A stretch of 64,000 nt of DNA from Candidatus Kryptoniota bacterium (GTDB lineage Bacteria; Bacteroidota; Ignavibacteria; Kryptoniales; JAKASW01). The stretch covers positions 1 through 64,000 of the forward strand of contig JAHECO010000008.1 of the NCBI GenBank assembly GCA_024641705.1. The letters run 5' to 3'. A program made the translations under genes and the position numbers. Under the pieces are notes generated by a model, which was not told where the DNA came from, made no database searches, and saw nothing but the letters and a program-made list of their open reading frames with translations. Below are positions 1 to 64,000 of this stretch, in pieces (the first letter of the stretch is position 1; each line of letters opens with the position of its first letter).

Positions 1-386
1 CGGACTTCAGAAGTCCCAACAGATCTCAAATCCACAACGCCTGAACCAGTCTTCCATCTTAAAGAACTTGTCCACATGAAGATTTTTGTCTCATTAACAT
101 ATTTTTCAACAGCCTGCTAGTAATATCTCGTGGGCCATGGAAGGGCTCTTCGCAAATGGCACGAATAAAAGAAGTCGGGCTTTTTGCATTCGTGTCATTA
201 GATTTGAGGACTTCCCTAGCCCATCAATTCCTATTCGTACAATTTGCGTTCAGATTCTCTTTTCCCTGCTAGATTTGCTAATCACCCGGCGGGCCGCCCG
301 CTTGCATTCTAATTCCCCCTTTTCTACATTTCTCCACCTAGATTTGCAGGTTTTTTCTGTCGACCCAAATCATAAAAGGAGTGCGT
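1..386. other. Left-edge intergenic region
   Basis: No convincing gene is seen here. Bases 2-16 form a small perfect palindrome (GGACTTC, A, GAAGTCC). An open frame at 137-523 runs across the lipoprotein start in another frame, has no ribosome binding site and an atypical composition, so I treat it as spurious. The octamer TAGATTTG occurs three times (199-206, 270-277, 339-346) and is described as a candidate promoter signal. The first 120 bases could be the tail of something outside the window; they match nothing I can name. Confidence 0.5.
243..346 (+). promoter_or_regulatory. Candidate Bacteroidota-type promoter(s)
   Basis: TAGATTTG at 270-277 and at 339-346 fits the TAnnTTTG minus-7 consensus of the Bacteroidota primary sigma factor. 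The 270 copy has a TTTG 23 nt upstream (243-246), roughly where a minus-33 element would sit. The 339 copy would give a leader of about 35 nt before the lipoprotein ATG, but its upstream TTTG is missing. Motif matching only; whether this lineage uses the motif is unknown. Confidence 0.3.
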
Positions 387-845
387 ATGAAATCATCTGG
401 TATCTTCTTCGTTTTGCTGGCGATCCTGGCTGCCGGATGTTCGCCGTTGATGTTGAAACCGGCGGATTTCTCGTGGCCGATCGAGGACGAGCTGAAGTCC
501 GATTCTCAGGGTGTCGTGCATGAGGACCGGTACAGCGTCTCGTTCAGCATCAAGCCGTTGATGTACGCCGAGTTCAAGGATTCCGTGAATGTGGGCAGCA
601 AGTCGATCAGGCTGATCCGCGGCGTGAGGGGCTACTATTACATCACCGGACCGAAATTCAAGAACGTGTACGTGTTTGCACAGGGAGATGGCGGTCTTGT
701 GCTCGAGAAGGCGGTCCCCGTATCGAAGGACGGGCTCACCTCGCCCGCCTTCAACCAGAGGTCTCCGTACATCGAGTTGATAAACGGCAAGGATAAGCCG
801 ATCTTGCTCACGAAAGATGGAATTCATGAGGAGGCCAAGAAATGA
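387..845 (+). CDS. Small secreted lipoprotein of unknown function
   Basis: A protein of about 152 residues beginning MKSSGIFFVLLAILAAGCSP. A short positively charged start, a hydrophobic stretch and a lipobox ending in Cys (LAAGC) indicate a lipoprotein signal peptide, so the mature protein should be membrane anchored. The rest is a small, probably beta-rich domain I do not recognise. ATG 387 is preferred over the in-frame GTG at 381 because AGGAG sits about 6 nt before the ATG. The stop overlaps the next gene's ATG (ATGA), so the two genes are probably translationally coupled. Function unknown. Confidence 0.75.
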   Translation: MKSSGIFFVLLAILAAGCSPLMLKPADFSWPIEDELKSDSQGVVHEDRYSVSFSIKPLMYAEFKDSVNVGSKSIRLIRGVRGYYYITGPKFKNVYVFAQGDGGLVLEKAVPVSKDGLTSPAFNQRSPYIELINGKDKPILLTKDGIHEEAKK

Positions 846-2131
846 AAACTCTGAGGAACACACTCGGCGCCATGACACAAGGCATGGTAGTGATATTCGC
901 GCTGGGCTTCCTCGCGACGGCGGCTGCCCAGCAGAGATCGGACTTCGAGACGGTCAAATCGTTCCAGACGAAGTACAAGGCTATCAGGGAGGCAATAAAG
1001 GAAGCCAAGACGGTTCAGGATTGCGCGGAGATAAGTGCAAACATCGACGAGCTTATGAAAGAGTATGCACCCGACACCACACTCCTCAACAAGGCGCTCT
1101 ATCCCGACAAGTATGACGACCAGATCAGCGAAGTGCGGGTCGAACTCCGCCTTGCTCAGGACAAGCTGGGTCTTATAGAGACACAGGTCGCGAGGATTGC
1201 AGATCTCGAGATGCAGGTACGCACTTTATCGGGAAAAGTGGACAGCCTTTCGGCGGAGAACGACAAGCTCATGGCCTCGCTGGACGTGATGTCCAAAGCC
1301 ATGGAGAAGAACAAAGAAGTCATCGATTCGCTCAACAAAGTGATCTCCAGGTTGCGCGAAGGACTGAGGGCACGCGATGCCGCGATCTTCGCCCTCGTGG
1401 ACAGCATGTTCATGCAGTACGGCAACAACATTCAGGGGCTGTCCGACCGGCAGAAGAATATGCTTCTCGGCAAAGTCGAGCGTCACAACGTCGTCGCGAG
1501 CATCCTGCAGTCCGCTGAACAAAACATGAAGTTCCTCGAGACCACGCAGCTTACGGGCAAGGACCTCGTGCAGATGCTCAGAGAGCAGCACAGGTTCAGC
1601 TCGTACTGGAAGGGACTCGGCCCGCGGCTGGCGAACCTTTATGTGAACAGGAGAGAGAGAACTAAGCAGGTCGCGGCGGTAGACACTGCCATAGCACAGT
1701 GGGGACGCAAAGCGGATTCCACACTCTGGAGCGGCCTCAACAATGAATTCAAGAGCGCGACGATATCGATCGCCCCGTTCAACAGCGGCGACGAATTTGT
1801 ATCGAGTCTGGGCAGTTATCTCGACACTCAGGGCGGCGACATCAACGCTCCCGACGCCGACAAGGCGGCCAGACTGAACCGCTTCCTGAACGACGTGTGG
1901 AACCCGAGCATAGGCACGCAATGGCTCCCCATGCTAGTCGACGAAGGTATAGTTACGAAGAATCAGCAGGCCCAGCTTCAGAGCAAGCTTGCCGCTTGGG
2001 AAGCTGCCGCCAGGCCTTCCCACACGGTTCTTTATATCGTCATCATTATCGTGCTGGCCCTGCTCGCACTCTATTTCTTCATGCGTCGCAGGAAGAAACC
2101 CCAGCAGCCTCAACAGACTCCGCAGAAATAG
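842..2131 (+). CDS. Secreted coiled-coil protein with C-terminal membrane anchor
   Basis: 429 residues. Residues about 10-29 form a signal peptide ending near AAAQ. Residues about 95-170 are a heptad-like, charged coiled coil. Residues about 395-416 form one membrane helix followed by RRRKK and a Pro/Gln-rich tail, so most of the protein should be periplasmic with a short cytoplasmic tail. GAGGAGG lies about 8 nt before the ATG. It overlaps the upstream lipoprotein gene by 4 nt, which suggests the two act together at the envelope. I recognise no enzymatic motif; an envelope-spanning scaffold is a guess from architecture. Confidence 0.7.
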   Translation: MKTLRNTLGAMTQGMVVIFALGFLATAAAQQRSDFETVKSFQTKYKAIREAIKEAKTVQDCAEISANIDELMKEYAPDTTLLNKALYPDKYDDQISEVRVELRLAQDKLGLIETQVARIADLEMQVRTLSGKVDSLSAENDKLMASLDVMSKAMEKNKEVIDSLNKVISRLREGLRARDAAIFALVDSMFMQYGNNIQGLSDRQKNMLLGKVERHNVVASILQSAEQNMKFLETTQLTGKDLVQMLREQHRFSSYWKGLGPRLANLYVNRRERTKQVAAVDTAIAQWGRKADSTLWSGLNNEFKSATISIAPFNSGDEFVSSLGSYLDTQGGDINAPDADKAARLNRFLNDVWNPSIGTQWLPMLVDEGIVTKNQQAQLQSKLAAWEAAARPSHTVLYIVIIIVLALLALYFFMRRRKKPQQPQQTPQK

Positions 2132-2154
2132 GCGGGTAAAATATCGGCGATGAT

Positions 2155-2182
2155 GAGACGGCGGGCACAAGCCCGCCGTCTT
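2155..2182. terminator. Probable bidirectional terminator hairpin
   Basis: GACGGCGGGC (2157-2166) and GCCCGCCGTC (2171-2180) form a perfect 10-bp stem with an ACAA loop, between two convergent genes (stops at 2131 and 2204). The downstream tract is pyrimidine-rich rather than a clean T run, so termination efficiency is uncertain. Confidence 0.65.
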
Positions 2183-2203
2183 CGTCTCTCGCCGGACCAG
2201 TTC

Positions 2204-3190
<987 letters not shown>

Positions 3191-3224
3191 TTCTCTCTCC
3201 TTACAGATTGTTGTTCAAGCTATA

Positions 3225-3325
3225 GAAACTCAAAGGTTGCTTTAGCTTACCTCTGATATTTGACTTTTACTTTTTCCTTCTGCCTTCCTGACCTGTCGTC
3301 AGGACAGGTTTGACCTTTGACTTTC
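3225..3325. repeat. Heptamer-unit inverted repeat, AAAGGTC/AAAGTC type
   Basis: On the minus strand GAAAGTCAAAGGTC starts directly after the TAA stop of the gene ending at 3326. A partner arm on the plus strand at about 3225-3240 reads GAAACTCAAAGGTTGC. The 3258-3325 side is a run of about 7-nt TTTGACC-like units interrupted by a separate small palindrome, ACCTGTC (3291-3297) with GACAGGT (3303-3309). No coding potential. Confidence 0.6.
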
Positions 3326-4069
3326 TTAAAAAGTATGGTACAATCCCAGGTAGTACGCAAAGTGCTTGTAGGAAGTGATCCCGTTCCCGGCGTCGCCCGA
3401 GAAGAGGATCTCGTAATCTTTCGCGACAGGAATGCTTCCGCCGATATGTATCCCCGTGTATCCGGATGCATCGACAGTGGAAGCGGTCTGATGAAAGATC
3501 TCGGCGCCGAAAAAAAACATGTCGCTGAAATTATACTGGATTAGGACGCCCGAAAAGTCCCAGTTCCTGTTACCGGGTCCGGGATTAAACCAGTACCCGT
3601 CCCCGCCGTAGACAGTCCAGTTTCCGATATCTTTCTGGAACCAGAGCGGAACGTAAACCTGAGCCTTTCCATTGCCGAGCCCTCTCGCGGAGTTCCCCGT
3701 GGGAAGCTCGACAAGCGGGAACATGCCGATATCGGGGATGAATTCCGACTGCTCGACGAAGCGGTACTTCACTCCTATCTCGGTATCGCCGTAGCCCGCA
3801 TAGGAAGCCCCTCCCTTCGGCGAATCGAACGCCAAAGGGAAAACGATATGGAACTGGGTGTTCGGAAAGACGCCGTAGTTGAACTCGACGGCAGGGCCCA
3901 CTCCGCTTGTCCCCGTACCGTCGACCACCCCGGTGGAAAAGAGGTACAGTTCTCCGTGCGTGTAGGGCACCGGGATGGGATCATCAGTACGGAACGGCGG
4001 ACCGGCAAATGCAACAGCGACCGCAGATGCCAGGGTCACGACTACGATTAGTATTTGTTTGCGGCACAT
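3326..4069 (-). CDS. Secreted outer-membrane beta-barrel protein (transporter-like)
   Basis: 247 residues from MCRKQILIVVVTLASAVAVAF, a clear signal peptide ending near AFAG. The rest alternates short aromatic-rich beta strands and ends in an aromatic residue (GLYHTF), as in outer-membrane barrels. Segments such as GDTEIGVKYRF and PLVELPTGNSARGLGNG resemble the small family annotated as transporter or MetA-pathway-like outer-membrane proteins. The open frame extends upstream to 4120, but those 17 codons run into the repeat at 4078, so the ATG at 4069 is chosen. No strong ribosome binding site. Substrate unknown. Confidence 0.7.
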   Translation of the reverse strand: MCRKQILIVVVTLASAVAVAFAGPPFRTDDPIPVPYTHGELYLFSTGVVDGTGTSGVGPAVEFNYGVFPNTQFHIVFPLAFDSPKGGASYAGYGDTEIGVKYRFVEQSEFIPDIGMFPLVELPTGNSARGLGNGKAQVYVPLWFQKDIGNWTVYGGDGYWFNPGPGNRNWDFSGVLIQYNFSDMFFFGAEIFHQTASTVDASGYTGIHIGGSIPVAKDYEILFSGDAGNGITSYKHFAYYLGLYHTF

Positions 4070-4077
4070 TGTACTTA

Positions 4078-4319
4078 GAAAGTCAAAATGCAAAGGCCAA
4101 AAGTCAAAACCACAGCTCAAAAGTGAAAAGTGACACTATCTTACCTTTGACGTTTGACTTTCAGTTTTCACTTTTCACTTTTGACTTTTTCCTTTTTCCC
4201 GAACACGATGTTCGGGAAGTCCCGCTCATTATTGTCTTTTTCGATACGCGGGATCCCGCTTCGCGGTGACCGATCATCACACGACGTGATTTTTGATCGG
4301 CAGACTTTTGACTTTGATT
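4078..4319. repeat. Composite heptamer inverted repeat with nested palindromes
   Basis: The left arm (4078-4134) is built of about 7-nt units such as AAAAGTC and AAAAGTG. The right arm (4144-4199) carries the same units in reverse complement; for example AAAAGTGAAAAGTGA pairs with TCACTTTTCACTTTT. To the right sit further small palindromes: CCCGAACA/TGTTCGGG at 4199-4217, GCGGGATCCCGC near 4250, and GATCA/TGATC-flanked sequence near 4272-4298. The block then returns to CTTTTGACTTTGATTT and meets the stop of the next gene at 4320. It looks like repeats inserted into repeats. Confidence 0.65.
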
Positions 4320-5306
<987 letters not shown>

Positions 5307-5340
5307 TCGAATATCTCCTCTAAAATAATTTACTCGGTTC

Positions 5341-6093
5341 TCATTTTTGTTTCTCTTTGATCCACTCAATTGCGACTAACCGCTGTCCGTTCATTTCCTT
5401 CGCTTGATCCGAAGCCAGATATACCGCCGGGGGCCCCATCACTGCCGGATCGATGAGCTTATCTCTCATCGACTCGGGAAACGAGTCGGGGATCATCCCG
5501 GTAGCGGTCGCGCCGCCCGGAAGAAGGACGTTCAGTGTCACGCCCGTCCCTTCCAGTTCCTTAGCCCAGATTATGCTCATCGACTCGAGCGCGGCTTTGG
5601 ACGGGCCGTACGGAGTGAATCCCTGCCGCTTCATCGTCTCGTAATTCATGGAGATGTTGATTATCCTTCCCGAACCGCACCTGAGCATGTGTGGTACCAC
5701 TGCGCGCGTCATCAGGAAAACTCCGTTGACATTCGTGTCTATCACCATCCTCCAGGCGTCCGGGTCGGCCTCCCAGAATGGTGTCGGTTGCGTCATGAAA
5801 TTCTCGTTTACGAATTTCATTCCGCGTCCGGCATTGTTGACGAGGATGTCAATCCCGCCAAACCTGGAGACGACCGTCCCGACAAGCCTCTCCACGTTTC
5901 CCTTGTCAGATGCGTCCGCGAGAATTGCGGTTCCGCCGATCCGGGACGCGACCTCTTCGATCTCATTTTTCTGCCTCGCGGCGGTGACCACTACGCTGGC
6001 TCCTTCGCGCGCAAAAGCTTCGGCGATGGCTCTGCCTATGCCGCGTCCACCACCGGTCACAACAGCAACTTTGTTTTCGAGTTTCATTGCCAT
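5341..6093 (-). CDS. Short-chain dehydrogenase/reductase (SDR)
   Basis: 250 residues from [15 protein letters not shown]. Classical SDR with a Rossmann fold: the TGGGRGIG cofactor motif at 13-20, NNAG at 86-89, and the Ser-Tyr-Lys triad as Ser148, Tyr162 and Lys166 (YGPSK). It should oxidise or reduce a hydroxyl/carbonyl with NAD(P)H. The frame extends to a GTG at 6159, but that part overlaps the repeat at 6114-6232; AGAGAC precedes the chosen ATG weakly. ATG 6087 is an equally possible start. It lies 34 nt upstream of the reductase at 5306 and is probably co-transcribed with it. Confidence 0.88.
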
Positions 6094-6113
6094 TTTGTCT
6101 CTATGATTGCATT

Positions 6114-6232
6114 GAAAAGAAATGGTGCACCGATAACACGGAAATGCACGGACTACCACCGGTCAATATTTTACCCTTCCTCAAATCCGTGAGAATCCGT
6201 CCCATCCGTATGATCCGTGTTCCAATTTACCT
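6114..6232. repeat. CACGGA-unit inverted repeat
   Basis: The left arm (about 6114-6165) carries several CACGGA-containing units at roughly 10-nt spacing. The right arm (about 6180-6225) carries ATCCGTG-like units at similar spacing, the reverse complement of the left. It fills the gap between the SDR start and the next reductase's stop codon. No coding potential seen. Confidence 0.55.
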
Positions 6233-6239
6233 CTCAGGC

Positions 6240-7250
6240 CTACCTGTCCTGGGCCATCCTCTCGAGCATCCAGTAAGGGTAGACACGGGGCAGTTTGCTG
6301 AGTTCGTCAAGTCGCGCCACCTCTTCGGGGGTCATCTCCCAATCCGTCGTCTTCAAATTGTCCGTCAGCTGCTCTTTGTTCTTCGCGCCGATTATTACCG
6401 ATGCCACGCCCGGCTTCCTGAGAAGGTAGTTGAGAGCGGCCTGGGTAATCGTAGCTTTGTGATTGCCGGCTATCTTCTCGAGCTCATCGACAATGTCGAA
6501 GCCCCTCTCCTCGTCGAACTGGAGGAACTGCTTTGTCGGGTCGCTCCTTCGCGCGCCTTCGGGTCGAGGTTTTCCCCGCCTGTACTTGCCGGTCAGAAAG
6601 CCGCCGCCCAGCGGACTCCACGGAAGGATACCGAGCTTCTGGTCGAGCGATAAGGGGACGAGCTCGTTTTCAAGATCGCGGGCGATGAGTGAATAAAGAG
6701 CCTGGAGTGTAACGAACCTCTCGAGGTTCTGCCTGTCCGAGATTGAGAGGGCCTTCATCAGCTGCCAGCCTGTGAAGTTCGATGCGCCTATGTACCTGAC
6801 TTTCCCATCCCTCACAAGATCGTCGAGGGCCCGCAGAGTTTCTTCTAGCGGAGTACGCGGGTCGAAGCTGTGAACCTGGTAAAGGTCGATGTAATCCGTG
6901 CCGAGTCTTTTCAAGCTCGCATTACAGGAATCGATTATATGCTTCCTTGAAAGACCGATGTCGTTCGGGCCCGGTCCGGTTCTCCCTCTCACCTTGGTGG
7001 CAAGGATGATTTCTTTCCGCTTGCTCCCGAGCGCCTTGCCTAGAATCTCCTCCGACCAGCCTTCTGAATACACATCTGCCGTGTCGAAGAAGTTCACTTC
7101 GTTCTCTATCGCCGTGCTCACAAGGTCGTCGGCTTCCTTCTGCTGGACCTGTCCGACACCCGTCCAATATCCCTTACCTCCGAATGTCATCGCTCCGAAA
7201 CAGAGCTCGGAAACTCTTACGCCGGTATTACCTAGAAATCTTGTCTTCAT
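6240..7250 (-). CDS. Aldo/keto reductase of a second subfamily
   Basis: 336 residues from MKTRFLGNTGVRVSELCFGA. The NADPH-dependent tetrad is present: Asp56 and Tyr61 ([11 protein letters not shown]), Lys86 (LATKVRG) and His127 (LYQVHSFD). It is clearly more distant from the two other reductases here than they are from each other. The start is set by the ribosome binding site: AAGGAG directly abuts an upstream ATG at 7259 but lies 9 nt before ATG 7250. The latter spacing is normal, so I choose 7250. Probably a general carbonyl reductase; substrate unknown. Confidence 0.9.
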   Translation of the reverse strand: MKTRFLGNTGVRVSELCFGAMTFGGKGYWTGVGQVQQKEADDLVSTAIENEVNFFDTADVYSEGWSEEILGKALGSKRKEIILATKVRGRTGPGPNDIGLSRKHIIDSCNASLKRLGTDYIDLYQVHSFDPRTPLEETLRALDDLVRDGKVRYIGASNFTGWQLMKALSISDRQNLERFVTLQALYSLIARDLENELVPLSLDQKLGILPWSPLGGGFLTGKYRRGKPRPEGARRSDPTKQFLQFDEERGFDIVDELEKIAGNHKATITQAALNYLLRKPGVASVIIGAKNKEQLTDNLKTTDWEMTPEEVARLDELSKLPRVYPYWMLERMAQDR

Positions 7251-7268
7251 TCTTTGCATCTCCTTCTT

Positions 7269-7422
7269 AAGGTTAAGAGGTAAAAAGGTGAAAAGGTAAA
7301 GGTGTCAACAGGCCAAGACCTGAGACATCAGGGGAATAAATACTTGTTACGACGCGTGTTCGCTTGTTGTATTGCGTCCCTTCTAACCTCTTTATCTTTT
7401 TGCCTCTTGACCTTTTTACCTT
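7269..7422. repeat. AAAGGTA-unit inverted repeat, copy 1
   Basis: The left arm (7269-7304) is a run of 7-8-nt units around AAAAGGT. The right arm (7379-7422) is the reverse-complement type, ACCTTTTT and similar. The middle is unrelated sequence. On the minus strand the unit run starts at the TGA stop of the upstream reductase gene (7422-7424). A second copy of the same type lies about 1.2 kb away at 8510-8620. Confidence 0.65.
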
Positions 7423-8489
7423 CATTTCGGTTTGGCTCTCAAATACTGGTTCGGATATTGCGGATCGTCGCCGAGCGTTCTGGCGGCATGCAACGGGAAA
7501 TACGGATCGCGAAGGAATTCGCGCGCCATGAAGACGACATCTGCCTGCCCGGAGGCAAGTATCTCTTCCGCCTGCGCCGCATCCGTAATCAACCCGATCG
7601 CTCCGGTCATGATCCCGGCTTCCTTCCTTATCCCGTCGGCGAACTTCACCTGGTATCCCGGCGCGAACGGAATCTTTGCACCCGGCACTAACCCGCCCGT
7701 CGAACTGTCTATAAGATCGATTCCGATCTTCTTGAGTTCCTTTGCCAGCTCGATCGACTGGACCAGGTCCCAGCCTCCATCGACCCAGTCGGTGGCCGAG
7801 ATGCGCACGAAGACGGGAAGACTCCCGGGCCACGTTTCTCTGACCGCTTTCGCAACCTCCAGCGGAAATTTCATCCTGTTCTTCAGCTCCCCGCCGTAGC
7901 CGTCGATCCGCTTGTTCGAAAGCGGTGAAAGGAATTGATGCAGAAGATAGCCGTGTGCCATATGGATCTCGGCGACCTGGAATCCGGCAACGAGGCTCCT
8001 TCGCGCGGCTTCGGTCCACTGCCGTACGACGTCCTTCATGTCCGCGACGATCATTTCCTTCGGCTGCGGATAGCTGTCGGAGAACCTGACGGGACTTGGA
8101 GCGATTACTTCCCAGCCTCCGTCGGTTTCGGCGACCGCGCCTTCTCCTATCCACGGTATTTTCGTGGAGGCCTTTCTCCCGGCGTGGGCGAGCTGGATGC
8201 CGGGCACCGCCGACTGCGACTTAACGAAATCGGTGATCCTTTTGAAAGCTTCCACCTGAGCGTCGTCCCAGATTCCCAGGTCCGCCGGCGATATTCTTCC
8301 GACAGGCGAGACCGCGGTGGCCTCCGTCATGACTAGCCCGGCTCCTCCGACGGCCCTGCTTCCGAGGTGAACCAGGTGCCATTCGTTCGGAACGCCGTCC
8401 GCAGCGGAATACTGGCACATCGGTGATACGAATATCCTGTTCTTGAATTGTAATTCTCTGATCTTGATCGATGAAAATAGTTTGCTCAT
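7422..8489 (-). CDS. Old yellow enzyme family NADH:flavin oxidoreductase (YqjM-like)
   Basis: 355 residues. FMN-dependent TIM-barrel ene-reductase, expected to reduce C=C bonds of unsaturated aldehydes, ketones or xenobiotics with NAD(P)H. YqjM-type signatures are present: Cys25 and Tyr27 in SPMCQYS, the substrate-binding His176 and His179 with Tyr181 in EIHMAHGYLLHQFLSP, and the DGYGG loop. The ribosome binding site is weak. It lies in a run of minus-strand redox genes bracketed on both sides by the same repeat type. Family assignment is firm; the physiological substrate is not known. Confidence 0.92.
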   Translation of the reverse strand: MSKLFSSIKIRELQFKNRIFVSPMCQYSAADGVPNEWHLVHLGSRAVGGAGLVMTEATAVSPVGRISPADLGIWDDAQVEAFKRITDFVKSQSAVPGIQLAHAGRKASTKIPWIGEGAVAETDGGWEVIAPSPVRFSDSYPQPKEMIVADMKDVVRQWTEAARRSLVAGFQVAEIHMAHGYLLHQFLSPLSNKRIDGYGGELKNRMKFPLEVAKAVRETWPGSLPVFVRISATDWVDGGWDLVQSIELAKELKKIGIDLIDSSTGGLVPGAKIPFAPGYQVKFADGIRKEAGIMTGAIGLITDAAQAEEILASGQADVVFMAREFLRDPYFPLHAARTLGDDPQYPNQYLRAKPK

Positions 8490-8509
8490 AGCTTTTGGTT
8501 AATCCTTTG

Positions 8510-8620
8510 AGAGGTTAAGAGGTGAAAGGCAAAAAGGTCAAAAGGATGTTCAAAGCCATCTAATCTTTTCTATCTCCGTTTCCATTTCGCCTTTTTACCT
8601 ATTCACCTTTCTACCTTTGC
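8510..8620. repeat. AAAGGT-unit inverted repeat, copy 2
   Basis: The left arm (8510-8548) is made of AAAAGGT-like units of 7-8 nt and the right arm (8588-8620) of the reverse complement, ACCTTTC-like. Same type as the element at 7269-7422. Its right arm enters, in frame, the coding sequence of the remnant at 8603-8677. Confidence 0.65.
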
Positions 8621-8677
8621 AGCCATCGCAGTTCCATCGGCGACTTTCAGGTCGACGTAGTTGTTTTTGCCCGACAT
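8603..8677 (-). pseudogene. Truncated gene start, possibly dienelactone hydrolase family
   Basis: A short minus-strand frame of 24 codons begins MSGKNNYVDLKVADGTAMAA, with AAAGGAG (8689-8695) 11 nt upstream. It then reads straight into the repeat at 8510-8620 and stops in it. The beginning resembles the N-terminal strand of dienelactone hydrolase-family proteins (a VDLKVADGT-type start), from memory only. I see nothing of the rest of such a gene on the far side of the repeat, so it appears deleted or replaced. The start and ribosome binding site are directly visible; the family call is tentative. Confidence 0.45.
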
Positions 8678-8882
8678 TGTGTTCTTTTCTCCTTTCGCAA
8701 AACCAAAACTCCTTAGACCGGCTGGAATGCGGCTTCCGAGGAGGGACCGCTTTCTCCGGGGTCAGGTCATCTGATCTCCTGATTGAATTGAATCGGATTC
8801 CCGGCAGACGCAATTCAGTTCCAGTCTCGACCGGCACAATCACTTGCTCAATTAACAAAATGGGCACGGATAGAATTCCGAT
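8678..8882. other. Non-coding stretch upstream of the remnant
   Basis: About 200 nt between the gene remnant and the methyltransferase stop. On the minus strand it would hold the promoter and leader of the truncated gene. I see no gene and no strong palindrome. Open frames here (for example minus 8595-8867) lack a ribosome binding site and recognisable sequence. Confidence 0.4.
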
Positions 8883-9821
8883 TCACCGTTTCGGGCTCAT
8901 TATAAAAAGAAAATCGAGTCCGGATTTGTGAAGACCCGGCACCATCTGAAGGTTGCCCTGTACGAACCGGTATCTGTGATAAAAGTCGGAGTGGCGCCTG
9001 GGCTTATCCGGAATCACTACCTCCGAACTCACTTCAACCTCCGGTGCCTCCCGCGGAAAGTAATCCTTCTTCCAGTCCCGCTTCCGCGGCAGGTACCCGA
9101 TGCTTCTGAACCCGCGTTTCAAACTGTAGGTCTTCTTCTTCCGGATGACAAAACCTGTTTCATCCAGGAGCATCAGAAGTGTCCGGGCCGGAAAGAAGAA
9201 GATGTGCCCGTTCTTGCTCCGGGCCGGCTTCCCTTCGATGTTATTGAAATCGATAAGGTCGAGGGAGTCGTTGAACCCGTTGGGCACCGATAGAAAGAAT
9301 GTCCCGTCGGGCTTGATGACGCGCCTGCATTCTTTGAGCAGGGATACCGGATCCAGGACGTGTTCCAGGACGTTGTTCACGTGGACGTAATCGAAGTAGC
9401 CGTCGGGGAAACCGGCGTCGGAAAGATTTCCGAGCCTCACATCGAGACCGAGTTTCTCGCGGGCGAAATTGACGGCGCTCTCGCCGAAGTCGGTCCCGTG
9501 CACTCCCCAACCGGAATGTTTCCTGATACCGTCGATGAAGAAGCCGGTCGCGCACCCGACGTCAAGAAACTCCCCCTTCTCTTCCCATCGCCGCAGGCGG
9601 GCGGCGAACGCCATCCCCTTCCCCTGCTCCCGTTCCATGTCGAAGTCGTAGTATGATGCCGAATAGAACCTGTTCAGCTCGGCGGGCGAAGGAAGGGGGT
9701 CGAAGCAGATGATGCCGCATTTAGGGCACTCGACGAGATCGAAGTCTGAATTGTAGACGAGGTTCACCCTGCAAAGCAGCCTCTTCTCTGCGTCACTACC
9801 ACAAATCGGACATTTTTTCAT
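8883..9821 (-). CDS. SAM-dependent methyltransferase with N-terminal zinc ribbon
   Basis: 312 residues. The N-terminus has two CxxC pairs (CPIC at 4-7 and CPKC at 32-35), a zinc-ribbon-like module. A class I methyltransferase fold follows, with the SAM-binding motif FLDVGCATGFF (about 85-95), the acidic strand-2 end near GTDFGES, and NNVLEHVLDP as motif IV. Such proteins commonly methylate sugar or glycan intermediates in surface polysaccharide pathways. The neighbouring glycosyltransferase fits that role, though the link is inference. GGAG lies close before the ATG. Confidence 0.85.
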   Translation of the reverse strand: MKKCPICGSDAEKRLLCRVNLVYNSDFDLVECPKCGIICFDPLPSPAELNRFYSASYYDFDMEREQGKGMAFAARLRRWEEKGEFLDVGCATGFFIDGIRKHSGWGVHGTDFGESAVNFAREKLGLDVRLGNLSDAGFPDGYFDYVHVNNVLEHVLDPVSLLKECRRVIKPDGTFFLSVPNGFNDSLDLIDFNNIEGKPARSKNGHIFFFPARTLLMLLDETGFVIRKKKTYSLKRGFRSIGYLPRKRDWKKDYFPREAPEVEVSSEVVIPDKPRRHSDFYHRYRFVQGNLQMVPGLHKSGLDFLFIMSPKR

Positions 9822-10022
9822 GAACGCTCCAGTTTGTTTTCTACCATACCGGGTGCGCGTAATGAGACCACTTCCCGGTATTTGAACACTTTCCGTACGC
9901 TAATGATTTCCGTTCGATCTCACCGTGCTCCTTCCCGTAAGGCCGGGGTACTGCCGGATCAATCTCTTCCGATTACAACACTCAACTATCTCTGACTCCG
10001 TCGGCGAACCTTGAGGAGGCGC

Positions 10023-11144
10023 CTATCCGCGCGGCGGCGTTCCGGCATAGTAGCTTTCCAGTCTGTCGACAACCGACTTCAGGCTGAAGAGCCGCTCGAC
10101 CCTATTGCGTCCCGCGGTACCGTAGCTCCTGCGAAGTCCCGGATCACGCGCCAGTTTCCCGATCCCGGCGGCCAGCGACCTGTAGTCCTTCGGCTGGATC
10201 AGCACGCCAGTCTCCCCGTCCACTACGATATCGAGAACGCCTGCGCTCTTGCTGGCGACGACGGGAAGTTCCATCGCCATAGCCTCGGCGAGCCCGAGAC
10301 CGAAAGATTCCTCGTGCGACGGGAAAGCCAGAACATCGAACGCAGACAGCAGTGCGGGAACATCCCTTCTGAACCCGGTGAAGTCGACCGATTCGCCCAG
10401 GCCCAGTTCTCCGGCCATGCGCTTTATCCCGGTCTCGTAAGATCTCTCACTGCTGCTCGAAGTCCCTACGACGACGAACCGCAGGTTCAAGCCGGACGAT
10501 TGGGTCAGCGATTTCGCCGCCATGAGGAATTCTTCATGTCCCTTCCCTGGCGATATCCTGGCCACCATTCCGATGAGGATCACATCGTCGGGAATTCCCA
10601 GACTCCTTCTGATTTCTGTTCTGCTGTAAAGGGCCGGATCAAACTTATCCATAGGTATGCCGGGCGGAAGAATGTACACTTCCGATTCCGGCACCGGACA
10701 GGTATTCAGCACACTTCCCCTGATGTAGTTCGAGATAGCGAACGTTCCCTGGAGCCTGGCGTATAGAAACCTGTGCAGGGGGTCGGTCTTCTTTACGCCG
10801 CTCGCCATGTGCTTGGTCAGGAAGAGCTTGCTGTCGGATGAGGCGAGCTTCAAAGCCGGGACGATCCACCATAGGTCGTGCGACAGGTGCGTGTGAACGA
10901 CGTCGTAGGCGTAACTTCTGAAAAGCCTGCTGAGCCCCTTGATGGTGTTGAAAGCGCTCCTGTCCTCACCGAGCAAACCTATCGTGGGAATTCCCGCGGC
11001 TGATGCTTCCCTCGAGAGTGTGGATCCGGGGACGCAGAGAAGAGCGACGTCGTGTCCGCGCTTCACGAGTTCCGCGGAGGCGGCCAGTGCCTGCATCTCG
11101 AGGCCGCCCCAGGAGCGCGAACCGCAGGATTGTAGAAGTTTCAA
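10023..11144 (-). CDS. Glycosyltransferase family 4 protein
   Basis: 373 residues, GT-B fold. The N-terminal start MKLLQSCGSRSWGGLEMQ carries the glycine-rich acceptor-domain loop. The C-terminal donor domain has GMVARISPGKGHEEFL and the family E-x7-E signature in HEESFGLGLAEAM. It should transfer a sugar from a nucleotide donor to a polysaccharide, lipid or protein acceptor. The start is a TTG at 11144, because an in-frame TAA lies seven codons further upstream. Donor and acceptor cannot be read from sequence. A 201-nt gap to the methyltransferase contains only a weak TACCGGG/CCCGGTA inverted repeat. Confidence 0.88.
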   Translation of the reverse strand: MKLLQSCGSRSWGGLEMQALAASAELVKRGHDVALLCVPGSTLSREASAAGIPTIGLLGEDRSAFNTIKGLSRLFRSYAYDVVHTHLSHDLWWIVPALKLASSDSKLFLTKHMASGVKKTDPLHRFLYARLQGTFAISNYIRGSVLNTCPVPESEVYILPPGIPMDKFDPALYSRTEIRRSLGIPDDVILIGMVARISPGKGHEEFLMAAKSLTQSSGLNLRFVVVGTSSSSERSYETGIKRMAGELGLGESVDFTGFRRDVPALLSAFDVLAFPSHEESFGLGLAEAMAMELPVVASKSAGVLDIVVDGETGVLIQPKDYRSLAAGIGKLARDPGLRRSYGTAGRNRVERLFSLKSVVDRLESYYAGTPPRG

Positions 11145-11272
11145 TTGTCGACTCAGCGCAAGTTAAAGAAGTCCTGAATTCCAGGTTCTAGACAAACAGA
11201 ATATTCTTGGATTTCAAAATGCCAATCACGCCGCGCGTTTGAATCATTTGAACTCAAAATGTTCTGGCAAGA

Positions 11273-12601
11273 TTACCATGACTCCACACCAATAGCTTGT
11301 TGCAGCTCGTATCTCCCGACGACAAACTTGTAAAGTGCCTGCAGGCGCATGAGCCTTGCCTGGGCGAGAGCAGTCTCCGCGTCGAGGAGGTCTAGGTTGG
11401 TAACGGTGCCTGCATCGTACCGGATCCTCGCGAGGCTCAGCGCACTCTCGGCCTGCTGTACCGTGATGTCGGTCGTTTGCAATTTGTCCATGCTCGAGCG
11501 CAGGTCGACGATTCCCTTCTGCACGTCGGCCGTAACTTCCTGCACTGCGTCAGTCTTGTAAGATTCGGCGGCCTTAAGCCCGGCGTTTGCCTCTTCTTCC
11601 ATACTTTGTTTGCGGTATCCGCCGAAGAACGGGACGACGCCGGAAATCGGGATCTGGAGCTGTGCAGCGGCTGCAAAATTGCCTCTCCACGCGTCGATAT
11701 TGGGTTCATAACCGTTCTTGAAACCGTAGGCCAATGCCACATGCAGCGACGGGTTGTCTACTGCCGAAGCGACGTCGTATCGGGCCCTGGCCGTGGCGAT
11801 CTGGTCGTTCGCGGCTTTCACTTCCACGCGGTTTTCCAGAGCGACTCCCGTCAGCGAATCAAGGTTCAGAGTAACCGGCGATTCCCTGAACTCACCCGCC
11901 AGTTTGAGCGGCGCATCCTGGGGAAGACCCAGCAAACGCCTCATGACTATTTCGGTATTCGACAGCGAATTTCCAAGGTTTATTTTCTCGTTTTCGGCGG
12001 CCGCGACCCGAACCTGGGTGGTCAACACGTCGAAGTCGGTCGCCGTCCCGGCCGCAACCTTTTTCTTCGTCATCAACAGGTGCTCGTTCAGAGTACTAAT
12101 CTCGTCGTTCTGAACCTGTATGCTTCTCTCCAGGAAGAGAATGGTATAGAAAGTCCTTATCGTGCTGTATGCAAGGTCGCGCCGGACAAGCTCCAGCCTG
12201 TCCTTCGAGCTCCGCACTTCCGTTTTCGCCAGATCCACGCTCTTCTGTCGCCTGTCGAAGTCGTAGACGGTCCCGCTAAACCCGATGTGTTCATCGTAGT
12301 TGTTGGCGGGCGCGAGCTCGATATTCCCGAACCCAGGAAAACTGAAAGCCGGGATAGGCCCTATACGAGTGTAGTTCAGCGAGACGCCGGCGTCGGGATA
12401 GAGAGGACTCTTGCTCACCTTGACACCCGCCTCGGAGACGGCCACCTGCTCGGCTGCCCGCTGAATCGACGGGCTCGTCGACAACACCATCTGAACCGCC
12501 TGATTCAACGTGAGGGAATCGCCCTGATCGGTTTGACAGATCGCCGTCACCGACGTGAAGAGAACGGTTAATACCATCGAAAGAAGAAAACGAGATTTCA
12601 T
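11273..12601 (-). CDS. TolC-family outer-membrane efflux protein
   Basis: 442 residues from MKSRFLLSMVLTVLFTSVTAICQ, a signal peptide. It has the two-fold repeated helical/beta organisation of TolC proteins: each half holds a long helix pair, and the second half ends with the typical RYDAGTVTNLDLLDAETALAQAR. It should form the outer-membrane exit duct for the EmrA/EmrB pump encoded just upstream. An ATG four codons earlier (12613) is possible; GGTGGAAATA lies before the chosen ATG. Last gene of the efflux operon. Confidence 0.9.
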   Translation of the reverse strand: MKSRFLLSMVLTVLFTSVTAICQTDQGDSLTLNQAVQMVLSTSPSIQRAAEQVAVSEAGVKVSKSPLYPDAGVSLNYTRIGPIPAFSFPGFGNIELAPANNYDEHIGFSGTVYDFDRRQKSVDLAKTEVRSSKDRLELVRRDLAYSTIRTFYTILFLERSIQVQNDEISTLNEHLLMTKKKVAAGTATDFDVLTTQVRVAAAENEKINLGNSLSNTEIVMRRLLGLPQDAPLKLAGEFRESPVTLNLDSLTGVALENRVEVKAANDQIATARARYDVASAVDNPSLHVALAYGFKNGYEPNIDAWRGNFAAAAQLQIPISGVVPFFGGYRKQSMEEEANAGLKAAESYKTDAVQEVTADVQKGIVDLRSSMDKLQTTDITVQQAESALSLARIRYDAGTVTNLDLLDAETALAQARLMRLQALYKFVVGRYELQQAIGVESW

Positions 12602-12622
12602 TATTTCCACCATTATTTAAAT

Positions 12623-12743
12623 AGCTGTTAGCGGTCAGTGATTAGCAATCGGCGATCAGCTTTCGGAAGCACGCTGAACGCGAATACACCGAATGACCGT
12701 TATTCCAATATTCCATTATTCCAACATTCCATCTTTCCATTCG
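12623..12743. repeat. Two abutting degenerate unit repeats (GATCAGC type and ATTCCA type)
   Basis: At 12623-12660 there are about five 7-nt units around GATCAGC or GTTAGCG. At 12698-12743 there are four to five units around TATTCCA, 7-9 nt long. Each type shows only one arm here. On the minus strand the second run begins directly after the EmrB stop codon (12746). The block sits between tolC and emrB inside the efflux operon. Confidence 0.55.
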
Positions 12744-12745
12744 AC

Positions 12746-14362
12746 TCACTCCATACTCACGACCTTTTCGCCTTTCGGCTTCCGCCTGGTCCTCAGGAAC
12801 ATTATCGGGATGATGCAGAGCATCATAACTGCGAACGCGAAGAGGAAGGTGTCATCGGTCGCCTGGACTATGGCCTGCCTGACAACATCCGAGAGAACAA
12901 GCGCCTTCGCTCTCTGAAACTCGAGTGCCGGAGGTCCGCTCAAGACCATCGTCGAAAAATTCTTCAGACCGTAGAGTATATGCTGATAGGTTGCTGAATA
13001 CTGATGTATCGACTGGCCGTCCACGGCGGTATGGAAGAAGGTCCTTTGCGTGAGGACCGCGCCGACGATCGCGACGCCGAAGCTTCCGCCGACCTGTCTT
13101 ATGACATTGAACAATCCGGACGCCTGTGCCATATCCTTCTTCTGGATATCCGTTATTGCAATGGTGCTGAGCGGGGTAAAAAGCAGACCCATGCCGAGGC
13201 CGCGGAGATAAATCGGGAACATGACCTCCGAGTGCATCGAGAAGAGCGACAGCGATCCGTTCAGATACCAGCTCCAGCCTAACAATAGAATTCCGAGGAC
13301 GGCGGGTATCTTCGGATTGATCTTGTCGGTAAGCACGCCTGCTACAGGAGCTACGATCCCCTGCAGGAAACCCATCGGAAGGAAAATCGCCCCCGCCTGA
13401 TACGCGGTATAACCCAGAGAATTCTGAAGATAAAGCGGAAGAAGGAAGATGCTGCCGAAGGCGGACAGGCCGAAGATGAAGAAGACCGCGTTTGCCATCG
13501 AGTAATTGAAACTCCTGAACAGCTTGAGATTTATCAGGGGATGCTTCACCGTGAATTCGGTTATGAAAAACACGACCAGGCCGACGAAGGCTATGATAAA
13601 ATTCGTTATGATGAACGGCGATGTCCATCCTCCGGTATTCCACGCCGCGTTTCCATCCGCGAGGGCGAGAAGAAGGCTGACCATAAACGTGGCCATAGAT
13701 ATGAAGCCGACAAAATCGAACGAGCGCGAATGCTCGGACTTGTATTCTCTGAGGATCGCCCACGTTGCGACGAGGGCGAAGATGCCGACGGGGATGTTCA
13801 CGTAGAAGATCGCGTTCCAGTTGAACCTGTCGACAAGGTATCCGCCGATTAGCGGCCCGAACGAGACGGAGCCCGCGGCGGCGATCGCCCAGAAGCCTAG
13901 TGCCGTGCCTCGCTGTTCGAACGGAAATTCGTGAAGGATGATCGCCATTCCGACGGGCATCAAAAAGCCGCCGCCGATTCCCTGGAGGACCCGGAAGAAA
14001 ATCAGCGCCGTCTCATTCCACGCCATGCCGCAGAGAAACGAGCCTAAAGTGAATAGAAAGAGTCCTCCCATGTAGACCGTCTTGTAACCGATATGGTCTG
14101 CGAACCACCCGGAAGCAGGAAGCACCACCGAAAAGGCGATAAGATAGCCGTTGAGGACCCACTCTGCAGTATCTATTGGAATCCCGAAAGTCGCCATGAT
14201 TTTCGGAAGCGCAACATTCACGATCGTTGCGTCGAGGACGACCATGAAAGTTCCGATCATTACATTCGCAAGTACCCACCATTTATAGTTGGAATGTCCG
14301 GTATCCAGAACGGAACCGGCATATCCTTTCCTCCCGTTTTCAACCGACGTAAATCCTGTCAT
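12746..14362 (-). CDS. EmrB/QacA-type MFS efflux transporter (copy 2)
   Basis: 538 residues, with about 14 hydrophobic segments typical of the DHA2 drug:H+ antiporter family. Motif A-like GWFADHIGYKTVYMGG and the TM5 motif GTALGFWAIAAAGSVSFGPLIGGYLVD are present. It should export hydrophobic compounds across the inner membrane together with the HlyD-type adaptor and TolC of this operon. GAGGAGGA precedes the ATG. It is a close paralog of the next gene upstream (14411-16030). A tandem EmrB pair with a single adaptor suggests duplication with possible substrate divergence. Confidence 0.9.
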   Translation of the reverse strand: MTGFTSVENGRKGYAGSVLDTGHSNYKWWVLANVMIGTFMVVLDATIVNVALPKIMATFGIPIDTAEWVLNGYLIAFSVVLPASGWFADHIGYKTVYMGGLFLFTLGSFLCGMAWNETALIFFRVLQGIGGGFLMPVGMAIILHEFPFEQRGTALGFWAIAAAGSVSFGPLIGGYLVDRFNWNAIFYVNIPVGIFALVATWAILREYKSEHSRSFDFVGFISMATFMVSLLLALADGNAAWNTGGWTSPFIITNFIIAFVGLVVFFITEFTVKHPLINLKLFRSFNYSMANAVFFIFGLSAFGSIFLLPLYLQNSLGYTAYQAGAIFLPMGFLQGIVAPVAGVLTDKINPKIPAVLGILLLGWSWYLNGSLSLFSMHSEVMFPIYLRGLGMGLLFTPLSTIAITDIQKKDMAQASGLFNVIRQVGGSFGVAIVGAVLTQRTFFHTAVDGQSIHQYSATYQHILYGLKNFSTMVLSGPPALEFQRAKALVLSDVVRQAIVQATDDTFLFAFAVMMLCIIPIMFLRTRRKPKGEKVVSME

Positions 14363-14410
14363 CTCCTCCTCGATTCAATCTATTTGAAAAAAAAAGTCGG
14401 ATACAATTAA

Positions 14411-16030
14411 CTAATGCGCGGGGACGACCTTTCGCCCGGGCGCATTTTTCCTCTTCGTCCTGAGAAATAGTATGGGGATCACGCAGATTATCATTACGGC
14501 AAATGCAAACAGGAACGTATCGTCGGTCGCCTGGACGATCGCCTGTCTCACCGCGTTCGACAATATCAGCGCCTTGGCGCGCTGCAGTTCGACCGCAACC
14601 GGCCCACTCAGCACGCCGGTCGCGAAATTCCTAAGGCCGAACATGACGTGCTGGTATACCGGCGAATACGGCTGCATGGCCTGGCCATTGAGCGCAGTAT
14701 GAAAAAGGGTTCGCTCCGTCAGTACCGTCCCTATGACGGCTACCCCGAAACTACCGCCGACCTGCCTTATGACATTGAAAAGTCCGGAGGCCTGCGCCAT
14801 CTTCTCCCTCTTTATGTCCGTGAGCGCAACCGTGCTCAGCGGCGTGAATATCAGTCCCATCCCTATACCGCGGAGGTAAACGGGAAACATTATCTCGGAA
14901 TGCATGGAAAAGAGCGAAAGAAAACCGTTCAGGTACCAGCTCCACGCGAGGATGACGATTCCGGTGAGAGCGATAAGCTTCGGATTGATCCTGTCGGCGA
15001 GAACTCCCGACATTGGCGCGACCACGCCCTGGATCAGTCCCATCGGCAGGTAAACGGCGCCTGCCTGATACGCTGTGTACCCGAGCGAATTCTGCAGGTA
15101 GAGCGGAAGGAGGAACGTGCTCCCGAACACGGAGAACCCGAATATGAAAAGTACGATGTTTGCCATGCTGTAATTGAAACTCTTCATCAGGTTCAGTTCC
15201 AGGATCGGGTGCTTCACGGTGAACTCGGTGATCAGGAATACAACGAGCGACACGAAGGCAATCGCAAAGCAGGTGATGATGAACGTCGATGTCCAGCCAC
15301 CGGTGTTCCAGGCGCTGTTGCCGTCGGCAAGGGCGAGGAGCAGGGAAAGAAGAAACACTGTCATCGAGATGAATCCCACTATGTCGAAGGAACGCGCGCG
15401 TTCCGCTTTGTATTCCCTCTGAATCGCCCAGGTGGCGAACAACGCGAATATGCCCACAGGGACGTTCACGTAGAAGATAGAATGCCAGCTGAAGTTGTCG
15501 ACGAGATACCCCCCGATGAGCGGGCCGAAAGAGACGGAGCCCGCGGCCGCGACCGCCCAGAATCCGAGCGCCGTGCCGCGCTGCTCATGAGGGAACTCTC
15601 GCAGCACTATCGCCATACCGACCGGAGTTATTATGCCGCCTCCGAGTCCCTGGATCACGCGGAAGAAGATCAGCGCGTTCTCGTCCCACGCGAGGCCGCA
15701 CAGGAAGGATCCGCTCGTGAAAAGGAAGAGCGCAAGCATGTAGATCCTCTTGTACCCGAAATGGTCCGCGAACCAGCCGGAGCTCGGAAGCATCACGGCA
15801 AAGGCGAGAAGGTAGCCTGTAAGCACCCACTCTGCCTTGTCGACCGAAATCCCGAACGCGGCCATGATTTTCGGCAGTGAGACGTTCACGATCGTGGAGT
15901 CGAGCACAGCCATGAAGGTGCCGATCATGATGTTGGCGAGGACCCACCACTTGTAACTCACGTGGCCCGGGTTGCCCAATGCGGCTGTTTTTCCGGCAGA
16001 TTTCCCGTTCGACGTGCTGCTGTAACTCAT
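14411..16030 (-). CDS. EmrB/QacA-type MFS efflux transporter (copy 1)
   Basis: 539 residues, DHA2 family with about 14 membrane segments. The same motifs appear as in the downstream paralog (GWFADHFGYKRIYM; GTALGFWAVAAAGSVSFGPL). By eye it is highly similar to the 12746 gene along its whole length, with the greatest difference in the first 30 residues and the C-terminal tail. It starts 15 nt after the EmrA-like gene's stop, with GGAGAG upstream. Likely partner of the adaptor at 16046. Substrate unknown. Confidence 0.9.
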   Translation of the reverse strand: MSYSSTSNGKSAGKTAALGNPGHVSYKWWVLANIMIGTFMAVLDSTIVNVSLPKIMAAFGISVDKAEWVLTGYLLAFAVMLPSSGWFADHFGYKRIYMLALFLFTSGSFLCGLAWDENALIFFRVIQGLGGGIITPVGMAIVLREFPHEQRGTALGFWAVAAAGSVSFGPLIGGYLVDNFSWHSIFYVNVPVGIFALFATWAIQREYKAERARSFDIVGFISMTVFLLSLLLALADGNSAWNTGGWTSTFIITCFAIAFVSLVVFLITEFTVKHPILELNLMKSFNYSMANIVLFIFGFSVFGSTFLLPLYLQNSLGYTAYQAGAVYLPMGLIQGVVAPMSGVLADRINPKLIALTGIVILAWSWYLNGFLSLFSMHSEIMFPVYLRGIGMGLIFTPLSTVALTDIKREKMAQASGLFNVIRQVGGSFGVAVIGTVLTERTLFHTALNGQAMQPYSPVYQHVMFGLRNFATGVLSGPVAVELQRAKALILSNAVRQAIVQATDDTFLFAFAVMIICVIPILFLRTKRKNAPGRKVVPAH

Positions 16031-16045
16031 CGCGACGGTTCTCTC

Positions 16046-17047
16046 CTACTTTACCCTGACCGAGACCTCTACTGACATCCCCGGCCTCAGCACCGGCATT
16101 TCACCGCGCAGAAGAGGCGGGTCGGCGATGGAGATCTTTACCGGCACGCGCTGGGTGACCTTCGTGAAGTTGCCCGACGCATTATCGGGAGGAATGAGGG
16201 AAAACTCCGATGCCGTGTAGGTCCCTATCTCGAATACTTTCCCTTCGAACTTCAAGCCGGGATAGGCGTCTACGTCGATGCCGACGGGATCGCCGATATG
16301 AATGTGGCCCAATTTCGTCTCTTCAAGATTGGCGGTGATCCAGATATCCTTCAGGTCATATATAGTGAAGATCGGCTGTCCGGGCTGCACCACATCGCCG
16401 GCGAGCACCCATCTCTTCGCGACCACGCCGCCGATCGGGGCGGTAACAACCGTGTTCTGAATCTGTGATTCTATCACTCCCAGCTGGGCGCGGGCAGAAG
16501 CGATCTTCGCCGTAGCTATGGCCAGCTGAGCCTGCGCGGCTTCCAGCGCCTTCTGCGAGTGATCGTACTGCTCCTTCGTTGTTATGCCGCCCTTGTACTG
16601 AACCTGCGCGCGGTTGAAGTCGTCTTTGGCGCGGTTGACCTGAACCTGCTCGAGCGGTATGCTCTCCTCGGCGAGCGACAGGCCGGCTTTGGCCGAAGCC
16701 TCTTCCGCACGGAGATCGCGGTCGTCGAGCCTGACAAGAACCTGTCCCGCCTGCACCGTGTCGCCTTCGTCGGTACCGAGATAGATTATCCTCCCCAGCA
16801 TCTTCGTGCTGATGGCCACGCTGTTCGCACTCACGTATGCATCGTCGGTGGAGACGTAGTTCTGCATGTTCATGTACCAGTAGTACCCGCCGACCACTGC
16901 CGCTATGAGGACGAGGAAGAGCGGTATGATTACGCGTTTCTTACGGAAGAGAGGAACATCATCGATGTTCTCTTCCGTCTCCCCGTTGGGTGCGGGATTG
17001 CCCCGGACTGCCTGATCCGGGTTCTTGTTGTTGTCCTTGCTGTCCAT
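16046..17047 (-). CDS. HlyD/EmrA-family membrane fusion protein
   Basis: 333 residues. A charged cytoplasmic N-terminus is followed by one membrane helix (about 39-58) and a periplasmic part with lipoyl halves around YVSTDDAYV and VVTAPIGGVVAKR, flanking an alpha-hairpin (about 105-190). It then continues into a beta-barrel domain. It should bridge the inner-membrane EmrB pump to TolC. GAGGAAA lies before the ATG. The C-terminus (PGMSVEVSVRVK) is the usual family ending. Confidence 0.92.
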   Translation of the reverse strand: MDSKDNNKNPDQAVRGNPAPNGETEENIDDVPLFRKKRVIIPLFLVLIAAVVGGYYWYMNMQNYVSTDDAYVSANSVAISTKMLGRIIYLGTDEGDTVQAGQVLVRLDDRDLRAEEASAKAGLSLAEESIPLEQVQVNRAKDDFNRAQVQYKGGITTKEQYDHSQKALEAAQAQLAIATAKIASARAQLGVIESQIQNTVVTAPIGGVVAKRWVLAGDVVQPGQPIFTIYDLKDIWITANLEETKLGHIHIGDPVGIDVDAYPGLKFEGKVFEIGTYTASEFSLIPPDNASGNFTKVTQRVPVKISIADPPLLRGEMPVLRPGMSVEVSVRVK

Positions 17048-17061
17048 TTATTTCCTCTTTC

Positions 17062-17673
17062 TTATTTTCTCTTTCTGATTCCGTTAAGGATGACTTCGAC
17101 GATCTGCTTTGCGGACTGTTCCAGCGCATGGTACGTATCGTCGTCCAGTCTGTTGTCTCTCTTCAGGAGGAGCCAGGCACGCGGCCCGTAGAACATCTGC
17201 ATGATGATCTCCGCAGACTGGCGTGTATCTTCCACATCGAATTCACCGGCCGCCTTGCCGAGATCCAGGACCTGTTGAAGAAGAGCGACTTCCTGCTGTT
17301 GAAAAGTCTTGAAGAGTTCGAGAAAAGATGCCCTCGACTCGGCCGATTGCTGAAACTGGAGAGCCCGCAGGTTCGCGAGATTCCGGAAATACTCGACGCG
17401 CTTGGATGCGTACTGGCGGAGCATTTCACACGGGGCTTTCTTCTGATCGATCATCGACCTGATGTCGTTCAGGAATTGCTCCTTCTCCAAACGTATCACT
17501 TCATGGAAAAGGCTCTCCTTCGTCGGGAAATAGTAGTAGAGGGAAGCTTTCCCCATCCCGACATCGGCGGCGATCTCATCCATCGTGACTTTTGAGAACC
17601 CGTAGTAGGCAAACCGCTTCCGGGCGGCGTCGAGAATGATAGCCTGTTTTTCAGAAGATAGCTGTTCCGTCAT
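17062..17673 (-). CDS. TetR/AcrR-family transcriptional regulator
   Basis: 203 residues. The N-terminal helix-turn-helix (about 12-58) has the typical FAYYGFSKVTMDEIAADVGM and KASLYYYFPTKESLFHEV. The divergent C-terminal ligand domain shows no specific similarity I can name. It is the first gene of the minus-strand unit tetR-emrA-emrB-emrB-tolC, 14 nt before emrA. It probably represses this efflux operon until a substrate is bound. GGAAGACGG lies before the ATG. Confidence 0.9.
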   Translation of the reverse strand: MTEQLSSEKQAIILDAARKRFAYYGFSKVTMDEIAADVGMGKASLYYYFPTKESLFHEVIRLEKEQFLNDIRSMIDQKKAPCEMLRQYASKRVEYFRNLANLRALQFQQSAESRASFLELFKTFQQQEVALLQQVLDLGKAAGEFDVEDTRQSAEIIMQMFYGPRAWLLLKRDNRLDDDTYHALEQSAKQIVEVILNGIRKRK

Positions 17674-17888
17674 CGGTCCGTCTTCCTTTCAGCAGGCCTG
17701 GTGGCAGGCCAGTTGTCGCTATTTCGAATTTTCACAGTTTCGTCCTTACGACCATTCGACTGTTTCAGTTAATTCGTCGAAAATATATAACATCTCCGAA
17801 GGTGAATCAAGTTCCCGGAACTTTCACATTCTCAGCTGTAATCCACACAAAATGGGTGGATTGTTGATTTTCTAGCTGCCCGTTGATA

Positions 17889-17925
17889 AATTGAAACGTT
17901 CAAAATTTTCCAAACTGTTTCAATT
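17889..17925. promoter_or_regulatory. Candidate LacI-family operator at lacI promoter
   Basis: TTGAAACGTTCAA (17891-17903) is a near-perfect palindrome with a central CG, as expected for LacI-family operators. A wider inverted repeat AATTGAAAC (17889-17897) and GTTTCAATT (17917-17925) surrounds it. It lies 33-69 nt before the lacI start, a good position for autoregulation. A similar site occurs at 41412-41425. Confidence 0.5.
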
Positions 17926-17957
17926 GGGGTCGGCCCTGAAGAAACCCGGAGAGATTG

Positions 17958-18992
17958 ATGAAGAGGATAACGATCGAGGATGTTGCGCGGCGGGCGAACG
18001 TGTCGAAGGGGACAGTCTCCGCGGTGATAAACGCAAAGAACACGGTCAAGCCCGCCACCAGAGATCATATTCTGGAAGTAATGAAGGAGCTCAACTTCCG
18101 TCCGAGAGGGGTCGCAAGGAATCTCAAGAACGGCGCCCAAGATAAGAGCATCGCGATAGTAATCAAGGATCTGAACTACCCCTTCTACACCTCCATAGCG
18201 ACTGGCGCGAAAGATTACGCGAGCGCGAAAGGATACTCAGTCATAATCACCAGCTCCGACGACAGCCACGAGCGTGAAAAGAAGCTAACGCACCTCTTCT
18301 CGACGAAGGATATCAAGGGAACGATCATTGCCCCCGTCGTGGAGGGCACCGCCGAAATCGAACACCTGTTCAAACTCAAGATGATCAACTATCCTTTCGT
18401 GCTTCTCGAAGACGTGAAAGGAATACAGGCGAACGTCGTCGCCATCGATAACCTGAGGGCGATCAAGAAGGCGGTGAAGTATCTGATAGAGGGCGGGCAC
18501 ACGAAGATCGTGCACTTCGCCGGTCCCCCGCAGTCGTCCCATACTCAGGAACGCATCGAGGGCTTCCGCGATGCCTTCAGCGAGAGCACGCTCGCCTTTA
18601 CTCCCGACATGATCGTCTCGATAGGCTCGCACTACGACGAGAGCTATTCCAGGACGGTGGAGTACTTCAAAAGGAAAGAACGAAACGACTATCCGACGGC
18701 GATAGTCTGTTTCAACGACCATCAGGCCCTTGCCGTCATGACGGCATTGAAGGACCTCAACATCTCGGTCCCGGGCGATATCTCGATCATCGGGAACGAC
18801 GACATCTACTACGCAAAGATATACCCGGTGCCGCTGACGACCATAAGCGCTCCGCAGCACGAAATCGGCAAGACGGCGGCGGAGATCCTGATCAGGAACA
18901 TAGAATCGTCGACGCTGCTCCCGATCGAACGGGTGGTCCTCGACACAGAGTTCGTCATCAGACAGTCGTCCAGGGTCCTCAACCCCAAATAG
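17958..18992 (+). CDS. LacI-family transcriptional regulator
   Basis: 344 residues. The N-terminal LacI helix-turn-helix starts MKRITIEDVARRANVSKGTV with the hinge at about 45-60 (RPRGVARNLKNG). A periplasmic-binding-like effector domain follows and keeps the ATIVCFNDHQALAV-type and GNDDI segments. The ATG at 17958 is preferred over a TTG at 17955; GGAGAG precedes it. It is divergent from the tetR-efflux unit. Regulators of this type usually control sugar or uronate catabolism, and the matching operator-like site upstream of the 41.3 kb operon supports that role here. Effector unknown. Confidence 0.9.
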   Translation: MKRITIEDVARRANVSKGTVSAVINAKNTVKPATRDHILEVMKELNFRPRGVARNLKNGAQDKSIAIVIKDLNYPFYTSIATGAKDYASAKGYSVIITSSDDSHEREKKLTHLFSTKDIKGTIIAPVVEGTAEIEHLFKLKMINYPFVLLEDVKGIQANVVAIDNLRAIKKAVKYLIEGGHTKIVHFAGPPQSSHTQERIEGFRDAFSESTLAFTPDMIVSIGSHYDESYSRTVEYFKRKERNDYPTAIVCFNDHQALAVMTALKDLNISVPGDISIIGNDDIYYAKIYPVPLTTISAPQHEIGKTAAEILIRNIESSTLLPIERVVLDTEFVIRQSSRVLNPK

Positions 18993-19214
18993 ATATACCT
19001 CAAACGAAAGGATTTTTTGGCCGGACTTCTTCGTTACTAATTTGTGGAACGTTTCTGAGTGAATTCGCTTCAGAGACCTGAGACTATTGGAAAACGAAAC
19101 ATGAATTCCGGAAATCCTGGAGTGTTTTTTTCCCTTTCATGTAACGCATCCACAGATTTAAATTGCTTTTTGTCGAGCAAACCCTAAACGCTGAAACATT
19201 CATGAGGTGTTAAA

Positions 19215-20198
19215 TTGGATATCGCCGCACTGAACGAAAAGATCAAACAGGAAAGCGCGTTCGTCGACCTGCTGATGAACGAGATCGGCAAGGTCATAGT
19301 CGGACAGAAACCGATGGTCGAGCGGCTTGTCATCGGCCTGCTGAGCAACGGTCACATTCTCCTGGAAGGAGTCCCCGGGCTCGCCAAAACCCTGGCGATA
19401 AAGACGCTGTCGTCCGCCATGAAAGCGAAGTTCCAGAGAATACAGTTCACTCCGGACCTTCTCCCGGCGGACCTCGTCGGCACGCAGCTGTACAACCAGA
19501 AGGACGGCAACTTCCTTATCCGCAAGGGGCCGATCTTTTCGAACTTTATCCTGGCCGACGAAATAAACCGTGCACCGGCCAAGGTACAGAGCGCCCTCCT
19601 CGAAGCCATGCAGGAAAGGCAGGTGACGATCGGCGAGCAGACCTTCAAGCTTGACGAACCGTTCCTGGTGCTCGCGACGCAGAACCCGATCGAGCAGGAA
19701 GGAACCTATCCCCTCCCCGAAGCACAGGTAGACAGGTTCATGCTCAAGGTCACGATCTCCTACCCTTCCAGGGAAGAGGAGATGAAGATAATGCGGCAGA
19801 ATGTGAACATGACCGACGAGGCCGTCAAGCCGGTCATATCGCCGAAGGACATCCTGAAGGCGAGGGAGCTAGTCCACGAGGTGTATATAGATGAGAAGAT
19901 CGAGAAGTACATACTCGACATAGTATTCGCTACGCGCTCGCCGAAGGACTTCGGCCTCGACAAGCTCGCCGACTACATAAGCTACGGCGCCTCGCCGAGG
20001 GCCTCCATCAACCTGGCGCTCGGCGCGAAGGCCATGGCTTTCATAAGAAGGAGAGGATACGTCATACCCGAGGATGTGCGTGCGGTATGCCTCGACGTCC
20101 TCCGCCACCGTATCGCGGTAACTTACGAGGCCGAGGCGGAGGAAATATCGAGCGAGAACGTCATCCGGGAAATCCTGAACAAAGTGGAAGTACCGTAG
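19215..20198 (+). CDS. MoxR-family AAA+ ATPase
   Basis: 327 residues. Walker A GVPGLAKT at 52-59, Walker B in FILADEINRAP, and the family segment ATQNPIEQEGTYPLPEAQVDRFML. MoxR ATPases act as chaperones or activators for vWA-domain partners, several of which are encoded directly downstream. The start codon is TTG with AGGTG about 6 nt upstream. First gene of the Bat operon. The 222-nt region before it shows no gene. Confidence 0.93.
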   Translation: MDIAALNEKIKQESAFVDLLMNEIGKVIVGQKPMVERLVIGLLSNGHILLEGVPGLAKTLAIKTLSSAMKAKFQRIQFTPDLLPADLVGTQLYNQKDGNFLIRKGPIFSNFILADEINRAPAKVQSALLEAMQERQVTIGEQTFKLDEPFLVLATQNPIEQEGTYPLPEAQVDRFMLKVTISYPSREEEMKIMRQNVNMTDEAVKPVISPKDILKARELVHEVYIDEKIEKYILDIVFATRSPKDFGLDKLADYISYGASPRASINLALGAKAMAFIRRRGYVIPEDVRAVCLDVLRHRIAVTYEAEAEEISSENVIREILNKVEVP

Positions 20199-20248
20199 GA
20201 ATTCTCAATTTTAAATTTTGAATTGAGAATTCAAAATTTAAAATTCTA
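20199..20248. repeat. AATTnnn heptamer palindrome inside Bat operon
   Basis: Starts directly after the MoxR TAG stop. It consists of seven consecutive 7-nt units, each beginning AATT. Within it AATTTTAAATTTTGAATT (20207-20224) and its exact reverse complement (20228-20245) form a perfect 18-bp inverted repeat with a 3-nt GAG loop. The DUF58 gene starts 9 nt later, so the element is most likely transcribed inside the operon. No T tract follows, so it is not a typical terminator. Confidence 0.75.
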
Positions 20249-20256
20249 TTGGACAC

Positions 20257-21132
20257 GTGCTTACTAAAGAGCTTCTAAAACAGGTCAGGCAGATCGAGAT
20301 CCGGACAAAGGGCCTCGTCAACCAGGTCTTCTCCGGAGAATACCACTCCGTATTCAAAGGAAGAGGGATGGAGTTCTCCGAGGTAAGAGAATACCAGTTT
20401 GGGGACGATATCAGGAACATCGACTGGAACGTGACAGCGCGGTTCGGTCATCCATTCATAAAAGTGTTCGAAGAGGAACGTGAACTCACCGTCATGCTCA
20501 TGGTCGACATGAGCGGGTCGCTCATCTTCGGTTCGGCCGATAAGACGAAACAGCAGATCGCCGCGGAAATCGGCGCCATACTCGCCTTCTCAGCGCTCAA
20601 GAACAACGACAAGGTCGGTATGATACTATTCACCGACAAGATCGAGAAGTTCGTCCCCCCGAGGAAAGGAAGGACACATGTCCTGAGGATTATCAGGGAG
20701 ATCCTTTCATTCGAACCGGAGGGAAAAACGACGAATCTCAGATCGGCGCTCGAGTACATGAACAACGCGATCAAGAAGAGAAGCATCGCCTTCCTGATTT
20801 CGGATTTCATGGACACCGGCTATGACAAGATCCTTCGTATAGTGGGTAAGAGGCACGACCTTATCGGCATAGTCCTCAACGACAGGAGGGAGAACGACAT
20901 CCCGCCGATAGGACTCGTCAAATTCATAGACGCCGAAACCGGAAAAGAGAGATGGATCGACACCGAAGACAAGAGGACAAGATTACTCTTCGGACAGATG
21001 AGGGGGAAGAACCGTGCAGAACGGAAGTCCCTCTTCCTCTCCAGTCGCCTCGACAGCATCGAGATACAGGCCGGTGAAGATTACATAAGACCTCTCGTAC
21101 ACTTTTTCAGACTAAGAGAGAAAAGATGGTAA
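20257..21132 (+). CDS. DUF58 domain protein
   Basis: 291 residues. The family signature is clear: GRGMEFSEVREYQFGDDIRNIDWNVTAR fragments at about 34-65 and a vWA-like MLMVDMSGSL at about 82-92. DUF58 proteins are the regular partners of MoxR ATPases. Their exact biochemical role is not settled; involvement in envelope stress or metal-dependent complex assembly is usual speculation. The start is GTG with only a weak upstream GGA. It overlaps the next gene by 7 nt. Confidence 0.88.
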   Translation: MLTKELLKQVRQIEIRTKGLVNQVFSGEYHSVFKGRGMEFSEVREYQFGDDIRNIDWNVTARFGHPFIKVFEEERELTVMLMVDMSGSLIFGSADKTKQQIAAEIGAILAFSALKNNDKVGMILFTDKIEKFVPPRKGRTHVLRIIREILSFEPEGKTTNLRSALEYMNNAIKKRSIAFLISDFMDTGYDKILRIVGKRHDLIGIVLNDRRENDIPPIGLVKFIDAETGKERWIDTEDKRTRLLFGQMRGKNRAERKSLFLSSRLDSIEIQAGEDYIRPLVHFFRLREKRW

Positions 21133-22079
21133 GAAGAACCGTCGTCCTTGCATTTCTGATCCTGTCCCTCACGTACCCCACGTTAGCGCAGATAACTTCC
21201 GCCACCGCCTCGACGGACAAGACCGACTACCTTGTCGGCGATTACATCAACTACAGTATCCGGATCGGCTATCAGAAGGGCCTCACTGTCTATGCCCCAT
21301 CGATACAGGACAGTTTGAAAGGTGTAACCATCATAAAACAGGAAAAGCCGGTTGAAACAGAGAAGAACGGAATCGTCGACGTCACCTATGGGTATATCCT
21401 CTCCTGTTATGATTCGGCCGGAGTGACGATCCCGTCGATCCCGATATTCTACCGAGCGGCCGGCGATACGGCGTTGAGCTCCGTCTCCATCAACCCCGTC
21501 AGCTTCACGGTCAGGACCGTCGCAGTGAACATGAAGGAAGGTATAAAGGATGTCAAACAGCCGATCAAGATACCTTTTGACTGGCGATGGGTGCTGGTCT
21601 GGCTCGCGGCAGCCCTGCTGGCCATCGCCCTGATTCACTACCTGTACCGGCGGTACAGAAAGATGAAAGCGGCCTCAGCGCCCGTCCAGGAGACCGTCAG
21701 GATATCTCCCCACGAGGCGGCGTTGAACGCGCTGCACCAGCTCGAGGAGGAAAAGCTGTGGCAGAGAGGTATGATCAAGGAGTACCACTCGGCAATCACG
21801 GAGATCATAAGAAGGTATTTCGAGGAAAGGTTCGCCATGCCCGCGATGGAGCTTCCGACTTCGGAAGCGGTCGAGCTGCTCAAACGCAGGCCGGGAAGCG
21901 AGCCGATCGGGGACCTGACGTACGATTTTCTCTCGAATGCTGACATGGTGAAGTTCGCGAAGTTCACACCTATGAGCTCGGTCAACGAAGAGATGATGAA
22001 ACAGGCTTACGAGATCGTCAACAGGACTGTTCCTTCCGACGGATCTTCCAAGAACCACGGAGAGGGTAATGTTCGGTAA
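21126..22079 (+). CDS. Bat-operon membrane protein (BatD/DUF4381-like)
   Basis: 317 residues. Signal peptide at about 1-21 (ending TLAQ), then a beta-rich periplasmic region (about 25-140), a membrane helix (about 155-172, VLVWLAAALLAIALIHYL), and a cytoplasmic helical region with YHSAITEIIRRYFEERF. This layout matches the small membrane proteins found between DUF58 and BatA genes. It overlaps both neighbours (7 and 11 nt), so it is part of one translational unit. The family name is approximate. Confidence 0.7.
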   Translation: MVRRTVVLAFLILSLTYPTLAQITSATASTDKTDYLVGDYINYSIRIGYQKGLTVYAPSIQDSLKGVTIIKQEKPVETEKNGIVDVTYGYILSCYDSAGVTIPSIPIFYRAAGDTALSSVSINPVSFTVRTVAVNMKEGIKDVKQPIKIPFDWRWVLVWLAAALLAIALIHYLYRRYRKMKAASAPVQETVRISPHEAALNALHQLEEEKLWQRGMIKEYHSAITEIIRRYFEERFAMPAMELPTSEAVELLKRRPGSEPIGDLTYDFLSNADMVKFAKFTPMSSVNEEMMKQAYEIVNRTVPSDGSSKNHGEGNVR

Positions 22080-23064
22080 CGTGACGTTCGCCTATCCCTG
22101 GATGCTGTACTTCCTGGCGGTCGTCCCGCTCATGATCGTATGGCACTGGAAAATCGGGAGGACGAAGGAGGCGTCGGTGAAGTACTCATCGCTGAACTCC
22201 TTCGGCGGAATCCCGGCGTCATGGAAAGAAAAGCTGAACGCCGCGCCCATGGTGCTGCGCTCGATGGCCGTGGGTCTTCTCATCGTCGCGCTGGCACGGC
22301 CCCAGAGTTTCTCGAGCGGCCAGAACATGACCACCGAGGGCATCGACATCGTGCTCGCTCTCGACATATCGGGGAGCATGACGTCCGAGGACTTCAAGCC
22401 GAACCGTATAGAGGCGGCGAAGAGCGTCGCCGACAAATTCATAGACGGCAGGCCCAACGACAGGATCGGGCTCGTAATCTTCGCGCGGCAGGCCTTCACG
22501 CAGTGCCCGCTTACCATAGATCACACGGTACTGAAGAACCTTCTGAAGAAGGTCGAGCCCGGCATGGTGCCGGACGGCACTGCGATAGGAAACGGGCTTG
22601 CCGACGCCGTCGGGAGACTGAAGAACGGCGAGGCGAAAAGCAAGGCGGTCATACTCATGACGGACGGCGTCAACAACTCCGGAGAGATCGACCCCTTGAC
22701 TGCAGCCGAGATCGCGAAGACATACGGCGTAAGGGTTTACACGATAGGTATAGGCACAAACGGGGAGGCGCCATATCCGGTTCAAACACCGTTCGGTGTC
22801 AGATACCAGATGGTGCCTGTTCAAATTGACGAAGGGCTGCTGAAACAGATTGCAGGAATCACCGGCGGCGAATACTTCAGGGCCACAGACAACAGAACGC
22901 TGAACCAGATTTACGAAAAGATCGACAAGCTCGAGAAGTCGAAAATTAACGTGACGTCGTACCGGAATGCTGCCGAACTTTTCCCTGGTTGGCTCGACGC
23001 CGGGCTGATCCTTCTCCTGCTTGAACTCGGGCTGTCGAGAGTCGTTTTGAGGAGAGTACCATGA
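22069..23064 (+). CDS. BatA-like vWA domain membrane protein
   Basis: 331 residues. Two N-terminal membrane helices (about 8-25 and 60-77), a vWA domain with an intact metal-ion-dependent adhesion site (Asp99, Ser101, Ser103 in DISGS; PDGT; MTDGVN), and a C-terminal membrane helix. BatA proteins display the vWA domain in the periplasm and are thought to work with MoxR. Overlaps the upstream gene by 11 nt. The repeat at 23070-23159 separates it from the next vWA gene. Confidence 0.9.
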   Translation: MFGNVTFAYPWMLYFLAVVPLMIVWHWKIGRTKEASVKYSSLNSFGGIPASWKEKLNAAPMVLRSMAVGLLIVALARPQSFSSGQNMTTEGIDIVLALDISGSMTSEDFKPNRIEAAKSVADKFIDGRPNDRIGLVIFARQAFTQCPLTIDHTVLKNLLKKVEPGMVPDGTAIGNGLADAVGRLKNGEAKSKAVILMTDGVNNSGEIDPLTAAEIAKTYGVRVYTIGIGTNGEAPYPVQTPFGVRYQMVPVQIDEGLLKQIAGITGGEYFRATDNRTLNQIYEKIDKLEKSKINVTSYRNAAELFPGWLDAGLILLLLELGLSRVVLRRVP

Positions 23065-23069
23065 TGAAT

Positions 23070-23159
23070 GGAAACCGGAAACAGGAGACCGGAGGCCGGA
23101 AACCAGAATGGCTGGACTTTTGTAGATCCCGGTCTCCCATTTCCCGTCTCCAGTCTCCC
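23070..23159. repeat. GGAGACC heptamer inverted repeat inside Bat operon
   Basis: Begins 5 nt after the BatA stop. The left arm (23070-23111) is exactly six 7-nt units around GGAAACC or GGAGACC. The right arm (23128-23159) reads as about four units of the same type in reverse complement (GGTCTCC, CGTCTCC). Middle 16 nt unrelated. It ends about 25 nt before BatB. No coding potential. Confidence 0.75.
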
Positions 23160-23184
23160 TCACATGAGGAGTTGACTTAGACAC

Positions 23185-24237
23185 ATGTTTCGATTCGCAC
23201 ATCCGGAATATCTATACGGACTTTATTCAATCCCGGTGCTGATCCTCGCGTTCTGGTATCTCGCGAGGCGGAGAAACCGGATGCTGGATCTGTTTGCCGG
23301 CAGGAAGCTCCAGTCTATCCTCCTCCCCGCTTACAGCCGGGGCAAAGGGATCCTGAAGTCCGCGATCTGGGTGCTGGCGCTCGTGTTCCTTCTCGCAGCG
23401 GCGTCCGACCCGCAGATAGGCACGAGGCTGGAGACCGTGAAGGCGAGCGGAATAGACATTTATATACTCCTCGACGTCTCGCTGAGCATGCAGGCACAGG
23501 ACATCCAGCCGAGCAGGCTCGAGAAGGCGAAGCTGGAGATTTCGAACCTGATACAAAGGCTTCATGGAGACCGGCTCGGCCTGATCGTCTTTGCCGGAGA
23601 ACCGTTCGTCCAGTTCCCGCTCACGACCGATTACTCCGCCGCAAACCTCTTTCTGGACGCCGCCGGTGTGAACACAGTTCCCGAGCAGGGCACCGCAATA
23701 GCAGCCGCGATCAACCTCGCCGTGAAATCGTTCGACTACAATTCCAAATCAGAGAAGGTGATCGTCATTTTCACGGACGGCGAGGATCACGAGGGCGACA
23801 TCAACCAGGCAATCGACAACGCGAAGAAGAACAATATAGCGGTCTACACCATAGGGCTCGGCTCACCGGACGGAGTACCGATTCCCGTATACAACGACCA
23901 GGGACAGCAAACCGGTTTTAAGAAAGACAGCAAGGGAAACATCGTCCTGACAAAGCTCGACGAATCCACACTGCAGGAGATTGCCTCCGAAACAGGCGGA
24001 CGGTATTTCAGAGGGGCGAACGGCAGGGACGAGCTCGATATCATATACACCGACCTGTCGAAAATCAAAAAGACCGAGTTCGGAGAAAAACGGGTCACTG
24101 ATTACGAGGACAGGTTTTACTATTTTCTGGCACCGGGAATCTTGCTGCTGTTGATCGAGTTTTTAATATCGGACCGCAAATCGGTTCTTTTCGGAAGGTT
24201 GAACAAGAAGCTAGGACTGGAACAAGCAGAAAAATGA
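23185..24237 (+). CDS. BatB-like vWA domain membrane protein
   Basis: 350 residues. N-terminal membrane helices (about 10-27, 57-73), a vWA domain with MIDAS residues Asp97, Ser99 and Ser101 in LLDVSLSMQ plus EQGT and TDGEDH, and a C-terminal membrane helix near FYYFLAPGILLLLIEFL. It resembles the upstream BatA but is a separate family branch. It overlaps batC by 4 nt. Likely a periplasmic-facing partner in a Bat complex. Confidence 0.9.
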   Translation: MFRFAHPEYLYGLYSIPVLILAFWYLARRRNRMLDLFAGRKLQSILLPAYSRGKGILKSAIWVLALVFLLAAASDPQIGTRLETVKASGIDIYILLDVSLSMQAQDIQPSRLEKAKLEISNLIQRLHGDRLGLIVFAGEPFVQFPLTTDYSAANLFLDAAGVNTVPEQGTAIAAAINLAVKSFDYNSKSEKVIVIFTDGEDHEGDINQAIDNAKKNNIAVYTIGLGSPDGVPIPVYNDQGQQTGFKKDSKGNIVLTKLDESTLQEIASETGGRYFRGANGRDELDIIYTDLSKIKKTEFGEKRVTDYEDRFYYFLAPGILLLLIEFLISDRKSVLFGRLNKKLGLEQAEK

Positions 24238-24953
24238 AGAGTATCGTTTCTTTCGTCTGTGCCGTGTCGCTGACCGTTATATTCGTACGGGGGAACGCGC
24301 TCGCCCAGGATACAAGGTCGCATGTCAACAAGGGCGTCGACCTCTATAAAGACGGCAAGTATGTCGATTCGGAGGTCGAATTCAAAAAGGGAATGGAAAA
24401 GTCGCCGAACAACTTCCAGGCAAATTTCAACCTCGGTGATTCGTACTACAAACAGGGCAACTATCAGGACGCCCTGAAAGCTTACCAGACCGCGCTCTCA
24501 AAGGCGACAACCGGCGACCTGAAGTCCAAAGTCTATCACAACATCGGCAACGCTCTTCTCAAGGACCAGAAGATCAAGGAAAGCATAGGGGCATACACCG
24601 ACGCCCTGAAGCTCAATCCGGACGACGAGAGCACGAAGTATAATCTGTCCTACGCGCTTGATATGCTGAAGAACCAGAACAAACAGAACAAAGACAAAAA
24701 GAAACAGAACGATAAAAACCAGCAGAAGAACAAGGACCAGAACAAACAAAATCAGCAGAACAAGAACCAGCAGCAGAAGAACAAGCAGCAGAACCAGAAA
24801 CAGAACCCGCAACAAAATCAGCAACAGCAGGACAAGATTTCAAAAGAACAGGCACAGGCAATTTTCAGCGCCTTGAACAACGACGAGAAGAAGTTGCAGA
24901 AGCAATTGAGGAAACTGGTTGGAAAACCGATCAAGACAGACAAGGACTGGTAG
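24234..24953 (+). CDS. BatC-like TPR protein with Lys/Asn/Gln-rich tract
   Basis: 239 residues. Signal peptide (about 1-24, ending ALAQD), then three to four TPR repeats (about 28-140) and a long low-complexity Lys/Asn/Gln tract (about 143-200), followed by a short conserved helix. BatC proteins in this operon type are periplasmic TPR adaptors. The low-complexity tract probably acts as a flexible linker. Its strange codon run produces long antisense open frames, which are shadows. Overlaps batB (4 nt) and the next gene (35 nt). Confidence 0.85.
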   Translation: MKSIVSFVCAVSLTVIFVRGNALAQDTRSHVNKGVDLYKDGKYVDSEVEFKKGMEKSPNNFQANFNLGDSYYKQGNYQDALKAYQTALSKATTGDLKSKVYHNIGNALLKDQKIKESIGAYTDALKLNPDDESTKYNLSYALDMLKNQNKQNKDKKKQNDKNQQKNKDQNKQNQQNKNQQQKNKQQNQKQNPQQNQQQQDKISKEQAQAIFSALNNDEKKLQKQLRKLVGKPIKTDKDW

Positions 24954-26823
24954 AAGCGGCGACTTATATAGACGCAGCGCATCGCTGACCACAATCGCCG
25001 TGGCGTTTGTGGCGGCGGCGGTCATGCTGTCTCCTGTCGTTACATATTCTCAGAGTTTCACGGCCTCCGTCAACAACACGAGCGTCAGCCAGAACGAGCA
25101 GTTCGAACTGTCCTTCACATTTTCCGGGCAGGACGTCAACGGCATCAAGAACTTCCAGCCCCCCGATTTCAGAGAGTTCGTGATCCTGTCCGGGCCGAAT
25201 CAGTCGACGAGCCTCCAGTTCATAAACGGCGCCGCCTCCGGTTCCATGACCTACTCCTATTATCTCAGATGCCCGAAGACGGGGAAGTTCACGATCGGAC
25301 CCGCGTCGATCGATTACAACGGAAAGAAGTACGCGACGAAGCCGATCACGATGGATGTCGTGAAAGGCTCGCCGAAACCCGCTCAGGGTACGAAGGCGAA
25401 CGCGAGCGCCTCTGCTGGCGACATAGGCGACAACGTCTTTATAGTCGCCACGGCCGACAAGCACCGGCTATACATGGGCGAACAGGTCACCGTAACGTAC
25501 AAGCTTTACACGAGGCTCCCGATCGCCAGCCAGATGCAGGTGTCCAAGCTCCCATCATACGAAGGTTTCTGGGCAGAGGAGATAAACCTCCCCGGCACAA
25601 TCAGCCTGTCGACAGAAACGCGCAACGGGAAGCAGTACAGGGTCGGAGTGCTCAAGAAAGTAGCGCTGTTCCCTTCCCAGCTCGGCGAACTGTCCGTTAC
25701 CCCCATGGTGCTGAACATCCCGGTCCAGATCCAGCAGCGCCGGGGAGGCAACGGTAACGTCTTCGACCAGTTCTTCAACGACCCCTTCTTCAACAACTAC
25801 AGGACGGTCAACTACACCGCCAAGTCGAACACAATCAAGCTTCAGGTTATGCCCCTCCCGTCGAAAGACGTGCTTTCTTCTTTCAGCGGTGCCGTCGGCG
25901 ATTACTCGCTGTCGTCGGAGATCAGCGCCGTCAACGTCAAGGCGAACGAACCGCTGACTCTCAAGGTAACCCTGAAGGGTCAGGGGAACATCCAGCTTTT
26001 GTCGATGCCCGACTTCACCCTCCCGGCCAGCTTCGACAAATATCAGCCGAAGGTTTCGGAGCAGATCGACAGGGACGACACAATTTCTGGGACCAAGACA
26101 TTCGAGTACCTGATCGTCCCGAGGGCTGGCGGTAAGAAGGAGATCCCTTCCCTGAAGTTTTCCTATTTCAACCCGCAGAAGAGGTCTTATATCACGCTTT
26201 CGACTCCCCCTTACCCGATAAACGTCGAACCGGGAACGAGCACGGGGAGCGAGGTCGCAGGATTCTCCAAGGAAGACATCAAGCTGCTCGGAGAAGACAT
26301 ACGTTACATCAAGACCTCGACAGCAGATATCAGGCGAAGTGCGGGACTCACGGTTTTCGGTACCGGCTTCTGGACGGCGGTACTACTTCCCTTCTTCGTG
26401 CTGGTCGGGTTAGTGACATGGAAGAGGCGGACCGACAAGCTGGCGGACAACCTCGAACTGCTCCGGTACCGTCGTGCAGAGAAAATTGCACGGGGACGCT
26501 TCAAGAAAGCGAAGTCCCTCATGGACGCCGGCAACCAGGCAGACTTCTACACTGAAATCTCGCAGGCCATTTTCGGCTACCTGGAAGACAAGCTTCACAT
26601 TCAGAAATCGGAGATGTCGCTCGAGAAAGCCGAAGACGAATTGAAGAGAAGAGACATCGACGGCGGACTGATAGCGAGCCTCAGATCGTGCACGGAAAGA
26701 TGCGAGTTCGCGAGATTTGCCCCCGCCGGGAATGGATCCGGCGCAATGAACGACATGTATAACGAGATGACAAAAGTAATCGTCGGGTTGGAAAGAACTC
26801 TATCGGTGAAGAAGAATGCGTGA
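24919..26823 (+). CDS. BatD-like protein (DUF7507/oxygen-tolerance family)
   Basis: 634 residues. An N-terminal hydrophobic stretch ends VVTYSQ. Large beta-rich periplasmic repeats follow (SFTASVNNTSVSQNEQFEL, LYMGEQVTVTYKLYTR), then a membrane helix at about 477-495 (FWTAVLLPFFVLVGLVTW) and a cytoplasmic helical tail with YTEISQAIFGYLEDKL. This is the standard BatD architecture; its function in the Bat complex is not defined. The TTG start at 24919 has GAGGAA upstream and lies inside batC, so the start is less certain than the rest. Confidence 0.82.
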   Translation: MENRSRQTRTGRSGDLYRRSASLTTIAVAFVAAAVMLSPVVTYSQSFTASVNNTSVSQNEQFELSFTFSGQDVNGIKNFQPPDFREFVILSGPNQSTSLQFINGAASGSMTYSYYLRCPKTGKFTIGPASIDYNGKKYATKPITMDVVKGSPKPAQGTKANASASAGDIGDNVFIVATADKHRLYMGEQVTVTYKLYTRLPIASQMQVSKLPSYEGFWAEEINLPGTISLSTETRNGKQYRVGVLKKVALFPSQLGELSVTPMVLNIPVQIQQRRGGNGNVFDQFFNDPFFNNYRTVNYTAKSNTIKLQVMPLPSKDVLSSFSGAVGDYSLSSEISAVNVKANEPLTLKVTLKGQGNIQLLSMPDFTLPASFDKYQPKVSEQIDRDDTISGTKTFEYLIVPRAGGKKEIPSLKFSYFNPQKRSYITLSTPPYPINVEPGTSTGSEVAGFSKEDIKLLGEDIRYIKTSTADIRRSAGLTVFGTGFWTAVLLPFFVLVGLVTWKRRTDKLADNLELLRYRRAEKIARGRFKKAKSLMDAGNQADFYTEISQAIFGYLEDKLHIQKSEMSLEKAEDELKRRDIDGGLIASLRSCTERCEFARFAPAGNGSGAMNDMYNEMTKVIVGLERTLSVKKNA

Positions 26824-27628
26824 GAATATCAAGAACGTTCCGTCCGTCCTGATCAGAGCGGCGCTCCTGGCAGCAACTATATCGTTACTTATGCCCGGGG
26901 TCTCGAAGGCTTCGGAGGAAATGACCAGGTTTCAGGCGACGGAGCTGACGGCACAGGGAAACAAGTACTACCAGGATAAGCAGTACGACAAGGCGGTTGA
27001 GATTTACCAGGAAGCTGTAAACGCGGGATTCGAGGGGACCTCACTCTATTACAACCTCGGCAATGCATTCTACCGTGAGGGTAAACTGGGCTACGCGATA
27101 CTCTATTATCAAAAGGCGCTCAACCTTTCGCCCGGCGACGACGATGTGGTCCACAATCTGAAAATTGCAAATGCCAGGACCGTCGACAAGATCGATGCGC
27201 TGCCGAAGTTCTTCATATTCCAATGGTGGGAAAGTCTCCTGGCGCTGCTTTCGGTCACCGGATGGACATACACGGCATACATCTTTTACTTCTTACTCCT
27301 TTCTTCGATAGGTATCTATTTCTTCACGAAGAAACCCGCACTCCAGAGATACTCCATTTATTCGGGTTTTGTGTCGCTCCTTCTGCTGATCGTCACCGCT
27401 TCCCTGCTTTCCGTGAAGCTCAACAGGGAGTTGAATGTAAGGAGTGCAATTGTAGTCGGGCCGACGGTAACGGTCAAGCTCTCGCCGGATCCGACGAGCA
27501 ACGACGCGTTCGTGGTTCACGAGGGTCTGAAAGTACGAGAGATGAACAACGTCGGTAATTGGGTTCTGATAAGACTTCAGGACGGCAAGGAAGGCTGGAT
27601 AGAACAGAACGATATAGCAACGATTTGA
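26816..27628 (+). CDS. BatE-like TPR and SH3 membrane protein
   Basis: 270 residues. Signal peptide, two to three TPR repeats (about 40-120) and two membrane helices (about 140-165 and 182-200). A C-terminal bacterial SH3-like domain (about 205-265) ends GNWVLIRLQDGKEGWIEQNDIATI. This matches BatE of Bat operons; SH3 domains of this type may bind cell wall or proteins. Overlaps the BatD gene by 8 nt. Last gene of the operon, followed by a large repeat. Confidence 0.85.
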   Translation: MRENIKNVPSVLIRAALLAATISLLMPGVSKASEEMTRFQATELTAQGNKYYQDKQYDKAVEIYQEAVNAGFEGTSLYYNLGNAFYREGKLGYAILYYQKALNLSPGDDDVVHNLKIANARTVDKIDALPKFFIFQWWESLLALLSVTGWTYTAYIFYFLLLSSIGIYFFTKKPALQRYSIYSGFVSLLLLIVTASLLSVKLNRELNVRSAIVVGPTVTVKLSPDPTSNDAFVVHEGLKVREMNNVGNWVLIRLQDGKEGWIEQNDIATI

Positions 27629-27634
27629 CACAAG

Positions 27635-27757
27635 GAAATTCTAAACTCTAAATCCTGAACTCTAAACAAATCCTAATATCAAAAGCTCGGGTATTCCAGT
27701 CTGGACTTTTTGACTTTCGAATTTGTTTAGGATTTAGAGCTTAGGATTTAGAGTTTA
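27635..27757. repeat. TAAAYYC heptamer inverted repeat
   Basis: The left arm (27642-27671) and right arm (27721-27757) are reverse complements except that the right arm has one extra 7-nt unit. Both begin TAAACTC TAAATCC and end with TAAACAAAT when read in the same sense; the left has four units, the right five. The middle 49 nt is unrelated. It starts about 6-13 nt after the BatE stop and ends 23 nt before uxuA. The one-unit difference is direct evidence that the 7-mer is the mutational unit. Confidence 0.8.
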
Positions 27758-27780
27758 ATTCCGTTTCGGAGTCAAGAGAG

Positions 27781-28971
27781 ATGTCATTTGAACAAGTCTG
27801 GAGATGGTTCGGTCCTAACGACCCGTACTCATTGAAAGAGACAAAGCAGACCGGCGCGACCGGGATCGTGACGGCATTGCACCAGATTCCTATCGGCGAA
27901 GCGTGGACGGCCGACGAAATAATGAAGCGGAAGAGAACCATCGAGGCGGAAGGACTCACCTGGTCCGTCACCGAAAGCGTCCCCGTGCACGAGGACATCA
28001 AGAAGCGAAACGGCAATTACAGACGCTATACCGAGAACTACAAGGAAACGCTGCGGAACCTGGCGGGATGCGGAATAGATATCGTGTGCTACAACTTCAT
28101 GCCGGTGTTCGACTGGCTGAGAACCGATCTGAAGGTCGTTTTCGGGGACGGGTCTATAACCACTAAGTTCGAGAGGAAAGCCCTTGCCGCGTTCGACATC
28201 TTCATGCTGAAGAGGAAAGGTGCAGAAGGAGACTACTCCGACGAACAAATTCGCGAGGGAAAAGCGTACTACGAGCAAATGTCTGGGGAACAGAAGGAAA
28301 CTCTTCTGCGGACGGTCCTCCTCGGTTTGCCAGGTTCACTCGAAGCGTACACGCTCGACGCGTTCAGAGAAGCGCTCGGAAAATATGACGGTATCGGTGA
28401 CGGGGAGCTCCGTGAAAATCTTTACGCGTTCATAAAGGATATTACGCCGGCCGCAGAAGAGGCCGGAGTCCTGCTCGGAATACATCCGGACGATCCCCCG
28501 TTTCCGCTTTTCGGACTGCCGAGAGTCGTTAGCTACAAGAAGGATCTCGAGCAGATACTTGCAGCAGCGGATTCTCAATCGAACGGACTCACGTTTTGCC
28601 CCGGGTCGCTCGTCGCCTCAGCGGAAAATGACGTAGTAGATATGGCGGAGTCGTTCGCGAAGAGGATCAACTTCATCCATCTGCGCAACGTCAAGCGGGA
28701 CGGCAAGGGAGGATTTGTAGAGGACAACCATCTGGACGGCGACGTCGATATGTACGGTGTGATGAAGCCGCTCGTCATCGAAAAGAACAGGCGGGCATCG
28801 CTCGGTCTCAACAGTGCAAGGATGCCGCTCCGTCCGGACCACGGACATCTGATGATACCGGATATGAACAGGACGAGTATTTACCCGGGGTACTCACTGT
28901 TCGGCAGGATGAGAGGGCTTGCAGAGCTGCGCGGCTTGGAGCTCGGCATCAGGCGATCGCTCGGGATCTAA
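27781..28971 (+). CDS. uxuA: Mannonate dehydratase
   Basis: 396 residues, the usual length for UxuA. It dehydrates D-mannonate to 2-keto-3-deoxygluconate, a key step in glucuronate catabolism, in the cytoplasm. Recognisable segments are MSFEQVWRWFGPNDP, the metal/substrate region IHPDDPPFPLFGLPR, the strand FIHLRNVKR, and the C-terminal RPDHGHLM. AGAGAG precedes the ATG. Together with the ExuT-like transporter at 37509 and the glucuronoxylan/pectin enzymes, it links uronic acid uptake to central metabolism. Confidence 0.95.
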   Translation: MSFEQVWRWFGPNDPYSLKETKQTGATGIVTALHQIPIGEAWTADEIMKRKRTIEAEGLTWSVTESVPVHEDIKKRNGNYRRYTENYKETLRNLAGCGIDIVCYNFMPVFDWLRTDLKVVFGDGSITTKFERKALAAFDIFMLKRKGAEGDYSDEQIREGKAYYEQMSGEQKETLLRTVLLGLPGSLEAYTLDAFREALGKYDGIGDGELRENLYAFIKDITPAAEEAGVLLGIHPDDPPFPLFGLPRVVSYKKDLEQILAAADSQSNGLTFCPGSLVASAENDVVDMAESFAKRINFIHLRNVKRDGKGGFVEDNHLDGDVDMYGVMKPLVIEKNRRASLGLNSARMPLRPDHGHLMIPDMNRTSIYPGYSLFGRMRGLAELRGLELGIRRSLGI

Positions 28972-29361
28972 CTGACTAATTATTTACAGCCGATCCGCCA
29001 AGCGTTTTCCCGGGGGTTCTGTATCTCTATCTCCATGAACTTACTTTCGACAGTTAGCATAAGAGGACAAAAAGCCGATCAGCGCGGTGGGGTCTTTCGC
29101 AGAGGTGACAAAGAAACGGCATGGGGAGCGACAGAGAGGAGCTTTGGGCACGGGCTCCCGCAATTCTCTCCCCTGCTTGATATTGGGTCGGAACCGTGTT
29201 AACATCTGGCGAGATAGTTGGTCAAGCACAGCGGGTAATAGGGATCGGGATCCACTTCAATACGCTGGAGATAGAAATAGCGAATTGTACCGGTCCTTTT
29301 GGGAGCTTTCAGAGCCTCCGGTTGGATTGAAGAATTGATAGGGCAAGAAGGAGTGAAAAAC
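28972..29361. other. Intergenic region before FG-GAP block
   Basis: About 390 nt with no convincing gene. Short frames here (for example 29041-29229 minus) lack ribosome binding sites and recognisable content. It likely holds the uxuA terminator region and the promoter of the FG-GAP gene; I see no strong hairpin with a T tract. Confidence 0.4.
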
Positions 29362-31035
29362 ATGTGCTGCCACAGACTTAAACTCAAAAATGGTATACCA
29401 GGAAAAACACCGGCGAAAAGCTATCTTCTCATCCTCATTATATCTCTCCCTTCCCTTGTCCTCGCCCAAAATCCCAAAGCGGTAAGGCTGGAACAATGGA
29501 TGGGGGTGGTCGGAACAAACAATCAGGAAAGATTGGGCACGTACGTGCTCGGCATAAAACCGAGTGCAAATCTCCCGTACCGAGCAGCAGTGTCAAGGTT
29601 CGACACCAACGGGAATGGATATACGGATTTCTTCCGCCTGCAGAGCCCGGTGGACACGATCCCGGGGTTGACTTTATGCGGAATTCATCCGCTGGTAGGT
29701 GATTTCAATAGCGATGGTTTCCAGGATGTTGCCGTCGCGAGACAGAATTCAGGATACGATACCGTTTACATTTACTGGGGGACATCGACCGGGATCGATA
29801 CCGTAAGTCCGGTGAAGATTCCCGCGGAGAACGAAAATGATAGTTTCCTGCCCATGTGCACCGGGGATATAAACAACGATGGAAAGGAGGACTTAATCCT
29901 GACAGATCCGACTTTCGGAAACTGGCGGGGAAAGGCGTATCTATTCCTAGATCCCATCACAAAATCAATTCCGGACTATACAATTCTCGGTGACTCGGTA
30001 ATCTCTTACTACTGGTGGTACCTCGGAGTAAACTGCGCGGTAGCAGATCTAAACAATGACGGTTTCAACGACCTCATTGTTAGAGGAGAAAGGGGTTTAA
30101 GTTCAGGTGACACAATTCATTATGATTATCTCAACATTTATTGGGGCACCGGGATGAATTCCCTGCCAGATTTTGCGCACCCTACCAAAATACGTTCTTA
30201 TAGTCCCTATTATGGGAATGCCAATTGGGGACTTGCCTGTTTCGATGTTAACGGAGACGGGGTTGCAGATTTGGTGTGGGCAACAGAAGACAGCGCAGGG
30301 CGATGGATAAATATTCACTTTGGGGGGAAAGATTTCGCTTTGGCTCCCGATTACCGAATAGGGAGTCCAGGGTCACCGAGCTTTGGGTGGACGGTAGCCA
30401 ATGCCGGAGATATGAATGGCCACGGGTTTAATGATATTGCCGTAGGTTGTCCAGGGAGTGAGCCTATTGATGGCCTGCTTCTCGTGTACTCGGGGGGCAT
30501 AAAAATAGACTCCACATTCGATGCGGCTATTGGGGTAGTAGGAATACACACAGCAAGTCGATTTGGCGCAAGCGTCTCTTCCGTCGGAGACATAAATGGA
30601 GATGGTCTGTCGGATATTATCATTGGCTCTCCTTCTTATCCTTCGTTGAGGCCTTACTATGATACCGAAGGATTCTGGGGAATATTCTTGGGAGACTCTG
30701 CAATACCAACTTCAGTGAGAAAATACCCTGAGCGTCTTCCTGACGGGTTTGAGCTTGATCAGGCATATCCTAATCCATTCAATCCTGCCACAACAATTAG
30801 GTATCGACTTTCAGTGGTCAGCAATGTAAAGCTGAAAATATATGACGTGTTAGGGAAGGAGGTGAAGACATTACTCGACCAGGAAAAACAAGCCGGGCAA
30901 CATGTTATCTACTGGGATGGCACAGACCAGCACGGACAACGCGTTGCTTCAGGAGTCTATTTTTACCGGATGGCCGTGACTACGAAAGATAGCAGAACAT
31001 TTTTGCAGTCGAAGAAGGTATCGTTAATCAAATAA
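29362..31035 (+). CDS. Secreted FG-GAP beta-propeller protein with T9SS signal (copy 1)
   Basis: 557 residues. ATG 29362 is chosen because AAGGAG lies 8 nt before it and a signal peptide follows (ending SLVLAQ). About six FG-GAP calcium-binding loops of the DxNxDGxxD type (DFNSDGFQD, DINNDGKED, DLNNDGFND, DVNGDGVAD, DINGDGLSD) predict an integrin-alpha-like propeller. The C-terminus is a T9SS sorting domain (YPNPFNPATTIRY, YDVLGKEV, SGVYFYRM). It should be exported and displayed on the surface, possibly binding polysaccharide; no catalytic residues are recognised. It is more AT-rich than neighbouring genes. Close paralog of the gene at 31382. Confidence 0.85.
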   Translation: MCCHRLKLKNGIPGKTPAKSYLLILIISLPSLVLAQNPKAVRLEQWMGVVGTNNQERLGTYVLGIKPSANLPYRAAVSRFDTNGNGYTDFFRLQSPVDTIPGLTLCGIHPLVGDFNSDGFQDVAVARQNSGYDTVYIYWGTSTGIDTVSPVKIPAENENDSFLPMCTGDINNDGKEDLILTDPTFGNWRGKAYLFLDPITKSIPDYTILGDSVISYYWWYLGVNCAVADLNNDGFNDLIVRGERGLSSGDTIHYDYLNIYWGTGMNSLPDFAHPTKIRSYSPYYGNANWGLACFDVNGDGVADLVWATEDSAGRWINIHFGGKDFALAPDYRIGSPGSPSFGWTVANAGDMNGHGFNDIAVGCPGSEPIDGLLLVYSGGIKIDSTFDAAIGVVGIHTASRFGASVSSVGDINGDGLSDIIIGSPSYPSLRPYYDTEGFWGIFLGDSAIPTSVRKYPERLPDGFELDQAYPNPFNPATTIRYRLSVVSNVKLKIYDVLGKEVKTLLDQEKQAGQHVIYWDGTDQHGQRVASGVYFYRMAVTTKDSRTFLQSKKVSLIK

Positions 31036-31061
31036 CGAAGAATCAAACAGGAGAAAAGGTC

Positions 31062-31385
31062 ATGAAGAAAAGTTCTACTTTCTTGCAGGCCGCGGGCTAC
31101 TTCCTGTTTAGAGTTGTCAGGGGGAGCGTCTATGCGGCAACACTAACAATTTCTTTAATCTTACCCAAACTTGTTCTTGCGCAACAAACGGACATCCCAC
31201 GAGGCATGATAATGTTCGGAGATGCGAAGGCTGTCTACGGTCAGATGCGGGATTCTCTCGGTATAAACTGGGCGCAGGGATGCAGTGAAAGAGGAAGAGG
31301 GTGGAAAAGCTCCGTGACATTGTCTGGATTGATGAATGTTTGCGTGAGTTTATATAAAGCGGGATTCATTCGGAGGCGGTCATGA
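31062..31385 (+). pseudogene. Truncated duplicate of the 1316-residue protein's start
   Basis: 107 codons. The first about 73 residues (MKKSSTFLQAAGYFLFRVVR, signal region, DIPRGMIMFGDAKAVYGQM) match the start of the large protein at 33033, as does the upstream leader (caggagaaaaggtc). Homology stops abruptly near base 31281. The remaining 34 codons are unrelated and run to an ATGA overlap with the next gene. It is therefore the broken end of a tandem duplication, not a functional copy, though a short secreted peptide could still be made. Confidence 0.8.
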
Positions 31386-33007
31386 AAAAACCACTTAGCT
31401 TAATTCTGATATTTCTTCCTTGCCTCCTCTTTGCTCAAAATCCCAAAGCGGTGACGCTGAAACAATGGATGGGAGTGGTTGGAAACGAGAACCAAGAGGA
31501 GCTTGGTATATACGTCCTCGGCATAAAACCAAGCACAAATCTTCCTTACCGTGCGGCCGTCTCAAGGTATGACAGTATTCTTGGCGGTGTCACGGATTTC
31601 TTTCGTTTGCAAAGCCCGACGGACACAACCGCTCAATTAACTTTGCGCGGACTTCACCCTCTTGTAGGTGATTTTGATGATGACGGTTTTCAAGACATTG
31701 CCATCGTAAGACAATCTAGTGGCTATGATACCGTCTGCATTTACTGGGGAACGGCAACGGGGATAGACACGCTTAACCCCCTGAAGATTCCGGCGGAGAA
31801 CCGGTACGATAATCTCTTACCTGCATGCGTCGGTGACATAAATAACGATGGAAAAACAGACTTGATTCTCTCAGCTTCTCAATTCCCTAACAGTAGGAGT
31901 TGGGGAAAGGTGTATATATTTATTAATCCCATCACCAGTTCCGCTTCAAATTATACAATCATTGGTGATTCCCTGCCACTTATAGATGGGCAACTCAAAT
32001 CTATGGGCATGGAACTCGGGGTAAATTGTACCATGGGCGATCTAAACAACGATGGCTGCAATGACTTGATTGTCCGAGGAGAGAGAGGATGGTCAAACGA
32101 CAGTGTGCACTATGATTTTGTGAACATCTATTGGGGAACAGGGAAAAATTTATTACCCGATTTTGCACATCCTACAGAGATACGATCGTACCATCCTTTG
32201 GGAACTCCTAATTTGGGACTTGCCTGCTTTGACGCGAACGGCGATGGAATACCCGACTTAATATGGGCAACGTTGGATAGTGTAAATCAAAAGATAAGCA
32301 TTCACTATGGCGGTAAGGATTTTAGTTCAACCCCTAATATGCATCTGCCGAATCCTGGCGTGAATAATTATGGATGGTCGATTGCCGATGGGGGCGATAT
32401 GAACGGCCATGGATACAACGATATTGTCGTTGGTTGCCCGGCAGCGACATACACCGCTGGATTTGTCTTTGTCTATTCAGGAGGCCCGAAAATAGATACG
32501 GCATTTGATGCGGCTTTAGGAGTACAAGGATTATACACCGCATGTGGATTTGGTGAAAGTGTTTCTTCGGCAGGCGATGTAAATGGTGATGGACTTTCTG
32601 ATATTATAGTCGGCTCTCCATCATATCCAATGTTTGGTCCATTTAAAGATTCTCAGGGGTTCTGGGGGATTTTTCTTGGAGACTCTGCAATACCGACTTC
32701 AGTGAAAAGGTGTCCTGAGAGTCTGCCTGGTGAGTTTAAACTCGATCAAGCATATCCTAATCCATTCAACCCTGGTACAACGATCAATTATCAATTATCA
32801 GCAAACAGCCGTGTCACAATTAAAGTGTATGATATTCTCGGCAGGGAGATAAAGACATTAATTGATGAAGATAAAGCTCCAGGGGAATATGAAGTCAAGT
32901 TCGATGCATCGGGTCTTGCAAGCGGTGTCTATTACTATAGAGTGACTGCAACTACAAGAGACGGCAAGACATTTATGCAGGCAAAGAAGGTATCATTAAT
33001 CAAATAA
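31382..33007 (+). CDS. Secreted FG-GAP beta-propeller protein with T9SS signal (copy 2)
   Basis: 541 residues, with signal peptide (ending LLFAQNPKAV) and GGAGG 6 nt before the ATG. Six FG-GAP loops (DFDDDGFQD, DINNDGKTD, DLNNDGCND, DANGDGIPD, DMNGHGYND, DVNGDGLSD) predict a propeller. The T9SS sorting domain at the end has YPNPFNPGTTINYQL and YDILGREI. Strongly similar to copy 1 over the full length. The upstream frame ends in an overlapping ATGA. It looks like the surface partner of the protein encoded next. Confidence 0.87.
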   Translation: MKKPLSLILIFLPCLLFAQNPKAVTLKQWMGVVGNENQEELGIYVLGIKPSTNLPYRAAVSRYDSILGGVTDFFRLQSPTDTTAQLTLRGLHPLVGDFDDDGFQDIAIVRQSSGYDTVCIYWGTATGIDTLNPLKIPAENRYDNLLPACVGDINNDGKTDLILSASQFPNSRSWGKVYIFINPITSSASNYTIIGDSLPLIDGQLKSMGMELGVNCTMGDLNNDGCNDLIVRGERGWSNDSVHYDFVNIYWGTGKNLLPDFAHPTEIRSYHPLGTPNLGLACFDANGDGIPDLIWATLDSVNQKISIHYGGKDFSSTPNMHLPNPGVNNYGWSIADGGDMNGHGYNDIVVGCPAATYTAGFVFVYSGGPKIDTAFDAALGVQGLYTACGFGESVSSAGDVNGDGLSDIIVGSPSYPMFGPFKDSQGFWGIFLGDSAIPTSVKRCPESLPGEFKLDQAYPNPFNPGTTINYQLSANSRVTIKVYDILGREIKTLIDEDKAPGEYEVKFDASGLASGVYYYRVTATTRDGKTFMQAKKVSLIK

Positions 33008-33032
33008 CAAAAACTAGACAGGAGAAAAGGTC

Positions 33033-36000
33033 ATGAAGAAAAGCTCTACTTTCTTACGGGCTGCGGGCCACTCCTTGTTTAAAATAATCGGGAGAAGCCT
33101 TTATGCAGCAACGCTAACAATCGCTTTAATTTTGCCCAAATTTATTCAAGCACAACAGACAGACATTCCGCGTGGTATGATAATGTTCGGAGATGCGAAG
33201 GCTGTTTATGGGCAGATGTGGGATTCTCTAGGTATAAACTGGGTGCAGGGATATACCGGAGTCGGAAATGAGCATATTGGACCTGGTACAAATACCGTGG
33301 GTTTCAAAGTCATTGCATGCAGAGCGAATCTTGATTTAGTGTCCACAGCTCAACACATGGAATATCCAGCGTATAAAACCAATTTGACCTTCGATTGGAG
33401 TCAGAATTTTTTTGCAGCACATGGGCCAGGTGGTACTGCAACCGATGGTGGCACTCGTTACGGCGAATCCGCTTGGTACTGCCAGAAGGGCGTATATCAA
33501 GCGGGTGTCATGGTTAGCAGCCCTATGCCCGATAACGAGTTTCATTACGGACATACGAACTACATTGCTACTTTCAGACTGAAAATCGATGACAAATCAA
33601 ATCCATCATGGAACGTAGTTACCTTACACGTCAAGGGTCTTGATAACAATAGGAATGTCCTGTACGATTCGGTTAAGACGCTCACCGAGGATAGCTTTGC
33701 AACAGCAACCAATTATCAAACTTTCCAAAAGTCATTCACAATCCCTCAGCAGCCGGGAAGTCAGCATGTTGACATTAAAGCTGGCCGTCCTCACGTGATG
33801 ACTGCGAGCCCTGCTGTCAGCCACATAGACATCAGCGTTTACTGGTACGACAATGTTAACACGTGGCTTGATTACGTTGACGTAGACGATAGTACGTCTT
33901 TAAACCTGTTTGCCGGAGCGTACGACGATACGATACGCGATGATGTCAACGGGTATCTTTCCGGAGGGTATCCATTGATGCAGAGGTTGTATTTGCGGGA
34001 TGAACCATTTGTGCCATCTTTTCTACCCTACCACTATGTCGATGCCTATCTCAAAAACAATATTTTCGGAGACGCTCTACGTGGCAGAGGCATCACGGAG
34101 ACATTCTGGGCGCAAAACAGTATCATTTTTAATCGATTCCTGCAGGAGGCTCGACCGTGTGAGACCATCTATGAGAGTGGCCCTCTTATTGACGCAGACA
34201 TTCCATCACCTTCTTTTAGGGACGCTTATTATCAAGATCTTATAGACGATTGGCAGGGGGTTGCTCCATATATCTCTGACGCCGACTACATCTCAAAGAT
34301 GCAGACCCAGTTCAATAACGTAATAGATGCCAATTTCAAGGTGGCTGCAGAATTGACAAGTAGTAAATCTGTTCAATTCTGGTTTTCCCCCCATTTGGAT
34401 GGTTCTTTTCATCGCAGCACTGGACAATATCGATGGACCCAAGACCCCTATCATTGGCGGCCTCCTATAGCGATCGAGCTGCGGGCTTTGGTAAACACTG
34501 CTTTGGCTTATGGGGCAAAGGCAATCCTCGCATATCCTTACACCGGCAATCCTGAACAAACCGATTATGAGTTATTTTATCCCGGGCTGGTATCGCAGGC
34601 TCTATCACCGGATGGACTCAAACACAATCACTGGAGCAATATTGAATCCATTTCATGTTGGAATAATAACGATCCAAATAGTCTCTATAGCAAAAACGTC
34701 TACACCGGTTATAGTGAGAAATGGGATGAGTTATCAGCTTTGAATAAAAGGCTGGGACTGATTGGTCCGACCCTCGCTTCCATCGCCTGGCAGGGAACGA
34801 AAAGCTGGGGGATGGGATTGACTGCCGGTACGTGGGCAAACAAAATATCAAGCGTCACGACAAACATTTCCGGAGAGAATGTCTACGTGGAGACGGGCCA
34901 TTTTACGGGCGCTAACTGTGACTACTTCTACATTGTGAACCGTCGGACTCTGGCAAGCGAAGGGAGAAATATCACCGTAAGGCTCGCGTTCCCTTCGGGA
35001 AGCTGGGACGTGTCGGATGTTGCCTCCAGTAATGCATGGGTTATCCCAGGCACAGGATCGTTCACAGATTCGTTCGCTCCAGGGGAAGGTAAATTGTACA
35101 AAGTTGCTTCTGCGAACTATAGCGCGTCAAGGACAATTCCCGCAGGTGCAACCTTTAGGCTCAGTGCCGGTGTAACCCTGAATTTTTCATCAGGAACCAT
35201 ATTAACGGTAAACGGCACTCTTCTGGCGAGCGGCACATCTTCTCAGCATATCGTCTTTACTGGCCCGACTTCTTACTGGCAAGGAGTCGTAATCAACAAC
35301 TCCGGCAGCTCGTCACTTCAATATTGTGACTTCTGCTATGCCCACGAGCCGATCTGTGCCACGAACTGCAGTAACCTTGCCTTAGATCATTGCACTTTCC
35401 AGAACTCCGACTTCTACGGCACAGACGCGGCAGGACTTCGTTTCTACAACTCTTCTCCGAATATCTCATATTGCACGCTAAATGGCCTGACCGGTACGGT
35501 GAATTCCTGCAGCGGCGTACGTTTTGCTCAGGGGTCAACGGGCTCACTCAGGAACAGCACGATACGAAATCTCGGAGCCGGACACGGGATCATCATTCAG
35601 GGAAATTCAGCCCCAACGATCAGCGGCAACAACATACGGTCTGTCCACTACTACGGTATCATTCTCAATGGTAATGGAACGGCGTGCCCGGACATTTTCG
35701 GCAACACGTTCGATTCATGCGGCACATACGGAAACGGTCGCCACTACGGAGCAATATACCTGTATCAATCTACCGCAACCATAAGAACGAATTCCATGAC
35801 AAATGGCCTTTTCGGAATCCTTTGCGATGCCAATTCTTCGCCGACTTCAGGTAACCTCCATCCTGGAAGCAACATCATAACCAATAACACACACGGAATC
35901 ATCGCCTACAATGGCAGTAACCCCATTATCGGCCTCACTAGGACGCGCGTCGTCGGACAGATCACATACTATGATGGTGCCTGCAATCACATTCTTGACA

Positions 36001-36983
36001 ACTCAAATTATAACGTTTATACAAGCGGTTCGTGTGTCGTGGGAGTCAAGAGAAACTGGTGGGGATCTAATCCTCCGAACACTTCCAAGTTCTACGCAAT
36101 AAACAGTTCCGTGATCCAGTACAATCCGTGGTCACTGTCTGAGAACGACGAGTGCTGGGAGAGCGGCGGTCCGCTCCTTGCCACCGGAGCCCAGCCCGTC
36201 ACCACGCCTGAAGACTCCATACTTCAGAACGCTCTAGACGCGCGGTTCAACGGATCATATGCAGAGGCTGTGAAGGTCTATGGATCAGCCCTTGATGGTA
36301 ATTTCACCGACGAGTTTAAAGAGAAGGCACTGTCTGGCATGTTTGACGTCTACAGGGACTCTAAGGATGCCTCAGTGAACAGCTTCGTAGAGTCGTGTCT
36401 CATGCAGGCGAACAACCTCGGAAACCTCGGAAAGGCTACCATGAGAATTCTGGTTATCATGTGCTCTTCGTCAGGCCGCTACGACCAGGCAAGGGACATC
36501 GCACAGAATCTCAGGACGAGGTATCCAGATGCAGTCACTGAAAAGTTCGTGCTGAGAACGCTCGCGATGCTGGGAGGTTACTCGGAAAGTGAGCGCGCTA
36601 TTTCTCAATCTGCTATTGGGCAAATAAAGGCGAAATACACCTCTCCTGAGGACGAAGCTTTTCTAGCCGCGCTTGGAGTGTCCGCGGGTGAGGAGAATGC
36701 CGAACCTATTGCCCAAGAAACCAAGGAAGTAAACCTTTCCGGCTATCCCAACCCGTTCAATCCATCCGCAAGGATCGAGTTCAGTCTAGTCAAGGCGGGA
36801 GTTGTTTCCCTGAGAGTCTACGACATACTCGGAAGAGAAGTCGCATCGCTTCTCAACGAGACTAAGCAGCCCGGAACTCACGTTGTAACCTGGAACGCGG
36901 GCAGCATGCCGAGCGGAGTCTATTTCATGCGTCTTAGTGTTGCCGGAAAGAGCGTTGTGAAGAAAATGCTGCTCCTCAAGTGA
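33033..36983 (+). CDS. Large secreted multidomain beta-helix protein with T9SS signal
   Basis: 1316 residues. Signal peptide to about 41. An N-terminal region (about 45-690) has glycoside-hydrolase-like features (YGAKAILAYPYTGNPEQ, FWFSPHLDGSFHRS), but I cannot assign a family. Residues about 700-1060 form repeated beta-helix rungs (NSxxNISYCTLNG, GNSAPTISGNNI, SNPIIG), as in NosD/pectate-lyase-like folds. A helical TPR-like stretch follows (about 1085-1210), then a T9SS sorting domain (YPNPFNPSARIEF, YDILGREV, SGVYFMRL). It is probably surface displayed and acts on or binds a plant polysaccharide. The duplicated leader at 31062 marks its 5' end. Confidence 0.85.
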   Translation: MKKSSTFLRAAGHSLFKIIGRSLYAATLTIALILPKFIQAQQTDIPRGMIMFGDAKAVYGQMWDSLGINWVQGYTGVGNEHIGPGTNTVGFKVIACRANLDLVSTAQHMEYPAYKTNLTFDWSQNFFAAHGPGGTATDGGTRYGESAWYCQKGVYQAGVMVSSPMPDNEFHYGHTNYIATFRLKIDDKSNPSWNVVTLHVKGLDNNRNVLYDSVKTLTEDSFATATNYQTFQKSFTIPQQPGSQHVDIKAGRPHVMTASPAVSHIDISVYWYDNVNTWLDYVDVDDSTSLNLFAGAYDDTIRDDVNGYLSGGYPLMQRLYLRDEPFVPSFLPYHYVDAYLKNNIFGDALRGRGITETFWAQNSIIFNRFLQEARPCETIYESGPLIDADIPSPSFRDAYYQDLIDDWQGVAPYISDADYISKMQTQFNNVIDANFKVAAELTSSKSVQFWFSPHLDGSFHRSTGQYRWTQDPYHWRPPIAIELRALVNTALAYGAKAILAYPYTGNPEQTDYELFYPGLVSQALSPDGLKHNHWSNIESISCWNNNDPNSLYSKNVYTGYSEKWDELSALNKRLGLIGPTLASIAWQGTKSWGMGLTAGTWANKISSVTTNISGENVYVETGHFTGANCDYFYIVNRRTLASEGRNITVRLAFPSGSWDVSDVASSNAWVIPGTGSFTDSFAPGEGKLYKVASANYSASRTIPAGATFRLSAGVTLNFSSGTILTVNGTLLASGTSSQHIVFTGPTSYWQGVVINNSGSSSLQYCDFCYAHEPICATNCSNLALDHCTFQNSDFYGTDAAGLRFYNSSPNISYCTLNGLTGTVNSCSGVRFAQGSTGSLRNSTIRNLGAGHGIIIQGNSAPTISGNNIRSVHYYGIILNGNGTACPDIFGNTFDSCGTYGNGRHYGAIYLYQSTATIRTNSMTNGLFGILCDANSSPTSGNLHPGSNIITNNTHGIIAYNGSNPIIGLTRTRVVGQITYYDGACNHILDNSNYNVYTSGSCVVGVKRNWWGSNPPNTSKFYAINSSVIQYNPWSLSENDECWESGGPLLATGAQPVTTPEDSILQNALDARFNGSYAEAVKVYGSALDGNFTDEFKEKALSGMFDVYRDSKDASVNSFVESCLMQANNLGNLGKATMRILVIMCSSSGRYDQARDIAQNLRTRYPDAVTEKFVLRTLAMLGGYSESERAISQSAIGQIKAKYTSPEDEAFLAALGVSAGEENAEPIAQETKEVNLSGYPNPFNPSARIEFSLVKAGVVSLRVYDILGREVASLLNETKQPGTHVVTWNAGSMPSGVYFMRLSVAGKSVVKKMLLLK

Positions 36984-37014
36984 GTGCCAAGACCTGATCT
37001 TCGCGAGTAATCGA

Positions 37015-37049
37015 GGCGGAGGAGGTTCTCCCAAATCTCCTCCGTCTTT
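37015..37049 (+). terminator. Probable rho-independent terminator of the FG-GAP/beta-helix genes
   Basis: GGCGGAGGAG (37015-37024) pairs with CTCCTCCGTC (37037-37046), 10 bp with one G-U pair and a 12-nt loop, followed by TTT. It lies about 32 nt after the stop of the gene ending at 36983. Confidence 0.6.
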
Positions 37050-37147
37050 ACAAGATGGGACGGGCGCAGTTCGGCCATCAGGAATGCCTGGCCCGAAGAA
37101 AAAGCGTGTAGGGTCCGGCTCTAAAGAGCGTGTGTTGTCTGTGTCCG

Positions 37148-37195
37148 AAGCTTCTCCCCCCTTGATGGGAGGAGATTGAGAGGAGGGTGAGAAAC
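37148..37195. repeat. CCCC/GGGG-rich palindromic intergenic element
   Basis: A C-rich left part (CTCCCCCCTTGATGGGAGG) and G-rich right part (GAGAGGAGGGTGAG) form an imperfect inverted repeat in a gene-free region. Its look is similar to the C/G-run hairpin near 57650-57691. Confidence 0.4.
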
Positions 37196-37327
37196 AACGA
37201 CGAATACAGTTCGTGATGCCCGGCCGGGGTCTCTATCTATCGGTTTAATATTTCATCCCTGACAAGACGATTGGTTGGGTGATTCGAGTCTTCTACATCC
37301 ATTGCGGATGTCGTAGAAAAAGGGAAA

Positions 37328-37437
37328 TGTCATTCTGAAGGAGCCCGTCCGTTCGACGAACGGACGACTGAAGAATCCATCTATTCGTGCTAGAAAATGG
37401 ATGCTTCGCCCCGCTTATTGCGGGGCTCAGCATGACA
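37328..37437. repeat. 110-bp cloverleaf palindromic element with inverted termini
   Basis: The ends TGTCATTCTGA (37328-37338) and TCAGCATGACA (37427-37437) are inverted repeats matching 10 of 11. Inside, GAAGAATCCAT (37370-37380) and ATGGATGCTTC (37397-37407) match 10 of 11. Two further hairpins fill the arms: CGTCCGTTCG with CGAACGGACG (37346-37355 and 37357-37366, perfect 10 bp) and GCCCCGC with GCGGGGC (37408-37414 and 37420-37426). The shape suggests a MITE-like or structured-RNA element; no coding sequence. Confidence 0.75.
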
Positions 37438-37508
37438 GACTCCACTATTGGACCAGCTTCGCCGAAGGTTTTAACCGGAGAGAACATGTAGGAAACATTG
37501 AAATCCCC

Positions 37509-38810
37509 TCACACCATCTCGAACTCTTCTATCTTCGGAACAAGAATGTGGATGATCAGCAGAGCAATCAGGTATACCGAGCCTGAAAGGATAAACAGGG
37601 GGATATAGCTGCCGGTGAATTGGAGGATGAATCCGGCCAGAATTGCGATCAACGAACCGCCGATCGCGCCGGCCATACCGCCGAGACCGACGACGGAAGC
37701 GACTGCTTTTTTCGGAAACATGTCGGAGACCGTCGTGAACAGGTTTGCAGACCAGCTCTGGTGGGAAGCCGCCGCAAGTCCGATCAGCAACACCGCCCAC
37801 CACTCGCTAACGGACGCGGCAAATACGATCGGCACGATCAACAGGGCGCTAAGCAGCATCACCGCTTTCCTTCCCCTGTTGATGCTCCAGCCGCGCTTGA
37901 TGAAGAATCCGGACATCCACCCGCCGCCGATGCTTCCTACGGTAACCATGGTGTAAATCACTATAAGCGGGAAACCGAGGTGAGCAAGGTCGAGATGGTA
38001 ACGCTCGTTTAGAAAACTCGGCAGCCAATAAAGATAGAACCACCAGATCGGATCGGTCAGGAACTTGCCGATGACGAACGCCCACGACTGTCTGTATTTG
38101 AGAAGCTTGAGCCACGGGATTTTCTCCGCGGGAGATTCAGGCGGGTCGCTCTGGATATATGCCACCTCTTCCTTCCTGACGCGCTTCTGTTTTTCGGGAA
38201 CTTCATAGTATATCAGCCAGAGAGTCAGCGCGATAAAACCGAGCAGGCCGGTGAAGATAAAAGCCTCGCGCCAGCTCCAGGTCAGCGTTATCCACGGCAC
38301 GAGTACCAGAGCTATAATGGTACCGACATTCGGGCCGGAATTGAACAGTCCTGTCGCGAGGGCTCTCTCCTTCTTGGGGAACCATTCCGCCGTTGCTTTC
38401 ACGGCTGCGGGAAAGTTTCCCGATTCTCCGATGCCCAGTGCGAACCTCGCGACCCCGAAACCAAATACGCTCCGCGCAAAAGCGTGCGCCACCGCGGAAA
38501 TACTCCACACAATCATCGATGCGGAGTATCCTCGTTTCGTTCCCACCCAGTCTATGAACCGGCCGACAAACAGGAGACCGATCGCATACGCAGTGGTGAA
38601 AGCAAATATGATGTAGCCGTAGTCTATCTGGTTCCACCCGATACTGTTCTGCAATACCGGCGCAAGGATGCCGAGGACAGCTCTGTCTATATAGTTTATC
38701 GTCGTCGCGAAGAACAGAAGCCCACAGACGACCCAGCGGTAATAACCTACTTTGATGTTTGACTCGGGACCCGGTCGGGTCCCATCCAAGTGCGGGATAT
38801 TATCTTCCAT
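37509..38810 (-). CDS. Hexuronate MFS transporter (ExuT-like)
   Basis: 433 residues, about 12 membrane segments, anion:cation symporter branch of the MFS. Recognisable: YYRWVVCGLLFFATTINYIDR at the start and GIGESGNFPAAVKATAEWFPKKERALATG. It should import glucuronate/galacturonate with protons. GAGGAG precedes the ATG. It is last in the minus-strand unit DUF362 - URO-D methyltransferase - ExuT (35 nt after the previous gene). It fits with uxuA and the extracellular wall-degrading enzymes. Substrate within uronates is not certain. Confidence 0.9.
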   Translation of the reverse strand: MEDNIPHLDGTRPGPESNIKVGYYRWVVCGLLFFATTINYIDRAVLGILAPVLQNSIGWNQIDYGYIIFAFTTAYAIGLLFVGRFIDWVGTKRGYSASMIVWSISAVAHAFARSVFGFGVARFALGIGESGNFPAAVKATAEWFPKKERALATGLFNSGPNVGTIIALVLVPWITLTWSWREAFIFTGLLGFIALTLWLIYYEVPEKQKRVRKEEVAYIQSDPPESPAEKIPWLKLLKYRQSWAFVIGKFLTDPIWWFYLYWLPSFLNERYHLDLAHLGFPLIVIYTMVTVGSIGGGWMSGFFIKRGWSINRGRKAVMLLSALLIVPIVFAASVSEWWAVLLIGLAAASHQSWSANLFTTVSDMFPKKAVASVVGLGGMAGAIGGSLIAILAGFILQFTGSYIPLFILSGSVYLIALLIIHILVPKIEEFEMV

Positions 38811-38845
38811 TGTCTCCTCTTTTCATCCGATTGTTCTACGATATC

Positions 38846-39907
38846 TCAACTAACGATGTAGCTGCGGCCGGCTCTCATGAAAGCCATTATGTTTTCCTCC
38901 GGCGTTTCCTGTGGCAGGTCGCAGCCTGTACTGAGCACGAAGTTCTGATACTTCTTCATCTTCTCAAGGAGCTCCGATACGTCATTCGCCACATCAGATG
39001 GTCCGCCGTTAAGAATGGAGCCCGTTGGATTGAGGTTCCCAATAATAATGATATCTTCGGGGAGCTGTTCGGCGACCGCAGCAACGTCGACGCCCGCCTC
39101 CGCCGAATCGAGGCTTAGCGCATCCACTCCGGATCGCGCCATCCCTTTCACAAGATGCATCGAGTTTCCGCAGATATGATAAACCGTCGAGACCCCGCTC
39201 CCGGTACAGCTCTCGCATATCCGGCGGACATAAACCGCCGAGAACTCCTCGAACTGGTCCGGCCCGAGCATTACGGCGCTCGGTTCGAGCACGCAGACTA
39301 TCTGCGCACCGGCGGCTATCATAAGACGAACGTACTGTTGTATCTTCGCCATGGCAAAACTGCAGACCTCGTGGAGCATCTCGGGTCGTGTCACCGTCGC
39401 CACGGCGGCTTCGTCGGCACCCATGAGTAGCGCCGCAAGCGTATACGGACCGGTAACGTAAGCCCCCCGCATGATAGAAGACGGAAAACCGATGCTCATA
39501 AGCTTCATCGTCTCGACATAGCTCAGGAGCCTTGCGTCGAAAGAGATGTTGATCTTCTCCGCGGCGATAAGGTCGTCCAGGCGGAATTCATCCCGCACTA
39601 CAGTTGCGGATTCATCCTTCGGAAAAACCGTATACCTTCCGATCGCGTTGGCTTCGACGGAAAGATCCATGAGTGGGAAAACGGCATCCGGCCTGAATTT
39701 TTCGGCGATGGCTTTCAACACCCGGTAATGCTCGCCATAGTTCTGCTGTGCTAGCTTCACGGAGCAGCCGGTCAGATTGAGTCCCGGGAATCCTATCAGC
39801 GGCACGACGAGCCGCCGCCTTTCCTCGTGCGCCCTTCGCACCGACGCCGGAAATGCTTTCGACTCGACGGTATCAATGCGTTCCGTGTTCCATCCATTCT
39901 CATTCAT
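38846..39907 (-). CDS. URO-D family methyltransferase (MtaA/MtbA-like)
   Basis: 353 residues, uroporphyrinogen-decarboxylase fold. Unlike true decarboxylases it has the zinc-binding pattern of corrinoid methyltransferases: His244-x-Cys246 in YHICGN and Cys329 in STGCDLPQETP. Such enzymes move methyl groups between a corrinoid protein and a thiol or substrate. It starts 8 nt after the DUF362 gene stop and is followed by the hexuronate transporter, an unusual context. Its likely corrinoid partner (50249) is 11 kb away. Function inferred; methyl donor unknown. Confidence 0.8.
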   Translation of the reverse strand: MNENGWNTERIDTVESKAFPASVRRAHEERRRLVVPLIGFPGLNLTGCSVKLAQQNYGEHYRVLKAIAEKFRPDAVFPLMDLSVEANAIGRYTVFPKDESATVVRDEFRLDDLIAAEKINISFDARLLSYVETMKLMSIGFPSSIMRGAYVTGPYTLAALLMGADEAAVATVTRPEMLHEVCSFAMAKIQQYVRLMIAAGAQIVCVLEPSAVMLGPDQFEEFSAVYVRRICESCTGSGVSTVYHICGNSMHLVKGMARSGVDALSLDSAEAGVDVAAVAEQLPEDIIIIGNLNPTGSILNGGPSDVANDVSELLEKMKKYQNFVLSTGCDLPQETPEENIMAFMRAGRSYIVS

Positions 39908-39915
39908 GCCTGCCC

Positions 39916-41298
39916 CTATTTCTCATAAATCATCTTCGTTGTCTGAGCGAATTGGCCGGACTGCATCCTGCAGAGATAGACGCCGCTCGCGAGCCCGTTG
40001 GCCGCCCAGCGAAGGGTATGACTCCCTGCCGGGACAACCCCGTCAACGAGGGTCTCGATTTCTTGCCCTGCAATGTTGTAGATCTTAATCGACACGCGTT
40101 CGGACGACGGCACGACGAAAGTAATCCTGGTCGAAGGATTGAACGGGTTGGGATAGTTCTGGCAGAGCCGGAACCCCGTCGGTCTTACCGCTTCGTATCT
40201 CGGCTTCACCGGCGTGATCAGGCTCGCTCCATCCCCGACTATCTCGATCTCGCTCATCTGGTTTGTCCCGATCCCCTTCTGGTGCAGCAGTTCGAGATAG
40301 TTGTCGCACTGACCGCCGTCCGGCAGATCGATCTTGGCCGCTTCCGGGTCGTTGCCCATGAAATATGCCGCCACGCTGTCGGTTGCCACCGGGTCTTTAC
40401 CGGCAAGGAGTACATGGTCCTCGGTCGGCGTGAATGTCGGATTCCACGTTCCCTCCCCGCCTCTCGCGTTTTTTATTCCGTCTATCACCGCCAGGTTTAC
40501 AGGACGGGCCGTGTTCAGATCGCAGATGGAGCGGGGAAGATAACTCGTCGATGGGTCGCTGCTCGTCATGTGATGGATCGCGCCCCTTCGGCCGTCGTCA
40601 CCTGTGATCGTGTAACTGTTCTTCGGAACAATCCCGACCTGATTCTTCAGCGAGCAGGTGACACCCGCCTCGTAGTGCTGTTTCATTTTCGGGATCGATA
40701 TATACACGTCGACATCCGAGAGAATCTGGTTCACCGTAATTGATGTGAAGTGGAAGCCGTTGTCCCCGACCGCCTTCTGGACAAAGCTGCTATACGGGGC
40801 TGTCTTGTTGAGGTCCACCATCTTTGCCCCCAGGCTCTGCTGGACCATAAGGTAACCGTTGTCATTGTAAGACGAATCGCTCCACAGCGACTCGACGATA
40901 TAAAGATTGCCCGGCGCGACGCCGCAATCGACGACCAGTTCACCTACGGCTCTCAACACTTCCGGATTAGTCCACATGTTATCGGGCAGGCCTCCGCCGC
41001 CAGTCAGGTTTATTTTGATCGCCACCTTGTTACCGGATTTTACCACATCGGTTATCCCCCCGATGGACTCGAAAAGATGCTGCACTTTTTGCTTCACATA
41101 GGCACGATCGTAGTTGTCGGCCTGGGTGATCGCGACCTGTGTCAGGTATGATGAGCTATTCTCCCGCCCGTATGCCAGTACCGCTGCCGACTTTATATAC
41201 GGCGCCACCAGGACGCCGGCTGCCGCGGTCCCTAGGGTCTTGAGAAATTCTCTTCTCGAATTGTTGGCTTCCCGGCCGGCATCGACATTCTTCTTCAT
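39916..41298 (-). CDS. DUF362 protein with Tat-type signal and T9SS sorting domain
   Basis: 460 residues. The start MKKNVDAGREANNSRREFLK contains a twin-arginine motif (SRREFLK) followed by a hydrophobic stretch (GTAAAGVLVAPYI). DUF362 core: about 50-330, with KVAIKINLTGGGG, LSDVDVYISIPKMKQHYEAGVTCSLKNQVG. T9SS sorting domain at the end: YPNPFNPSTRITF and SGVYLCRM. ATG 41298 is chosen; the TTG five codons earlier would leave no separate ribosome site. DUF362 proteins are of undefined role and sometimes carry iron-sulfur clusters; here no ferredoxin-type cysteine cluster is seen. First gene of the operon. Confidence 0.8.
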   Translation of the reverse strand: MKKNVDAGREANNSRREFLKTLGTAAAGVLVAPYIKSAAVLAYGRENSSSYLTQVAITQADNYDRAYVKQKVQHLFESIGGITDVVKSGNKVAIKINLTGGGGLPDNMWTNPEVLRAVGELVVDCGVAPGNLYIVESLWSDSSYNDNGYLMVQQSLGAKMVDLNKTAPYSSFVQKAVGDNGFHFTSITVNQILSDVDVYISIPKMKQHYEAGVTCSLKNQVGIVPKNSYTITGDDGRRGAIHHMTSSDPSTSYLPRSICDLNTARPVNLAVIDGIKNARGGEGTWNPTFTPTEDHVLLAGKDPVATDSVAAYFMGNDPEAAKIDLPDGGQCDNYLELLHQKGIGTNQMSEIEIVGDGASLITPVKPRYEAVRPTGFRLCQNYPNPFNPSTRITFVVPSSERVSIKIYNIAGQEIETLVDGVVPAGSHTLRWAANGLASGVYLCRMQSGQFAQTTKMIYEK

Positions 41299-41411
41299 AG
41301 CCTGCCCTTTCAATTACAGTTCCTCTGAACAAGGAGCGTACTGCTGCCCGATACGCATGACCCTGTTGCGGCGAAGCACGAAACCGCCCGTTTGACCAGT
41401 TTATAAAATAT

Positions 41412-41425
41412 TTGAACCGTTTCAA
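41412..41425. promoter_or_regulatory. Candidate LacI-family operator
   Basis: TTGAACCGTTTCAA is a palindrome with arms TTGAA/TTCAA around a central CG, close to the site TTGAAACGTTCAA at the lacI promoter (17891). It lies about 114 nt upstream of the DUF362 start, in the promoter region of the DUF362 - methyltransferase - ExuT unit. Suggests control of uronate uptake by the LacI regulator; pattern match only. Confidence 0.5.
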
Positions 41426-41480
41426 TGATACAAAGAATGTCGCTGCATATCAAATATTTTTTTCTTGAAGAGAGGGGCTC

Positions 41481-42896
41481 TTACTCCGCGCCGGAAATCA
41501 GTGCGTTCGCCGCATTTGCGAGAAAGATGTAGCTCGCCCCCCACAGGAACGGCCAGTCCTCCTTGTTCTCTGGAAAATCGGGTTTCAATATCAGATCACC
41601 GGGAACGACGCCGCCTGCTATGAATGTGAAGTCGGCGCGGTTGTTTCCGTACGCAATCCTCTTGGACACAGTTCCCACATCCGACACGAAGGAGATATTC
41701 GAGCCCGGGTGACAGCCGTAGATGTAGTTCAGGCCCGCGAAGACCCATTCCATGAACATGTGGTCCATCTGTACCGGAAAGAAAACGTCGAGCGTCGGGC
41801 GCCATGCATCCCTGTACACATCATCGGCTATTCGGAACGGTTGCGTCCTCATATTGCCGTACTCGATAGCATAGAGACCGCCCTGTTTGACCCGCGAAAA
41901 ATCGAACGTGGAATAGTCATATCTGAGATACTTACCCCATCTCTTCAGATTTCCTTCATAGACTTCAGCGAGCTTGCCGTCTTCCGTGACCTTCATGAGT
42001 CTCACTGACGAAAGGGGACGATCGTGGACATCGAACTCAAAGACGGCGACCTTCCGCTGCGAAGGTGCATATCCAACCTGGGAATATTCGATTACAGGTT
42101 CACGTATCCAATCCGGTATCGTGCGCGCGTCGAGGAACCACTTCACGACGGTTCCCGATTTCCCTGAAGGGATCAGGCTCCGTACCACGAACCATCCGTT
42201 CTGCGCCAGGTTGCGGCCGTCGTACAATGACAACTGTCCGTTCTCGTCCTTGATCGTGACCATCCGAAGGGAATCATCGGGTGCCAGGACGATTGTCCTG
42301 CCGACGGCAAGGGGCTTTGGTTCGACGGTGCCGGAGGCGGTTCTCTCCATAGGCCCGTCGGGATAAAGCGGAAAGCCACCGGGCGTGCCGTCCATCAGAT
42401 ATGATTTCTCGAAATAGGCGGACGGGAGAAACTCGAGGTTGAACCCTGCGCGTCCTTCCAGCTTCACGGGGAGCGGTTTGTCCAGATTCACGGTAATGAG
42501 CACGCCATTGCTGCGTTTCTTCACTTCTATCATGTATGAAAAACCGTAATCGGGGTAAGAGAGCCGAACTTCTACGCTGCTGTCTCCCATGTTCACTTTT
42601 CGGTCGACCAGATGAGGGATCGGATCCCACTGCCCGGGAGTCGGACTGAGCCTGACGTCGCCGTTGGTCGCTGTTCGTACTCCGTGATGTATCAATTCTA
42701 TCCCCGCTATTTTCGCGTCGCTGAAGTTTCCGTCGTACCAGTTGTTGAATACGAGGACGTCAAGTCCCCGCTTCTCGAAATATCCGAGAGTGTCCAGTCT
42801 CAGTGACGCGCCGCCCCCTGTCTGGGCAAATGAGAAGCCCGTGATCAGCGTGCTGATCGTTAGTGCAAGCGTGAGTATTCTCATCTTCCTTTGCAT
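41481..42896 (-). CDS. GH9-related protein lacking the catalytic domain
   Basis: 471 residues from MQRKMRILTLALTISTLITG (AGAAGGA about 8 nt upstream of ATG 42896). A large N-terminal domain and a cellulase Ig-like domain (EPVIEYSQVGYAPSQRKVAV to FFPVQMDHMFM) are intact. The text then jumps straight to the extreme C-terminal part of GH9 enzymes (WVFAGLNYIYGCHPGSNISF). The roughly 400-residue catalytic core, with the Asp base motif, is absent, with the junction near 41745-41752. A second gap near 41535-41544 (FLWGASYIFL) removes the segment that holds the catalytic Glu in relatives. Reading frame stays open. Likely catalytically dead, perhaps a binding protein, or an assembly artefact. Confidence 0.7.
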   Translation of the reverse strand: MQRKMRILTLALTISTLITGFSFAQTGGGASLRLDTLGYFEKRGLDVLVFNNWYDGNFSDAKIAGIELIHHGVRTATNGDVRLSPTPGQWDPIPHLVDRKVNMGDSSVEVRLSYPDYGFSYMIEVKKRSNGVLITVNLDKPLPVKLEGRAGFNLEFLPSAYFEKSYLMDGTPGGFPLYPDGPMERTASGTVEPKPLAVGRTIVLAPDDSLRMVTIKDENGQLSLYDGRNLAQNGWFVVRSLIPSGKSGTVVKWFLDARTIPDWIREPVIEYSQVGYAPSQRKVAVFEFDVHDRPLSSVRLMKVTEDGKLAEVYEGNLKRWGKYLRYDYSTFDFSRVKQGGLYAIEYGNMRTQPFRIADDVYRDAWRPTLDVFFPVQMDHMFMEWVFAGLNYIYGCHPGSNISFVSDVGTVSKRIAYGNNRADFTFIAGGVVPGDLILKPDFPENKEDWPFLWGASYIFLANAANALISGAE

Positions 42897-42973
42897 GGCG
42901 AATCCTTCTGCACTCAAGTCGACCTCCGTCGTTGTGCGGGCGAAACCCGCCTTCTCGAGCATCGATTCAAGGC

Positions 42974-44239
42974 TTACTTCGTCAGGTTCAGTATCTCGGT
43001 GCCCGCGAGTATGACGGCACCGATTCCGTGAACGTCGTTGAGAGGTGTCGGACGGTTGTAGTAGAAATTCAGGTTGTCGCCCACTCCCGTGCCCGTGCAA
43101 ACGCCTTCTATTTTTCCATCGGGACGGATCTTCGACATTACGCCCTCCCAGCCGCGTCGGGCAACGGAGGCGTAGCTCGAATCAATATAGCCCATATTGA
43201 CAGCCCGCGCTATCGCGTAAGTGAACATAGCCGAACATGAGGTCTCGAGGTAGGAATCCGGCCTGTCGAGGAGCTGATGCCACAGTCCGCTTGCATCCTG
43301 ATAACGGACAAGTCCCTCGATCTGTCTCCTGAGCAGCGGAATCAGACTTTGGCGCCGCCGATAGAACATGGGCAGACGGTCCAACAGGTCAACCTGCGCC
43401 ATTAACATCCACCCGTTGGCGCGACCCCAGAATGCCACTCCATTGGTTCTGGTATCGGAGTACCAGCAATGATACATCAACCCCTTTTTCTCATCGAAGA
43501 GATGCTCGTTGAAATTGATGACCTGCTGCGCGGCATCCATTAAATAGCACATGTTGCGTCTCATAACCCCGAGGCGAGCGAGAAACGATACGCTCATGTA
43601 AAGGTCGTCGGCCCAGAGCGTCCACTTTATGGGAAAAGAGCGGACAAGCGTCCCGTCTGCGAGACGGGCTTGACTGTTCATGATGTGGCCGGCGGCCGAG
43701 TCGATGTATGCGCGGTATCTAGCCTGCTGATCGTGCCAGTAGATCTCGATCAGGCTCGCCCCCATCGCGCCGCAGTCGTCCAGCTCCTTCATAACAATCA
43801 TCTGCCCCAACGGATATGTCCACTTGTCCTCTCCATGATATCTATCATCGAAGTACTTGTAGCTGTCGAAATCGAAGGCGATGCTTCGATTGACGAAATT
43901 TGTGTACGAGGTGTCGTGGAGCTGTTCCCCCAGCCTGAGCATGGCGATATTCAGCACCCCGTTCCAGTAACGCCAGTCGTTGTAGGGGCTTTCGGGCCGC
44001 AGTTGCGCGTCAGCCGGAGCATCCGACGGCGACACGTAAGAAGCCCCAGTCTTCTCGTCGACGAACCGGAAAGTCGCGCTCCGAAGAACCGAGTCGGCGA
44101 CCAGCCGCACTTTTCTCTCCGTCACGGATGGACTGTCCCGACCCGGCTGCGCGCGGACGGCACCGGCACTTAGTAACAGAATTGCCGCCAGCGGAAATGA
44201 AGACCGGATCGTCGGATAGAAGTAATACTTTCTCTGCAT
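42974..44239 (-). CDS. GH105 unsaturated uronyl hydrolase (YteR-like)
   Basis: 421 residues. Signal peptide (ending VRAQPG), then an (alpha/alpha)6-barrel family resembling unsaturated rhamnogalacturonyl hydrolases. The catalytic Asp is in WTLWADDLYMSV (Asp211/Asp212), with supporting segments RSFPIKW and GVAFWGRANGWMLMA. It should remove the unsaturated uronic acid from oligosaccharides made by pectin or rhamnogalacturonan lyases, giving uronates for the ExuT-like uptake. GGGAGG sits 8 nt before the ATG. Next to the GH9-related gene (78 nt). Confidence 0.9.
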   Translation of the reverse strand: MQRKYYFYPTIRSSFPLAAILLLSAGAVRAQPGRDSPSVTERKVRLVADSVLRSATFRFVDEKTGASYVSPSDAPADAQLRPESPYNDWRYWNGVLNIAMLRLGEQLHDTSYTNFVNRSIAFDFDSYKYFDDRYHGEDKWTYPLGQMIVMKELDDCGAMGASLIEIYWHDQQARYRAYIDSAAGHIMNSQARLADGTLVRSFPIKWTLWADDLYMSVSFLARLGVMRRNMCYLMDAAQQVINFNEHLFDEKKGLMYHCWYSDTRTNGVAFWGRANGWMLMAQVDLLDRLPMFYRRRQSLIPLLRRQIEGLVRYQDASGLWHQLLDRPDSYLETSCSAMFTYAIARAVNMGYIDSSYASVARRGWEGVMSKIRPDGKIEGVCTGTGVGDNLNFYYNRPTPLNDVHGIGAVILAGTEILNLTK

Positions 44240-44311
44240 AGCTCAGCCTCCCTTTGTAAAATTCACGGGCAGTGCCTCAGCTCCGTCTCTCATTAGAAAG
44301 CCCTCTCGAAT

Positions 44312-44358
44312 CAACCACATAGGCACATAGTTGCTTGTTCTACGTGTCCATGTGGTTC
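44312..44358. repeat. CACATAGG-unit inverted repeat
   Basis: The arms CAACCACATAGGCACATAG (44312-44330) and CTACGTGTCCATGTGGTTC (44340-44358) are reverse complements at 15 of 19 positions, 9 nt apart. Units are about 8 nt. It lies in the 216-nt gap between GH105 and GH43 genes. Confidence 0.5.
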
Positions 44359-44455
44359 AATCTCAAGCTGAGACACTGCGAATTTCCTATGTAGAATTGG
44401 AACGTGGTCACTCCAAGTCGCGTGTGGCTCTCCATTAAATGTCTGCCATCTTCAC

Positions 44456-46033
44456 CTACTTGAACCTGAACCAATCGAAGTCGGCATAACCTTCACCGGA
44501 AGTAATATTGGGATCCACGCTGAAAAGCCCAACTTTCGCTCCGATCCAGACTCCCGGCACGGCAGTGAATTCCCTCCCGATGCGGCGGAAGTTCTTGCCG
44601 TCGAAGCTGTAGGAGAATGTGCATACAGCCCCGCTGTCGACGTGTACTCTGAAGAAACATGAACTCCTCTTCGTATCGACGGAATCGAATATCTGCGTCC
44701 CATCATAACCACGTTTGTATGTCCCGGTGAACATTCCGACCTGAAACCCGTTCTTCACGGAGGTGAGAGCGACGAAAGCCCATTCCCTTCCCATGACCAC
44801 GAGCCCGCTCCTCTCCCCCGTTTGATTCGGATGAAACGCTATCTTCGTCGTGACTGTGAAAGACGGCGCGGGAAACTTCTGCAGGAGCAGATTGGGCACA
44901 AACCACAGGTTGCCGCCCTGGGTCAGATTCTGCACCGTATAGAGTCTCAGGTGACCCGTATTTTCGGTCAGTGAGTACCATTGTTTCTGAGGATTGGCCG
45001 ACCACTGCCACTGGAGTCCAAGCTTGTTCGAATTGAACTCGTCCGTTGTCTGGGGAACGCACACGCGATAAGAGTGTCCCACATCGGGCTTCCTCCACTC
45101 GGTCACCGGCTCGCCGACGCCGCTGTGGCTGGAATCAACACCGATTACCGGCCATCCGTCTTTCCATGTAGCCGGTTCGAGATAGTCTATTCTACCGTAT
45201 GCGCCGCGGTCGCTGAAATGAATGAACCACCACTCTCCCGATTTCAATTCGACAATACCGCCCTGATGCGGACCGTTAATGTTTGTGTTCCCCTGGTGCA
45301 TCACGATCCTAGATTGGTACGGACCGTAGATTTTTTTCGAACGGAGAACGGTCTGCCAGCCGTGCGATACTCCTCCCGCCGGCGAGAAGATGTAATAATA
45401 TCCGTTCATCTTCAGCATCTTCGGCCCCTCGATGGTGGGCTGCGTGGAGTCGTCGTGAAAGATCACCCTGCCGTTGTCCAGCAGCCTCATGCCGTCTCTG
45501 CTCATCCTGTGGAGGTACAGTGTACCCGCGCGCAGCTTGCTCCTCACGAGGTAGGCATTGCCGTCGCTGTCCCAGAACGGGCACGGGTCCTCCCACATTT
45601 CCACCTTCGCCACCTGGTGGAGTTTCCACTCGCCCGCCGGATTCCTCGTTGTCGCGACGAAGAGCCCTTCGTGCGGCGTGCAAAAGTAGACATAGAACAA
45701 TCCGTCGTGATAGCGGATGGACGGCGCCCAAGACCCTTCTCCGTGCGCCGGCTTGTCGAATTTCTCAAATGGAAGCCTCTGGTAGACGTGACCGATGATC
45801 CGCCAATTTACAAGGTCCCTGGAGTGAAGCACCGGAATCCCCGGCATGCAATTGAAGCTCGATGCCACGAGATAGAAATCGTCGCCGACCCTGATGACGT
45901 CGGGATCGGAGTAGTCTGCGTATAGGATTGGATTCTTATACCTGCCATTGCCGAGATCCGGGACCCACGCCTGCGGATGAAGGTTTCCGACGGTAACCAG
46001 TGAAACAATTAAAAGCATCAGAACTCTGATCAT
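44456..46033 (-). CDS. GH43 family glycoside hydrolase
   Basis: 525 residues. Signal peptide (about 1-21), five-bladed beta-propeller with the catalytic Asp in YADYSDPDVIRVG, a second Asp in EDPCPFWDSDG, and the acid Glu in PTIEGPKML. A C-terminal lectin-like domain follows (about 330-525, NLTQGGNLWFVPN to YADFDWFRFK). GH43 members cleave beta-xylosides or alpha-L-arabinofuranosides; subfamily 12 is the nearest I can name. AAGGGA precedes the ATG. In this region it would trim arabinoxylan or xylan. Confidence 0.9.
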   Translation of the reverse strand: MIRVLMLLIVSLVTVGNLHPQAWVPDLGNGRYKNPILYADYSDPDVIRVGDDFYLVASSFNCMPGIPVLHSRDLVNWRIIGHVYQRLPFEKFDKPAHGEGSWAPSIRYHDGLFYVYFCTPHEGLFVATTRNPAGEWKLHQVAKVEMWEDPCPFWDSDGNAYLVRSKLRAGTLYLHRMSRDGMRLLDNGRVIFHDDSTQPTIEGPKMLKMNGYYYIFSPAGGVSHGWQTVLRSKKIYGPYQSRIVMHQGNTNINGPHQGGIVELKSGEWWFIHFSDRGAYGRIDYLEPATWKDGWPVIGVDSSHSGVGEPVTEWRKPDVGHSYRVCVPQTTDEFNSNKLGLQWQWSANPQKQWYSLTENTGHLRLYTVQNLTQGGNLWFVPNLLLQKFPAPSFTVTTKIAFHPNQTGERSGLVVMGREWAFVALTSVKNGFQVGMFTGTYKRGYDGTQIFDSVDTKRSSCFFRVHVDSGAVCTFSYSFDGKNFRRIGREFTAVPGVWIGAKVGLFSVDPNITSGEGYADFDWFRFK

Positions 46034-46304
46034 TACCGATCCCTTCGACGAGTGTTAGAATTCTCCGATATGGTGCCGGGCCAATTTAGCCAGCTTTCGG
46101 TTAACTCCTCAAGGAAGTCGCCGCACATCGTGCGCGAGGAGTCGTGCAGCTGCACACCCAGCTCGAGCATGAACGCGGGCCAACGAGAGTCAGCAACGAA
46201 ATGAAAAGACATAAACCAGACCATCTCCTCATCAAGTGCTCCCCCCGTATCAATGGGCTTCCTCCTGAAAGGTTGAAATTCTGAAGTCGATTCTAACCGG
46301 GATG
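46034..46304 (-). other. Possible secreted-gene remnant upstream of GH43
   Basis: 271 nt with no intact gene. A short minus frame from ATG 46232 starts MRRWSGLCLFISLLTLVGPR, which looks like a signal peptide, with GGGGGAG upstream; it soon stops after Cys/Arg-rich nonsense. A different frame continues to the GH43 start. This may be a small gene damaged by a frameshift, or just chance. Confidence 0.25.
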
Positions 46305-47320
46305 TCACTCTTGTCGGAGGAGGTAAACACCGTCGCCGGACCCAAGCCAAATCGTGTTCTCTCTGTCGGCCACGATATCGAAAACACCGCTGCTCTGCAG
46401 GTATTCCGGCTCGTTGCAGATCCATTTCGCGCCGTCGAACACTGCCAGACCTTTAGCGTTTCGGATGCTTGTCCAAATGAACCCGCGCCGGTCTACGGCT
46501 ATCCGGCCAATATAACCCAGAGATTTCCCGGATGAGTCGACCGGATTGTTGACTTTCCATGCGATGCCATCAAACGATATCAAGTGCGGTCGCTCGAGAG
46601 TCTGTAATCTATCGAAGCACAGACTCGGCCCGGACCGCAGGCGAGGTTGCCGAAATAATATGGTTCGAACCCGAACTCCTCTTCATCATATACCGTCCAG
46701 GTATCGCCGGATATACTTACTATACCGCATGAGTTTATTCCGTCGTTAACAGCAACCCATTTGCCGCCGTGGCTATCGACATCTATGTCCCACACCATGC
46801 TTCCCGGCAGGCTGGAGTTGTTCCTGGTGAACAGATTCCATGTCGTGCCGTCAAAGTTCATCAGACAGCCTTCCTCGAAGACGGGTGATGAAAGCCAGAG
46901 GACGTTATCGTTATCGACCGCCACGGAATTAACGAGGCCTCTTAAGAGTGGAGAGTTGGAAGCGTCGTAAACGGTGAAGTCTGTTCCATCATATTTTATC
47001 AACCCCTTGTCTGATGCTATCCACACAACATCATTCTTATCGACGGCAATTTCCCATACGTGGTTGCTGTCCGGGAGGGGGGTGTTCTGCGAGTTGAAGA
47101 CGGTCAGCGTGCCGTCATACTTTAACACACCCCGATTGAGAGTACCGAGCCACGCAGTTCCTTTACCGTCCAAGGCAATTGCCGTCACAGAATACCCGGG
47201 CGCTATCCGGCTCGATAATTCAAATGATACTTCTCCGGTGAGAGCCGGAGAGACACTGTGGCTGCACGAGCCGGCGAAGATTTGCACACAAATCGCAAAC
47301 GAAAGGACGAGTCTCTTCAT
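46305..47320 (-). pseudogene. Secreted beta-propeller lipoprotein gene with frameshift
   Basis: Two minus-strand frames join into one protein. The first starts MKRLVLSFAICVQIFAGSCS (lipobox GSC, GGAGG upstream) and runs to a stop at 46580. The second (46305-46583) continues the same repeats after a single-base shift. Together about 338 residues of repeats like YDGTxWTVYD and IAVDxxGxxWI, as in two-component-regulator propellers. The junction overlap reads TTGA, so reinitiation from a TTG is possible. A pseudogene or a sequencing error is more likely than a programmed shift. Confidence 0.7.
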
Positions 47321-47435
47321 GAAAAACTCCTTCCTCCATGAATCCCTGACTGATGCGGCAGTAACTTACCCGGCAATACAACGAAAATAAAGACCGGGAA
47401 TCGCCCGGCCCCTTGTTACCATGTCCAGAACGGCA

Positions 47436-48467
47436 TCACCGGGGAGATCTAACGGCCCGTACGAAAGCAGCGATGTTTTCGGTCTTGACTCCCGGCGGCA
47501 TTCCGCCGCCGCACGACATTATCACCTTGGTCTTGTCCTTCAGTGAGCTCACAAGTTCACGTGTCACTCTCGTTACGTCTTCCGGAGTTCCGCTTGCGAG
47601 CACGTCGCGCGGCGGAATGTTTCCGACGAGCGCCACCTTTCCCTGCGTCAGCTCTTTCAGCTCGTTCAGCGTGACGTCAAAACCCATGTTGAAGAGGTTC
47701 ACGCCCATTTCGGGAAGGAGCGGGGCCGACTCCCTGCACGGCGCGTCGTTATGAAGGAATTTCACGGAGACGTTCGCGTCGAACAGTTCCTTGAAATACG
47801 GGAGACCGAATGTCCGGAATTCTTCCTGGCCCATGAAGCCGATGATATCGTCCAGAAGGAATATACCGTCGATGGAAGGGAATGTCTCCATCTGCAGGTG
47901 GAGCCAATCCTTTATGTATGCGGTTATCTTCTTCATGAGAGATTCCACCTTGTCCGGCTGCATCATCATCATCGTCAGAAATTCAGTCGAACCCATGAGG
48001 TAACTCGCAACGTTGAGCGGGCCGCGCGCGACCGCAAAGCGTATCTTGTGTCCGGTCGCCTCTATCTTGGGCTGCGCTAGCTTCAACCTGTTCAGCATAA
48101 ACGGCAGGAGGCCGTCGGTCCTCGGGTCGGGTGAAGGCAAGTTGTCGATGTCGTCTGCGGAGTTAATCACTTTATGTGCGAACGGGAACTCATCCGGCGG
48201 AAATGTACCGCGCGCGCCGAATCCCGACGGCTCCGTGCACATTCCGAACTCGGACCAGAATCCCGGCAGAAACATGACATCCGGAAAGTCGTTGATCGCC
48301 TTCAGGTTCGCCTTGAGCCACAGCTCGTCGCTGGAAAAATAGTCGAGTATCTTGACCCCGTACCAGTTCGGAAGCCAGGGGCTGTCGATGATGAAACCGA
48401 TCGGCAACGGCTCAAAGATCTCGCCTTTGATGGTTCCCTTAAGAATTTCCCATTGTTGGTCTGTCAT
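47436..48467 (-). CDS. URO-D family methyltransferase-like protein
   Basis: 343 residues with the uroporphyrinogen-decarboxylase fold (GPLNVASYLMGSTEFL; VALVGNIPPRDVLASG). In place of the H-x-C zinc pattern it has His239-x-Asp241 (FLHNDAPC) with Cys244 and Cys319 (IMSCGGGMPPG). It lies downstream of a reactivase-like gene, a homocysteine methyltransferase and a corrinoid protein, so it is most likely the substrate-side methyltransferase of that set. Methyl donor not identifiable. GGGTGA precedes the ATG. Confidence 0.78.
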   Translation of the reverse strand: MTDQQWEILKGTIKGEIFEPLPIGFIIDSPWLPNWYGVKILDYFSSDELWLKANLKAINDFPDVMFLPGFWSEFGMCTEPSGFGARGTFPPDEFPFAHKVINSADDIDNLPSPDPRTDGLLPFMLNRLKLAQPKIEATGHKIRFAVARGPLNVASYLMGSTEFLTMMMMQPDKVESLMKKITAYIKDWLHLQMETFPSIDGIFLLDDIIGFMGQEEFRTFGLPYFKELFDANVSVKFLHNDAPCRESAPLLPEMGVNLFNMGFDVTLNELKELTQGKVALVGNIPPRDVLASGTPEDVTRVTRELVSSLKDKTKVIMSCGGGMPPGVKTENIAAFVRAVRSPR

Positions 48468-48520
48468 GTTTCACCCTTAGGTCTCTCGTTCATGGAAACT
48501 GGAACATCAAAGAGAACTAA

Positions 48521-48594
48521 GCCACAGAGACACACAGGCACAGAGGGTTGTTCTGTTATTTCTACTCTCCGTGTCTCTGTGTCTCCCGTGGTGA
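48521..48594. repeat. CACAGAGA-unit inverted repeat
   Basis: The left arm (48521-48547) consists of about 8-nt CACAGAGA-like units. The right arm (48562-48594) carries TCTCTGTG-like units, the reverse complement. It separates the methyltransferase start from the reactivation gene's stop. Confidence 0.6.
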
Positions 48595-48627
48595 TATTCT
48601 CTTCTGAGGGATTCTCCCTGCTGCGTC

Positions 48628-49371
48628 CTACTCAATTTTCACTTGGCCCTTCGGCAATCTGGTTGCCCTGTATGTGCAGTCCTTCACTCCGCACCTGTCG
48701 CAGATATAGTCTTTCCATTCCACCTTTTCGCCCACGCCGATCACTCCGCTCACGGATTTGATCGGAGACATGAGCGCCGACTCGGAGAGCGTGACACCGC
48801 AGAAATTCTCCGGGAACATTGAGAAGAGAAGATGCTGCTCGGAGACAGACCAGTTGCAGTATCCCGGGCTGTACCTGTTCGTGACGTTCAGCCCGCGATC
48901 CCGCATTCGCTCCGCTATATGATCGTGGAGCACGTTTGTAACCGTCTCTGCGGCAACGGAGGCGGTAACGTCGGCGATATACCCGAGCGCAGGATCGCCG
49001 TGTTTCAGAAGATGCCTGGACCAGTTTTCCATGTCGGGCCCGATCGTGCAGACAAAAAGTGCAGCCTTCGATGCTTTCTTGAGCTGGCCGGCTACGATCT
49101 TGTCCATTGCGAAAAACTTTCCGCCGACGATGAGTCCGTCGTGACGGCCCGCCGGTTTCTCCATATCAAGGACCCTATACCCGGCCCTGATCTCGCAGCG
49201 TTTCGGCAACTGCAGGATCGCTTCATCTATCATCGCGGCGAAGTGAACCGGGATTTCGCCGTCCGAATACCCCAGTGTCAGTTCGACTTCGCCTCTCTCG
49301 AGCGAAAGGTCGGTGAAATCAATCGCGACTTCGAAAACGTCTTTCTCTATTTCAACCTCGCGCAGACTCAA
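48628..49371 (-). CDS. MetH-type B12 reactivation (AdoMet-binding) domain protein
   Basis: 247 residues from a TTG at 49371 that overlaps the upstream TGA stop (TTGA), with AAAGGAG 10 nt before it. It matches the stand-alone activation domain of cobalamin-dependent methionine synthase: the AdoMet-binding motif is RYSPGYCNWSVSEQ (Arg166-Tyr171). The C-terminus carries a three-cysteine pattern (CDRCGVKDC). It should reductively remethylate inactive cob(II)alamin of the corrinoid protein using AdoMet. Overlaps the homocysteine methyltransferase gene by 4 nt. Confidence 0.85.
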   Translation of the reverse strand: MSLREVEIEKDVFEVAIDFTDLSLERGEVELTLGYSDGEIPVHFAAMIDEAILQLPKRCEIRAGYRVLDMEKPAGRHDGLIVGGKFFAMDKIVAGQLKKASKAALFVCTIGPDMENWSRHLLKHGDPALGYIADVTASVAAETVTNVLHDHIAERMRDRGLNVTNRYSPGYCNWSVSEQHLLFSMFPENFCGVTLSESALMSPIKSVSGVIGVGEKVEWKDYICDRCGVKDCTYRATRLPKGQVKIE

Positions 49372-50252
49372 AGCGATTTCAACTCCTTTACCAGTGCGCG
49401 TATATGTTCGGGCGTGGTGCCGCAGCAGCCTCCGATGATATTTGCACCGCATTTCGCCAGCTCACGCGCCTTTGCGGCGACCGCCTGCGGCGTTTCCTTG
49501 TAGACAAGCTTCCCGTCTTCGATCATCGGCAATCCAGCATTCGCGTGGACGAGAACCGGAGTATGTGGATCCGCCTTCCTGATTTCCTTCACAACATCTA
49601 TCATCTGGTCGAAACCGTTGCCGCAATTCGCGCCGATGACCGAAGCCCCCGCTTCCTTCACGGCTCTTGCCATCTCGGCGGGAGAAACACCCATCATAGT
49701 CCGGTACTTGCCGGTAACGGTCCTGTCGAAGGTGAAAGTGCAGATTACTTCAAGTCCAGTCGCTTCCTTCGCCGCCCGGATTGCAATTTCAGCCTCGTCG
49801 GTCGCCGACATGGTTTCTACAAGTAGCGCGTCGGCTCCCCCCTTCTTGAGGGCTGCGGCCTGGATGCGGAAGCCGTCATACACAGCCTCTTCCGTCACCT
49901 GTCCCATCATAAGTATTTCGCCCGTCGGTCCGATGGAGCCGAGCACGAAACGGTCTATCCCTGCGGCCTTCCTTGATATCGCAGCCGCAGCCTCATTGAG
50001 TTCCCCGGCCCTGTCCTGCAGTCCGTAATGCGCAAGCTTGATCGGACTTCCGCCGAAGCTGTTCGTCAGGATCATGTCCGCTCCGGCATCGACATAACTC
50101 TTTGCTATCGCCATGACATCGTCAGGGTGCGTCACGTTCCAAAGCTCAGGGCAATCCCCCGGCTCGAGTCCCCGCTCCTGGAGCATCGTCCCCCAGGCCC
50201 CGTCCGACACCAGGATCTTTCCATCTTTCAGCGCGTTCAGAATCGATCTCAT
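49368..50252 (-). CDS. Homocysteine S-methyltransferase (MetH/BHMT-type domain)
   Basis: 294 residues. Zinc-dependent homocysteine methyltransferase fold with the three Cys ligands visible: Cys210 (GANCGNG) and Cys276-Cys277 (GGCCGTT). N-terminal SDGAWGTMLQERG and LTNSFGGSP are typical. It should take a methyl group from the corrinoid protein and form methionine. It overlaps the corrinoid gene (4 nt, ATGA) and the reactivation gene, indicating tight translational coupling. No folate-binding domain is attached or encoded in the window. Confidence 0.92.
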   Translation of the reverse strand: MRSILNALKDGKILVSDGAWGTMLQERGLEPGDCPELWNVTHPDDVMAIAKSYVDAGADMILTNSFGGSPIKLAHYGLQDRAGELNEAAAAISRKAAGIDRFVLGSIGPTGEILMMGQVTEEAVYDGFRIQAAALKKGGADALLVETMSATDEAEIAIRAAKEATGLEVICTFTFDRTVTGKYRTMMGVSPAEMARAVKEAGASVIGANCGNGFDQMIDVVKEIRKADPHTPVLVHANAGLPMIEDGKLVYKETPQAVAAKARELAKCGANIIGGCCGTTPEHIRALVKELKSL

Positions 50253-50917
50253 TTCTGCCGTCCCGCATTAAGAAAGGCCACGGCCCCCTGAGGATTAGGC
50301 GCGTACCCGTCCGCCCCCATCTGGTCGGCCGCTCTCTGAGTGAGCGGCGCTCCTCCGACGATCACACGAATGGAGGGGAACTGCGTTTTGATTTCCTGGA
50401 CGGTCTTGGACATATTGGCCATCGTCGTCGTGAGAAGCGCGCTGAGGCCGACTGTACATTCCGGGCCTTGCCTGATCGCGTCGAGGAACTTCGCAGATTT
50501 GACGTCGACGCCGAGATCGACGACCTCCCAACCGTTTCCTTCGATGACCATAGCCACGAGGTTCTTCCCGATGTCGTGAAGGTCGCCGGCCACTGTGCCG
50601 ATCACGAACCGGCCCTTCGCCTTAACAGTGCCCGTCTGGAAATACGGCTTCAGGTGTGCCATGACGGCGTTCATCGCCTTCGCGGCCATGAGGAGCTCGG
50701 GAACGAACACTTCGTTCCGGCTGAACCTGTCGCCGATCCTCTTCATGCCGGCGTTGCATGCCTGCAGGATCTCTTCCGGTCCGACACCCGAGTCGAGGGC
50801 CTGCCGGGTCAACTCGTCGGTTCCGTCCTGGCCCTGCATGTCCTTAGGGTACGGAGAGGACTTGTTCACCTTCCCGCGCTCAATGCACTCGCCGATTTTT
50901 CCAACCAGTTCTTCCAT
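50249..50917 (-). CDS. Corrinoid (B12-binding) methyltransferase subunit
   Basis: 222 residues. N-terminal cap helices (about 45-92, ILQACNAGMKRIGDRFSRNEVFVPELLMAA), then a Rossmann-like cobalamin domain with the base-off motif DLHDIG (Asp112, His114, Gly117), GLSALLTTTM and VGGAPLT. It carries methyl groups between methyltransferases, as in MtbC/MtaC or the MetH B12 domain. GGAAGAG lies 7 nt before the ATG. First gene of the four-gene unit ending at 47436. Confidence 0.92.
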   Translation of the reverse strand: MEELVGKIGECIERGKVNKSSPYPKDMQGQDGTDELTRQALDSGVGPEEILQACNAGMKRIGDRFSRNEVFVPELLMAAKAMNAVMAHLKPYFQTGTVKAKGRFVIGTVAGDLHDIGKNLVAMVIEGNGWEVVDLGVDVKSAKFLDAIRQGPECTVGLSALLTTTMANMSKTVQEIKTQFPSIRVIVGGAPLTQRAADQMGADGYAPNPQGAVAFLNAGRQK

Positions 50918-51014
50918 TCAGCAACTCTTCCTGTTTATGGAATATAAATACTCCGGGCCAATGTACTCACCACCGGATTTCGCCGCTGCTAATGTGCCGT
51001 GCATTGTCCCCTCG

Positions 51015-52871
51015 TCAAGGTACCGGAGGAAACGCGCCGACATACAGGCTGCCTGTCCCGGTGCGACCGATAAGTTTCGCGATCCCCTCCGGAAGCAGCG
51101 TGCCTGACTTGAAGCCCGGAAAGTTTATTAACAATTGATAGTTGTTCAGCTCGGAGCTTTTGAACAGGGGGCCGCCATAGTCAGCGTAGAAACGGCCGTT
51201 CGCCTCAAAACCGGGATCTAACCTTCGCAAACCGTCCAGTGAGTCAAATCCCAATTGGCATCTCTCGTTCTGTGCCGGACTCCACAGAATCAGAGGGTAA
51301 GGAGTATTCTCCACGCCGCGAACATAGACGTTATGATCCATCTCGCTGAGCTCCGGCTTCGTGAGCTGACCGCAAAGGGGGGCAGGCTGCCAGACAAACA
51401 GGAGAGGCCTTGTGAAATTCTCATCGCCGGTAAGCAGATTGTTGACAAACACGTGACCTTCGCGCTTATCGACATCCGGGCCTGTGCTGGAATGCCAGCC
51501 GAATCGGTCGCCCGCAGGAGTCCGCCCGTTCCGGCCGATGCAAGCCATACTATTGACAAAAGTGTTCTGGTATATCTTCGCGTCGGAACTATTCAGTATC
51601 ATCATACCATGATCGCAATTCACGAACACGTTCCCCGCAACCACGGCGCCCTTCGAGATCTCGAAGAAGAACCCGTTGTCGCTCGGCCAGAGCTGACCGG
51701 TCGGGGTTGTCTTGCCGACATGGCCGACTCCTTCGACCCAGTTATCGATGAACACGCCGTCCACTTCACCGACATCGTACCACACCCCGTTTGAATTCGG
51801 GAGATCGATTATCAGGTTATCGCGACATACCGCGTGGTGGCACTGGTTGAATATCTTGACGGCTGCGGGATAATACCCGGTAATGTCATCGATATTATTG
51901 CGGGTGAAAATATTTCCCTCCAGCAAAATGTCGTTTGACGCTATTACATAGACGCCTTCCGTTCTCGTATCGCTTATTTTGCAGTGCCGGATGGTCAGAT
52001 GATCTCCCCGGAAATAGCCTGCGACGCGCGAGCAGTAGGAAATGGTGCAATTTTCCAGCGTTGTGCCGACCACGTCCTTGCCGTACTTCGATTCATCGGT
52101 CACTCCCACCGGTTCTGTCCCCTCCACTTCAAGCGCGCGGTAAGCATACTGCGTGAATGTAATTCCCCGGATGGTGTATCCTTTGCGGTCCGATTTCTTG
52201 CCGTGGCATTCGCCGGTCGTCCTGATTATCGCAGCATCGAAGGCTGTGATCTCGACAAGTCTGTTCGTCGGGTCAGCGCCGATGTACACGAGTCCGGCGT
52301 TGTAATCGATGTAATACGTATTTGAATCCACGGCTCCTTCCCAGCCGACCGATCGCAGGTATCTTCCGTCAACGAAAACCATGTCGTTGTTGAATCTCCA
52401 TACCGGAGTCTTCCTCCCTTCGATGCTGCTCTGCCACCAGTCTGCGGGTTTGGAGGGGAAAAGATGGGTCCACTTTGTAACCCAAACGCCGTTGTGGAGA
52501 TTCTTCCAGTTTGTCGCAACATATGTTCCTTTCAGCACCGGCTGCTCATCCCGGTACGGCTGTATCGTAATTCCCTGGTTCAGCTCCAGATCGCCGGTCC
52601 TGTAAATGCCGCCGCGCATAACGATCTCGTCACCGGTTTTCACACGCGCGATGGCGGCTTCCAGCGTTGTGGGCTCGCTCAAGGACTCGCCAGATTGGGT
52701 CGAGTCTCCGCCGGCCGCGACGTAATATATTCGGCCGGATACTGCCGGCAGTTCATATGTCTCACGAACCGGACCGTACGGGCCGCCGGATGGCTGGGCC
52801 GCGGCCGTCGCCATCCAGGAGCATGAGCTGAAAAATGTTAAGATTATATACAGCCGCACTGTTCTTTTCAT
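51015..52871 (-). CDS. Secreted right-handed beta-helix protein
   Basis: 618 residues. Signal peptide (ending TAAAQPSG). Rungs of a right-handed parallel beta-helix (about 95-500; for example NCTISYCSRVAGYF, GVYVIASNDILLEGNIF, GAVVAGNVFVNCDHGMMIL) resemble pectate lyase/polygalacturonase-like folds. No T9SS domain at the C-terminus (ends VGAFPPVP). I cannot point to catalytic residues with confidence, so it may be a lyase, a hydrolase or a binding protein. AAGGTAATAAG before the ATG. It follows the next beta-helix gene with a 70-nt gap. Confidence 0.75.
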   Translation of the reverse strand: MKRTVRLYIILTFFSSCSWMATAAAQPSGGPYGPVRETYELPAVSGRIYYVAAGGDSTQSGESLSEPTTLEAAIARVKTGDEIVMRGGIYRTGDLELNQGITIQPYRDEQPVLKGTYVATNWKNLHNGVWVTKWTHLFPSKPADWWQSSIEGRKTPVWRFNNDMVFVDGRYLRSVGWEGAVDSNTYYIDYNAGLVYIGADPTNRLVEITAFDAAIIRTTGECHGKKSDRKGYTIRGITFTQYAYRALEVEGTEPVGVTDESKYGKDVVGTTLENCTISYCSRVAGYFRGDHLTIRHCKISDTRTEGVYVIASNDILLEGNIFTRNNIDDITGYYPAAVKIFNQCHHAVCRDNLIIDLPNSNGVWYDVGEVDGVFIDNWVEGVGHVGKTTPTGQLWPSDNGFFFEISKGAVVAGNVFVNCDHGMMILNSSDAKIYQNTFVNSMACIGRNGRTPAGDRFGWHSSTGPDVDKREGHVFVNNLLTGDENFTRPLLFVWQPAPLCGQLTKPELSEMDHNVYVRGVENTPYPLILWSPAQNERCQLGFDSLDGLRRLDPGFEANGRFYADYGGPLFKSSELNNYQLLINFPGFKSGTLLPEGIAKLIGRTGTGSLYVGAFPPVP

Positions 52872-52941
52872 CTTATTACCTTCAGTTTATTCGGGGTTCG
52901 CACGCTCCAACCGCCGTTCCCTGTGCCGCGCAAGTTCTCTC

Positions 52942-54465
52942 TCATTTTACTAATAAAAGCTTTCTAACGGAAGAGAATTTCTCCGTAAGAAGTCTGCAGA
53001 AATAGACCCCGCTCGGCAGCTTGCCCGCATCGAAAGTGACACTGTAATTTCCTGCCTTCTGTCTTCCATCGACGAGCGTCGCCACCTCCCTGCCGAGTAC
53101 ATCATACACTTTCAATGTGACCCGGCTGTTCATCGGTAATTGATAATTGATTACTGTCGTCGGGTTGAAAGGGTTGGGGTAGTTCTGTTCAAGATTAAAC
53201 GAAGAAACCGCGGATGGGCGCTGCTTTACATCGACGGTAAAGATGGAGTCTGTTCCGTTGTTCAGCCAATAAGAAATCCGTTCGTTCTCCAAAACCTCCT
53301 TGGCTTTCCACTGTCGGTATTCTTCAGGCCACCAGCGATACAGATCTCCCAGTGGGAATCCTCCCATGCCGGCCGTTCTAACCGTATCGTTTGTGTAGGC
53401 GAGGTTCTCTTCCAACGGCCAGAGCCTATTGAAGCAGTTCGCGAAGAGTACACGACGGTCTTGCTCCGCAAATGGGACCGGAAATCCGAATGTAGAAATG
53501 CTGTCTATCCTCAACGTCCCGCCGTAGGGCTCATCATAGTACAAGCTGGTGGTTGGATAGAAACGCAATGCCGGGATGTCCCCGTACATGTAAGTATTCA
53601 CGAAGATACTGTTGGTCACGGTAAGCTTGTTCCACCACCCGGACTCCAGCGAGAACATCATCACGTTTAAGAACGTGCAATGGTTGAACTTCACGTAGTC
53701 CGCGTATTCGTCTCCCTCCTGCATGTAAACATATCCGATATTTGCGAAAGTGCAATTTTCAAACGTGAGGCTGTCGATGTGCCAGCCCGTCGAATTGTAG
53801 GGAAAAGAAACCGCCCTTCCGTAATAGCGTAGATGCTGGTCGATGCAGTTTCTCCAGTAACAATTCCTGAATATCCCCTTGAAATGTCTGGCCGTCACGC
53901 CAACGGCACCGCTGGCATCCCATGGACAACCCGAATAATCGAATATTACATTTTCAAATACAGCAACCTCTCCCTTCCCGCTCGCATTGGCATCAGGATC
54001 GTCTTCTATCTTCACATTTACCTGGACCTGATACCCATTTGTGTTCGCGTACAACAGCCAGACGTTTTTCAGGGTAACGTCTCCATAGCAATCGAACATC
54101 AGATTAAGCGGCGACCCGTATTCTGCCGGCCCGGAGGCACACAGGATCTGCGGCGGAGCGGTCTCTTGTGTTGACCCGGGAGGCGGCGCAATGATCGTCA
54201 AATGCTGCCCGGCAGGGACCAGTACCGAGTCGGTAAGGACATATCGCCCGGCCGGTTCCAGCATGAAAACGGTGCCGGACAAGTTGCCCGCGTGGATATG
54301 CGCGCGGATCGAATCGTTGAGACTGCCCTCGGCCGGGGGGACATCGCTCGGCACATACGATGTATCGGTCTGGGCAATCGACAGCGCCGATGTCGAATCC
54401 ATCAGGAAGAGCAATGCAAATACAAGACTCTTCAATCCTGACCTCCCAGATCTGCTCTCACACAT
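52942..54465 (-). CDS. Secreted beta-helix protein with T9SS signal (paralog of 61204)
   Basis: 507 residues from [20 protein letters not shown]; this ATG (54465) fits a signal peptide, with only a weak GGA upstream. The middle (about 70-330) has repeated rungs ([57 protein letters not shown]). T9SS domain: [36 protein letters not shown]. Highly similar in plan and in many segments to the 618-residue protein at 61204. Predicted role: a pectate-lyase-like or polysaccharide-binding surface protein. Confidence 0.82.
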
Positions 54466-54553
54466 TTTAAAATCGATCCATTTTGAAAACCCGAGCGCTT
54501 CGCTGCACCGCGACCGACCCGCAGCATACACCGACTACTCCAGGACTTATCCA

Positions 54554-55795
54554 TCAGTTCGACACAAAAGTCGTCACGCTCGAAGCATCCAATGTCGCTG
54601 TGAAACTCCCGTTCGACACGGCAATATTGTTCCCCTGAGCGCAGTTCTTGCCGCTTGAGGTAACGTAGGGAACAAAAGTAGATGCGGCCACGCCCGGTAT
54701 CGTAAATTCCTGGCCGATTGAAGTCGAGCCCATATTCAAAGCGACTATGACAACCTTGGAACCGCTCTTGTATGCGGTCACGAAAATATTTGACTGCGGA
54801 TTTGCCGTGGCACTGACTCTGTAGAAGCCCGGTCGAACAAACTTCGCAAATTGAGACATGACGTATCCTCTCTTCGTGACGACGCCGTTCTCGTTTATCG
54901 GCCCATAATATCTCACTATGTACCACCATATATAAGCGCTCATTTGACACGTCATACAATCGTTGATGCTTTTCGCCGTTCCCAGTACTGCGCTCCAGGT
55001 GGTGTCGAGCACAAGATACTCCGTCATCCACACTTCTTTCCCCTTACTGATGGCAAGCGGGTAAGGTGTAGGGCTCACCCCGTAAATATGCCCACCTATG
55101 AAGGCAATATTCGCCGCGGCATCGGGATCGTTCAGCGAGAGATCGGACAACGAATGATCGAAGCCCGACGCTTCAGGCATGAAGACCGGGACCCCAACCG
55201 ACGCGGCGTTGTTCTTCATGAAGTTGAGAAAATTGCCCGCGGTCCAGTAACACGATTCATAACTTACGTTGACGTCCGGTTCATTCTGCACCGAGACCGC
55301 ATACAAGGGAACGCCGCTGGCCGACATGGTATCGGCAAATGACTTCAGGTGAGCCGCGTACGCCGCGTAAGCGCCGGTATCGAGAACGCCGCGGACAACG
55401 TTGTCGTTGCTCTTCATCCACGCCGGAGGCGTCCAGGGAGTCGCAATGATCGTCACCCCCATCGAAGACGCCAACTTTGCCGAAGGGACGTTGATGCCGA
55501 ATTGTGTCGAGTCCGGCGGGATGCGCAGGCGCATTATCGTGAACCCAAGTTGACCCGGGCCGGTGCCAAAAGCCGTCTGAATTTCCCCGGCTGTCATGTC
55601 CGGCCGCCAGCCGACGATGTTGGCGGCGCCGAATCCTCTTATGATCTGCTGCGTGCTGTCCAGGTAAATAGTCGCGTAACCCGTGGGGGGAGGGCCGTTA
55701 ATCGAGCTCTTCTTCGAGCAGCCCGACGCCAACAATCCAAAAGCCAATACAATAGCAACCGGTAACGACCAGGAGATGCGAAAGTATCCTTTCAT
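54554..55795 (-). CDS. GH30 endo-xylanase lipoprotein
   Basis: 413 residues. Lipoprotein signal with lipobox LASGC (Cys26). TIM barrel of GH30: acid/base Glu172 in SVQNEPDV and nucleophile Glu259 in EVWMTEYLV, plus the C-terminal beta-sandwich. Closest in layout to the glucuronoxylanase subfamily (GH30_8), which cuts xylan next to a 4-O-methylglucuronate branch; the subfamily is inference. ATG 55795 is set by AAGGAG 8 nt upstream, rather than the GTG at 55804. Just 12 nt after the GH10 gene, in the same unit. Confidence 0.88.
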   Translation of the reverse strand: MKGYFRISWSLPVAIVLAFGLLASGCSKKSSINGPPPTGYATIYLDSTQQIIRGFGAANIVGWRPDMTAGEIQTAFGTGPGQLGFTIMRLRIPPDSTQFGINVPSAKLASSMGVTIIATPWTPPAWMKSNDNVVRGVLDTGAYAAYAAHLKSFADTMSASGVPLYAVSVQNEPDVNVSYESCYWTAGNFLNFMKNNAASVGVPVFMPEASGFDHSLSDLSLNDPDAAANIAFIGGHIYGVSPTPYPLAISKGKEVWMTEYLVLDTTWSAVLGTAKSINDCMTCQMSAYIWWYIVRYYGPINENGVVTKRGYVMSQFAKFVRPGFYRVSATANPQSNIFVTAYKSGSKVVIVALNMGSTSIGQEFTIPGVAASTFVPYVTSSGKNCAQGNNIAVSNGSFTATLDASSVTTFVSN

Positions 55796-55807
55796 ACGGC
55801 ACACTCC

Positions 55808-57421
55808 TTATTTGACCAGGACAAGTTTCTTGACCGATGTAAATGTCCCGGCGGTGATCCGATAGAAGTATATACCACTCGATAACCCAGCCGCGTTGAA
55901 TGTGGTTCCGTGATATCCTGCGTTCTGCCTCGCGTCCACAACCGTCGCGACTTCTCTCCCCAGGACATCGTAGATTTTCAAGATAACGTGGCTGACCTTC
56001 GGGAGTTGATATCTGATGACAGTTGTCGGGTTGAACGGGTTGGGATAGTTCTGATACAGGACAAAATTACGCGGGATTCCCTCTGATTCGTCTATTCCCA
56101 TCTCCACTGTATCTCCTGTCGTAATGCTCACCGGCGCGGAGAAATCACCGGTGTCGCTCGCGTTCAGTGCAGCCACGTGCCAGTAATACTTGGTACTCGC
56201 CTGGAGTGGGGCGAGACGCAGAAGAGTGTCTGCCACCGTCGAGTCCACCATGACGTCCCTGAACAAGTCGTCGGTGGCAACCTGTAGTCGATACGAAGAT
56301 GCCGCGACCGACGGATGCCATATCATAAGCGGATTGCGCGGTACGCTGCTCGTGCCGAGAGGGGACACCACTACCGGCTGAAGCAAGTACTTAGTAAGAT
56401 ACGTGCGCAGCCACTGAAGGGCCGGGCGCTCAGACCCGTCTATTCGAACCAGGTAAGCGTTGGCTTTCCACGTATCCCCTTGAATGTAGCCCCACAGCGT
56501 CATGCCTTTCACCCCCCGGTTCTCCCAGAAAAGAGGGTAATAGATTTTATAGTTCGCGAGCTGGGTGCTGTCATCCGGCTCGTTGATGTCAAATTCTGAA
56601 ATGTAGATCGGCAACCCGGTAGCTGAAGTCAGCCTGTCAAGATTGTATTTCAGTGTGCTCACCGGGTAAGAATACACTGGGGTCAGGCCCTGTGCACTCT
56701 TGAACTCGAAGTAGTGCCCCTGAATCCCGATCCCATCGATCAACCCCCTGACTTTCAAAGTATCTATGAGAGCAATGTAGGTGTTAGTAATGCTGTTGTC
56801 CTGCAATACGTTATACTCATTGATCAGCAGCTTGACTCCGGGGGCACAGGCCTGTCTCGCCCATGTGAAGGCAGTGACGACCCAATCCCAGCCGGTCGCT
56901 CCCGAACCGCCGAGCGCCCTGATATAGTTTGCCCTGGCAGGGTTTCCGCCGCCGTCCGGAGGAGCACGCAGAGGCTCATTGACAACATCGATGAAATCCA
57001 TCAGCGGATACCGATGGCCGACGCTGTCAATCCAGGCTTTTATTGCCGCTCTTTGAGTGGCTGAGTCGAGGGAAGAAATCCAACTCGGCTGCTGCTGTCC
57101 CCAAATCAAATTGTGGTCCTTGAAAGGAATATCGTTGGTCAAAGCAAAATTGTAAAGAGCGTCAAGGCCCGACCAGTTGTAGGTCCCCCGTGTGCCCTCG
57201 ACACTTCCCCACTTGCCGTCATTTCCCGGCGTGACCTGATTCCAATAACTGAGGTAGTTGGAGGGGATACTGTAACCCCAAGTGACCGCGTTTCCGACAA
57301 ACTTGCTCCTGCCGATCGCCAGCTGCGGAAAAGATTCGCACGGGATAAGAAACACGATGATAGGCAGTATCAGGCTTGCCGCCGGATTTCGTTCGCGACT
57401 AATTGACCGCCTGTTTGTCAT
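55808..57421 (-). CDS. GH10 endo-beta-1,4-xylanase with T9SS signal
   Basis: 537 residues. Signal peptide from MTNRRSISRERNPAASLILP. GH10 barrel: acid/base Glu149 in DFIDVVNEPL and nucleophile Glu276 in IYISEFDI, plus the KDHNLIWGQQQPSW strand. An FN3-like module follows (about 350-445), then a T9SS domain ([36 protein letters not shown]). GGGAG precedes ATG 57421; the longer frame to 57517 is rejected. Should cleave xylan on the cell surface. Confidence 0.93.
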   Translation of the reverse strand: MTNRRSISRERNPAASLILPIIVFLIPCESFPQLAIGRSKFVGNAVTWGYSIPSNYLSYWNQVTPGNDGKWGSVEGTRGTYNWSGLDALYNFALTNDIPFKDHNLIWGQQQPSWISSLDSATQRAAIKAWIDSVGHRYPLMDFIDVVNEPLRAPPDGGGNPARANYIRALGGSGATGWDWVVTAFTWARQACAPGVKLLINEYNVLQDNSITNTYIALIDTLKVRGLIDGIGIQGHYFEFKSAQGLTPVYSYPVSTLKYNLDRLTSATGLPIYISEFDINEPDDSTQLANYKIYYPLFWENRGVKGMTLWGYIQGDTWKANAYLVRIDGSERPALQWLRTYLTKYLLQPVVVSPLGTSSVPRNPLMIWHPSVAASSYRLQVATDDLFRDVMVDSTVADTLLRLAPLQASTKYYWHVAALNASDTGDFSAPVSITTGDTVEMGIDESEGIPRNFVLYQNYPNPFNPTTVIRYQLPKVSHVILKIYDVLGREVATVVDARQNAGYHGTTFNAAGLSSGIYFYRITAGTFTSVKKLVLVK

Positions 57422-57594
57422 TGTTATCTCCCTTCCATCTCCTGGTTTGACTGGACAACAAATGAACCGCCTGGCCAAAGCGTCATCCCGAACCGGAACC
57501 GAAACAGCGAGAGGCAACTCGAATTAGAGACGTCCGGTCTTCAATGGCCATACCATCTCCTGATCGTTCTTGAGGAAGAGACAGCCAGAGTAGA

Positions 57595-57691
57595 GTCTGT
57601 CGCGATTTTCCGTCCCCCACAAACGCGCGTTGCGCGACAGACATATTCAACTCACCACCCCCTCCCAAGGCTTAGGGAGGGGGTAAGTGAG
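57595..57691. repeat. Hairpin pair after the large FG-GAP gene
   Basis: GTCTGTCGCG (57595-57604) and CGCGACAGAC (57633-57642) are a perfect 10-bp inverted repeat. CCCCCTCCC (57658-57666) and GGGAGGGGG (57675-57683) form a 9-bp stem with an 8-nt loop, extended by CTCAC/GTGAG flanks. The second hairpin lies about 14 nt after the stop at 57705 on the minus strand and may end transcription, but no T tract follows. Confidence 0.5.
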
Positions 57692-57704
57692 ATGGTTGTG
57701 AGCT

Positions 57705-60700
57705 CTACTTCATAAGGAGAAGCTTCTTAATCGAAGAGAACATCTCCGCACCGTCCTGAGGCCGAGCCTCTATACGGCAGAAGTATACGCCGCTGGCGAA
57801 TCCATGCGCGTTCCACTGGACAGTGTAGGTTCGCGCTGCCTGGACGCCATCGACGAGATTGGCAACAGCCCTGCCAAGCACATCGTAGACGGTGACCTTT
57901 ACGTAGGACATCCTCGCGATGTCGTAGCGAATCGTCGTCGACGGGTTGAACGGGTTCGGATAGTTCTGGAACAGAGCGAACTGCTTCGGAACCACGCCGG
58001 GTTCGTTCACGCCGAGTACGCCGCTACCGGTCTTGAACGTGCTAGCGCCGGAGACAGCACCTTCACCGCCGAGGTTAATCGAACTTAATCGGTAGTAGTA
58101 CGTCGTGCCTGCAGTCAAAGTGTCCGCTATCATCACGGTCGTGTCCGAGATGTCTGTTATATCCACAACGATGTTGCTTGCCGTGGAGAAGTCGCTGGAG
58201 GATGCGATTACCAGATGATACCACACCGCATTCGTAACAGGCTTCCATGTGAAGGTTGCCCTTCTCGGCCATTTGCCTCCCGTGCTGGGATCGGAAGTGC
58301 CCTTAGGCGAGAGTGCGACAGGGGCCACCGGTTTTTCGATAGAGGTCGTGAATGAATCGATCGCGCTGAACTCGCTCGCACCGCCCTGGTTGTAGCAAAG
58401 CACCTTCCAGTAATAGGTGAAACGATTGTTCAGACCGCTTGCGATCGTCCAGGATGTATCATGGCTTGTGGTGTCAACCATGAGAACCTGTCCGCTGCTT
58501 GTGTAAGTCCAAAGCTGGACGACATAGTTGCTGTCACCGGCTTCATGACGCCACTGTAGAGTCAGCGGATTAACCGGTACGTTAGCCTGGTTCGGGACGG
58601 GATAGACCTTCACGGGTGTCGCCGGGAGGTACATGATGGTGAACGAATCCACCGAAGACCAAGCGGACGATCCGGCCGGATTGTATCCACGCACACGCCA
58701 GTAGTAAGTCTTGCTCGGTTTCAACGATTGCGTAACGGCCCAAGTCGTATCGAAATTGCTTGTCGAATCGTTGACGATGACATGTGTCATAGCAACGCTC
58801 GAAGTGTCGAGCTGGAAGTGATACGTGGATGCCGTAGGCACATAACTCACCCTCAGTACCGGCTTGCTGACGACGTCCATCGGATTGTGGATCGGGTATA
58901 CCATCGCCGGAGTTGTGGTGCAAGGCTGAACCTTCGTCCGGAAGCTGTCGATCGCCGAATACGGACCGGGCACCATGTTATCATACGCCATCACCCGCCA
59001 GAAGTACTTCGTCGAAAGACCAAGCCGAACTATCGTGCTGGTATCGGTTAACGAAGACACAGTCTTCGCAATCGAGGAGAACGAGGCATTCGAGGCTATT
59101 TGAACCTGATAGGTGGTCGTACCGGCGCCGGAAACCGCTGCGTGCCATGTAAGTGTATCGGTAGAGGCCAGGGAAGTGTCGCCTGCTGCCCATGAGGGGC
59201 TTATGGTCACAGGCGCAGTCGGAATGACCGATCCTTCCTGAATCTTGTAGTACTTGTTGAGTGCAATCGTGTTGTTCGCAGCGCCGAAATCGTAGGTATG
59301 GCTCGTTCCGTCGGGCCACTGGACGTTCACGCTGTCAACCTTCGTCGCTGATCCGAGACCGAAGTTGGCTCTCGCTTCTCCGCCCATACCTCCGGAGCCG
59401 CCTTCTGCCTTGATGACGCGAATCTGCATCGTTGAGCCGGTGTAGACGGTGAACTTCGCTCCGATTGCCGACATGTTATGGCCCGCGCCGATAGGTATGA
59501 AACCGATCCATTTGTTCGAGTTGCCGTTGTTTTTCTGTAGGACGGTATTTCCACCGGTATACATGAATACGTCAAGGAAACCGTCGTTATTGTAATCGAC
59601 GAACTGTCCGGCGCGCTGCCCACCTGCGGTGAGAGCATCCTGGCTTGCTACGTCTGTGAACGTACCGTCACCGTTGTTCCTGTACAAATGTTGAGATGAG
59701 TAGGTTCCGCTCGTATAGATATCTGCCAACCCATCGTTATTGTAGTCGCCTACGTCGATTGCACGTTGGTTCGTAGCCTGAACCAATCCGTTGTTTGCAA
59801 CGACGTTCGCACCATCCCACTTGTACGTAAACGTGCCGTCGCCCTTACCGTACAGGATGACATCTGCCACGTATTTTCCATGCCCGTCGCGGTTATCGCT
59901 ACCGCCAAGCGCGTTCAATATCAGATCCTGGATGCCGTCGTTGTTGAGGTCACCCCATTGTTCACCAATGGCAGTGAAGTGACGAACCGTATCGTCGACT
60001 ATAATACCGGTGTCCGGATTGGCACTGGCATAGGTTATGCTGTCGGCGCCGGCCGACGAAAGGACCAAGGAATCGACGCGATAAATCGTCGGATTTCCTG
60101 GTATCGTCGCGGAAGTCGGGACGATGAATTTGCCGGTTCCATCGTTCAGGAACAGGACACATCCCTTTCGGGCACCCGAGGTTCCGGTGTCTATTCGGGA
60201 GAATCCATTTCTGAAACTCGGCATCAATAAATCCATCCAGCCGTCATTGTTCGCATCCAGGAAGCGTACATCCCAGGATTCGAACGAAAGCGAGGTGTCT
60301 ATCGCGAGATTCGATGCGGTCGCCCCTCTTGCTACGTTGGTAAAACCGCTTGGACCTCCCTTAAGCAGCCACATGGCCCCGCCTCCCGGCACCGCTGCGT
60401 TGCCTGCAATACCGGTGAAGTTTCCACTCCATACAAGGCTGAGGTAGTTACTGTGATCAATGGGGGCCGCCGCGGCTCCGATGAAGACTTCGCCGGTAAC
60501 TCCCGCCGTGGCAAGATCGCCAGTCCCAGTTGCAGCGACAAACACACCGTTGGTGTTGTAGAACAGACCGGAACTAATATTGCCGCCATTGGTTGTAAAC
60601 AGGTCGGGGACTCCGTCGCCATCGAAATCTGCGAACAATCCACCGACAGAGTTAGTGTTGAGCGGGAGGTTTGCCGATGCTGTCGCATCCTGAGCGAACG

Positions 60701-60917
60701 AAGTGATATTGTTCATAATGATGTTGATGGATGGGATGAAGACATCCAGTGTACCATCTCCATTCAAATCCGCCCATGCGAAGCCGCCGTTTGCGGCGCC
60801 TGCTGCCGGAGTGAATGACGGTCCGGAAGCGAACGTCACTTCCTGGGCATTCGACGTGCTCAATCCCAGCAAGAGCAAGAATACTCCTGCTGCGAATGAA
60901 CGTAGAATTGTTTTCAT
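57705..60917 (-). CDS. Large secreted FG-GAP/FN3 protein with T9SS signal
   Basis: 1070 residues. Signal peptide (ending NAQEVTF). FG-GAP/VCBS repeats (about 45-470; DLNGDGTLD, DFDGDGVPD, DYNNDGLAD) form a calcium-binding propeller. A UnbV/ASPIC-type domain follows (about 480-570, GAKFTVYTGSTMQIRVIKAEG, NVQWPDGTSHTYDF). Four FN3-like modules (about 580-970) precede the T9SS domain (YPNPFNPSTTIRYDI, YDVLGRAV, SGVYFCRI). Likely a cell-surface adhesin or polysaccharide binder. AGGAGGAAGC before the ATG. A long structured leader lies upstream (60961-61090). Confidence 0.88.
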   Translation of the reverse strand: MKTILRSFAAGVFLLLLGLSTSNAQEVTFASGPSFTPAAGAANGGFAWADLNGDGTLDVFIPSINIIMNNITSFAQDATASANLPLNTNSVGGLFADFDGDGVPDLFTTNGGNISSGLFYNTNGVFVAATGTGDLATAGVTGEVFIGAAAAPIDHSNYLSLVWSGNFTGIAGNAAVPGGGAMWLLKGGPSGFTNVARGATASNLAIDTSLSFESWDVRFLDANNDGWMDLLMPSFRNGFSRIDTGTSGARKGCVLFLNDGTGKFIVPTSATIPGNPTIYRVDSLVLSSAGADSITYASANPDTGIIVDDTVRHFTAIGEQWGDLNNDGIQDLILNALGGSDNRDGHGKYVADVILYGKGDGTFTYKWDGANVVANNGLVQATNQRAIDVGDYNNDGLADIYTSGTYSSQHLYRNNGDGTFTDVASQDALTAGGQRAGQFVDYNNDGFLDVFMYTGGNTVLQKNNGNSNKWIGFIPIGAGHNMSAIGAKFTVYTGSTMQIRVIKAEGGSGGMGGEARANFGLGSATKVDSVNVQWPDGTSHTYDFGAANNTIALNKYYKIQEGSVIPTAPVTISPSWAAGDTSLASTDTLTWHAAVSGAGTTTYQVQIASNASFSSIAKTVSSLTDTSTIVRLGLSTKYFWRVMAYDNMVPGPYSAIDSFRTKVQPCTTTPAMVYPIHNPMDVVSKPVLRVSYVPTASTYHFQLDTSSVAMTHVIVNDSTSNFDTTWAVTQSLKPSKTYYWRVRGYNPAGSSAWSSVDSFTIMYLPATPVKVYPVPNQANVPVNPLTLQWRHEAGDSNYVVQLWTYTSSGQVLMVDTTSHDTSWTIASGLNNRFTYYWKVLCYNQGGASEFSAIDSFTTSIEKPVAPVALSPKGTSDPSTGGKWPRRATFTWKPVTNAVWYHLVIASSSDFSTASNIVVDITDISDTTVMIADTLTAGTTYYYRLSSINLGGEGAVSGASTFKTGSGVLGVNEPGVVPKQFALFQNYPNPFNPSTTIRYDIARMSYVKVTVYDVLGRAVANLVDGVQAARTYTVQWNAHGFASGVYFCRIEARPQDGAEMFSSIKKLLLMK

Positions 60918-60960
60918 GCTTCCTCCTAAGTTGTTTTGTTTTCGGAGTAACAGAACTTTT

Positions 60961-61090
60961 GGAAGGCCGACCCCCTGACAATAGTCTGTCTTGCCACTGT
61001 CGTTGGACCTGTACGCATTGAGGCCGTCCTTCCGCGCCCTATCTGGCGCGTTGCACGAGGAATAATTGTCTGACCCGAATCACCTCCTTT
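60961..61090 (-). promoter_or_regulatory. Structured 5' leader with exceptionally strong SD-like sequence
   Basis: In the 286-nt gap upstream of the gene starting at 60917: an inverted repeat GGAAGGCCGACC (60961-60972) with GGCCGTCCTTCC (61022-61033, 10 of 12), and the hairpin CGCGCC (61033-61038) with GGCGCG (61045-61050). On the minus strand AAAGGAGGTGAT (ending at 61090) is complementary to the last 12 nt of typical 16S rRNA. No good start codon follows it at normal spacing. Possible leader peptide or regulatory structure; unproven. Confidence 0.4.
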
Positions 61091-61203
61091 GACAATGGCA
61101 CTTTGCTGTAAGCCATCTTAGTCTTTATGATCTCACGTGTAAATCCGGGTGGCCGTCATCGCGACATTTTCCAGCTTCTGACGTGACAGCCACCCTACAG
61201 CGA

Positions 61204-63060
61204 TTACTTCAAAAGGACCAATTTCTTGATCAGCGTAACGTTCTCAGCCTGCAGCTTGTAGAAGTAAACACCGCTGGCAAACCTGCTGCCGTTGAACGTC
61301 GCAGTGTAGTTTCCGGCTGCCTGGACGCCCGAGAACAGGATAGCGACCTCCTGACCGAGGACGTTGAACACCTTCAGGGTCACAAAGCCTTTCCGCGGAA
61401 CCGAGTACTCGATCTGAGTCGTCGGATTGAACGGGTTAGGATAGTTCTGGGCAAGCTCGAACTTAGCCGGCAGATTCCCCGGCCTTGCTTTCACGTCGGT
61501 AGTGACGCCGTGTGTCAACCACGAAGTGATCGAGTCATGCTCTGCGGACGACTGTGCAAGCCAGGCGGTATAACGGTCTGTACCCGAAAGAGGGCCCCAC
61601 CAGTGGTATAAGTCACCGAGCGGGAAGCCGCCCATTCCGGCCGTCATTAGCGTGGAGTTCGTGTAAGAGAGATCCTCGTTCATCGGCCAGACCTGCTGAA
61701 CGTCCGACGCGGGATCGTAAGCCCAGCTGACGTTCGCCCCCGTAACCCATCTGCCGAGAAGGAACGACTTGATGCTGTCGATGTTGGTGGGAGCCAGAAT
61801 GAAGCCGGGATTTGCATTCGGGTCGTACATACCGCGCGTGGTGTCGGTGGTCAAATCGGACGGGTAGATGTTGAGCATATTGATATAAGGGAAGGGTTTG
61901 TTACCCGCCGAATCTAACCCGAAAAAGAGCCTATACGTCTTGCCGCTCATCATCGGCATGAGGTATATCTTATTGACCGCACTGGCAGTATCGTTGTACA
62001 TGTTGCTCCCCAGGAAATTGATGTACCAGTCGTCAAAGCCGTAACTGCAGTTCGCGAAAAGGATATGACGTTGCAGATCTATCGGAGCAGATGAAGAATC
62101 GGTAAAGGGTACAGTAAACCCGAACGTTGCTACGCTGTCGACGTTTATTGTGCCGCCGACCGGAGTCATGCTGGTTCCGTCCTGCGAGGGTATGTCACCC
62201 ATCATGTAGGCGTTCACAAAAACGCAATTCGTCACCGACAGCCACCACCAGTACGATGATTCGAAGGTATACATCATCGTGTTCAAGAAAGTGCAGTGGT
62301 TGAATGAGACGTAGTCGGCATATTCCGGAGATTCCTGCATATAGGCATATCCGCAGTTCGCTATGGTGCAATTTTCGAAAATCAGCGTGTCGGTGTGCCA
62401 GGTTGTGCTTTGATACGTCCAGGAAACCGGTCTGCCGTAGTAGCGGTAGTGCGGATCGGTCATGTTCCGGAAATAAGTATTGGTGATCTTTGCACGGAAG
62501 TGTTTGCACGCCGGCTCTATAGCCCCACCGCCGTTGCCTATGCTCATGTAGTCGATTATACAGCCATCAAATACTGCGCGCTCGCCTTTTCCGCTCAAGT
62601 TTGCGAGAGAATCATCCTCCAGCACGATACTCGAACCGACTTGCGCTCCGCTCGTTCTGGCGCACAGGATCCAGACATTCTTCATGGTGAGATCGCCATA
62701 ACAGTCGAAATTAAACGTCGTCGTCACGCCGCCGCTGGTGGTCCATACTATCTGGGGCAAAGCTTCCGCCTGAGAAGGACCCGGATCCGGTCCTATAATG
62801 TAAAGATGTGAATGAGGCGGCGTCGTGATGGTGGCGGTCAGAATGTAGTAACCGTAGGGTTCCAACTTGAAAACGGTGTTCGACAGGTTATCGGTGTGAT
62901 TAATTGAATCAGCTACGATGATGTCACCGATAGCGTTGTTGAGATTCCCTTCGGTACTTGTGGTAAGATCACTGGTGACCACCACGGTATCCGTCTGTGC
63001 GTACAGCGATACCGGGATCATGATTGCCGCAAGGAGCAAAGACCATAGAAAATGTTTCAT
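61204..63060 (-). CDS. Secreted beta-helix protein with T9SS signal
   Basis: 618 residues from MKHFLWSLLLAAIMIPVSLY (AAGGAG 8 nt upstream; the longer frame to 63339 overlaps the TonB receptor region and is rejected). Beta-helix rungs at about 100-290 ([58 protein letters not shown]) match those of the 52942 protein nearly segment for segment. A longer C-terminal part (about 330-500) precedes the T9SS domain ([35 protein letters not shown]). Probably a surface polysaccharide-binding or lyase-like protein. Confidence 0.85.
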   Translation of the reverse strand: MKHFLWSLLLAAIMIPVSLYAQTDTVVVTSDLTTSTEGNLNNAIGDIIVADSINHTDNLSNTVFKLEPYGYYILTATITTPPHSHLYIIGPDPGPSQAEALPQIVWTTSGGVTTTFNFDCYGDLTMKNVWILCARTSGAQVGSSIVLEDDSLANLSGKGERAVFDGCIIDYMSIGNGGGAIEPACKHFRAKITNTYFRNMTDPHYRYYGRPVSWTYQSTTWHTDTLIFENCTIANCGYAYMQESPEYADYVSFNHCTFLNTMMYTFESSYWWWLSVTNCVFVNAYMMGDIPSQDGTSMTPVGGTINVDSVATFGFTVPFTDSSSAPIDLQRHILFANCSYGFDDWYINFLGSNMYNDTASAVNKIYLMPMMSGKTYRLFFGLDSAGNKPFPYINMLNIYPSDLTTDTTRGMYDPNANPGFILAPTNIDSIKSFLLGRWVTGANVSWAYDPASDVQQVWPMNEDLSYTNSTLMTAGMGGFPLGDLYHWWGPLSGTDRYTAWLAQSSAEHDSITSWLTHGVTTDVKARPGNLPAKFELAQNYPNPFNPTTQIEYSVPRKGFVTLKVFNVLGQEVAILFSGVQAAGNYTATFNGSRFASGVYFYKLQAENVTLIKKLVLLK

Positions 63061-63172
63061 GTTACTTCTCCTTCTGATTGTTTTTGATATCACTCGAAAA
63101 CTCGTCTGCGAAGAATCCTTCCGGGGATAACGGAAGCAGAGTCCACCCGGCAAGGCTCGGAATCTATCTTCT

Positions 63173-64000
63173 TCATAGGGTATACCTGATTCCCAAGTTG
63201 GCAGTAAGACCGTAGTACTGCTGAGAAGTGAATCCACCGATCGCATTCTCGGCAGCCATATTTGTCTCGCTGTTGAGGTTGTTGGCATCGAAATACAACT
63301 GAAGCCCTTCCCACGGCAGCATCTGTCTTGCCGAAGCATCTATGCGGAAATAGTCCTTGGAAAAACCGTCCTGCTCCGGATAGGCTCCGACAAAGGTTGC
63401 AGAGTTCCCCTGGAAGGTGAAAGACACACGGGCAGAGAATCCTTTGTAATCATAGCCGATGTAGCTGTTCATTATATCGTTGGGCTGATACACCAGCCGG
63501 CCAGCACGTGTACTGTCGGTGAACTGCGTAATTACCCCTCTGACTGCTTTTTCGTCGAAGTAAGGATACGTTGCTTTCGACCATATGTGGGTGTAGTTGA
63601 TGCCGAACACGACTCCGTTCAGCGGGGACGGCAAATACCAGAACCTCGTCTCAAAATCGGTCTCGATCCCCTTTACATAGGCCGTGTAAGGGCTGTTGAT
63701 GAAAGTGTAGAGGGTAGCGTCATCGTCCGCGGATGTCAGATAAGGAGCAAATGAATTCAGGGAGTCGAGTCCCGTTACGCCGAATCTGTCGTAGACCGTT
63801 TTGCTGTGGAGGTGGTATGACGTTGAATATGTGAAATGATGCACTTCCTTGTAGAAGCCTCCGATAGACAGAAGTCCGATGCTGTTGCTGTGGAGCGTGA
63901 TCAGGAAATCATGGTTGTACGCCTGTGCCGGTTTAAGCTTTGGGTTGCCCGCATAGACGCTGTGGGGAGAATCGGCTGAGATATTGAAATGCGGCGAAAG
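63173..64000 (-). CDS. TonB-dependent receptor, C-terminal part (runs off window)
   Basis: The reading frame stays open to base 64000, well beyond the internal GTG at 63844, so the gene continues outside. The visible ~275 residues are an outer-membrane beta barrel: NPKLKPAQAYNHDFLITLHS and YIGYDYKGFSARVSFTF, ending LTANLGIRYTL. NPKLKPAQ matches the family's conserved NPxLKPE-type segment. It should import a large ligand, presumably an oligosaccharide given the neighbours. No SusD-type lipoprotein gene is in view. Confidence 0.85.
   Translation of the reverse strand, partial: LSPHFNISADSPHSVYAGNPKLKPAQAYNHDFLITLHSNSIGLLSIGGFYKEVHHFTYSTSYHLHSKTVYDRFGVTGLDSLNSFAPYLTSADDDATLYTFINSPYTAYVKGIETDFETRFWYLPSPLNGVVFGINYTHIWSKATYPYFDEKAVRGVITQFTDSTRAGRLVYQPNDIMNSYIGYDYKGFSARVSFTFQGNSATFVGAYPEQDGFSKDYFRIDASARQMLPWEGLQLYFDANNLNSETNMAAENAIGGFTSQQYYGLTANLGIRYTL

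Follow-up and report, generated by a model that had tools for sequence, protein, structure and literature searches.

The 64,000-nt stretch of Candidatus Kryptoniota DNA analysed here (the window) encodes, between positions 47436 and 50917, four proteins of cobalamin-dependent methyl transfer, which raises the question of where their methyl group comes from and why they lie among genes for xylan breakdown. The four ORFs, designated COR, HCY, REACT and UROD1, are all on the minus strand. Their being encoded together, as the initial annotation had it, was borne out by Pfam matches and by comparison with same-genus genomes, in which the order and the reading frames of the cassette are kept at 67-87% amino-acid identity; therefore, the arrangement is not due to chance. 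The initial annotation had also described three of the genes as joined by 4-nt overlaps. COR, HCY and REACT are indeed tied by two such overlaps (ATGA at the COR/HCY junction and TTGA at the HCY/REACT junction, REACT starting with TTG), but UROD1 starts 160 bp downstream of REACT with no overlap. The 160-bp gap holds a strong predicted hairpin of the type CACAGAGACAC (approximately 48510..48604, no strand assigned). No Rfam match to a riboswitch was found within the 64-kb window.

The identities of the proteins and the conservation of their catalytic motifs were established by sequence comparison. COR (50249..50917, minus strand, 222 aa) is a corrinoid carrier protein with a B12-binding cap (PF02607, E 7e-17) and a B12-binding domain (PF02310, E 2e-25), in which the DxHxxG motif is invariant; against NF047996, the model of the glycine betaine corrinoid protein MtgC, it scored 167.7 bits, under the curated cut-off of 370. 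HCY (49368..50252, minus strand, 294 aa) belongs to the homocysteine S-methyltransferases (PF02574, E 5e-75), and its Cys210, Cys276 and Cys277, located in NCGNG and GGCCG, are invariant across 11 sequences. It is likely to be a methyl-corrinoid:homocysteine transferase, and homocysteine is likely to be the methyl acceptor of the cassette. REACT (48628..49371, minus strand, 247 aa) is a stand-alone activation domain of the methionine synthase type (PF02965, E 2e-8, above the cut-off) with conserved NRYSPGY and Cys224/227/232, and the solved structure nearest to it is 1j6r, annotated as methionine synthase (Thermotoga maritima TM0269). In the T. maritima methionine synthase TM0268/TM0269 the activation domain is likewise a gene of its own, but the remaining MetH modules are in one protein, and REACT carries an extra, conserved CxxCxxxxC at its C-terminus. 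The homocysteine (PF02574), B12 (PF02607/PF02310) and activation (PF02965) modules of MetH are therefore all present, and the reported lack of a folate module proved right: none of the cassette proteins has a domain for folate binding, and the only two pterin modules (PF00809) of the genome are in the N-terminal MetH protein (MetH-N) and in a FolP-like protein.

The cassette was at first read as a split methionine synthase. What is supported of this reading is a set for B12 methyl transfer that lacks a folate module; a role as the MetH of the cell is not supported, because a search of the genome revealed a complete MetH on contig C37, consisting of a homocysteine and pterin ORF followed, with a 1-nt overlap, by a B12 and activation ORF, and elsewhere a YitJ-type homocysteine methyltransferase/MTHFR. 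The idea of the cassette as the only methionine synthase was rejected on the strength of these two, and since the genome holds a complete folate-dependent MetH, the cassette is an additional system. It might instead be an accessory synthase, with COR, HCY and REACT fed methyl-folate in trans by MetH-N and with UROD1 as an unrelated passenger. The three proteins are the non-folate parts of MetH, and the MetH of this genome is itself split, leaving the pterin module on an ORF that has no B12 domain and that could in principle associate with COR; a split MetH whose pterin protein is encoded elsewhere is known from Phaeobacter (PMC5764234) and Ruegeria (PMC12478193). However, the complete MetH has B12 and activation domains of its own, the set lies within xylan/uronate loci of many lineages, and UROD1 and cassette-type COR (at least 58% identity) track each other in the genus, this COR occurring in 8/8 genomes with UROD1 and in 0/5 without it. 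We consider this alternative unlikely.

UROD1 (47436..48467, minus strand, 343 aa) belongs to the URO-D family (PF01208, E 7e-38), and the folds nearest to its AlphaFold model (pLDDT 83) are those of UroD (4wsh) and MtaA (4ay7). His239-Asn240-Asp241 is invariant at the position where MtaA has HxC; a zinc site of the MtaA type is not supported for UROD1 in view of this HxD and of Cys319, which is not universal. A second URO-D methyltransferase, UROD2 (38846..39907, minus strand; PF01208, E 2e-50), has the MtaA-type zinc triad HxC...C with H244, C246 and C329 invariant. Both scored below the curated cut-off (235.4 bits) of TIGR01463, the MtaA/CmuA type, UROD1 with 70.6 and UROD2 with 119.8 bits. 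Judged from fold and family, the cassette appears to combine a URO-D-superfamily methyltransferase I with a corrinoid protein, as O-demethylase systems do, and we propose that UROD1 is a methyl-sugar-acid:corrinoid methyltransferase. The URO-D superfamily also holds the O-demethylases MtvB, OdmB and VdmB as well as the chloromethane enzyme CdmB, which is able to work without zinc (PMC13222342).

The system is larger than four genes, as UROD2 and the gene next to it, encoding a DgoT-type MFS transporter of the D-galactonate sugar-acid family (37509..38810, minus strand; TIGR00893 E 2e-75, below the cut-off; DgoT structure 6e9n, E 2e-42), belong with the cassette. The transporter gene adjoins UROD2 in the relative loci L035-L038, and in L038 a contiguous COR-HCY-REACT-UROD1-UROD2-MFS array, with UROD2 directly after UROD1, lies beside GH10/GH30 genes. 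In the window, UROD1 and UROD2 are separated among others by a gene for a DUF362 protein with a T9SS sorting tail (39916..41313, minus strand; PF04015, PF18962), which has the same position in L035 and L037. We propose that the transporter imports 4-O-methyl-D-glucuronate (MeGlcA), one of the main side chains of hardwood xylan.

That the cassette lies in a xylan locus, as initially noted, was confirmed by the genes around it, all on the minus strand: a GH88/GH105 unsaturated uronyl hydrolase (42974..44239; PF07470, E 3e-80), a GH43 beta-xylosidase (44456..46033; PF04616, PF17851), a GH30 glucuronoxylanase of the XynC/XynA type (54554..55804; 1nof, E 3e-103; XynC 3gtn, E 4e-93) and a GH10 endo-xylanase with a T9SS tail (55808..57517; PF00331, E 4e-56). 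The GH30 protein scored 371 bits against NF052681, below the cut-off; it is of the XynC type by homology and by its KRGY motif, which aligns with that of XynC, a motif whose Arg binds MeGlcA. The immediate upstream neighbour of the cassette encodes a right-handed beta-helix protein (51015..52871, minus strand; PF13229), as it does in several genus relatives (L036, L038, L039 and L041). On the plus strand are the genes for the mannonate dehydratase UxuA of glucuronate catabolism (27781..28971; TIGR00695, 488 bits, above the cut-off of 199.55) and for a LacI-family regulator (17955..18992); genes of the LacI family are met again around related loci, with one at most 10 kb away in 9 of the 50 closest.

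Gene neighbourhoods were tallied over 80 named UROD1 loci, including 4 whose UROD1 ORF had been missed by the ORF calling. Some loci come from MAGs named Melioribacter roseus. Where UROD1 is at least 66% identical (50 loci), an alpha-glucuronidase gene, GH115 or GH67, is found within 10 kb in 24 and some xylan/uronate gene in 39, compared with GH115/GH67 in 2 of the 30 loci with 57-64% identity (Fisher p=1.4e-4). In the genus, 7/8 genomes with UROD1 have GH67, as against 0/5 of those lacking it (p=0.005); in the phylum (396 genomes), GH115 is present in 10/11 and 46/385, respectively (p=1.5e-8). Xylan-linked UROD1 loci occur in at least five phylum-level lineages; in L052 the order is GH115-GH43-COR-HCY-REACT-UROD1-UROD2, adjoining UxuA, SDR, xylulokinase-like and xylose-isomerase-like genes. 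The 46 phylum-sample genomes with GH115 but without UROD1 are all outside the class, so that MeGlcA must be handled in other ways as well. In G005, a 98% complete genome, the whole cassette is accompanied by the transporter and by UxuA, while GH67 and GH115 are both absent; this bacterium could scavenge free MeGlcA. A xylan link of the distant UROD1 orthologues was considered as well, but is not supported by the Pfam tallies of their neighbourhoods. The neighbours of those in Bacteroidales (57-64%) include DUF6807, Gfo/Idh/MocA and sulfatase genes, and those of some in Spirochaetes a leucyl-tRNA synthetase gene; the UROD1 subfamily is thus not xylan-only.

Judging from these gene sets, the cassette quite probably serves the cobalamin-dependent O-demethylation of MeGlcA, or of an early catabolic derivative of it, from glucuronoxylan. 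4-O-methylglucuronate had been among the donors initially suggested by inference, and the co-occurrence with GH67/GH115, UxuA, the transporter and the xylan synteny strongly support it as the best candidate. Xylan would be cut by GH30, GH10 and GH43, and MeGlcA freed by GH115/GH67 alpha-glucuronidases and imported by the DgoT-type transporter. UROD1, with or without UROD2, would transfer the carbon of the methyl ether to COR in its Co(I) state, yielding glucuronate and CH3-Co(III)-COR; HCY would pass the methyl group from COR to homocysteine, forming methionine; and REACT, using SAM, would bring Co(II)-COR back into the cycle by reductive methylation. Glucuronate would then enter the fructuronate-mannonate-UxuA route. 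In this scheme we infer the substrate, the direction of the reaction, the acting URO-D protein and the identity of the acceptor. The methyl supply from xylan would probably exceed the demand for methionine, so that another methyl sink would be needed. An aliphatic methyl ether is harder to cleave than a phenolic one, and the nearest precedent for such cleavage is the activation of methanol by MtaB.

UROD1 might also be a decarboxylase or another uronate enzyme with which the methyl-transfer genes are merely co-localised. True uroporphyrinogen decarboxylases are among its best sequence and fold matches, it is devoid of the HxC zinc motif of MtaA, and it is often found without COR nearby. Yet 7 of the 10 genomes tested with a stand-alone UROD1 have a cassette-type COR elsewhere, and at 35% identity UROD1 is still beside COR, HCY, MetF and a pterin-binding protein: L058 has UROD1-COR-HCY-MetF-pterin protein with SDR-UxuA, and in L057 the set adjoins GH10 and RACo is present; both loci follow the logic of the cassette proposed here. 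Only this distant form includes a pterin-binding protein. With CdmB as a zinc-free methyltransferase of the URO-D fold (PMC13222342), we regard a decarboxylase as very unlikely. A methoxylated aromatic donor (ferulate or a lignin derivative) of the kind that acetogen O-demethylases use has a slimmer chance still: MtvB, OdmB and VdmB demethylate methoxy-aromatics (PMC13222342), and ferulate on arabinoxylan would provide the link to xylan, but the recurrent neighbours of UROD1 are alpha-glucuronidases, UxuA, glucuronoxylanases and DgoT-type sugar-acid or TRAP transporters, and the annotated loci showed no recognisable genes of aromatic catabolism. Methanol from pectin, the other donor initially named, is highly unlikely because, although the genome has a pectinesterase homologue, MtaB is absent from the cassette, is encoded in a separate MtaA-MtaC-MtaB set (contig C13) and does not track UROD1 (it is found in G000 and two genus genomes without UROD1, and in 0 other members with UROD1), nor do strong pectinesterase matches (E<1e-50) discriminate (4/8 genomes with UROD1 vs 2/5 without).

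The proposed MeGlcA demethylase shares parts with several known systems. Like the anaerobic O-demethylase and CdmBCA systems (MtvB, OdmB, VdmB, CdmB), it has a methyltransferase I of the URO-D superfamily, a small corrinoid protein, a methyltransferase II and a reactivation protein (PMC13222342, PMC10418091); however, methyltransferase II is a methyl-folate enzyme there and a PF02574 homocysteine enzyme here, the activator is ATP-dependent (RACo/Ram type) there and of the SAM type (PF02965) here, and the donor is an aromatic ether or haloalkane there and a proposed sugar acid here. The split MetH/MtgBCDE systems of Phaeobacter and Ruegeria are likewise B12 systems linked to demethylation, with the corrinoid protein and the homocysteine methyltransferase as separate proteins (PMC5764234, PMC12478193), but they rely on a pterin-binding partner, on MtgB and on activation of the RamA-like kind, and the cassette has neither a pterin protein nor MtgB. 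Type 1 mlp gene clusters, too, lack a folate methyltransferase and pair a corrinoid protein with several methyltransferases of the URO-D family (PMC10418091), but their activator is Ram/RACE and their chemistry that of methyl-sulfur/selenium, unlike the PF02965 activation, PF02574 enzyme and xylan context here. The P450 acting on 6-O-methyl-D-galactose in a porphyran locus is also a sugar demethylase inside a polysaccharide locus (PMC10033563); it depends on O2 and makes formaldehyde, whereas the cassette would need no oxygen and would conserve the methyl group.

Although the parts are familiar, the combination of a URO-D demethylase, a corrinoid protein, a homocysteine acceptor, SAM-type reactivation and a sugar-acid donor is undescribed in the open-access literature searched. 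In the same literature, where absence is no proof, we found neither a B12-dependent route for demethylating MeGlcA or any other methyl sugar nor an anaerobic enzyme that removes the MeGlcA methyl group. We lean towards the view that UROD1, in which an invariant His-Asn-Asp replaces the zinc motif, represents a new URO-D family of cobalamin-dependent sugar-acid demethylation, by which anaerobes would use MeGlcA without oxygen and hand its methyl group directly to homocysteine rather than through folate, and that COR-HCY-REACT is a plug-in acceptor serving URO-D donors that differ from one glycan locus to another. If true, the cassette would fill the missing step of anaerobic MeGlcA demethylation, name a small, directly assayable set of proteins, explain the B12 methyltransferases in alpha-glucuronidase loci of several uncultured lineages, and connect the breakdown of xylan with methionine/SAM and with the supply of B12 in anoxic communities.

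The four genes of the cassette lie on the minus strand and encode, by Pfam assignment, a corrinoid protein with B12 cap and B12-binding domains (COR, 50917-50249), a homocysteine S-methyltransferase (HCY, 50252-49368), a protein with the methionine-synthase activation domain (REACT, 49371-48628, TTG start) and a URO-D family protein (UROD1, 48467-47436). Two 4-nt overlaps bind COR, HCY and REACT into one compact unit, as the initial annotation had noted; UROD1 follows REACT after a gap of 160 bp. This gap holds a hairpin (CACAGAGACAC/CTCTGTG, 48510-48604) that looks like a dispersed repeat; its tested 15-nt core occurs once in the window. The alignments showed that relatives keep the catalytic motifs whole: DxHxxG of COR, the three cysteines of HCY expected to hold zinc, and RYSPGY of REACT, the counterpart of the SAM site of MetH. 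The C-terminal CxxCxxxxC of REACT, invariant in 7/7 aligned sequences (alignment A5), is possibly a metal or Fe-S site and could give an electron for reactivation. UROD1 carries an invariant His-Asn-Asp at the place of the MtaA His-x-Cys, and its AlphaFold model (pLDDT 83, low confidence at 72-98) structurally matches both UroD and MtaA, a methyltransferase. Two other ORFs of the window (46305-46583 and 46580-47320), which overlap by 4 nt and give one beta-propeller-like reading, are possibly a single frameshifted gene.

Gene order indicates that the system is larger than four genes and includes a second URO-D protein (UROD2), which retains the zinc triad, and an MFS transporter of the DgoT sugar-acid family. 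In loci L035-L038 of the same genus, these two genes follow COR-HCY-REACT-UROD1 directly or one to a few genes on; in L038 all six are contiguous, preceded by GH10, GH30 and a beta-helix gene. The window has them 7.5 kb downstream of the cassette on the same strand, past a DUF362 gene and GH genes. Paralogous COR', HCY' and REACT' cassettes accompany other URO-D genes in two genomes (L042, 6625-12353 on contig C21 of G012; L040, 16742-20000 in G011), one of them adjoining a GH42-type gene and a sugar transporter; the trio could be a plug-in module serving other methylated substrates.

The gene neighbourhood indicates that the setting of the cassette is glucuronoxylan. The window encodes UxuA and a GH30 glucuronoxylanase of the XynC/XynA type, and the contig that carries the cassette also has GH67 (C2:82754) and GH115 (C2:97321), both in the cassette's orientation. 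In four loci of other families (L052, L053, L054, L055), GH115 is only 0.2-4.2 kb from UROD1, tighter than in the window, and L052 and L053 have UxuA and an SDR as well. Genome G005 (L037) has the cassette, UxuA and the transporter and lacks GH67 and GH115; it may live on 4-O-methylglucuronate (MeGlcA) that others free. Of an 838-aa GH9-type protein in L036, the window ORF at 41481-43100 covers the N-terminal CelD_N part alone and looks truncated or frameshifted.

UROD1 was found in 8/13 genomes of the genus. GH67 occurs in 7/8 UROD1-positive vs 0/5 UROD1-negative genus genomes (Fisher p 0.005), GH115 in 6/8 vs 0/5 (Fisher p 0.02) and, in a 396-genome phylum sample, in 10/11 vs 46/385 (p=1.5e-8), p-values that overstate independence at both levels because the genomes have common ancestry. 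At class level all GH115-positive genomes also have UROD1. A scan of named genomes yielded 554 relatives and 80 loci. Where UROD1 was at least 66% identical, GH115 or GH67 lay within 10 kb in 24 of 50 loci and some xylan or uronate gene in 39 of 50; by our estimate chance alone would yield about 1% per locus, as positive genomes have one to three copies of GH115. The 30 loci with UROD1 at 57-64% identity, taken as an inner control, had GH115/GH67 in 2/30 (p=1.4e-4). On a quick UROD1 tree the xylan label changes 10 times vs 26.6 in shuffles, and the xylan-linked loci are spread over Ignavibacteriota/Bacteroidota, KSB1, Calditrichota, Fibrobacterota and Fidelibacterota. Bacteroidales loci L111-L138 (57-64%) have DUF6807, Gfo/Idh/MocA and sulfatase genes in place of xylan genes; these orthologues probably act on a different substrate.

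A methoxylated aromatic donor is possible in principle, since MtvB, OdmB and VdmB are URO-D relatives (PMC13222342), but the neighbours here are uronate genes. That UROD1 is not a methyltransferase is a reading weakened by its association with COR. We predicted beforehand that genomes with a solo UROD1 should carry a cassette-type COR elsewhere. Such a COR (at least 58% identity) is present in 8/8 UROD1-positive genus genomes, while the 5/5 negative ones have no match above 46%; among solo-UROD1 genomes of other groups it was found at 53-61% in 7/10, the best match being 47-49% in 2/10 and absent in 1/10. In L057 and L058, UROD1 (35% identity) stands with a corrinoid protein, a homocysteine methyltransferase, MetF and a pterin protein; L057, where RACo was confirmed, adjoins GH10, L058 adjoins SDR-UxuA, and the methyl group could there also be oxidised via folate.

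The same UROD1-COR coupling weakens the rival reading of a plain split methionine synthase, as does a second MetH in the genome. This MetH consists of two ORFs with a 1-nt overlap, broken exactly at the pterin/B12 junction (L018, contig C37, 2846-6450), which together carry all four MetH functions. Since the genome has this split but complete MetH and a YitJ-like homocysteine methyltransferase-MTHFR, the cassette would be an additional system rather than the cell's own methionine synthase. Methanol from pectin, also suggested as donor, was not borne out: MtaB does not follow UROD1, and pectinesterase fails to separate UROD1-positive from UROD1-negative genomes. Contig C13 of the same genome (L043, 10476-17160) encodes MtaA-MtaC-MtaB for methanol and, one gene downstream, a core MetE-like protein (Meth_synt_2, 339 aa); together they look like a second route that would carry methyl groups, here from methanol, to homocysteine without folate.

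Components, motifs, synteny and co-occurrence point to MeGlcA as the donor. It would be imported, and UROD1, perhaps with the zinc-bearing UROD2, would pass its methyl group to Co(I)-COR; HCY would transfer the methyl to homocysteine, REACT would restore oxidised COR with SAM, and glucuronate would enter the UxuA route. The KDG/KDPG route requires a free 4-OH ahead of aldolase cleavage, so demethylation at some step is expected. Because xylan would supply more methyl groups than methionine synthesis uses, the surplus would need an outlet, and one possible sink would be reverse flow to folate through the homocysteine and pterin ORF of the split MetH. The components all belong to families already known, no system tested for comparison matched in full, and no B12-dependent sugar-acid demethylation was found in the open-access literature. 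We propose that the cassette is a corrinoid methyltransferase variant that would act on a new class of substrate.
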